Of a stretch of DNA of 37,037 nt, positions 1-37,037 are shown in pieces. Position numbers and translations under genes: made by a program. Under the pieces are notes generated by a model that did no database searches, was not told the origin of the DNA, and saw only the letters and a list, made by a program, of their open reading frames with translations. The stretch is from NCBI GenBank assembly GCA_009695095.1, contig SIBQ01000023.1, positions 1 to 37,037 of the forward strand, given 5' to 3'. Origin of the DNA: Lacunisphaera sp. (GTDB lineage Bacteria; Verrucomicrobiota; Verrucomicrobiia; Opitutales; Opitutaceae). Numbering within the stretch: position 1 is the first letter of the stretch; each line of letters opens with the position of its first letter.

Positions 1-937
1 GCTCAAAGTTTCGGGGTCAGGTCAACCGATGACAAGTAATTCCCGTTGTTGTCAAAGACTGCGTTGTATTGGGCGGTCGGGTCATCCAGCACGCTGTTGG
101 TGTAATTGACCGTCACGCTGACGGTCCAAGCATTTTTCCCATAACAGATTATAGTAACCCTTCCATTCAGGGATGGAGCCGGGGGCGATGGCATTGGCAC
201 TCGGATCTACGAACTTGCCCACCCAATCCTGCACGGGGGAACCGGCCTCCGGCACCAATTGCCACTTGATGACCTGGTTGAACTGCAAGGTGTGTGTCAG
301 TTGGCCCCAGGAGGCCTTGGCCTGGCGATAGGAGATCGAATAATCAATGCCCTCGGCGAGCCGTTCGGATACATTGAAATTGGTCGAGTCGATCGTGTTG
401 ACCACGCTGTCATCCAACGAGCCCGTGACCGGATCACGAACAATCCGGTTGGCAAAGAGCGCGTTCAGATTGATCGTGGCGGGATTGCCGAAGACAAAGC
501 CCGGACCTTGGGTGAGCGCATTCCGATTCAGGATAAACTGGGCACCATCGGTGATGAGGTCGACCCGCTGGCGCAGCAACCGCAGCCAGGCGCGCACAAA
601 GTCATGGGCCGTCACCCGGTCGCCATTGTTCCAGCGGGCATCCGGTCGGAGTTTCAGGGTCAGAACTTTTCTATCCGCCGACCAGATCCAGCTTTCCGCC
701 GCCGACGGCTGCGGCTCACCCGTGGCGGGATCGCATTCCACGAGTGGCTCCCACAGGCTCAGAATGAATTGATTGTAGGTCGAAAGCGGAAAGAGTCGCC
801 AATGCGGGTCAGGTGAAAGCTTCTGCGTGTAGGCAACCCGCAGCACGCTGAAATCGCTCGGGACGGCGCGGGACCATCCCGAGCGATTCCCGCGGGCCCC
901 AGAAAATGACCGTCATCAACCCGCAAACCACCAGCAT
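1..937 (-). pseudogene. Chimeric remnant: OppA-like N-terminus fused to TonB-dependent receptor C-terminal part
   Basis: Reading leftward from an ATG at 937, a short hydrophobic signal-like segment (MLVVCGLMTVIFWG) is followed by a probable 1-nt frameshift near 850. Then comes a stretch typical of family 5 peptide-binding proteins (SWIWSADRK, LKLRPDARWNNGDRVTAHDF). At about 568-575 the reading frame runs without interruption into sequence closely matching the tail half of the TonB receptor at 17668-20562 (SDGAQFILN, IDYSISYRQ, IAPGSIPEWKGYYNLLW). A second 1-nt shift lies in the A5 tract near 136-140; beyond it the match continues (WTVSVTVNYTNSVLDD) until a stop at 3-5, before the last beta strands. 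Neither half is complete, so I call it a pseudogene. A single deletion between two same-strand neighbours would explain the in-frame junction. Family assignments rest on motif recognition; the receptor half is strongly supported by the intact copy in this window. Confidence 0.8.
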
Positions 938-1038
938 GGCCGAACGACACGGGGACGCGGTGAGACTACATATTAGCGCGCCGGCCTCCCCGGAAGAATA
1001 AACCCGCCAATCAGACGCCTTGAACCATGGCCCGTTCG

Positions 1039-2265
1039 CTAATCCTTGGGGCCGCCTTGGGCGTAATACCGCGCCCGCAGCCGCAGACCGTTCAGGCGGA
1101 TGAATCCTGTCGCATCGCTTTGGTTATACCAGCTCTTCACGCCTTCCATCGAAGCGATGTTCATGTCGTAGAGTGAATACTTCGACTTGCGGCCGCACGT
1201 GATGACATTGCCCTTATAGAGCTTCAGGCGCACGGTGCCGCTGACGTGCTTCTGCGACTCGTCGACGAGCGCCTGCAGGGCCTCGCGTTCCGGAGCGAAC
1301 CAGAACCCGTAGTAAACGAGCTCGGCGTATTTCGGAATGAGCGAGTCGCGCAGATGCATGACCTCGCGGTCCATGGTGAGCGACTCCACTTGACGGTGTG
1401 CGTGCATGAGGATGGTGCCGCCCGGAGTTTCATACACGCCGCGCGACTTCATGCCAACGAAACGATTCTCGACGAGATCCACGCGGCCGATGCCGTGCTT
1501 GCCGCCGAATTGGTTGAGCGCCTTGAGCACGCCGGCAGGCGTAAGCTTGCGGCCGTTCACAGCCACACAGTTGCCCTGGATGAACTCCAGCTCCACATAT
1601 TCCGGTTTGTCGGGTGCATCCTCGGGCGAGACCGAGAGCTTGAACATCCCCTTGTTGGCCTTCGTGGTCGGATCGAACCACGGATCCTCAAGGATGCCGG
1701 CTTCGTAGGAAATGTGCAGAAGATTGCGATCCATGGAATACGGCTTCTTGAGTGAGGCCTCGACGGGAATTTTGTGCTTCCGACAGTAACCGATCATCTC
1801 GGCCCGGCCCGGAAATTGCTTGCGATAGGCGTCGATCCTCCAAGGTGCGATGATCTGGAGATTGGGTGCGAGCGCCATGTAGGTCAGCTCGAAGCGGCAC
1901 TGGTCGTTGCCCTTGCCCGTGGCACCATGCGCGACCGTGGTAGCCTTCTCCTTGCGGGCGAGGGCGATTTGGGCCTGGGCGATCAAGGGGCGGGCGATGG
2001 ATGTGCCGAGGTAATATTGCCCCTCATAAATGGCATTGGCGCGAATCATCGGGTAAATGAAGTCACGGGCAAATTCCTCGACCAAATCGAGCGTGTAGTG
2101 CTTGGTAGCGCCGGTCTTTTTCGCCTTGGCAGGCAAACCCCTGAGCTCCTCCTGCTGGCCAATATCAGCAGCAAAGGTAACGACCTCCGCGGCATAGGTT
2201 TCCTTCAGCCACTTGAGAATGACTGAAGTGTCGAGGCCTCCCGAATATGCTAGCACGATCTTCAT
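1039..2265 (-). CDS. argG: Argininosuccinate synthase
   Basis: ArgG condenses citrulline and aspartate with ATP to argininosuccinate in the cytoplasm. The 408-aa protein begins [14 protein letters not shown], the N-type ATP-pyrophosphatase P-loop of this family, and carries the expected GATGKGNDQ-type segment and a C-terminal [10 protein letters not shown] stretch. Length is normal for the family (about 400 aa). I chose the ATG at 2265 because the P-loop must sit at the N-terminus; an upstream start at 2304 would add 13 residues foreign to the family. It is the last gene of the minus-strand argB-argD-argF-argG run, 118 bp downstream of argF. The argF-argG gap has a T7 tract on the coding strand after a weak GC stem, which could reduce read-through. 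argH, needed for the final step, is not in this window. Confidence 0.97.
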
Positions 2266-2383
2266 AGTAAATCCCGATTGTTGGTAATCACCCACGGCGC
2301 GCAAAGGAAAAATCGTGGGATTTGAGGCATATTGCCCCGCCCCGGTTGTTTTCCCCGAAAAAAATCACCCGGCTCGGGCTGCT

Positions 2384-3319
2384 TCAGATCTGGCCGCGCG
2401 CGAGCATGGTCAGAATGGCCTTCTGCACATGCAGGCGGTTTCCCGCCTCGTCAAAGATCACGCAACGGGGGTGATTAAGCACTTCCGCGGTGACTTCCTC
2501 CCCCGCGTGGGCCGGCAGGCAGTGCATGAAGAGTGCGTCGGGCTTGGCCGCCGCGAAAAGTTTTCCCGTCACTTGAAAAGGCATCATGCGGCGCTGCCGT
2601 TCCGCGGCCTCGCTCTCCTGTCCCATGCTGGCCCAGACATCGGTATAGACAATATCCGCCCCGGCCACCGCTTCATAGGGATCGCTGGTAAAATGATAGG
2701 CCCCGCCCATCTGCGTCGCCAGTGCGCGGATTTCCGGCGCGGGCTCATGACCCGCCGGGCCGCCGAGTGAAACTTTCATGCCAAACAGATTCGCCCCCAG
2801 AATCCATGAGTTCGCGATGTTGAAACTGGTGTCTCCCAGGAATGTTACCTTGCGGCCTTTCAGCGCGGCAAGGAGATCTCCCTGCGCTCCGGCCCAGCGC
2901 TCCGCCGCCGTGAAGGCATCTGCATAGATCTGGCAGGGGTGCAGGAAATTGGTCAGCGCATTCACCACCGGCAACCCGCTGTGCGCCGCCAGTTCAACCA
3001 GGTCGGTCTGGGCATAGGTGCGCACAATCAGGCCCTGCACGAAGCGCGACAGCACCTTCGCCGTATCGGAGATGGTTTCGCCGCGCCCGATCTGGATGTC
3101 GCTCGTGTTAAGGAATAGCGGATTCCCGCCAAGCTCATGGATGCCCACCTCGAAAGAAACGCGGGTGCGCGTGCTCGCCTTGGCGAAAATCATCGCCCAA
3201 GTCTGGTTGGCCAGCGGCTTTTCGTGCCTGCCCCGCTCCAGCTTGAACCGGCGGGCCAGGGCAAAGATTTTCGCAATCTCTTCGCGGGAAAAATCAGTTT
3301 CCTTGAGAAAATGTCTCAT
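2384..3319 (-). CDS. argF: Ornithine carbamoyltransferase
   Basis: ArgF makes citrulline from ornithine and carbamoyl phosphate. The 311-aa protein shows the carbamoyl-phosphate loop STRTRVSFE near residue 49, a HPCQ motif near residue 128 and the catalytic HCLPA near residue 267. HCLPA is the ornithine-type signature; aspartate carbamoyltransferase differs at this site. Start is the ATG at 3319, giving the usual MRHFLKETDF N-terminus. Only 12 bp separate it from the argD stop, so co-transcription is very likely. No lesions are visible. Confidence 0.97.
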   Translation of the reverse strand: MRHFLKETDFSREEIAKIFALARRFKLERGRHEKPLANQTWAMIFAKASTRTRVSFEVGIHELGGNPLFLNTSDIQIGRGETISDTAKVLSRFVQGLIVRTYAQTDLVELAAHSGLPVVNALTNFLHPCQIYADAFTAAERWAGAQGDLLAALKGRKVTFLGDTSFNIANSWILGANLFGMKVSLGGPAGHEPAPEIRALATQMGGAYHFTSDPYEAVAGADIVYTDVWASMGQESEAAERQRRMMPFQVTGKLFAAAKPDALFMHCLPAHAGEEVTAEVLNHPRCVIFDEAGNRLHVQKAILTMLARGQI

Positions 3320-3331
3320 GGTTGTACATGG

Positions 3332-4549
3332 TTAGGTTTTCTTGGCCAAGACTGACCGGATAATGGCCGTGGCGCGGTCGAGATGTTCCCTGGCCGCAAT
3401 CAGCGGTGGAAGCAAGCGGATGCTGTTGCCCCCGGCGATCACGACGAGCAACCCCTCCTCGCGCAAGGCAGTGGTATAGGATGCCGGCTCGGTGTGCAGC
3501 GCCAGCCCGATCATGTAGCCTCGGCCCGCGACGGCCTTCAATTGCTTGGGAAAATCGGCCGCCAGCTTCTCCAATTGCGTCCGCCACGCCGCGCCGTTCG
3601 CCTGCACTTTTTGCAAAAGATTGTCGCGCACCATGACATCAAGCACGGCGAGTGCTGCCGCGCACGCCAGCGGGGTGCCGCCGAAAGTCGAGCCATGTGA
3701 ACCCGGAGTGAAAAGTTCCGCGTGCTTATCGGCGGCCCAGATTGCGCCCATGGGGTAACCGCCTCCGAGCCCCTTCGCCATGCCGATGGCGTCGGCGCGC
3801 ACGCCGGCGTGCTGAAAGGCGAAGAAGGTGCCCGTGCGCCCGATGCCACACTGCACCTCGTCGAGCATGAGCAGCAGGTTGTGCTTGTCACAGAGCTTGC
3901 GCACCCCCCCAAGGAATTCATCAGTGCAAGAGACCACCCCCCCTTCGCCCTGCACCGTCTCCAGGAAAATGGCCGCCGTCTGTTCGTCGACCAAATCGGC
4001 AAAACTCGGCAGGTTGTTCAGCTCGCCAAAGGCAAAGCCCGGCACCAGCGGCCGGAAACCCTTCTGGATTTTCTCCTGCGGCGTTGCACTCATGCCACCA
4101 AACGTGCGGCCATGGAATGCATTCCGGGCACAGATGATCTTGATGCACTTGCCTTCCTCGCCCGACTTGCGGATGCCATGCAGGCGCGCGAGCTTGATCA
4201 GGCTCTCGTTGGCCTCCGCGCCACTGTTGCAAAAAAAGACCCGGCCCGGACCGGCGTGCTGCACCAGCCGGCGGGCCAGCTCGCCCTGGTTGGGATGGCG
4301 GAAAAGATTGCTGACGTGAATCAACTCGCCGGCCTGCCGGCGGATCGCCTCCACCCATGCCGGATGGCAATGCCCGAGCGCGGCCACCGCCACCCCAGAG
4401 GTGAAATCGAGGTATTCCCGGCCGGTGTCGTCCCACACCAGGACCCCCTGCCCGCGCACCAGCGTAAGCGGCGGCCGGCCGTAGTTCTTCATGACATAGG
4501 CGTCATAAAGCTCGGCGGTGTTGGTGCGAACGATAGCGGGTTGGCTCAT
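3332..4549 (-). CDS. argD: Acetylornithine aminotransferase
   Basis: This class-III PLP aminotransferase converts N-acetylglutamate semialdehyde plus glutamate to N-acetylornithine. The 405-aa protein has the family landmarks: YLDFTSGVAVAALGH near the N-terminus, FFCNSGAEANE, FHGRTFG, LLMLDEVQCGIGRTG, and the PLP lysine in AKGLGGGYPMGA. The ATG at 4549 (MSQPAIVRTNTAEL) fits the family; a TTG at 4624 that overlaps the argB stop would add 25 unrelated residues. Many ArgD enzymes also act as succinyldiaminopimelate aminotransferase; that cannot be judged here, but the arg context makes the arginine role primary. Confidence 0.96.
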   Translation of the reverse strand: MSQPAIVRTNTAELYDAYVMKNYGRPPLTLVRGQGVLVWDDTGREYLDFTSGVAVAALGHCHPAWVEAIRRQAGELIHVSNLFRHPNQGELARRLVQHAGPGRVFFCNSGAEANESLIKLARLHGIRKSGEEGKCIKIICARNAFHGRTFGGMSATPQEKIQKGFRPLVPGFAFGELNNLPSFADLVDEQTAAIFLETVQGEGGVVSCTDEFLGGVRKLCDKHNLLLMLDEVQCGIGRTGTFFAFQHAGVRADAIGMAKGLGGGYPMGAIWAADKHAELFTPGSHGSTFGGTPLACAAALAVLDVMVRDNLLQKVQANGAAWRTQLEKLAADFPKQLKAVAGRGYMIGLALHTEPASYTTALREEGLLVVIAGGNSIRLLPPLIAAREHLDRATAIIRSVLAKKT

Positions 4550-4620
4550 GGAACTCGGGAAAGGCGGGAGTTTACAAATCCGAAGAACAAATGCACGCGC
4601 ACAATGCGCCGTGCCCAGGT

Positions 4621-5502
4621 TCAATCATGCACGATTTCCGTGCCGACGCCCTGGTCGGTAAAGATTTCGAACAAGAGGCTGTGCGGCATCCGGCCATCGA
4701 CAAAATGGACGCGTTGCACGCCCTCCTGCAGGGCACGCACCGCGCTCTGCACTTTCGGGCGCATGCCCTTGTCAATCACTCCCCGCTTTTTTAAACCCTC
4801 CACCTCGCCAACCCTGACGGTGGAGATGAGTGATGCGGAATTCTTCGGATCCGCAAGCAGTCCGGGCACATCACTCATGAATACCAATCGCCGGGCGCGC
4901 AGTGCACTCGCCACCCGACCGGCCACCGTGTCGGCATTCACGTTATAAGGTTTGCCATCGAGGCCCTCGGCGACTGGCGAGATCACGGGCATAAAGCCTT
5001 CGGCGATCTCCTTTTTGATCAGTTTCACCTTCACTTCAGTAATTTCGCCGACGTAGCCGAGGTCGCAGGGATTGCCGTCATCATCGATGGTAAGCTTGTC
5101 GCAGACAATCACGCTGTCGCCCGGCAGGCCCTTCGGCCGGGCCTTGACGGCCGCCAGCGTGTCGCAGACATCCTTGTTCACCACCTCGTCGAGTGTCTTT
5201 TTCACGATGGCGATGGTCGCCTCATCGGTCACCCGCAGGCCGTTGACAAAAGTGGGTATCAAGCCCGATTCATCCATCGCGCGGCTGATGGCCTTGCCTC
5301 CGCCGTGCACGACCACAACGTTGATGCCGACCGCCGCCAGGAAAGCGAGGTCCGTGGCAACGCTTGTCCGTACTGTCGGATCAGGATCATCCATGAAACT
5401 GCCGCCGTATTTGACGACAAAGATGGCACCGTGAAAATTTTGGATGTAAGGCAGTGTCTCCGGCAATACCCGTGCTTTGGCGATAATTTCGGCTGTGTCC
5501 AT
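4621..5502 (-). CDS. argB: Acetylglutamate kinase
   Basis: ArgB phosphorylates N-acetylglutamate and is usually the controlled step of the pathway. The 293-aa protein has the nucleotide/substrate loop KYGGSFMDD (most homologues have KYGGNAM), the [12 protein letters not shown] loop and the NVNADTVAG motif. An N-terminal helix precedes the first beta strand ([16 protein letters not shown]). In established work on this family that N-helix marks the hexameric, arginine-inhibited enzymes, which fits an ArgJ-type acetyl-recycling pathway. Start chosen at the ATG at 5502; a GTG at 5526 would add eight residues. It lies 57 bp downstream of the decarboxylase stop. Confidence 0.96.
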
Positions 5503-5559
5503 TGATGAGCAAAGTACCACGCGCACAGAATTACTGCAACGATGGAGTCGGGCCAGGGC

Positions 5560-6699
5560 CTACTGGTTCACGTGGACGACTTTCGCCGGCGGAAAGCCGT
5601 TGAAGTAGGTGGCCGAGGCGTGGCTGTAGGCGCCAATGTTCACGCTGTAAAGAAAATCGTCGCGCTCGAGGTCGGGCAGGTTCTCCGCCATCGATACCAC
5701 GTCGAGCGCATCGCACGTCGGGCCGAACACGGAACAAAGCGACGTTGGCCCCCGCTTGAACGCCTGAATGGGGTATTTGCAGTGATCAAAAATCACGCCC
5801 GAGTAGGTGTGGTAGACGCCATCGTTGATGTAGTAGCTCGTCTTGCCGTCGCGCACGGCCTTGCCAATGATCTTCGACACCGCGTAGCCGGCGGAAGCGA
5901 CCAGAAAGCGGCCGGGCTCGGCGAGCACCTGGATGTTTTTTTGAAACAGGCGGTCGATCTCGGTGTTGATGATCTGCGCGAGCCCGCGCAGCGGCTTGAC
6001 GGTGTCGTCGTAGGGCGCGGGAAAGCCGCCGCCGATGTCGAGCAGGTTCATCCTCGTATAGCCGCGATCCTGCGCCTCCTTGAAAATTGCCGCGGTGAGA
6101 CTCAAGGCCTGGACGTAGTTTTCGAAGTTCGTCGTCTGACTGCCAACATGGAAGCTGATGCCCTCGACCGTCAGTCCGACCCGGTCCGCCTCGAGGATAA
6201 GATCGACCGCCTCGCCGGGTAGCGCGCCGAATTTCGACGACAACTCAACCATCGCGCCGGTGTTCGGCACCTTGAGCCGCAGCGCCAGACCGGCGTTGGG
6301 CGCGTGCTGCTTGATTTTATAAATCTCCTCGCGGTTGTCGAAGGTGACGAGCGGCTTGTAGCGGTTGAGTTTCTCCAGGGTTTCCGTCGGCTTGGTCGGG
6401 TTGGCGTAGATGATCTTGTCCCAGATCCAGTCCTGCCGCTTCTTGGGGGAAAGGTGCTTGATGTTTTCGTGGACAATCATGAACTCCGGCATCGAAGCGA
6501 CGTCGAAGCTTGAGCCCTCCTTGAAGAGCGTGCGGACGATGGCGGGGTCGGAGTTGGCTTTGACCGCGAAGTAGACCTGCACGCGGGGCAGATGCCGGCG
6601 GAAATCCCGGTAATTCTTCCGCAACTCGTCGTGATCAATCACGAAGAGCGGCGTGCCGTGCTTTTTCGCCAGTTTTTGCAGGAGGGACTTCGCGATCAT
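5560..6699 (-). CDS. Fold-III PLP decarboxylase, probably ornithine/lysine decarboxylase
   Basis: The 379-aa protein belongs to the alanine-racemase-fold (fold III) basic amino-acid decarboxylases, the eukaryotic-ODC-like group. Visible signatures are the PLP lysine in YFAVKANSDP (K47), HVGSQ, the phosphate-binding DIGGGFP, EPGRFLV, and GPTCDALD with the catalytic cysteine at about residue 329. The family includes ornithine, lysine, diaminopimelate and carboxynorspermidine decarboxylases. GPTCD together with the next gene upstream, homospermidine synthase, favours ornithine decarboxylation to putrescine. It starts 13 bp after the hss stop, so the two are almost certainly one transcript. Ornithine versus lysine preference cannot be fixed from sequence by eye. 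Confidence 0.88.
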   Translation of the reverse strand: MIAKSLLQKLAKKHGTPLFVIDHDELRKNYRDFRRHLPRVQVYFAVKANSDPAIVRTLFKEGSSFDVASMPEFMIVHENIKHLSPKKRQDWIWDKIIYANPTKPTETLEKLNRYKPLVTFDNREEIYKIKQHAPNAGLALRLKVPNTGAMVELSSKFGALPGEAVDLILEADRVGLTVEGISFHVGSQTTNFENYVQALSLTAAIFKEAQDRGYTRMNLLDIGGGFPAPYDDTVKPLRGLAQIINTEIDRLFQKNIQVLAEPGRFLVASAGYAVSKIIGKAVRDGKTSYYINDGVYHTYSGVIFDHCKYPIQAFKRGPTSLCSVFGPTCDALDVVSMAENLPDLERDDFLYSVNIGAYSHASATYFNGFPPAKVVHVNQ

Positions 6700-6712
6700 G
6701 GCGGCGCCCGGG

Positions 6713-8164
6713 TCAATCCGCCGTCGTGACCAGGAAGTTCTTGAACTGCCACGGGTCCTTCCGGTCGAGGTCTGGCTGGTTATAGCCCTTGAAGGTGTTC
6801 TTATAGTCCTGGAGGGGCGTCCAGGCGGACTTCTTCGAGATGAACTTGCCGAGGTAGGGCTTCGAAATCCTCAGTACAAAGTCGTGCGGCAGGTCATCGG
6901 GAACGCGGACGCCTTCCAGGGGATTCTGTATCATCCACATCGACGCTGCCACGACCGAGATGGCCACCTGCATGGTCGTCGCGTTCTGGTGCGGCACGAG
7001 AGCGCGGGACTGCTGGATGCTGAGGTCGCTGCCGATCCACCAGGAATTATATTCGTGCCCCATGATCAGCGCGCCAAGGATGTCGGATCCCGTGGTGATC
7101 TCGTCGTTCATGATGCGCTGGTTCTCGACCAGACGGTAATTATAGCCGCGCATTTCGTTGAGCGAGGCGATGGCCATGTCGCACGGGCAATAGGCGTAGT
7201 GCATCGTGGGCCGGTAGACGGCCTTGCCGTTCTTCCAGATGGTCAGCTTGTCGGAAATGGTGAACGCCTCGCCATGGCGCACGACCATGCCCTGGATGCT
7301 GTAATTCGGCACCCAGGTGCGGACCCACGTATTGATGCCCATCCGCGCAATGCAGATCTGGTTCTTCGGGCCCGTTTTGTGCCGATACGCGTGTTGCGGC
7401 AGCTGCTTCTCGTGCGTGCCCCATCCCAGCTCGGAGGTCGTGGTGCCTTCCTCGCGGAAGCCCTCGATGCTCCAGGTATTGACGAACTCGTCCACCTGCT
7501 TCGGACGGTTGGTGATCTGCGTGTCGCGCTCGCTGCAGTGGATGACCTTCACCCCGAGTTCGCGCGCGAGATGGTTGAACTGCCGCGTGGCGACGAGCCC
7601 GGTGATTTTCTCCGCGCGACGGCCCCGGGCCTTCTTGTCCGCGATGAGGCTCCGTCCAATGTCGATCAGGCCCTGCTTGGTGAAATGGGAGATCAGGCCG
7701 GGGTTCGCGCCGTGCTCGATGACCGCGGTGGCGCCCTTGGTCTTCCACTTCGCCGTCATGCGGCGGAGGTTCAGGTGGCGCCAGTAGAGCGTTTTTTCCG
7801 TCGGGTGCCTGCCGCCGGCATACGGATCCCACAGCTCGGTGGACGTGTTGATATACATGACGCCGTGTTCGCGGCACCAGGTGAGAATCTCGAGCGCGTC
7901 GATGTTCCAAGCGAGGTCAATCAGGAGATCGCCGGTTCCGACGTATTTTGCCAGCAGCCGGCACATGTTGTCCTCGGTGACGCGGTCGCGGACGAAGCGC
8001 ACGCCCTTGCCCGTCCATGGTTTCAGCTTTCCCGAGCGATCCTCAAAATCCATGATCGTGACGTTCTTCGCCGGCAGCTTGATGTGCTTGAAAAGGATGG
8101 GCAGGGTGCATTCAGCGACGGCGCCGTAGCCGACGAACAGGATCTTGCTAGTGAAGGTGAGCAT
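6713..8164 (-). CDS. hss: Homospermidine synthase
   Basis: Bacterial homospermidine synthase joins two putrescines (or spermidine plus putrescine) in an NAD-dependent reaction. The 483-aa length matches the family (about 480). It opens with a Rossmann dinucleotide motif (ILFVGYGAVAE), followed by INTSTELWDPY, VIEHGANPGLISHF and a long C-terminal region as in Blastochloris-type Hss. Carboxynorspermidine dehydrogenase and saccharopine dehydrogenase share the fold; HGANPGL, to my knowledge, points to Hss. It is followed at 13 bp by the decarboxylase that would supply putrescine. Its leader (8165-8302) contains a strong hairpin at 8199-8225. Confidence 0.9.
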   Translation of the reverse strand: MLTFTSKILFVGYGAVAECTLPILFKHIKLPAKNVTIMDFEDRSGKLKPWTGKGVRFVRDRVTEDNMCRLLAKYVGTGDLLIDLAWNIDALEILTWCREHGVMYINTSTELWDPYAGGRHPTEKTLYWRHLNLRRMTAKWKTKGATAVIEHGANPGLISHFTKQGLIDIGRSLIADKKARGRRAEKITGLVATRQFNHLARELGVKVIHCSERDTQITNRPKQVDEFVNTWSIEGFREEGTTTSELGWGTHEKQLPQHAYRHKTGPKNQICIARMGINTWVRTWVPNYSIQGMVVRHGEAFTISDKLTIWKNGKAVYRPTMHYAYCPCDMAIASLNEMRGYNYRLVENQRIMNDEITTGSDILGALIMGHEYNSWWIGSDLSIQQSRALVPHQNATTMQVAISVVAASMWMIQNPLEGVRVPDDLPHDFVLRISKPYLGKFISKKSAWTPLQDYKNTFKGYNQPDLDRKDPWQFKNFLVTTAD

Positions 8165-8198
8165 GGAATCGGGACGTTGATTTCTTGGTGAAGCTGAT

Positions 8199-8225
8199 AC
8201 GCCGCGGGCGTCGGGCCCACGGCGT
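8199..8225 (-). promoter_or_regulatory. GC-rich hairpin in the hss leader
   Basis: The 138-bp gap between argJ and hss contains an interrupted inverted repeat: ACGCCG, one mismatch, GGGC, 5-nt loop, GCCC, one mismatch, CGGCGT. It sits 34 bp upstream of the hss ATG. There is no T tract on the minus strand, so it is not a classical intrinsic terminator. It could stabilise the mRNA 5' end, mark processing between argCJ and hss, or be a control site. Function is not known. Confidence 0.45.
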
Positions 8226-8302
8226 GTCGTCAGAAATTTTGCGGAAGCCGGAGCGAGTGCAAGAATTATTGGGTGACGAGAGTGTGCCGGCCGGACGGCC
8301 TT

Positions 8303-9535
8303 TCACTCGCTCTTGTTGTAGTTGACGTAGGCCTCGGTCAGGTCGGTGGCCAGCAGACGGAACGATGCCTTTCCTAGGTGCAGATTGAGCGTGATGGCGA
8401 AGCGGCGGGCTTTGACGATCTCCTTCCAGCGGGACTTCAATTCGGCGTGCGGTTTGCCCGCGGTCATGACGGGTGTGTCATTGTAGAGAATGTCGAGCTT
8501 GCTTTCGATCAGTTTGGCCCCGGCATAGCCGGCGGCATCGGCCAGCCGGCCCCAGTTGGGGTCGTCACCATACCAGGAGGACTTCACCAGGAGTGAATTG
8601 CCGATGGCGCGCGCCACCTTTTCGGCATCTTCCGCCGAAGCCGCTCCGTCAACCTTGACCTCAACAACTTTGGTGATCTTTTCGCCATCCGAGACGATCT
8701 TGTCGGCCAGCACTTCACAGGCTTTCCAGACGGCCTCAGCGAACAGCACGCGCAGCTCGCGCGGGCTTTTTTCACCCACGCTAACTCCGGAATGACCGTT
8801 GGCCAGCACCAGCACCGTGTCATTGGTGCTCATATCGCCATCCACCGTGATGCAATTAAAAGTGCCCGCAACGGCCTCCGAAAGTGTTTTTTGCAGAAAG
8901 CTGCGCGGCACGGAAAAATCCGTGGCGAGGAATGCGAGCATCGTGGCCATGTTGGGCTGGATCATGCCTGCACCCTTGGCCATGCCGGAGACGAAGTGCT
9001 TTTTGCCGTCGTAAGTGAAACTCACCGTGACGGTCTTCGCCCGGGTGTCCGAGGTCAGGATGGCATCCGCCGACCTCGTGCCATGCACCGGCGTGCGGCC
9101 CTTTTCGCTGACGGCGCGCTCGAGGCCCTTGAGCAGGCGCGGCAGGGGCAGGGGCTGGCCGATGCGGCCGGTCGAGCAGACAAAGAATGACGTGGGCTTC
9201 AGGTTGAGCGAGGCCGCCGCGCGCTGGGCGGTCGCCTGAGCATTGCGCAGGCCCTCCGCGCCGGTGCAGGCGTTGGCATTGCCCGAGTTGGCGATGATGC
9301 CATGGAACGGTCCGCCGTGCGCGAGGTGTTTCTGGCACAACAGCACCGGTGCGGCCTTCACGGCGTTCTTTGTGAATGTGCCGGCGGCGGTGCAGGCGCG
9401 CAGCGAAAAAAGCAACGCAAGGTCGAGTCGCTTGAGATCGTGATTTTCGCGAATATCGCAAGCCACGCCGGCCGCCTCAAAGCCGGGCACATCGGTGATG
9501 CCGGCGGTATCAGGGGTAACGGTCAGTTGGGTCAT
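8303..9535 (-). CDS. argJ: Bifunctional glutamate N-acetyltransferase / ornithine acetyltransferase
   Basis: ArgJ transfers the acetyl group from acetylornithine to glutamate, releasing ornithine and recycling acetyl. The 410-aa proenzyme has the self-cleavage site in GMAKGAGMIQPNMATMLAF; the threonine of ATM becomes the nucleophile of the beta chain. NSGNANACTG and CSTGRIGQPLP are the other family signatures, and the C-terminus ends AYVNYNKSE as usual. Length is normal. It starts 12 bp after the argC stop. Whether it is mono- or bifunctional cannot be read directly. The ornithine released here is the shared substrate of ArgF and the linked decarboxylase. Confidence 0.96.
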   Translation of the reverse strand: MTQLTVTPDTAGITDVPGFEAAGVACDIRENHDLKRLDLALLFSLRACTAAGTFTKNAVKAAPVLLCQKHLAHGGPFHGIIANSGNANACTGAEGLRNAQATAQRAAASLNLKPTSFFVCSTGRIGQPLPLPRLLKGLERAVSEKGRTPVHGTRSADAILTSDTRAKTVTVSFTYDGKKHFVSGMAKGAGMIQPNMATMLAFLATDFSVPRSFLQKTLSEAVAGTFNCITVDGDMSTNDTVLVLANGHSGVSVGEKSPRELRVLFAEAVWKACEVLADKIVSDGEKITKVVEVKVDGAASAEDAEKVARAIGNSLLVKSSWYGDDPNWGRLADAAGYAGAKLIESKLDILYNDTPVMTAGKPHAELKSRWKEIVKARRFAITLNLHLGKASFRLLATDLTEAYVNYNKSE

Positions 9536-9547
9536 GGATGACGAAAA

Positions 9548-10579
9548 TCAGGTCAACCCGGCGGTCTCGGGAAAACCGAGCCACTGGTTCATGATCTGCA
9601 CCGCCTGGCCGCTTGCCCCTTTGACGAGATTGTCGAGCGCGGACGTAATGACAAAATTGCCCGTGCGTGCATCGTGCACCGCGGAGATATCCATGCGGTT
9701 CGTGCCGGCTACATGGGCGGTATCGGGCGTCTCGCCGGCCGGCAATCGGGACACAAATGGCCGGCCGGCATAGGCGGTGTGCCACGCTGCGTAAAGCGAG
9801 TCGATGGTCGCGCCTTTGGCCGCCGGCACGGTGATGGTGGTGGCAATGCCCCGGCGCATCGGGGCCAGGTGTGGATTGAACTGCACTAGGATCTTCGTGC
9901 CGGTCGCTAGGGAAAGCTGCTCTTCGATTTCGGCGAGGTGCCGGTGCTTGACAAGACCGTAGGCCTTGGCGCTTTCGGCACGTTCCACGAAGAGAAATTG
10001 CTCCTCGGCTTTCTTGCCGGCGCCGCTCACCCCACTAAAGGAATTCATGACGATGTGCTCGTGCGCCACCACGCCGCTCTTCAGCAACGGCACCAGGGGC
10101 ACAAGCGAACTCGTCGGATAACAGCCGGGCGCGGCCGCGAGCTTGATCTCGGTCTTCCACTTCGGATCCGTCAACTCGGGCAGGACGAAACGCGCCTGCG
10201 GCAGCAACTCGGGAGCATGGTGGGAACCGTAATATTTCTCATAGGTCGCAAGGTCGGCCACCCGGAAGTCCGCACTGAGGTCGATTACCTTGCGGCCCGT
10301 GGGAACCAGCGCTCGGGCAAAGTCCGCCGCAGCCCCATGCGGCAGGGCGAGAAACCAGAAGTCAATGTCCTTGCGCGCGGCCAGCGCCGCTGGGTCGGAA
10401 TCGCTGAATTTCAACTGGCCGACCACGGTGCCGCGCAAGGCGGGAATGACCGCGGCCACAGGCTTGCCCGCATGCTGCCGCGAAGTGACCGCCGTCAGTT
10501 TGACCTGCGGATGACCGAGAAGGAGCTTGACCAGAACTTCGCCGGAATAACCCGACGCACCGACTACGCCGACATTCAT
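9548..10579 (-). CDS. argC: N-acetyl-gamma-glutamyl-phosphate reductase
   Basis: ArgC reduces acetylglutamyl phosphate to the semialdehyde with NADPH. The 343-aa protein begins MNVGVVGASGYSGE, a dinucleotide-binding motif, and carries the catalytic cysteine in AAPGCYPTSS. Later family motifs include SGVSGAGKKA and HRHLAEIEEQL. The ATG at 10579 is chosen because it places the Rossmann motif at the N-terminus; the longer open frame to 10891 runs back through the rpsI gene and its terminator. It is the first arg gene after the rpsI terminator, so a promoter is expected in about 10580-10638, though none is obvious. Confidence 0.96.
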   Translation of the reverse strand: MNVGVVGASGYSGEVLVKLLLGHPQVKLTAVTSRQHAGKPVAAVIPALRGTVVGQLKFSDSDPAALAARKDIDFWFLALPHGAAADFARALVPTGRKVIDLSADFRVADLATYEKYYGSHHAPELLPQARFVLPELTDPKWKTEIKLAAAPGCYPTSSLVPLVPLLKSGVVAHEHIVMNSFSGVSGAGKKAEEQFLFVERAESAKAYGLVKHRHLAEIEEQLSLATGTKILVQFNPHLAPMRRGIATTITVPAAKGATIDSLYAAWHTAYAGRPFVSRLPAGETPDTAHVAGTNRMDISAVHDARTGNFVITSALDNLVKGASGQAVQIMNQWLGFPETAGLT

Positions 10580-10638
10580 TGATGAGAGATGCAGATTTAA
10601 TATATCCCGGGGGGGAATCGAGAAGTTTCGTGTGCCGT

Positions 10639-10674
10639 AAAAACAGAAGCGGAGGCCGGGGGGCGCTCCGCTTC
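10639..10674 (-). terminator. Intrinsic terminator of rplM-rpsI
   Basis: On the minus strand a perfect 9-bp stem (GAAGCGGAG / CTCCGCTTC) with an 11-nt loop is followed after two bases by T5. It lies 29 bp past the rpsI stop and about 60 bp before argC. It therefore separates the ribosomal-protein operon from the arginine genes. Confidence 0.85.
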
Positions 10675-10703
10675 GGGTGAAAACCTGTTTCCAGTCTGCG
10701 CGC

Positions 10704-11102
10704 TTAACGCTTGGAGAACTGGAAGCGCTTGCGGGCGCCGGGCTGGCCGGCCTTCTTGCGCTCTTTCTCGCGCGGGTCACGGGTGAGGTGACCGGCCTTC
10801 TTGAGGGTGACCCGGAGTTCGGGATTGAACTTAAGCAAGGCGCGGGCGATGCCGTGGGCGACGGCACCTGACTGGCTGCTGATGCCCCCACCGGCGACGT
10901 TCACAATGACGTCAAACTTGTCTTTGCTGTCGGCCGTCACCAACGGGGCGATAGCGCGGCGTACGAAGTTGTCGTGCGTGAAATAGCTTTCGAACTTGCG
11001 GTCGTTGACCGACAGCTGGCCGGAGCCGACAATAAGGCGCACGCGGGCCGTGGAGGATTTGCGGCGGCCGGTGCCGAGAAAAACGGAGGATTCAGCGCTC
11101 AT
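10704..11102 (-). CDS. rpsI: 30S ribosomal protein S9
   Basis: S9 is a small-subunit protein whose C-terminal tail reaches the P site. The 132-aa sequence has the family signatures [25 protein letters not shown] and the conserved C-terminus FQFSKR. It follows rplM by 8 bp, the nearly universal rplM-rpsI arrangement, and ends at the terminator at 10639-10674. Intact. Confidence 0.98.
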
Positions 11103-11110
11103 GGGTTAAC

Positions 11111-11533
11111 TTAAAGCTTTACGGGGTTCTGGGCCTCATGGGTGTGCGTGGCGCCCGGGAAAACCCGGAGCTTGGTCAGCATGGTGCGCGCAAGGCGGTT
11201 CTTGGGGAGCATGCCCTTGACGGCCCGTGTCACGATGAACTCCGGCTTTTGGCGGCGCACGTCGGTGAGTTTGCGATACTTCTCGCCGCCGACGTAGCCG
11301 GAGAACGACATGTATTCGGTGGCCTCTTCCTTCTTGCCGGTGAGGACGATCTTGCTCGCATTGATGACTACCACGTAATCACCGGTGTCGACATGGGGCG
11401 TGTAAGTGGGCTTGTGGCGGCCGCGCAGGATGTTGGCGGCTTTGACGGCGAGACGGCCCAGCACCTTGCCCTCGGCATCCATCAAATACCACTTGGGCTG
11501 CACTGTCTCTTTCTTGGCCAGATAGGTTTTCAT
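11111..11533 (-). CDS. rplM: 50S ribosomal protein L13
   Basis: The 140-aa protein matches L13: MKTYLAKKETVQPKWYLMDA at the N-terminus, GRLAVKAANILRGRHKPTY, and GMLPKNRLARTML followed by VFPGATHTHEAQNP near the end. It is the first gene of the rplM-rpsI pair on the minus strand. The upstream stretch 11534-11627 contains a good -35-like TTGACA on the minus strand, but no convincing -10 at the right spacing. Intact. Confidence 0.98.
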   Translation of the reverse strand: MKTYLAKKETVQPKWYLMDAEGKVLGRLAVKAANILRGRHKPTYTPHVDTGDYVVVINASKIVLTGKKEEATEYMSFSGYVGGEKYRKLTDVRRQKPEFIVTRAVKGMLPKNRLARTMLTKLRVFPGATHTHEAQNPVKL

Positions 11534-11590
11534 TTGCGAAAGGGGCCAAAGGGAAGGATTTCGATACCCCCTGTCAACCCCGAACCTTTC

Positions 11591-11635
11591 ACCTTTGGGG
11601 AAACCACCCCACGGGTGGCCTAACCCCTCAAAGGT
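11591..11635 (-). terminator. Nested hairpin between the outer-membrane protein gene and rplM
   Basis: An outer pair of arms (ACCTTTGGGG at 11591-11600 and CCCCTCAAAGGT at 11624-11635, one bulge) encloses a perfect 6-bp stem CCACCC / GGGTGG at 11604-11618. The structure overlaps the stop codon of the upstream minus-strand gene. There is only a T3 run after the inner stem, so termination is plausible but not certain. Confidence 0.4.
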
Positions 11636-12377
11636 CGAGGCTTACGCCAAGGATGACCCATATGCTTTGGCGCGAAGACCAGCCAAACGGACCATACGCT
11701 CCGGAGCGTCCAAATGCATCCGAAAAATGCAGTCCGGCCCTCACGGTTGTGTGCGGCCCGACGCGGTAGGGGAGGTGCGCCTCAGCGCCCCAATAGCTGT
11801 AACTATCGTGCCGTTGCGGTCCCGGCGCATCCGGGCGCCAATCATCACCTGTGGCCCAACCGGCAAACAGGCTCAGGTCAAGAAACGCTCCGAGCTTGGT
11901 GAGCGCCAGACTGTGCGCCAGTGACGCCTGCACGGTATCGGCCCGAAACCGAAAGTCGTGAAAGTAAGCCAGGCTGGGCGTGAAGCCGTTGATCGCGGCA
12001 AGGGTGGCAGTCAGTCCGGTTTCAAAAGCGCGCTTGGTGCCGTCGGCGGGCGCCCCGGAAAACCAGGAGTGGGCCACCGACGCCTCCAAGGTGAGCTCAT
12101 CCGTGGAGTGCCACGTGTAGGTTCCATTCACGTTCACTTCCCGCCCGGCTCTGCCCGCGAAAGGCCGATTAACCCAAACTCCGCCTCGAAAATCGTCCCG
12201 GGAAAGCTCCACGGCCGCCTGCGCCGATGAGCCCGCCCGCTCGACTCCGCGAAACACACACTGCGTGGCGTAGTTAACATCAGCCCGCACGGCCGGCAGC
12301 TCATCTCCTGGCGCGCCAAGCGGGCCGATCAGCAGCGCCCCGAGGGAAAGTCTGGAGATTGCTTGGAGGAAACGCAT
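11628..12377 (-). CDS. Outer-membrane beta-barrel protein (TorF / TIGR02001-like)
   Basis: The 249-aa protein has an N-terminal signal peptide (about residues 1-25, hydrophobic LSLGALLIGPLGAPG). It then shows alternating amphipathic strands rich in aromatic residues and ends in a hydrophobic strand with a C-terminal Leu (VILGVSLDL). The NYATQCVFRGVERAG segment resembles the Y-x-FRG-V signature of an uncharacterised exported family (TIGR02001/TorF-like), and several TYTWHS and SYSYWGAE strands support a small barrel. The function of the family is unknown. It is transcribed divergently from the DUF423 gene with 61 bp between the starts, so the two promoters must lie in that gap. Confidence 0.6.
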   Translation of the reverse strand: MRFLQAISRLSLGALLIGPLGAPGDELPAVRADVNYATQCVFRGVERAGSSAQAAVELSRDDFRGGVWVNRPFAGRAGREVNVNGTYTWHSTDELTLEASVAHSWFSGAPADGTKRAFETGLTATLAAINGFTPSLAYFHDFRFRADTVQASLAHSLALTKLGAFLDLSLFAGWATGDDWRPDAPGPQRHDSYSYWGAEAHLPYRVGPHTTVRAGLHFSDAFGRSGAYGPFGWSSRQSIWVILGVSLDL

Positions 12378-12438
12378 TGAAACCGGTGGCTATGGATGTG
12401 TTTGTTTTCGACCCGGTTGTCGACACACTCATGTTCAC

Positions 12439-12822
12439 ATGCAGCCTTCCGTTCGCAGCATTGTCACCGCCGCGGGCTTACTCGGTTTCTCCGGGGTTGC
12501 CCTCGGTGCGTTTGGCGCCCACGCCTTCAGGGAAACTCTGGCCGCCAACGGCACCACCTCGGTGTGGCAAACCGCCGTGCTTTATCATCTGGTCCACGCC
12601 GTGGCTTTGCTGGCCCTGGCCGGGTGGACGGACCGCTGGCCTAAAGCCAGGTGGATTGGGCGGTGCTGGATCTCAGGTATCATCCTGTTTTCTGGTTCCC
12701 TCTACTGGCTGGCGCTGGGCGGGCCGAAATTCCTTGGCCCGGCTACTCCACTGGGTGGTCTTGCCTTTCTGCTGGGCTGGTTGCTCCTTGCTTGGAGCGC
12801 CTATCAGCAACCCAAAACATGA
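12439..12822 (+). CDS. DUF423 family membrane protein
   Basis: The 127-aa protein has four hydrophobic segments and the DUF423 pattern: GVALGAFGAHAF near residue 20, then YHLVHAVALLALA, GIILFSGSLYWLALGG and TPLGGLAFLLGW. It is an inner-membrane protein of unknown role related to E. coli YgdD. Its TGA stop (12820-12822) overlaps the ATG of the CCA-adding enzyme (12819) as ATGA, so the two are probably translationally coupled. Confidence 0.88.
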   Translation: MQPSVRSIVTAAGLLGFSGVALGAFGAHAFRETLAANGTTSVWQTAVLYHLVHAVALLALAGWTDRWPKARWIGRCWISGIILFSGSLYWLALGGPKFLGPATPLGGLAFLLGWLLLAWSAYQQPKT

Positions 12823-14246
12823 AACTCCCGCCCCCACTTCACGCCGCCCTTTCCGCCCTGCGCTCCGCGGGCGGCCGGCCGCGCTTGGTGGGCGGCTGCG
12901 TGCGTGACTGGTTGCTGGGGCTTGAGCCCAAGGATTTCGACGTGGAAGTCTACGGTCTCGATTACGAGGCCCTGGGCCGCGCGCTGGCACCCTTTGGGCC
13001 GACCGATCTGGTCGGGCGCAGCTTCGGCGTGCTGAAGGTCCGGCTGGAGGGCGTGGAATGCGATTTCAACCTGCCCCGCCGCGAATCCAAGACAGGGGCC
13101 GGGCACCGTGGCTTTGCCGTCGCGCCCGACCTGGCGCTGACCGAGGCCGAGGCGGCGGCCCGGCGCGATTTCACCATCAATGCCATCGCTTACGACCCTT
13201 TTGAAAACCGGATCATCGATCCGCACGGAGGAACCAGAGACCTGAAGACAAAAATCCTGCGGCACACCGGTCCGGCTTTTGTGGAGGATCCGCTGCGTGT
13301 ATTGCGGGCTTTTCAGTTGGCCGCCCGGTTTGAGCTGACCCTGGCCCCGGAAACCGCCGCCTTGGGCCACACCATTCGTGACTGCTATGCCGAGTTGCCC
13401 GTCGAGCGCGTGTGGGGTGAATGGGAGAAATGGGCGACGAAAGCAGCAAAGCCGTCCCTGGGTCTGGCGATACTGAAGCAAACGGGCTGGCTGAAGCATT
13501 TCCCTGAAATCGCCACTCTCGACGGCGTGCCGCAGGAACCCGAGTGGCATCCCGAGGGTGACGTGCTCACGCACACCGGCCATTGCCTCGACGCCCTCGC
13601 CGGTCTCGCTTCCTGGCGCAACGGCCCGCCGCCCACGCGTCGTGTCCTTTCCTTCGCCGTCCTAACGCACGACTTTGGCAAGGTGCCCACGACCAAGCAG
13701 TCTGAGCGCCGCGGCAAACTGCGCTGGGTTAGTCCCGAGCACGAGGCAGCCGGTGGTCCGTTGGCCGAGAGTTTTCTCCGGGGCATCGGGGCCCCGCTCG
13801 AGCTGATTGAACACGTGCGTCCACTCGTGGTGAACCACCTGCTGCACCATGATCAGCAGCCGGCGTTTCGCGACACTACCGTGCGGCGGCTCGCGCGCAA
13901 GATAGTGCCTGCCACGCTCGATGAACTCCTGGCGGTGATGCAGGCGGATCATCTGGGCCGGCCGCCCCTGATTTCCCAGGAAACTGTCCTGCGGCTCGAC
14001 CAATTGCGGCTCGCCGCCCGGCGGCTGGCCCTGGAGCACGCTGCGCCCAAACCCCTCGTGCTGGGCCGGCATCTGATTGCCCTGGGGCTGCAACCCAGTC
14101 CGCAGTTCAAGCCGGTGCTGGATGCCGCGTTTGAGTCGCAATTGGACGGCGCGTTTGCCGATGAGGCCGGCGGCATCGAATGGATGCGAAACTATTTGCG
14201 GGCGCATCCGCCCGTTTCATCCTCACGTCAGACTTCCTCCTTATGA
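12819..14246 (+). CDS. cca: CCA-adding enzyme / tRNA nucleotidyltransferase with HD domain
   Basis: This is a class-II nucleotidyltransferase that builds or repairs the tRNA 3' CCA end. The 475-aa protein starts with a poly(A) polymerase head: RLVGGCVRDWLLG near residue 25, the metal-binding DFDVEV and the RRDFTINAIAYD motif. EDPLRVLRAFQLAARF follows in the neck region. A C-terminal HD phosphohydrolase domain shows LTHDFGK. The E. coli-type protein has the same head-HD layout. The ATG at 12819 is chosen over the longer open frame because it coincides with the DUF423 stop and begins just ahead of the head domain. Class II covers both CCA and poly(A) enzymes; the HD domain favours CCA. Confidence 0.9.
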   Translation: MKLPPPLHAALSALRSAGGRPRLVGGCVRDWLLGLEPKDFDVEVYGLDYEALGRALAPFGPTDLVGRSFGVLKVRLEGVECDFNLPRRESKTGAGHRGFAVAPDLALTEAEAAARRDFTINAIAYDPFENRIIDPHGGTRDLKTKILRHTGPAFVEDPLRVLRAFQLAARFELTLAPETAALGHTIRDCYAELPVERVWGEWEKWATKAAKPSLGLAILKQTGWLKHFPEIATLDGVPQEPEWHPEGDVLTHTGHCLDALAGLASWRNGPPPTRRVLSFAVLTHDFGKVPTTKQSERRGKLRWVSPEHEAAGGPLAESFLRGIGAPLELIEHVRPLVVNHLLHHDQQPAFRDTTVRRLARKIVPATLDELLAVMQADHLGRPPLISQETVLRLDQLRLAARRLALEHAAPKPLVLGRHLIALGLQPSPQFKPVLDAAFESQLDGAFADEAGGIEWMRNYLRAHPPVSSSRQTSSL

Positions 14247-14293
14247 GCACTTCCACCCACCTCGTTCAACTTATCAGGCAAAAGCGCCGCTGA
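14243..14293 (+). CDS. Possible 16-residue leader peptide or displaced N-terminus
   Basis: An ATG at 14243 overlaps the cca stop as ATGA and opens a 16-codon frame, MSTSTHLVQLIRQKRR, ending TGA at 14291-14293. It lies just before the GH20-like gene but in a different frame. The ATGA overlap repeats the arrangement seen between DUF423 and cca. It may be a coupling cistron, the original N-terminus of the glycosidase separated by a frameshift, or chance. Confidence 0.3.
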   Translation: MSTSTHLVQLIRQKRR

Positions 14294-14322
14294 GCGCCTC
14301 AGCCCCGCGCGAAAACCTGCCA

Positions 14323-16239
14323 ATGATTCGCGCTTTCCAATGGGACCTTGCACGCCAAGTTGAACGGCTGGATTTCCTGCTGGCGCTGCTGCCCCGCTAC
14401 GCTGTCTGGGGCTACCATGAGCTGTACCTGCATCTCGAGGACGCCGTGCACTATCCCAGTCTGCCGGGCGTTGGTCGTGACGATGCCTACACCTACGAGC
14501 AGCTGGGCGAACTCGTGCTGGCCGCGGCCCAGAACGGCATCCGGGTCGTGCCCATTGTGAATTTGCTCGGGCACACGCAATATCTCATCAAGCACCCCGA
14601 CTGGCGCGACCTGAACGAACTGCGCGACGAGCGCGACCGGCCCCTGCCGCATGGCCAGATCTGCCCGCTGCACCCCCGGACACTGGAGGTGGCGGAAAAA
14701 TTGTTGCGCGACCTGGCGCCGTATTGCACCGCGGGCAAAGTGCACGTCGGGCTCGACGAATCATTTCATCTCGGAAAGTGTCCGCATTGCCGCGAGGAAG
14801 TGGCCCGCCTCGGCCTGGCCGGGCATTTCGCCGGCCACGTCAACCGGCTGCATGCCATTGCCGGCGCCCACAGTCTGCAGCTTGGACTGTGGGCCGACAT
14901 GCTCCATTTCACCCCCGAGGCCATCCCGCTGCTGCCGCGCGGCATCACCGCCTATGATTGGTATTACTATCCGTTCGGTACGAAGCCACGCGTGGAATTT
15001 TTCAACTTCGCCGAGCGCGACCTGCGGCCGGCGTTGCAGAAGCAGGGTATTGCCTATTACGGCTGCCCGATGAACGGGGCGTTTCGTTATGAAACACTGC
15101 CGGTGTTTGGTGACCGGCTGGCCAACCTTCGCTCGTGGTGGCAGCGCTGCACCGCGGTCACGGCGGAGGGGTTCCTGGTGACTTCGTGGGAAAGTTACCG
15201 GCTGGCGCTCGAAACAACTACGGTGGTCGATGCCGCGGCGGCAAATCTCTGGCTGGAGCCCGAGCAGGACGACGCCACCGCGATGCTGGCCCGCGGGCTT
15301 GAGCGAACTTTTCAACTCAAGGCGCCGCGGCCCCTTGCACGGGCCCTGCTCGCGGCAGATGAGCACGCCTTTGCCGGCTACGCCCGCTGGCAGATCAATG
15401 ACCGTTGGGATGTCTTGGCGGGTAACGAAAGCCTCAAGCCTTTCCAAACCGGGGAGAGGTTTTTCGAACGTTTGACTCGAGGTGGTTTGCCGTGGCCCAA
15501 GGCCTTTGCGGCCAGCCTGGCCTTCCGGTATTATCTCGCGCAGCGGGATGTGTTCGTGCGCCAGGCGGCACGCGATGTGTTCAAGTGGCGCCGCCTGCTT
15601 GCCAAGCGCCATCCAGCAAGTGTCATCTATTATATGACACTTGCCTCCAAATCAGCCGGGGTATTTGCGCAGGCGCTGAAGGCCGGCCGCCAGGCGGCGC
15701 GGGCCATGTGGGCGCGAACCCGCGACCCGCAGGCGCGGGGTCAAAACGAAATCATCCTGGATGCGGATGGGAAAAGGCTGGCCGAGTGGCGCGAGTGGCT
15801 GAAATGCGCGGCGAGACAGCCGGAGATTGCGTGGCAGAAGACGCCGGTCTGTGGCGCGTGGCAGTTGCAATTCATGGTGCACAACTTCGCCCCTGCGGTG
15901 CAGAAGGTGATCGTGGAACAGGAGGAAGCCGGGGGCACCTGGCGCGAGCTGGCCAGCCGGTTCACCCTGGAGTTCCGCGCTAATGCCGCACGGCCCCGCA
16001 CCAAGCTCAAGCGGGAGTTCACCGTGCCCGTGGAATCCCCTGGAGCCAGGCTGCGCTTGGCCGTGCGCGGGATCGGTCAGGTGGCCATCAGCCATGTGGT
16101 GCTGACCAACGGGGTGGAGACCCGGCGTGGCCGAAATTTTGGCCGCAAAGCCGTCCTGGGCCGGCGTGCGCCCACGCGGGGTTTTCCGTTCTTCGACTGG
16201 CAGGTCAATCAGGCGACCCTGGTGGTTTCGATTGCCTAA
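14323..16239 (+). CDS. GH20-like beta-N-acetylhexosaminidase family protein
   Basis: The 638-aa protein reads as a TIM barrel of glycoside hydrolase family 20 type. After MIRAFQWDLARQ come barrel strands with YHELYLHLEDAV, the NGIRVVPIVNLLGHTQYL segment and the acid/base pair in KVHVGLDESFHLG (GH20 enzymes have a D-E pair here, usually HxGGDE). GLWADMLHF and TAYDWYYYPF follow. There is no signal peptide with this start, so a cytoplasmic enzyme is likely. The C-terminal third (from about residue 380) is helical then beta-rich and I do not recognise it. It is the third gene of the plus-strand run. Substrate is not determinable. Confidence 0.65.
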   Translation: MIRAFQWDLARQVERLDFLLALLPRYAVWGYHELYLHLEDAVHYPSLPGVGRDDAYTYEQLGELVLAAAQNGIRVVPIVNLLGHTQYLIKHPDWRDLNELRDERDRPLPHGQICPLHPRTLEVAEKLLRDLAPYCTAGKVHVGLDESFHLGKCPHCREEVARLGLAGHFAGHVNRLHAIAGAHSLQLGLWADMLHFTPEAIPLLPRGITAYDWYYYPFGTKPRVEFFNFAERDLRPALQKQGIAYYGCPMNGAFRYETLPVFGDRLANLRSWWQRCTAVTAEGFLVTSWESYRLALETTTVVDAAAANLWLEPEQDDATAMLARGLERTFQLKAPRPLARALLAADEHAFAGYARWQINDRWDVLAGNESLKPFQTGERFFERLTRGGLPWPKAFAASLAFRYYLAQRDVFVRQAARDVFKWRRLLAKRHPASVIYYMTLASKSAGVFAQALKAGRQAARAMWARTRDPQARGQNEIILDADGKRLAEWREWLKCAARQPEIAWQKTPVCGAWQLQFMVHNFAPAVQKVIVEQEEAGGTWRELASRFTLEFRANAARPRTKLKREFTVPVESPGARLRLAVRGIGQVAISHVVLTNGVETRRGRNFGRKAVLGRRAPTRGFPFFDWQVNQATLVVSIA

Positions 16240-16697
16240 AGCATCCTTGAAAAATGAGCGCAGCGGCTATTTCAGCCGACCGTCGTCACGATGGGTGTCT
16301 CCCGGAATGCCGTTACCCGGGATGTGCGGGCCCGACTCAACGGGCGCATAAAGCAATTTGTACTCCTCTTTTGCGCCTAGCCCCGGAAGCAGGCTCCGAA
16401 AAAACCCCTGCAAACCAAGAAACTTCATTCTTAAACCGACGAACTTGGGCTGCCCCCGCCATCTCATGCGCGGATCCGCTTGTGGGCGGCTACGATGAAT
16501 TCTGTTTTCCGTTTTTCTTCGGGGCATATTTCAGCGCCATTCAAATCTGACGTCTTCGGCCCGGCCTCTTCAAATGCTTCGAGGCTTGCCCCGGAGAGCT
16601 TTGCTTGCTGGTTGCCGCTGCGTGGCGTGAGGCCTTCCGCAGGCCAGGGCCTTCGTGCGACTGGGCTTGGAATAGTAGGGTTACGTTCCCATGTGAT
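16240..16697. other. Non-coding stretch with a doubtful gene remnant
   Basis: No convincing gene is present. A minus-strand open frame at 16267-16527 ends with EEYKLLYAPVESGPHIPGN, a Ser/Gly/Pro tail reminiscent of the C-termini of some small exported proteins, but the rest is unlike a protein. A sequence resembling the GAGCTTGCTC palindromes before hppA occurs near 16588-16610 in degraded form. I regard the region as decayed. Confidence 0.3.
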
Positions 16698-17365
16698 TCA
16701 GCGGCTGGGCGGGGGCGCCTGACGGCCCTGCAGGTTGCCGTTGGCGTCCATCCGGAGGGACACTTCCGACCCGGAGTTCCGGCCTGATGTAGTCAATGCT
16801 ACCGCTGGCTAGGACAGCGAGGTAGGGCTTCAGATCCTTTTTTGGGTCCTCTACCGAAACGCGCAAACTCCAAAGTTCCTCGCCGCGGCTCTCGCGTTTC
16901 CTTCCGCCACCGCGGGCGGGCGGGGCTTTCGGCGCACCGGCTTCGCGGGCGCTGAGAACAATGTATTTTCAAAGACGAGAATCGGCTTGGCCGAGGGACC
17001 TTGTGGCGCGCCGGAAGTCCAGACGGCGTATTCCCCTGTTCGGTAGACGAATTTGATCTGCCGGGGGCCACCCCGTATTCGAGGTTGATCACCATGTCCG
17101 GCCGGGTGTTCGCCGGCGCCTCGTACAGACCACGTGCCGCCAAGGCGGACTTGACGCTGACAACAGTCTGAACTCCAAGCTCCTTGTCCACCCCGCCACT
17201 CGGATCCTGCACCTCCAGGACATACGAATTCCCGGTGGGTTTCTGCGGGTTGTTGATCGCGTCGACCTTGACGTCGTAAATGTCCTGGCATCCGGTCAAC
17301 ACCACGAAGACGGCGACCACCCAGCCGCTGATCCGTGTGCGTCTGAAGTCGGTGATCGCAGTCAT
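16698..17365 (-). pseudogene. Lipoprotein gene with several frameshifts (DUF4136-like)
   Basis: From the ATG at 17365 a lipoprotein signal with lipobox VLTGC (WVVAVFVVLTGCQD) leads into DVKVDAINNPQ and ALAARGLYE. The pattern recalls DUF4136-type lipoproteins: a start near the Cys, then a helix before a polar C-terminus. The frame shifts near 17061 (AYGVAPG to QIKFVYRTGEYAVW), again near 16951 (NTLFSA to EAGAPKAPP, then SLRVSVEDPKKDLKPY), and a third time near 16780. The last frame gives SGSEVSLRMDANGNLQ and a TGA at 16698-16700. With two single-base insertions and one deletion the whole region becomes one 222-codon frame. Family assignment is tentative; the disruption is directly visible. Confidence 0.7.
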
Positions 17366-17613
17366 CCTTCTGCCAAGGAAAATCAACGATCGATCAAAGC
17401 ACAGCAGCGGACTGAGAGGAAACCGGATTCTAAGAGGAAAGGCCCCAAGGGGGAGGGCGGCGAATGGAAAGCGAAGGCACCCCCCGATTCCCTCAAGCCC
17501 AAAGACTGTTATCAACCTCGGGCAAACCGTCGATGGGCGTTGCGATTTCTGCCCCTCACGCCAGAGGGCATCATCCCCATAGCTGTTGCTCCATGATCGC
17601 CTATTCAGACAGG

Positions 17614-17645
17614 AAAAAAACCCGGGGGAAATTTCCCCGGGGTTT
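17614..17645 (-). terminator. Intrinsic terminator of the TonB receptor gene
   Basis: On the minus strand, 22 bp beyond the receptor stop, a near-perfect palindrome (AAACCCCGGGGAAA / TTTCCCCCGGGTTT, one mismatch) is followed directly by a T7 run. This is a classical rho-independent terminator and isolates the receptor from the lipoprotein pseudogene. Confidence 0.88.
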
Positions 17646-17667
17646 GAAAACTGGCTATAAACCAAGC

Positions 17668-20562
17668 TTAGAATTTCCTCACGATACCAAACTGGTAGAA
17701 GCGTCCACGCGTGTTGTACATGGATGTATCGTAATTATCGTTGAAGGCACCCGCCGAGAACGGCGGGGGCTCATCGCCGATGTTCTGAACGGTGAAGCGA
17801 ATTTCGGTGCCTTTAAACCACTTGGCTGGAAACGCGGCCAGGGCGTGACCGAGCAGATCATCGGGCGCTGGCTGGCTGTTGTCGGACTTGAAGGCGTAAG
17901 TGGCCGTAAGGTCGAAGGTGACATAGCGCTCCATCGTGATGTCATCAGTCTCCACATCCCTGCCCGTGGCCTTGTCAAGGTAGGCGAAGTGTCCAGCAGC
18001 ATTAGTATACTGGGCATTCGGATCATCCAATACCGAGTGGATGTAATTCACCGTGAAACTTACCGTCCACGAATCCTTCTGCCAAAGCAGGTTATAATAA
18101 CCCTTCCATTCGGGAATGGAGCCGGGGGCGATGGCATCGGACGACGGATCGACAAACTGGCCCAGGTAGTCCCGCGGCGCCGAGCCTACTTCGGGCACCA
18201 CCTCCCACGACAACACCTGGTTAAATTCCAAGGTGTGGGTCAACTGGCCCCACGAGGCCGAAGGCTGCCGATAGGAGATCGAGTAATCAATGCCTGTGGC
18301 GGCGCGTTCGGAAACATTGAGGTTGGTCGAGTCGATCGCCGAACCCGTCTGGTCATCCAGCTGACCGGACGTTGGATCGCGGAAAATCCGCTTGGCATAG
18401 AGCGCACTGGGATTGGTGACGACTGAGGTTATGACGCCGCCTGCGTTCTTTGTGACAATCGGGAACCCAGCGCCCTGGGTCGCGGCATTCTGGTTCAGGA
18501 TGAACTGAGCACCATCGCTAATGAGACCAAGCAGCGCGGTCTGGTAATAGTCCACCGTAATGTTGAGTCCGGGAGCATTCTTCGGGGAATAGATGAAACC
18601 AACCCCCTTGCTGACGCTGGTTGACGGATCCAAATCAGGATTACCTTTGGTCGCAACGTCCGTCTGCTGACCAATGGGAAAACGCAACGGATCGATCAGG
18701 GTCGGGAAGTTATTACCCGGAGCGGCGTAGAGGGCGCCCAGCCCGGGAACCCGGAACCCGGTGCCGTAGCTGGCACGTAACACGAGATCGTCGGTCGGCT
18801 GCCAGCGCAGGCCCACCCGCATGGTGTCAGACCCAAAACTCCGGTGGTCACCAGTAATGTTATCGCGCACCGAGGCGTTGTCGTAGCGCAAATTGCCGGT
18901 GATGCTGAGTTCCCTGACAAAACCCATGTCGGCGTTGTTTTTCTCGGAAAACACGGGAATTGAAACTTCACCGTAGAAGGCATTATTTGACGACGACGCA
19001 TCGAACTTATTGCCCGAATTGTAGCCGAGCAGGTCACCCGCGAAATAAACTGGGTCCGGATTGTAGGTGCTGCGGGTCTTGCGCGTCTCGTACCCGATGG
19101 CAAGATTTGCGGGACCGGACGGAAGTTCCATCGCCGGACCGAACATCTTAAAATCATAGGTTTCAAGCGTGTCTTCGCTCGGCTTTTGGCCGGAAGCCAG
19201 GGATGACTCCAGCGACGTATGGTTATTCCACGTACTGCCGCGGAAAGTACCCGTGGTCCCAGCGCGGGCAAATGGGTTGAACCGGCCGGCCGCGACCTCA
19301 GCGAGGATTTTCGAGTTAAAAACACCATTTGCCTCCGTGAGCACCTGATCCTCGTGCGACATCATATAGGCACTGTCGTAGCCCCAGCCATTGGCAAAGC
19401 TGCCCTTGACGCCTAAGACCACGCGATAATCCTTCTTAGCATATTGCGTCAGGCGGTTACCAGTATCCGTGCCCCGATAGCGGAGAGTGTTGCCCGGGAC
19501 GGTAACGCCTTTGCCCCAAGGATTGTAAATGCTGTTACGGCCAATGGCCGAGTTAATTGCAAACGGAGCCGGGGCAAGACCGTTCGCGGTATACTGGTCG
19601 CCGTAATCGTACTCAACATAGGGCTCAACCTGATTCCCATACAGTTCATAGCCAGCAGCCAAGTGAGCGAGCTTGCGCGTCTGTCCGGGGATTGAGGGGG
19701 AAAACAAGCGAAAGTTGAAGCCATCAGTGCTGGGCACGAATGGCCCGTAATCGGCCGGGCTGGTTCCGAACTGGAGCGAACTGTTCAGCAGGAGCCCGGC
19801 GCCAGCGGAGCCAATGTGCCCTGGAAAGGTCGGGCTGCCACCATTCTGGCCACCCATCGGACGACCATCCGCATTGGCCGAGAGTTTGCGGTCCCGCGCA
19901 TAGAGGGTGTCTTTATCAGAATAGGAACCCACCAAGGTGATATAGCCCTTATTCTTGTCGAAGGTTTGGCCGAAGACAAAAGAGGTATCCCACTGCTGGG
20001 CATCGCCTTGGCCGGAAATGCCGTAGTTGGCGCGCAGTTGCGAGCCAATCCACTTTTTCTTGAGGACAACGTTCACCACGCCAGCCAGCGCATCTGCGCC
20101 ATACACGGAGCCTGCGCCGTCCTTCAGGATGTCAATCGATTGGATGGCATCAATGGGGATGAGATTCAGATCGGCAAACCCGTAAGCCCGGCGACCGTTG
20201 ACAAGGGTGAGCGTGCCACCCAAACCACGAAGATTGACCGACGCGGATCCGTCACCTCCATTGCTATCCAATTCCGTGGTCGCCGCGCCAAAAAACGATG
20301 GCAGGCTGCGAAGGCCCTCGATCGGTGTAGACGCGCCTAGCCGGAGTAGCGTCATAGCCGAATAAGTGGACAGCGGAATAAACGTCTCGCCTTCCGTCTT
20401 GGGAAGAAGTGAGCCGGTAACGACGAATTTCTCGAGCTTGACTGATTCTTCAGCCGGAGCGGCCGGTTGGGCTAAAACGGCATTAGCCGCGAACAGGGAT
20501 AGGCCGGCGCCAAACAGTGACCCGGCTTTCCGTAAATAATAACCCGAGAAGCTATTGTTCAT
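17668..20562 (-). CDS. TonB-dependent outer-membrane receptor
   Basis: The 964-aa protein imports a substrate across the outer membrane using TonB energy. It has a signal peptide (about residues 1-31, ending NAVLAQ) and a TonB-box region LEKFVVTGS near residue 43. A plug domain follows (SASVNLRGLGGTLTLVNGRR, IQSIDILKDGAGSVYGADALAGVVNVVLK), then a 22-strand-type barrel ending in an aromatic strand (FYQFGIVRKF). Length and layout are normal and the frame is intact. The ligand is unknown; the family in this phylum covers sugars and siderophores. A truncated paralogue lies at 1-937. Within the C-terminal barrel, codons for SQPAPDDLLGHALAAFPA fall on a 53-bp sequence shared with the aldo/keto reductase gene. 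The AT-rich region 20600-20680 upstream is the likely promoter area. Confidence 0.95.
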   Translation of the reverse strand: MNNSFSGYYLRKAGSLFGAGLSLFAANAVLAQPAAPAEESVKLEKFVVTGSLLPKTEGETFIPLSTYSAMTLLRLGASTPIEGLRSLPSFFGAATTELDSNGGDGSASVNLRGLGGTLTLVNGRRAYGFADLNLIPIDAIQSIDILKDGAGSVYGADALAGVVNVVLKKKWIGSQLRANYGISGQGDAQQWDTSFVFGQTFDKNKGYITLVGSYSDKDTLYARDRKLSANADGRPMGGQNGGSPTFPGHIGSAGAGLLLNSSLQFGTSPADYGPFVPSTDGFNFRLFSPSIPGQTRKLAHLAAGYELYGNQVEPYVEYDYGDQYTANGLAPAPFAINSAIGRNSIYNPWGKGVTVPGNTLRYRGTDTGNRLTQYAKKDYRVVLGVKGSFANGWGYDSAYMMSHEDQVLTEANGVFNSKILAEVAAGRFNPFARAGTTGTFRGSTWNNHTSLESSLASGQKPSEDTLETYDFKMFGPAMELPSGPANLAIGYETRKTRSTYNPDPVYFAGDLLGYNSGNKFDASSSNNAFYGEVSIPVFSEKNNADMGFVRELSITGNLRYDNASVRDNITGDHRSFGSDTMRVGLRWQPTDDLVLRASYGTGFRVPGLGALYAAPGNNFPTLIDPLRFPIGQQTDVATKGNPDLDPSTSVSKGVGFIYSPKNAPGLNITVDYYQTALLGLISDGAQFILNQNAATQGAGFPIVTKNAGGVITSVVTNPSALYAKRIFRDPTSGQLDDQTGSAIDSTNLNVSERAATGIDYSISYRQPSASWGQLTHTLEFNQVLSWEVVPEVGSAPRDYLGQFVDPSSDAIAPGSIPEWKGYYNLLWQKDSWTVSFTVNYIHSVLDDPNAQYTNAAGHFAYLDKATGRDVETDDITMERYVTFDLTATYAFKSDNSQPAPDDLLGHALAAFPAKWFKGTEIRFTVQNIGDEPPPFSAGAFNDNYDTSMYNTRGRFYQFGIVRKF
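17824..17876 (-). repeat. 53-bp exact repeat, copy A (inside the TonB receptor gene)
   Basis: The plus-strand sequence from 17824 (GGCTGGAAACG...) to 17876 (...CTGGCTGGC) is identical base for base to 31577-31629, and the flanks differ on both sides. Here it is read on the minus strand as APDDLLGHALAAFPA with flanking residues in frame. The receptor frame continues normally on both sides, so this is not a misjoin end. Confidence 0.97.
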
Positions 20563-20927
20563 AATACTGGATGTGCTGTGTTGATAAAAGCCGCTGGATG
20601 ATAGCGATTAACTAATTTCTTGTGGCGAGTTCAGCTGTTTCGGCGATGAAGAGCAAACTATTTTTTTAATTGTAAAAATCATGACCCACCAACTCCTCAA
20701 TAACCATGCGCATCTCTAGCAATATTTTGCGTACCTTGGCTCGAAATCCGGTCAGTCATTTGACTCACATGCCCTCCTTCTAACTCCATTAAGAATGAGA
20801 TGAAATACCACAGCTCGTGTCAACCGGACCGGTTATGACATTCAATATGACGTTCAACCATACGCAAGAGCGGGCCGCCGTTGGATCGAGTCCGCCAACC
20901 CCACCAGCCTGCTCAAGCTAGCGCAGG
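20563..20927. promoter_or_regulatory. Receptor upstream region with palindrome and direct repeat
   Basis: This 365-bp gap lies upstream of the receptor and past the kinase end. It is AT-rich at about 20600-20680, with a T7 tract. A 13-bp perfect palindrome AACCGGACCGGTT lies at 20822-20834. Immediately after it, 20835-20858 contains two near-identical units, ATGACATTCAA and ATGACGTTCAA, spaced 12 bp apart. These could be an operator, but they lie about 260 bp from the receptor start. No clear -35/-10 pair was found. Confidence 0.35.
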
Positions 20928-23095
20928 CTAATCCTCGGTCGGCCGCAGCACGAGCCGGTAGCCCATCGTGTCGGTCGGCCGTGTCTCCGGGGTCAGCTCG
21001 ACGCGGGAAGCCGAGCGGCAGTGAACGGGCCGACCTTCCAGTTGCCCCCGCGTATGACGGGTTCGCAGGCGCCCCGCACGCCGTGGGTCCACTCCCCCAC
21101 GTTGCCGAGCATGTCGTAGAGTCCCCAGTTGTTCGGCTTGAATCTGGCCACGGGCGAAGGTGCATCATGCGAGCCACCCCGGGAGTAGAAAGCCAGCGCG
21201 TTCAGTGCCGGGTCGTCCCGCTCGTTGGTCAGTTGGCTGCCATCGTTGAAACCTGACTCCGTGCCGGCGCGGCAGGCATATTCCCACTCCACCTCCGTGG
21301 GCAGGTCGGCCTGGTAGGACAGCTCCAGCCGGCGTAGCATGTTGTTGGCCTTGTCCAGCACGCCGCCGGTCCCGGCCAGATCGCGCCAAGCCACCTGCTC
21401 CACCGGCCGGGTCTCCTCACCCAGCGCGCGGCCGGTGCTGGGATTTTTGCCGGTGAGCGCCCGGTGCTGCCGCTGGGTCATCTCGGTCTCGGCGATATAA
21501 AACCCCTTCGGGATGTCCCTTTTTGTTCGCGTGAGGTCGGTGCGCTGGCGGCCGCGCTCGTCGGAGGATGAGCCGAGCTGGAATTCGCCCGGCGGCACCC
21601 ATTTGAATTTCAGTTCGCCGGCGTCGGGTAGTTTCACGAGCACCTCGGCGGGCGGGGGCAACCGTTTCATTTCCAGCGGGATGCTCTCCGTGGTCGGCAG
21701 AACATCCACTGCGAGTTCCAGCGTTTGAAATTTAGGCGCGCTGGCCGTGAGGGTGACGCGGCCTGGACGGAGCTCCACTATCGCGGCCCCGCTGCCGTCG
21801 GCTGCCGCCGAGTGCTCGCCGATCGTGAGCTGGGCCTGCGCGGGCAATCCGGTGAAACGCACCGGGTGAGGCGGCACCTGCTCAAGCGGCACCGTGGCTT
21901 CTATCTCATTTTCGCCGCCACCGACCTGCCCCTCCCAATCAACATACCCCGGCGCCTTGACGCGCACGACCTGCGGTTCCGGCAGCAGCTCCAGCTGCAC
22001 CCGGCCGGTCGCGCCGACGGAATGACTGCGTTCGCGATAATTCACCACCGCGCCGGGAGGCAAACCGGTGAGCACAAACAGGCGATTGGCGGAACCGGTG
22101 GGTCGCGACAAAATTGATTCCGGGAGTGAATTCTCGACCGCCGGGGTTGTGACGGCGGAATTGGTCTCCGGCACAACGACCAGCGGAGCCGGCCGGGGCC
22201 ACTGCCAGACCGCCACCCCGACTGCCGCCAGGGCCGCCAGCCCAACCGGCAGGAGCCAGCGCTTCGTGCCGTTCAACTGCTGGATCTGGCGCAGCGCTGC
22301 CAGGGCTGCCGCCGCAGTCTGATAACGTTGCGCCGGATCCTCCGCGAGGCAGGTGCCGATGAATTTATCCCAGCGCGGATCCAGGCCGGGCACCAGACGG
22401 CTGGCGAGTTGCGCCATCCCGTGCGGCTTCCGGCCGGTCAGCATATAATAAGTGATCACGCCCAGTGCATAAATGTCGGAGCGCAGGTCGGACGGGCGCA
22501 TGTTGCGCGCCTCGGGCGACATGAAATCGATCGTGCCGACCATCGTCCCGGTCGTGGTGACACTGTCGCCGGCGAAGGGCGAGGCCGTGCCGCCGGCGCG
22601 GCGGTATTCCTCGTCGGCCACCGCCCGGGCCAGGCCGAAGTCCGATATCTTGGCCTCGCCCGTCTTCTCCAGCAGCACGTTGGCTGGCTTGAGGTCGCGA
22701 TGGATAATGCCCGCCTCATGGGCGTGCGTCAGACCCTGCAAGACCTGGTCCATGAGGCGCTGCACCTCGGCCGCGGGGGCGCCACCGTCTGGTTTGCGGT
22801 TCTTCTCGAACCAATCCTCAAACGAGCCCCCATCGACAAATTCCAGAACCAGGTAGAGCTTGCCCTGACTCTCGCCGAAATCGGTCACATTGACAATGTG
22901 GTTGTGCTTGAGCTTCGCCAGGTTCGTGGCCTCGCGCTTGAACCGCGCCACGAATGACGGCTCCTGGGCCAGCACGGCGGGCAAAGCCTTCAGGGCGAAT
23001 TCCTTTTTCAACGCCGTGTGCTCCACGAGGTAGACCACGCCCATCCCGCCCGCCCGCTCGGCCGGCACCCCGTGCGCGACTATCCCGGCGACCAC
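20928..23095 (-). pseudogene. Ser/Thr protein kinase with PEGA-like and formylglycine-generating-type domains, frameshifted
   Basis: A Hanks-type kinase domain shows AGGMGVVYL, the ATP lysine in FALKAL, HRDLKPANV, DFGLA and SPEARNMRPSDLRSDIYALG. A transmembrane segment (LLPVGLAALAAVGVAVW) follows near residue 290. Then come PEGA-like repeats (VKAPGYVDWEGQV) and a C-terminal FGE-sulfatase/SUMF1-type domain (FKWVPPGEFQLGS, PTEVEWEYACRAGTESGF, GLYDMLGNVGEWTHG, VIRGGNWK). The frame shifts near 21010, giving a premature stop at 20993. With one base inserted it continues VELTPETRPTDTMGYRLVLR, the typical domain end, to a TAG at 20928. The N-terminus (GTG at 23095) lacks a canonical glycine loop and abuts the purK remnant, so it may also be truncated. 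Same-strand fusion of kinase and FGE domains is known in Planctomycetes/Verrucomicrobia. Confidence 0.8.
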
Positions 23096-23183
23096 GCTTT
23101 CTTCAGTCTGTCGGCCGGCTAGCCTGGCTGCCGCGCCTTGATTTTTTGGGCGAACCTGAGCGCCCTGTCCGCCTCGCGCGAAG

Positions 23184-23333
23184 TCACGGTGAAAGGCCCC
23201 CTCTCTTGCCGCCGGTCCGCAGTTCGTAGATGTGCGCCCGGTAACCGAGGCGGGTGGCGGCCTGCGTCAGCATCCGGCCGAGCTGTACGCCACCGGGAAT
23301 ACCGATGGTTTTCCCGGAGGAAACCTGGCGCAA
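23184..23333 (-). pseudogene. purK: purK N-terminal remnant
   Basis: Directly after the purE stop, a minus-strand frame reads KTIGIPGGVQLGRMLTQAAT then RLGYRAHIYE. This closely resembles the start of PurK (N5-carboxyaminoimidazole ribonucleotide synthase), normally KTIGILGGGQLGRM. The frame ends at a TGA at 23184-23186 after about 50 codons, against about 370 for the full enzyme. No ATG is present; a TTG at 23333 could serve. The ATP-grasp domain is absent and the kinase gene begins within 90 bp. The usual purE-purK order supports the identification. Confidence 0.75.
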
Positions 23334-23340
23334 ACCCTGC

Positions 23341-23826
23341 TCAGGGGAGTTTCGCCTTCAGCACCTTTCGGGTCTGCGTGACCCGGAAATTTTTCCAAGC
23401 CCTTCGTGTCTTAAGATCGTCCCGGGCCAGAATGGCCGCGGCGAACAGGGCCGCATTGATCGCCCCGGGCTTGCCGATGGCAAAGGTGGCGACGGGCACG
23501 CCGCCCGGCATTTGCACCATGGAAAGCAACGAATCGAGGCCCTTCAGCGCGGCCGATTCCATCGGCACGCCCAGCACCGGCAGCAAGGTGAGGGCTGCCG
23601 CCACGCCGGCGAGATGCGCCGCGCCACCGGCCGCCGCGATGACCACCTTCAGCCCGCGGGTTTCGGCGCCGGAGCACCATTCATACGCGAGCTGTGGCGT
23701 GCGGTGGGCGCTGATCACGCGCTTTTCATAGCTGACGCCGAGCTGGTCGAGCGTCTGCGCACAATGTTGCATCGTCTCCCAATCGGAGACGCTGCCCATG
23801 ATGATACCGACAAGTGGCTTGGCCAT
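23341..23826 (-). CDS. purE: N5-carboxyaminoimidazole ribonucleotide mutase
   Basis: PurE moves the carboxyl group of N5-CAIR to make CAIR in purine synthesis. The 161-aa protein has the class-I motifs [20 protein letters not shown] and [11 protein letters not shown] (homologues usually have GGAAHLPG). Class I PurE depends on PurK for substrate, yet the adjoining purK is a remnant, so another purK or an alternative supply is implied. The start at 23826 leaves a 43-bp gap to the symporter terminator. Intact. Confidence 0.95.
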
Positions 23827-23869
23827 GACCCTAGGCTGTAGGCTATAGGCGCCCGGCTCGGCAAATGAA

Positions 23870-23893
23870 AAGGCAGGACTTTAATCCTGCCTT
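23870..23893 (-). terminator. Terminator of the symporter operon
   Basis: A perfect 9-bp stem AAGGCAGGA / TCCTGCCTT with a 6-nt loop lies 10 bp past the symporter stop on the minus strand. It is followed by TTCATTT after the stem's own TT. The T tract is imperfect but the hairpin is strong. Confidence 0.75.
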
Positions 23894-23903
23894 CGTTTCA
23901 AAC

Positions 23904-25661
23904 TTATCGCCTCTCACTTTCAGCATTCAGAGCAGCGGCGTGTTCCTGGATGTATTCCTGCTTGAGCCCGAGCTGCTCCGGGGCGTGCAGCACCAGCATC
24001 TTCATCCGGATGTCGGCGGGCACGGCGGCGGCGGTCGCCTTGGACACGACGATCATCAGGCCGATGGCCAGCGGCACGGCCCAGATGGCGGGCTGCTCGG
24101 CCAGGATGCGCATCAGCGGATGCGCCGCCCAGTAGGCCTTCAGGTCCACCAGGCCCAGATCGCTCAGGTTGATGATGGTCGTGCAGGCCAGCGCGGCGAG
24201 CCCGCCGCCCAGCATGCCGCTGGCCGCGCCCTTCATCGTCATGCCGCGCCACCAGACGCTCATGAAGAGCAGCGGAAAGTAGCTCGACGCTGCGATCGCG
24301 AACGCCTGGCCGACCATGAAATTGATCTGCAGCTTTTCCACCTGCGTGCCGAGCGCGATGGCGATGCCGCCGACGAGGACGGTGGACACCTTGAACACTA
24401 ACAACCGCTCGGCGTTCGTCGCGTGGGGTTTGAGCATCCGGCCGTAGATGTCGTGCGCGACCGCGCCGGTCATCGACACGAGCAAGCCGCTGAACGTGCT
24501 CATGAACGCGGCAAACGCCCCCGCGCAGGTGATGCCGCTCAGGATGCTGCCCCAAAGGCCGCCCACGGCGCGCGGTAGCTCGAGCACGACCTTGTCCGTG
24601 CCCTTGGCCCCGGTGGCGGCGTAGAGTTCCGGCAGCAGGTTCCGCCCCAGCACGCCGAAGACCGGCGGGAACACGTAGAAAATGCCGATCAGGATCATCA
24701 CCCACATCGTCGTGCGCTTGGCCGCGACGCCGTCGGGGTTCGTGTAGAACCGCACGAGGATATGGGGCAGGCCGGCAGTGCCGCACACGAGCGCGACGAT
24801 CAGCGAGTAAGTGTAGAGCAGCGAATAAGGCCGGGACTCCTCGGCCGACAATCCCGCCGCCTTGGCGGCCTTGGTCGTCAGCGGCCCAAAGGGCGAGATC
24901 CACGGCGAGTCGGCCGGCGCCTTCTCGGTGAGCGGCTTGCGCTCAACTGTCTGGGTGAGCGCTGACGTCGTGCCGGCGAGCTTCTCGACCCGGCCGTCGT
25001 TGGCGCCCAGATGCGAACCGTAGAGCCCGTAGACCGACATCAGCACAAAGACGGGCACGCTGATCGCGAACATCTTCATCCAATACTGGAAGGCCTGCAC
25101 GAGCGTGATGCCTTTCATGCCGCCCAGGGCGACATTGAGCGTGATCACCGCGCCGACCAGCACCACTCCGCCCCAGTAGGGCATGCCCGGAAAAATATAC
25201 GCCAGCGTCGTGCCGGCACCCTTCATCTGCGGCATGGTGTAGAAAAACCCGATGAACAGCACAAAGCACACGGCGATCTTGCGGAAAAGAGGCGAATCGA
25301 AGCGGCCCTCGGCAAAATCCGGAATCGTGTAGGCGCCAAAACGGCGGAGCGGCCCCGCAATGAACAGCAGCAGAAAGAGGTAGCCGCAGGCGTAACACAC
25401 CGGATACCACAGCGCGTCGTAACCGGAGGACATGACCATGCCGGCCACGCCCATGAACGACGCCGCCGAGAGATATTCGCCGGAAATCGCCGACGCGTTC
25501 CAGCCGACCGACACCGAGCGGCCGGCCACGTAAAAGTCGCCCGCCGTTTTTGACCGGCGCGCCGACCAGAAACCCAAGCCGATGGTCGCGGCCACTGTGA
25601 CAAATGAAAAGGCGAAGATCCAGGGATCGACGCCGTTGAGGAAAGCGAGGGGCAGGGCCAT
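23904..25661 (-). CDS. Sodium:solute symporter, ActP (cation/acetate) type
   Basis: The 585-aa protein belongs to the SSS family and probably takes up acetate or another short carboxylate with Na+. More than ten membrane segments are visible. The DFYVAGRSVSVGWNASAISGEYLSAASFMGVAG stretch near residue 50 is the ActP/SSS signature (given here in part: DFYVAGRSVS, GEYLSAASFMG), and GTAGLPHILVRFYTNPD is the ActP-type cytoplasmic loop. The ATG at 25661 is preferred over a start at 25700 because the DUF485 gene ends 4 bp before it. That pairing is the standard yjcH-actP arrangement. Ligand assignment is by family analogy. Confidence 0.88.
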   Translation of the reverse strand: MALPLAFLNGVDPWIFAFSFVTVAATIGLGFWSARRSKTAGDFYVAGRSVSVGWNASAISGEYLSAASFMGVAGMVMSSGYDALWYPVCYACGYLFLLLFIAGPLRRFGAYTIPDFAEGRFDSPLFRKIAVCFVLFIGFFYTMPQMKGAGTTLAYIFPGMPYWGGVVLVGAVITLNVALGGMKGITLVQAFQYWMKMFAISVPVFVLMSVYGLYGSHLGANDGRVEKLAGTTSALTQTVERKPLTEKAPADSPWISPFGPLTTKAAKAAGLSAEESRPYSLLYTYSLIVALVCGTAGLPHILVRFYTNPDGVAAKRTTMWVMILIGIFYVFPPVFGVLGRNLLPELYAATGAKGTDKVVLELPRAVGGLWGSILSGITCAGAFAAFMSTFSGLLVSMTGAVAHDIYGRMLKPHATNAERLLVFKVSTVLVGGIAIALGTQVEKLQINFMVGQAFAIAASSYFPLLFMSVWWRGMTMKGAASGMLGGGLAALACTTIINLSDLGLVDLKAYWAAHPLMRILAEQPAIWAVPLAIGLMIVVSKATAAAVPADIRMKMLVLHAPEQLGLKQEYIQEHAAALNAESERR

Positions 25662-25665
25662 GGCG

Positions 25666-25959
25666 TCAGCGCTTGACCGACTTGACCTCGTCCTGCTCAA
25701 GCGCGATGGAGCGCTTGATGAAGAGCCACGAGATGAACCAGACGAGCGGGAAGAACAGCACGCCGAGGATGAGCCAGCTCAGCGTGAATCCTGCCACGCG
25801 CGTCGCCATCAGGGCCGGCGCAAAATAGTTGAGCAGGGGCAGTCCGAGCAAAGCGGTGAGAAACGTGGCCGCGCAGGCCACGGACAATTTCAACTGGCGG
25901 CGCATGAGCAGGCGGAGAAACTCCTCGCTATGCACGGTGTCGTGGGGCGGCGGGGGCAT
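25666..25959 (-). CDS. DUF485 family small membrane protein
   Basis: The 97-aa protein has two long hydrophobic helices (LSVACAATFLTALLGLPLL and GFTLSWLILGVLFFPLVWF) with a charged C-terminus, the DUF485/YjcH layout. It precedes the ActP-type symporter by 4 bp, as is typical, and may act as its accessory subunit. Start ATG at 25959 (MPPPPHDTVHSEEF); a GTG at 25998 would add 13 Arg/Cys-rich residues that look untranslated. Confidence 0.85.
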   Translation of the reverse strand: MPPPPHDTVHSEEFLRLLMRRQLKLSVACAATFLTALLGLPLLNYFAPALMATRVAGFTLSWLILGVLFFPLVWFISWLFIKRSIALEQDEVKSVKR

Positions 25960-26029
25960 TGCGCAGCACCATGGCCGCACGCGCCGGGCAGGCAACACGG
26001 TTTTTCCAAGCGGCGTCCGAATCCGGCGC

Positions 26030-26857
26030 CTAGAAATCCAGGAACTGCAACGGTCCCAGTTTCACCTTGAGGCGCTCGTCGAAGGATTTCACCCGCTGCC
26101 AGTCGGTGCGGGTGCGTGTGAACGTGGCGTCCACCGGGATGAACAGGACCGACACGTTGAAGTTGCCCGTCATGGCCGTGATCATCGGCGCAAACTTGGG
26201 ATCCACGACAGTGAAATCCATGCGGGCCTCGCCCGCCTCGACCTTGGCCACCAGCTTCACCCGGAACGACTCGCGAAGCCGGAGCGTGACGTTCTCAACC
26301 AGCCGGGTTTCTTTCCCGACCAGGACCAGGATCTGGAACTTGTCCACGGGGATGTCCCGGCGGTTGCCCTGCAACGGGACCTCGAAGGCAATGCGCGACT
26401 CCTGCACATATCCCACCCGCGGATGCTCAAGATCCAGGGTCAGGTTCTGCCCGCTGACCCGCAATTGCGGGGGCTGGCTTCCCGGGATTCGGGCCGCTTC
26501 GGCGATGCGAGCCACCCGCTCACCCCGTCTTTCCCTGCGCTTGCGGTATTCCTTGAGCTGCCTCTCCGACGGTGGCTTGCCGTCGATCTTCAGGGGTGTG
26601 AACTGGTCGGCGTAGGGTTTCGACGGGTCAAATCACACGATGGTCTCGCCCTTGTTTCCACCCTTGCTGGCCCTGATAAGCGTGGACTCGGTGTAGGCCC
26701 AGTGCTCGGTGTCCTGGCTGCTGTTCTTCATCGCGTCCCGGAACAATGCGATCTCGTCGGCGGAGGCGGACCGCGGCTGTTCCCCGGCCCGCAGGCCGGC
26801 GGAGGCACCCAGCAGGATCAGGGTCAAAAGCAAACGGCCCATGGCGGCAGAAACCAT
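26030..26857 (-). pseudogene. Secreted protein of unknown function interrupted by an in-frame TGA
   Basis: One reading frame runs from a start near 26857 (or 26842, MGRLLLTLILLGASAG, a signal peptide cleaving about LRA/GEQ) to a TAG at 26030-26032. It is broken only by a TGA at 26633-26635. On either side the sequence is protein-like: FRDAMKNSSQDTEHWAYTES before, FDPSKPYADQFTPLKIDGK and QLKEYRKRRERR after. There is no frame change, so this is a point nonsense mutation, for example from CGA or TGG. I do not recognise the family. It follows pckG by about 100 bp on the same strand. The downstream fragment could still be translated from an internal start at 26515. Confidence 0.7.
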
Positions 26858-26954
26858 GTGCACGGATTTTGTTTCGGCCATTTTATTGGTGGAGCGGCCT
26901 GCCCTCAGGCCGCTCAAGCGCATTGAGGTCAACGCGCCCCACCTGTTTACATGC

Positions 26955-28724
26955 CTACATGCGGCAAATGAGCAGCTCCCGCTCGAACATCAGCTCCTTG
27001 GGCAGGAAGGCGTGCAGGTCGAGGAACAGTTCCTCGTGGCCGAGCACTTCGTTGCGCCAAGCGGCACGGTCGAAGGCCTGGAGTTCCTCGAACTTCTCGC
27101 GCGGGTAGTCGAGCCCCTCCCAGTCGAGGTCGTCATAGCGGGGCATCCAGCCGATGGGGGTCTCCTTGGCGCGGCTGCCGCCGCGGGCGCGGTCCACGAT
27201 CCATTTGAGCACGCGCATGTTTTCGGAAAAACCAGGCCACATGAACTTCCCCTCCCTGTCCTTGCGGAACCAGTTCACGTGGAAAATGCGCGGCGTCTCG
27301 GTGAGCTTGCGCTGCATGTTGATCCAGTGGCGGAAGTAGTCGCCCATGTTGTAGCCGCAAAACGGCTGCATGGCCATTGGGTCGCGGCGGACCTTGCCGA
27401 TGGTGCCCGCGGACGCCGCGGTCATCTCGGAGCCCATGGTGGCGCCGACATAAACACCGCTCGACCAGTTGAACGCCTGGTAAACCAGCGGCATCGTCGT
27501 GGCGCGGCGGCCGCCAAAGATGAAGGCGCTGATCGGAACGCCCTCGGGCTTCTCCCAGTCCCGGTCGATCGTCGGGCATTGCGCGGCCGGCGCGGTAAAA
27601 CGGGAGTTGGGGTGCGCCGCCTTGGTCCCCTGTTGCCTGGCGATCGCGGGGGTCCAGTCGCGGCCCTGCCAGTCGATGGCGTGCGAGGGCGGTCTTGCCG
27701 CCATGCCCTCCCACCATACGCCGCCGTCATCGGTTTGCGCGACGTTGGTGAAGATGGTGTTCTTCGCCAGCGCCGCCATGGCGTTGGGGTTGATGGCGTG
27801 CAGCCGGCCGTCCGGGGCCGGCTTGATCCACGCGATGTCGTCGCCGACCGTCCAGACTTTCCAGCCTTGCTTCGCAAAGCTCTTCGGCGGGACGAGCATG
27901 GCGAAATTGGTCTTGCCGCACGCGCTGGGGAACGCCGCGGCCACGTAGGTCTTGTCGCCCGCGGGGTTCTCGAGGCCGAGAATGAGCATGTGCTCGGCCA
28001 TCCAACCCTCGTCGCGCGCCATTGCGCTGGCGATGCGGAGCGCGAAACACTTCTTGCCCAGCAGGGCGTTGCCGCCGTAGCCGGAGCCGTAGGACCAGAT
28101 TTCACGCGTCTCGGGAAAATGGACGATGTATTTCTCCCGGTTGCACGGCCACGCCACATCCTTCTGCCGCGGCTTGAGCGGGGCGCCGACGGAATGCAGG
28201 CAGGGCACCACGCGCTTGTTGTCCTGGTCGATGAGATCGAACACCGGCTGGCCGATGCGGGCCATGATGCGCATGTTGACCACCACGTAGGGCGAGTCGG
28301 TCAATTCCACCCCGATCTGCGCCATGGGTGAAGCGAGCGGGCCCATGCTGAACGGCAGCACATACATCGTCCGGCCCTGTATGCACCCGGCGAAAAGCCC
28401 GCGCAGGGTTTTCTTCATCTCATAGGGATTGACCCAGTTGTTGGTCGGGCCGGCGGCATCCTTGGACTGGCTGCAGATGAAGGTGCGGTCCTCGACGCGG
28501 GCCACGTCGCTTGCATCCGAACGGGCGAGATAACATCCCGGCCATTTCTTCTGGTTGAGACGGGTGAAGGTGCCGGTCTTCACCATTTGCCCGCACAGCC
28601 AGTCGTATTCTTCCTGGGATCCATCGACCCAGTGAATGGCGTCGGGCCGGCACAGCTCCGCCATCTTGTTGACCCAACGAATCAGGTGCAGGTTTTTGCT
28701 CAGGGGCTTGGCGGACTTCTTCAT
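26955..28724 (-). CDS. pckG: Phosphoenolpyruvate carboxykinase (GTP)
   Basis: PckG makes phosphoenolpyruvate from oxaloacetate and GTP, the entry to gluconeogenesis. The 589-aa protein has the GTP-type kinase loop [15 protein letters not shown], the oxaloacetate and Mn region GDDIAWIK, and the [14 protein letters not shown] motif of the GTP family (the ATP type is unrelated in length and motif). Start ATG at 28724 ([14 protein letters not shown]), since the longer frame to 28787 runs over a probable promoter region. An acetate-type symporter nearby is consistent with growth on two-carbon compounds, but the link is inference. Confidence 0.96.
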
Positions 28725-28857
28725 GGGCGGAAACTGCGTGGGCCGGGACGGCGAGTAAACGGGAAAGGGCGGGTGGTCTCCGCCCATTAGCCGCGGTTCT
28801 TTGCTTATTCAGTTGCTCCTCACCTGCCGGTGAAAACCGGCCAGACTGTCGGCGGCC

Positions 28858-29022
28858 ATGGTGAAACTCTGCATTTTTGTCGGCACCACCGTCGGGGGCA
28901 CGGCGCTCGGTTTTGCGGCTGACGCGCTGGGTTGCAGCTTCCTGTGGTCGTTCCTCATCAGCGGCGTCGGCAGCGTGGTCGGCGTCTACGCCGGCTGGAA
29001 GACCGCGCAGCTCCTCAAGTAG
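28858..29022 (+). CDS. Small two-helix membrane protein
   Basis: A 54-codon frame begins ATG at 28858 and ends TAG at 29020-29022. The product is very hydrophobic with two predicted helices (LCIFVGTTVGGTALGFAA and FLISGVGSVVGVYAGW) and glycine-zipper-like spacing, ending KTAQLLK. Small proteins of this kind, of unknown function, occur in this phylum from memory. It is divergent from pckG (133-bp gap) and overlaps the end of the CDF gene by 8 bp, tail to tail. Its function is unknown. Confidence 0.6.
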   Translation: MVKLCIFVGTTVGGTALGFAADALGCSFLWSFLISGVGSVVGVYAGWKTAQLLK

Positions 29023-29931
29023 GCGCCGCTCCCGTCCTTGCCGGCTCGATGTGCACCGTGACGTCGCTAATGCCACGGGTGGAGGAGGTGATGAGGGCGT
29101 CCTTCACGGCATGCGCAATGTCTTGCCCTTCGCGGACCGTCCGGTTGCCGTCCACGCGCACCTGGATGTCGACGAGGTGGCTGAGTCCGCTCTTGCGCAT
29201 GCGCACCTTGTCCAGCGCCCCCACCCCCGGCACGGCGAGCGCAAGGGCGCGCACCTCGTTCTCGAAATTCTTGGGGGCGGCCGAGTCCATCACGTCACCC
29301 AGCGCCTTGGTGAACATCCCAAAGCCGTTGAACGCGATGATCACGCAGGCAAACAGCGCCGCCCAGTCATCGGCTGTCTCCCAGCCTTTCCCACCCCACA
29401 GCGCGATGCTGATGCCGACAAACACCGCCCCGGAGGTCATCGCGTCCGACCAGTGGTGCATCGCCTCGATGCCCAGCGCGGTGCTGCCCACCTCCTCGCC
29501 AGCCATACCCATTCGTCGTGAAAACCAGGTTTTCACGACGATCACCCCGGCCAGCACCACGAGCGTCCACCACGCCGGCCCCTGGTGCGGCGCGATGATT
29601 TCATGCACCGCGTGCGATGCCACCCAGGCGGCCATGAGAAAAATAAACAGACGGCTAGCCCGGCCAGCGGCTCCGCCTTGCCATGGCCGTAGGGATGGTT
29701 GGCGTCGGGGGGCTGCGCCGCCACCCGGAAGCCCGCCCACACCAGCGTCGACGAGAGGATGTCGAGCAGCGACTCCGCCGCGTCGGCGACGAGGGCGTAG
29801 GTGTGCCCAAAGACCCCGCCGGCAAATTTCACCATCGCCAGCACGGCGTTCAGTGCGATGCCCCGCAGCACCAGCCGCGCGCTGTCTTTGGCGCGCTGGG
29901 TGGCGAGGTGATGGGGATCGCGCGACGGCAT
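29015..29931 (-). pseudogene. Cation diffusion facilitator (CDF) transporter, frameshifted
   Basis: The N-terminal 90 residues (ATG 29931) carry the CDF hallmarks: GIALNAVLAMVKFAGGVFG, then ALVADAAESLLDILSS, and HPYGHGKAEPLAGL. The frame then slips by one base in TTTATTTTTC near 29645. The continuation in another frame gives LFIFLMAAWVASHAVHEII, then EAMHHWSDAMTSGAVFVG with the second metal-site H/D pair and a C-terminal cytoplasmic domain (HLVDIQVRVDGNRTV). One added base restores a 305-codon gene ending TGA at 29015-29017. Family role: efflux of Zn, Co, Fe or similar; the metal is not assigned. The lesion is in a T5 tract, so a sequencing slip is possible. Confidence 0.82.
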
Positions 29932-30030
29932 GGGGTCGACTATGCGCCCCGACTGGGCCGGCTCAAGCTCTCCCGCTTCACGGCAGCATTGACCGCCCCG
30001 CGCGACGGGCCTACCCTGCGCCTGTCACGT

Positions 30031-30486
30031 ATGTCTGACACCGCCACACCGGTCGCCGCCGACCCCGTGAAGCAATTCTCGGTTTTCATCCCCAACCGCG
30101 TGGGCCAGCTCTTCGACCTGACCGGGCTGCTCGCGAAGCACAACGTGCACGTAATGGCCATGACCACGCTCGACACCACCGACTGCGCCATCGACCGGCT
30201 CATTGTGGACGACCCCGATCGCGCCCGCGAACTGATGGCCGCCAACAATTTCGCCTTCACTGAGTGCGACGTGCTCGTCGTGGAAATTTCCGACGAGTCC
30301 CAGCTCAAGGATGTGCTCGGCGCCCTGCTCACCGTCGAAATAAACATCCACTACCTCTACTCCTTTCTGATGCGGCCCCGCGGGCGCTCCGCCCTCGCCC
30401 TCAGCGTCGAGGACAACGACCTCGCCGCCAGCGCCCTCAATACGCGCGGCTTCAAGGTGCTGAACCAGCGGGATATCTCCCGCTGA
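30031..30486 (+). CDS. ACT domain-containing protein
   Basis: The 151-aa protein has two tandem ACT-like units. The first shows FSVFIPNRVGQLFDLTGLLA with the typical glycine-linked turn (NRVGQL), and the second shows VLGALLTVEINIHYLYSFL. ACT domains bind amino acids and control metabolic enzymes; a free-standing pair like this resembles acetolactate-synthase or AHAS-regulator-like and other ligand-sensing proteins. The ATG at 30031 is chosen because the longer frame to 29683 runs over the divergent CDF gene. It is divergent from the CDF gene with 99 bp between starts. The ligand is unknown. Confidence 0.75.
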   Translation: MSDTATPVAADPVKQFSVFIPNRVGQLFDLTGLLAKHNVHVMAMTTLDTTDCAIDRLIVDDPDRARELMAANNFAFTECDVLVVEISDESQLKDVLGALLTVEINIHYLYSFLMRPRGRSALALSVEDNDLAASALNTRGFKVLNQRDISR

Positions 30487-30501
30487 CGCTCCGCGTCAGC
30501 G
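30481..30501. repeat. Perfect hairpin at the end of the ACT gene
   Basis: CGCTGACGC and GCGTCAGCG, 9 bp, flank a 3-base TCC loop and include the ACT stop codon. There is no T tract on either strand, so it is not a classic terminator. The following stretch 30500-30550 has TTCCAAG/TCCAAG-type words of the low-complexity kind often seen between genes in this phylum. Confidence 0.6.
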
Positions 30502-30551
30502 AAGTTCCAAGCAACAAGGTCCAAGTATCAAGAGGGACGCCGCTGCGCCAA

Positions 30552-30966
30552 TCATCCATTGGTACCTGTTACTTGATGCTTCCCACTTGCGGCGCATTGC
30601 GCCGCCCCACCCCCGCCCATCTTTTCGCCGTCGAGCAGGTGTAGGCCGGTCAGGTGGCCGTTCTCATACATCTCGCCGACGTGCCGCCGGCCCTCGATGT
30701 GGATCGGAATGTCTCTCAGCGGCCTCACCCCGGGCCCGGCCATCTTGACCGCCACCCACTCGTTGATGCGCGGCATGATGATGTAGCCGCACATCCTCGG
30801 GTCCTTCACCAAAAGAAATTCCCGTCACTAGGCCCTTGTCCATTTTCACCGGCAGCAGGAAACCCGTCGCGGCCACCTTCTGCCGGGCGAGTGCCACCGT
30901 CACACATTCCCTGGTCATGGGCGTATCCGCCGCGCGCCGGGCGGCGAGGCGGAATGAAATCTTCAT
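30552..30966 (-). pseudogene. Short protein remnant, weakly DUF1805/YunC-like, frameshifted
   Basis: From an ATG at 30966 (or 30918, MTRECVTVAL) a frame reads VALARQKVAATGFLLPVKMD then KGLVTG. It shifts near 30825 and continues LVKDPRMCGYIIMPRINEWV, VRPLRDIPIHIEG and HVGEMYENGHLTGL to a stop at 30552. A deletion of one base restores a continuous frame. The shape (a KG-L-V segment, then a MCGYI strand and a loop with R-x-L-x-D) recalls DUF1805/YunC proteins but only loosely. The last 20 codons run into repeat-like DNA and may not be native. Confidence 0.45.
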
Positions 30967-30988
30967 GGCGCCTGGATCATCGAAGCGA

Positions 30989-31260
30989 CTAGGCCGGCGC
31001 GAACGGCAAAACTCGCAAAGCCCGCCGCCGCAGCGTGTGGCCTTGGAACAGATTGAAGGTCTGGAAAATATGGCCGACGGTCCCGGCGCGGAGCTGGTCG
31101 CGCGGCGCTTCGCCGGGGTCGCCAGTTCGCGGCCGGCGAGCCGGATGAAACCGCTCTCGGGCGCCAGGATGCCGGCAATAAGGTTGAGGAAGGCGGTCTT
31201 GCCCGTGCCGCTTTTGCCGCGCAGCACCCGCTGCTCGCCGCCGCCAGTCTGTCCCGACTG
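30989..31260 (-). pseudogene. LolD-like ABC transporter ATPase remnant
   Basis: A frame with a Walker A motif (RGKSGTGKTAFLNLIAGILA) is joined to PESGFIRLAGREL. It shifts one base near 31128 and then gives HIFQTFNLFQGHT, the Q-loop region of LolD-type ATPases, before a TAG at 30989-30991. The usual residues between RVL and the Walker A loop are missing, and the signature LSGGQ and Walker B are absent. It is a truncated, internally deleted gene, on the same strand as and abutting the DUF1805-like remnant. Confidence 0.65.
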
Positions 31261-31417
31261 ACTGGAGGCCGGGCCGACTTTGCTCGTTCCGGCATATCGG
31301 CGGTCGGGGCCAGCCGCGAAGAGGTGGCCCTGCCCCGCCGCCTGGAGAGGCGGACGGATATTTTTAAAACGGAAATTGCTTTAGGATGCGCAATAACCGG
31401 GCTAGCTTCACGGCCCC

Positions 31418-32404
31418 ATGGAATACACCCACCTCGGCCGCTCCGGTCTCAGAGTTTCCCGTCTGTGTCTTGGCACGATGAATTTTGGGCCGCAAACCAC
31501 CGAGCCTGATTCGTTCGCCATCATGGACAAGGCGGTCGAACTAGGCCTCAACTTTTTTGACACGGCCGACGTCTACGGCTGGAAACGCGGCCAGGGCGTG
31601 ACCGAGCAGATCATCGGGCGCTGGCTGGCGCAGGGCGGCGGCCGTCGCGATTACGTGGTCCTCGCCACCAAGGTATTTGGGCAGATGGACCCCGAGGCAC
31701 GGCCCGACCCCAATCTCGACCGCGGTCTTTCCGCGCGCAAAATTATCCGTGGCTGCGAGGCCAGCCTGCGCCGTCTCCAAACCGACCATATCGACCTCTA
31801 TCAGATGCACCACATCGACCGGCAGTGTCCGTTCGACGAAACTTGGTCGGCCTTCGAGACCCTGCAACAGCAGGGCAAGGTGCTTTACGCAGGCTCGTCG
31901 AACTTTGCGGGCTGGGACATCGCCACGGCGAATCTCCTTGCGCAGAAGCGCAATTATCTCGGCCTCATCAGCGAGCAGAGCGTCTACAACCTCGCCAACC
32001 GCACCGTCGAATTGGAGGTGCTGCCCGCCTGCCGGCACTACGGGGTGGGCGTCATTCCCTGGAGTCCGCTCGCCGGCGGCCTATTGGGCGGTGTGCTGGC
32101 GAAGCCGCCCGGCGGCCGACACGCGAATCCTGATTTTCAGGAAAAACTCGCGGCCAAGCGCCCGCAGATTGAAAAATATGAGGCCTTTTGCCACGAGCTT
32201 GACGAACAACCGGCCGATGTCGCGCTCGCCTGGCTGCTGTCCAACCCGGCCGTCTCCTCGCCTATCATCGGCCCCCGCACCCTCGACCAGCTCACCGGTT
32301 CATTGCGGGCGCTCAGGCTCAAGCTGGATGCGCCCGCGTTGAAGCGCCTCGACGAAATCTTCCCCGGTCCCGGGGGCGAAGCACCCGGGGCTTATGCTTG
32401 GTAG
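31418..32404 (+). CDS. Aldo/keto reductase
   Basis: The 328-aa protein is an NADPH-dependent aldo/keto reductase of the (beta/alpha)8 type. The catalytic tetrad is visible: D and Y in FFDTADVYG (about residues 45-53), K in VVLATKVFG and H in DLYQMHHID. SSNFAGWD, VIPWSPLAGGLLGG and the cofactor loop near SSPIIGPRT follow. The substrate is unknown. The segment GWKRGQGVTEQIIGRWLA right after the catalytic Y is coded by a 53-bp sequence exactly shared, in antisense, with the TonB receptor gene. The family normally has a G-x-G-x-T-E-x-I-I-G-R-W pattern here, so this is probably the original location. The gene stands alone between decayed genes and hppA. Confidence 0.93.
   Translation: MEYTHLGRSGLRVSRLCLGTMNFGPQTTEPDSFAIMDKAVELGLNFFDTADVYGWKRGQGVTEQIIGRWLAQGGGRRDYVVLATKVFGQMDPEARPDPNLDRGLSARKIIRGCEASLRRLQTDHIDLYQMHHIDRQCPFDETWSAFETLQQQGKVLYAGSSNFAGWDIATANLLAQKRNYLGLISEQSVYNLANRTVELEVLPACRHYGVGVIPWSPLAGGLLGGVLAKPPGGRHANPDFQEKLAAKRPQIEKYEAFCHELDEQPADVALAWLLSNPAVSSPIIGPRTLDQLTGSLRALRLKLDAPALKRLDEIFPGPGGEAPGAYAW
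31577..31629 (+). repeat. 53-bp exact repeat, copy B (inside the aldo/keto reductase gene)
   Basis: Identical to 17824-17876 over 53 bp; the flanking bases differ (C before, G after here; T before, T after in copy A). In this gene it is read on the plus strand as GWKRGQGVTEQIIGRWLA. Because the receptor is read on the minus strand, the two mRNAs are complementary through the repeat. Confidence 0.97.
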
Positions 32405-32513
32405 GGCCTGGACCTAGGCGCAAGATTTCGGGTAATTAATGGCCTTGACGGGGTTTATTCCCTGTGGGTCCGATGCGCCAAAGCTGGTGTCGGTCTGGTT
32501 TGATGATGTGGGC

Positions 32514-32563
32514 GCGAGCTTGCTCGCAGCGGTTGGCTTAGAGGCCCCGGAGCTTGCTCCGGG
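32514..32563. repeat. Two short REP-like palindromes upstream of hppA
   Basis: GCGAGC-TT-GCTCGC (32514-32527) and CCCGGAGC-TT-GCTCCGGG (32546-32563) are perfect inverted repeats with the same AGC-TT-GCT core, 18 bp apart. They lie in the 271-bp gap between the aldo/keto reductase and hppA. A CCGGGAATT / AATTCCCCGG pair brackets the following 40 bp. Confidence 0.7.
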
Positions 32564-32675
32564 AATTCTTACCACGCCGCCTATCACGGCAATAATTCCC
32601 CGGGGAGCCAGCGGATTTATCTGGCTTCACTCTGGAGCGTTTGCCAAGTTCCGCCCTCAAAACCCTCACCCCCGT

Positions 32676-35153
<2,478 letters not shown>

Positions 35154-35225
35154 TTTGCCGGACGACCGGCCCCGCCAAACACCGGGCTGGCAGCAACCAG
35201 CAAAGGTGCCTTCTCTCCATCACCC

Positions 35226-35254
35226 AAGGCCGCGGCTCACCCCGCGGCCTTTTT
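35226..35254 (+). terminator. Intrinsic terminator of hppA
   Basis: A perfect 10-bp stem AAGGCCGCGG / CCGCGGCCTT with a 6-nt loop is followed by T3 beyond the stem's own TT, then GTTGTTT. It lies 73 bp past the hppA stop. The rest of the gap to 35459 holds no recognised feature. Confidence 0.88.
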
Positions 35255-35459
35255 GTTGTTTGTCAGCCACCGGCCTTGGCGCAGTTATTACCATAGCACC
35301 GCTAATACAGCAGTGCGACCGGCTATTTCAGTTGTTAGGCCACCCGGCAGGGTCTACGAACTCGATTCCGACTGAAGACTGAGTTTACCCCTGTTTGGCC
35401 GAAATCGCCGCCATGCCTGCAAGGGTGTGAAGCTCCAACCCCCGACCCCACCGTCCCGC

Positions 35460-35932
35460 ATGCCCACGAAACTCCTGCTCCTCCTAGTCGCCCTGTCGCT
35501 CGTCACCGCCGGTTGCGGCAAAAAACCACCCATGGTGGAGTAACGGTGGAACAGAAGGGCGATGTCTCGTCCGTGGAATTAAAAGGCAAGGACGGCGAAC
35601 CGGGCATGAAGATAGAAGCCAGCGAGAAAGGCGTGGCCCTGCCGCCGGGCTTTCCCAAGGATGTTCCGCTCTTCAAGGATGCGCTGGTCATCGCGGCTGC
35701 CACCATAGGCAGTACGTTTCAGGTCCAGACAACATTCAAAGCGCCGATGGCGGAGGCCATTAAGTTTTATGCGGAGAAACTGAAAAGCGAAGGCTGGATC
35801 GTCTAAGCCTCCGATATGGGAGAAAACGGGATAGTTTCCGGCAAAAAGGACGCGCGCGAGTGCATGGTGATGCTGAGCAAGGATGACAAGCTGACCCGCG
35901 CGGTGATCATGACATCGGTGGCCGAAAACTAA
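35460..35932 (+). pseudogene. Small lipoprotein gene with a frameshift and an in-frame stop
   Basis: From ATG 35460 a lipoprotein signal reads MPTKLLLLLVALSLVTAGC, with the lipobox cysteine in VTAGC. In the A6 tract after GCG (about 35519-35524) the frame slips; with one extra A it continues VEQKGDVSSVELKGKDGEPG and AEAIKFYAEKLKSEGWIV. It then meets TAA at 35804-35806. Beyond this the same frame continues MGENGIVSGKKDARE and LTRAVIMTSVAEN to a TAA at 35930-35932. Small exported proteins with an FYxxxLxxxGW motif are common in this phylum, with unknown function. The N-terminal frame alone would give only 27 residues. Confidence 0.7.
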
Positions 35933-36011
35933 TTCGCCCGGGTACCACCGGCCGGCTCCCACGGCTTCAGTCTATCCGAATTAACCGCCAATGCGCCCAG
36001 AGCGTGATCCC

Positions 36012-36893
36012 ATGAACAGAATCCCAGCTTTGTTTGTCTTGATGGTTCTCGGTCTTGCGCTGCAGCCACTTCCGATGGGCGTTGCGGCCAGCAAGGAGGC
36101 GGCCCCGCTCACAAAAAACAGTCGGGTTTCTGCGTCCAAGGCCTCCCCTCCAGAGACTGATGCGGGACAGCAGGACCCAGTGGACTTTCCCCACCCCCCG
36201 GGACTGGTGCGCAATTCATACAGTCAGACCACGGGAGCATACCCCAGCGAGGAAATCGCCGCCTATCACTCGAAAGCCGGGTTCGACGAGACCGTGGCGC
36301 CTTACCTTAAAGATCTGCAGGCGGCCGGCTGGAACAAGGCGTCCGACTCGGACAGTGGTTCCGGCTTGAACCGGCCTAGGATGATCGAGTGGCATCTGCC
36401 CGCGAAGGAGGCGGATACCACAGCCCTCAAAGCCGCCCCGGCGGTGATGGTGGACCCGGTGAAGACGGCCACGTTTTCCAAAAGCACCGGCGCGGCCCCG
36501 TTGGGCCCGCCGCCAACCAACCTCAAAGTCGAGTCTTGGAACCCATATTCCCACAATCTGACTTGGGCGGCCACTGGTTGGACGGGATTCGATCTGTTCC
36601 GACTGGATTCGAACGGTCGAACCCCGGTGTCCGTCAATATCAAGGCGATCGGTATCATCGACCACGCCTTTCTAGAGCCCAACACCGTCTATCGCCTAGT
36701 GGTGCACCATGCGGACGGCAGCGAGGGCAGCCTGGACTACACCTATGCGAATCCGCCCCAGCCGGGGATCGTCACCGGCCTGAAGGCCGAGCAGACCGGC
36801 CCAGGCAAGGTCAAGCTCACCTGGAATCGCGTGCAGCCCCCCGTGGGAAACACGGTGGTGGCGGAAACCTACCAGGTGACTAGTCCGACCTGA
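36012..36893 (+). CDS. Secreted protein with fibronectin III-like segment
   Basis: The 293-aa protein has a signal peptide (MNRIPALFVLMVLGLALQPLP, start ATG 36012), a low-complexity Ser/Ala/Pro stretch, and a segment FDETVAPYLKDLQAAGWNK. The last resembles the AEKLKSEGW region of the preceding lipoprotein gene. The C-terminal half (about residues 170-285) has FnIII-like strands (NLKVESWNPYSHNLTW, TVYRLVVHHADG). A second FnIII start (GLKAEQTGPGKVKLTWNRV) runs for only about 38 residues before the stop, so the gene may be truncated. Function is unknown; cell-envelope or extracellular location is likely. Confidence 0.55.
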   Translation: MNRIPALFVLMVLGLALQPLPMGVAASKEAAPLTKNSRVSASKASPPETDAGQQDPVDFPHPPGLVRNSYSQTTGAYPSEEIAAYHSKAGFDETVAPYLKDLQAAGWNKASDSDSGSGLNRPRMIEWHLPAKEADTTALKAAPAVMVDPVKTATFSKSTGAAPLGPPPTNLKVESWNPYSHNLTWAATGWTGFDLFRLDSNGRTPVSVNIKAIGIIDHAFLEPNTVYRLVVHHADGSEGSLDYTYANPPQPGIVTGLKAEQTGPGKVKLTWNRVQPPVGNTVVAETYQVTSPT

Positions 36894-36973
36894 CCGGCCT
36901 CAACTTTTCGAGCCACCCGGAGGGTTAGTCTGGGCGCCTGTTATGGGTTGATGTGTTGGGTTGGGTTTGCGTT

Positions 36974-37014
36974 GTCCCGACTCCGGTCGGCCTCCGGCCT
37001 CCCTCCGTCGGGAC
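36974..37014. repeat. REP-like palindrome at the window end
   Basis: GTCCCGAC (36974-36981) and GTCGGGAC (37007-37014) form an 8-bp inverted repeat around a 25-bp core rich in GGCCTCC/GGCC words. No other copy was found in the window. It may be a dispersed intergenic repeat. Confidence 0.55.
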
Positions 37015-37037
37015 AGCAGGAAGTTGAGCGGCGTAGT

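Follow-up and report, generated by a model that had tools for sequence, protein, structure and literature searches.

A probable in-frame insertion of a short antisense copy of an aldo/keto reductase gene in a TonB-dependent receptor gene of Lacunisphaera sp.

A TonB-dependent receptor gene of Lacunisphaera sp. carries 54 extra nucleotides, 53 of which are identical to the antisense strand of an aldo/keto reductase gene on the same contig. We consider a single recent illegitimate insertion of a short segment of reductase DNA into the receptor gene to be the most plausible origin of these nucleotides, with a probability of roughly 0.87. The DNA analyzed here, referred to as the window, comprises contig 25 in full (37,037 bases) and comes from a draft genome of 2.14 Mb in 41 contigs which is 91.5% complete and represents one genome of one strain.

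Comparison within the window showed that positions 17824-17876 and 31577-31629 share an exact 53-bp match in the same orientation, with the two copies 13,753 bp apart. The identity ends abruptly, as the adjoining bases mismatch already at the first position on either side and the 30-bp flanks agree at only 6/30 and 8/30 positions, which is background. A 53-bp pair of this kind has a chance expectation of about 3e-22 in the window. The only other exact repeat of at least 20 bp on either strand is a 22-bp match (positions 173 and 18116) that the receptor gene shares with a decayed paralogue of it. Both 53-bp copies lie within open genes on opposite strands, the receptor on the minus and the reductase on the plus strand. 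The identity, the differing flanks, and the opposite-strand placement were therefore all confirmed as given in a preliminary description of this DNA.

The copy at 31577-31629 is the source copy and lies within the reductase gene (31418-32404, plus strand), an open frame of 328 aa with an Aldo_ket_red domain (PF00248). It covers codons 54-71 (GWKRGQGVTEQIIGRWLA), of which the last contributes its first two bases only, and directly follows the motif DTADVY. A search for relatives at E <= 1e-95 in 387 genomes drawn from the phylum gave 10 positives including the window's own, and the 18-residue segment is ungapped in the reductases of all the others (9/9), with TE and GRW likewise kept in 9/9. 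At the nucleotide level, eight of these relatives match over the segment at 30-45 of 54 positions. The solved structure that is closest to the reductase by sequence, 8xr2, is also ungapped through the segment. More distant reductases often differ in length at this point, which indicates that the segment marks this subfamily and not reductases in general.

The derived copy (17824-17876) lies near the 3' end of the receptor gene (17668-20562, minus strand), an open frame of 964 aa with TonB barrel and Plug domains (PF00593, PF07715). Together with one extra A in receptor sense at 17877, it makes up an in-frame insertion of 54 nt (17824-17877, codons 896-913, SQPAPDDLLGHALAAFPA), and homologues without the insert keep AAC directly joined to AAG TGG. 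The receptor C-terminus was aligned with 38 homologue rows, corresponding to 38 of the fetched loci and a subset of the matches listed. One of these, the truncated paralogue at the start of the window (L125), ends short of the insertion site, and the 37 rows that cover it were collapsed by their last 60 residues to 28 distinct homologues. The insert columns hold 0-3 residues in 28/28 of these homologues versus 18 in the window receptor. The preliminary description had correctly located the receptor segment but quoted only 15 residues of it. The best named relative of the receptor is 71% identical and comes from a Lacunisphaera metagenome-assembled genome; its last 60 residues equal those of the receptor in G007, a genome from the window's genus.

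The segment is thus kept in close reductases (9/9) and absent from receptor homologues (28/28), which makes the reductase copy ancestral and the receptor copy derived. This settles the direction of copying as from reductase to receptor, with new receptor residues made from antisense DNA. The same direction had been proposed beforehand, and alignment of both proteins with their homologues, the comparison suggested for it, identified the receptor as the gaining gene.

The ancestral empty site was inferred from the two nearest receptor homologues, L010 (70-75% identical) and L108 (65-68%). Both read AAC AAG TGG at the join, and the window reads AAC, 54 nt, AAG TGG, so that relative to these homologues no target bases were lost at insertion. 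A blastn comparison of the receptor gene with L010 gave the same picture, as query positions 2687-2738 were skipped and the subject pieces abut (end 1653, start 1654, minus strand). In receptor sense, the insert consists of one A followed by 53 templated bases, and the extra A is either untemplated or a 1-bp target duplication. With the empty site of L010 and L108 as reference, the joints show microhomology of 0 bp, or of 1 bp if the insert is placed alternatively. The receptor frame stayed open because the 53 nt and the extra base add up to 54 nt, a multiple of three, and because the antisense frame in use has no stop; of the three receptor-sense frames of the 53-mer, one contains a stop.

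These joints also bear on the question of whether the assembler or a chimeric read placed the 53 nt in the receptor gene. An artefact would likewise yield exact identity, and the genome is a single draft of 41 contigs. However, both copies have correct flanks, the frame is exactly restored by 54 nt, and the insert includes one base that the donor did not supply, while a misjoin at a repeat exchanges flanks and does not add a segment. Moreover, contigs of this genome end at repeats of about 147 bp, so the 53-bp repeat is well below the length that broke the assembly. We therefore regard an artefact as unlikely, in agreement with the preliminary judgment that a misjoin is improbable.

The repeat of about 147 bp lies at the contig end (36889-37037). 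It has 20 other copies of at least 86 bp in the genome which are 78-100% identical, and 16 of these 20 are situated no more than 250 bp from a contig end. Its inner ~45 bp also match in opposite orientation, which indicates a palindromic or MITE-like family. At the other end of the contig, the first 25-27 bp (1-27) recur in five other contigs, where each copy is about 235 bp or less from a contig end. Three dispersed short repeats (26888-26947, 32454-32537, and 35154-35212) have copies elsewhere in the genome which are 81-93% identical. One of the three directly follows the stop codon of a pyrophosphatase gene and one lies in the 5' extension of the pyrophosphatase open frame, which suggests that the true start of this gene is further downstream.

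Other parts of the contig include an arginine biosynthesis cluster (1039-10891, minus strand) with genes for argininosuccinate synthase, a carbamoyltransferase, a class-III aminotransferase, an amino acid kinase, ArgJ, and a semialdehyde dehydrogenase, interspersed with genes for a PLP-dependent decarboxylase and a saccharopine dehydrogenase-like protein. Positions 82-846 hold a chimeric decayed open frame that fuses part of a family-5 solute-binding protein with part of a receptor paralogue. The receptor part corresponds to receptor residues 678-829 (68% identical), and its C-terminal part continues in another frame. This is a second illegitimate junction on the same contig.

Several searches addressed how unusual the 53-bp pair is. 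A 103-nt query gave 13 matches in its own genome, two with the full 53-mer and 11 of 14-27 bp. The genus comparison comprised 21 genomes, the window's own and 20 others, and no full copy of the 53-mer was found in the other 20, which gave only four partial matches of 24-31 bp at E <= 0.001. These four were considered as members of a repeat family and rejected, as they lie in other open frames and without gaps share 29-33 of 53 positions, near the background, which reaches 32 in the 39 loci compared. An exact search of viral contigs with a 33-nt part of the repeat gave 0 matches, and a search of the window against Rfam at gathering thresholds also gave 0 matches.

Exact repeats were further surveyed in 437,037 bp (the window and 400 kb of three other contigs), or about a fifth of the genome. 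This sample contains 34 maximal exact repeat pairs of at least 25 bp, and of these only the 53-mer combines a length of at least 30 bp with distant copies and unrelated flanks. Judging from position and flank identity, we attribute the remaining pairs to paralogous genes, to repeats that are tandem or close together, and to a single family of 26-27 bp present at three places. Comparing the window with the whole genome, where scoring covered 40 of 109 and 40 of 179 first candidates, revealed several dispersed repeat families; the listed matches contained no other pair like the 53-mer. There are two full copies without a repeat family, and the insertion appears to be a one-off event.

A small mobile or palindromic in-frame element, such as a Rickettsia-type palindromic element or a MITE, would offer a different source for the insert than the reductase gene. 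Such an element would fit with an insertion that is in frame and coding, in a genome where dispersed short repeats do occur. It is nevertheless extremely improbable, given that there are only two full copies, one of which is a conserved protein segment, that the 53-mer lacks terminal inverted repeats (first 12 nt versus the reverse complement of the last 12), and that the target duplication is at most 1 bp. No inverted repeats of at least 20 bp were found in the window.

The features found are those of an intragenomic short-segment insertion, namely an insert that equals another locus of the genome, unrelated flanks, and an empty site in relatives. The perfect identity of the copies points to one recent event. 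A piece of about 53 nt of the reductase gene may have been mobilized as a short DNA fragment caught at a break or through a brief template switch, and would then have been joined, antisense and with one added nucleotide, into the receptor gene between AAC and AAG. With the frame preserved, the receptor would have gained 18 residues in a short turn between two of the last barrel strands. As for the joining itself, fragment capture and template switching are both candidate mechanisms, and the microhomology of 0-1 bp is below expectation for template switching or annealing-based integration. A Ku gene (PF02735) gave 0 matches in the window's own genome, as did a reverse transcriptase gene (PF00078), although in a genome which is 91.5% complete these absences are no proof; Ku was positive in 1 of the 21 genomes. 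An origin through a micro-circle was considered because CCAGCC occurs near both segment ends in receptor sense. It was rejected, as the insert simply follows the donor linearly from end to end and never passes the CCAGCC repeat a second time.

The segments ERYVTFDLTATYAFKSDN and WFKGTEIRFTVQNIGDEP flank the insert and appear to be the third-last and second-last strands of the barrel. In TonB-type barrels, the last strand terminates at the periplasm, and by this general rule the turn with the insert would be on the periplasmic side. An AlphaFold model of the receptor built on a six-sequence alignment had a mean pLDDT of 26.3 and a pTM of 0.20 and was set aside, so the assignment of the turn continues to draw on sequence and general barrel topology. 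A PDB sequence search with the receptor returned nine sequences (colicin I receptor, BtuB, and one siderophore receptor, 5fr8) whose best stretches are all within receptor residues 60-215, and the C-terminal topology could therefore not be mapped onto a solved structure. The 18 extra residues are likely tolerated, since a short turn late in the barrel would probably accept a change in length.

The closest described bacterial process is SPDIR, reportedly known from Acinetobacter baylyi through the work of Harms et al. in PNAS in 2016, yet the case is not filed there. As in SPDIR, where the source DNA belongs to the same or another genome, a short segment from the same genome has come to lie at an unrelated site via two illegitimate joints. 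Hallmarks of SPDIR are the replacement of recipient bases and the use of microhomology. The present case is instead a pure 54-nt insertion with microhomology of at most 1 bp and no recipient base replaced relative to L010 and L108, and it is the lack of these two hallmarks that keeps it apart from SPDIR.

Templated insertions at repaired breaks are mainly known from eukaryotic end joining, which involves polymerase theta. They resemble the receptor insert in that a short stretch copied from other DNA is placed at a break and can bring an extra nucleotide with it. They differ in their mainly eukaryotic setting, and the search for Ku gave no match in the window's own genome. Rickettsia palindromic elements, which form multicopy palindromic families, similarly insert short DNA in frame into protein genes and add residues, whereas the event described here involves two copies and a protein-coding source. 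At the level of titles and abstract openings, no report of a natural in-frame antisense copy between two bacterial genes was found, which does not show that none exists; SPDIR itself is named in an excerpt of PMC7192050. The insertion is a real and well-defined copying accident of a known general kind; what makes it unusually clear is that the donor, the recipient, and the empty site can all be seen.

Another reading is that the insertion was retained for regulation in trans, with pairing of the two mRNAs over 53 nt linking their levels via RNase III or translational interference. The preliminary description had pointed out that the mRNAs are perfectly complementary over this length and could pair. 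The complementarity stands, with a duplex energy of -129.5 kcal/mol as computed from the sequence, and pairing in trans would be chemically possible. A precedent for mRNA-mRNA pairing is described in an excerpt of PMC7821165 for Listeria, where it involves untranslated regions (hly 3'UTR with prsA2 5'UTR). In the present case, by contrast, both sites are inside coding sequence. Complementarity is also automatic for any antisense copy of such length and composition and is thus a by-product of the copying. Looking for the same pair in related genomes, as had been suggested beforehand, recovered only the window's own among 21, so the pair is not conserved, and the gene families alone give no functional link between receptor and reductase. 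Retention for trans regulation is accordingly very unlikely, and a role for the pairing is not supported. The combined idea that the antisense copy was retained because it supplied, in one step, a new regulatory link via 53-nt pairing and a new 18-residue periplasmic turn is highly doubtful. No regulatory role is needed to explain the insertion, which is a copying accident and probably neutral.

Being direct repeats, the two 53-bp copies (17824-31629) could allow homologous recombination to delete the 13.7 kb between them. Genes for PEP carboxykinase and for a sodium:solute symporter lie in this interval.

The illegitimate insertion of reductase DNA is an unusually clean case from nature in which a few dozen bases of one gene have become new coding sequence in another, read from the other strand. 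The donor and the recipient were identified together with both joints and with the empty site that is seen in relatives. Insertions of this kind are hard to recognize once they have diverged, and fresh, perfect cases therefore help to measure how frequently bacterial proteins gain residues in this way.
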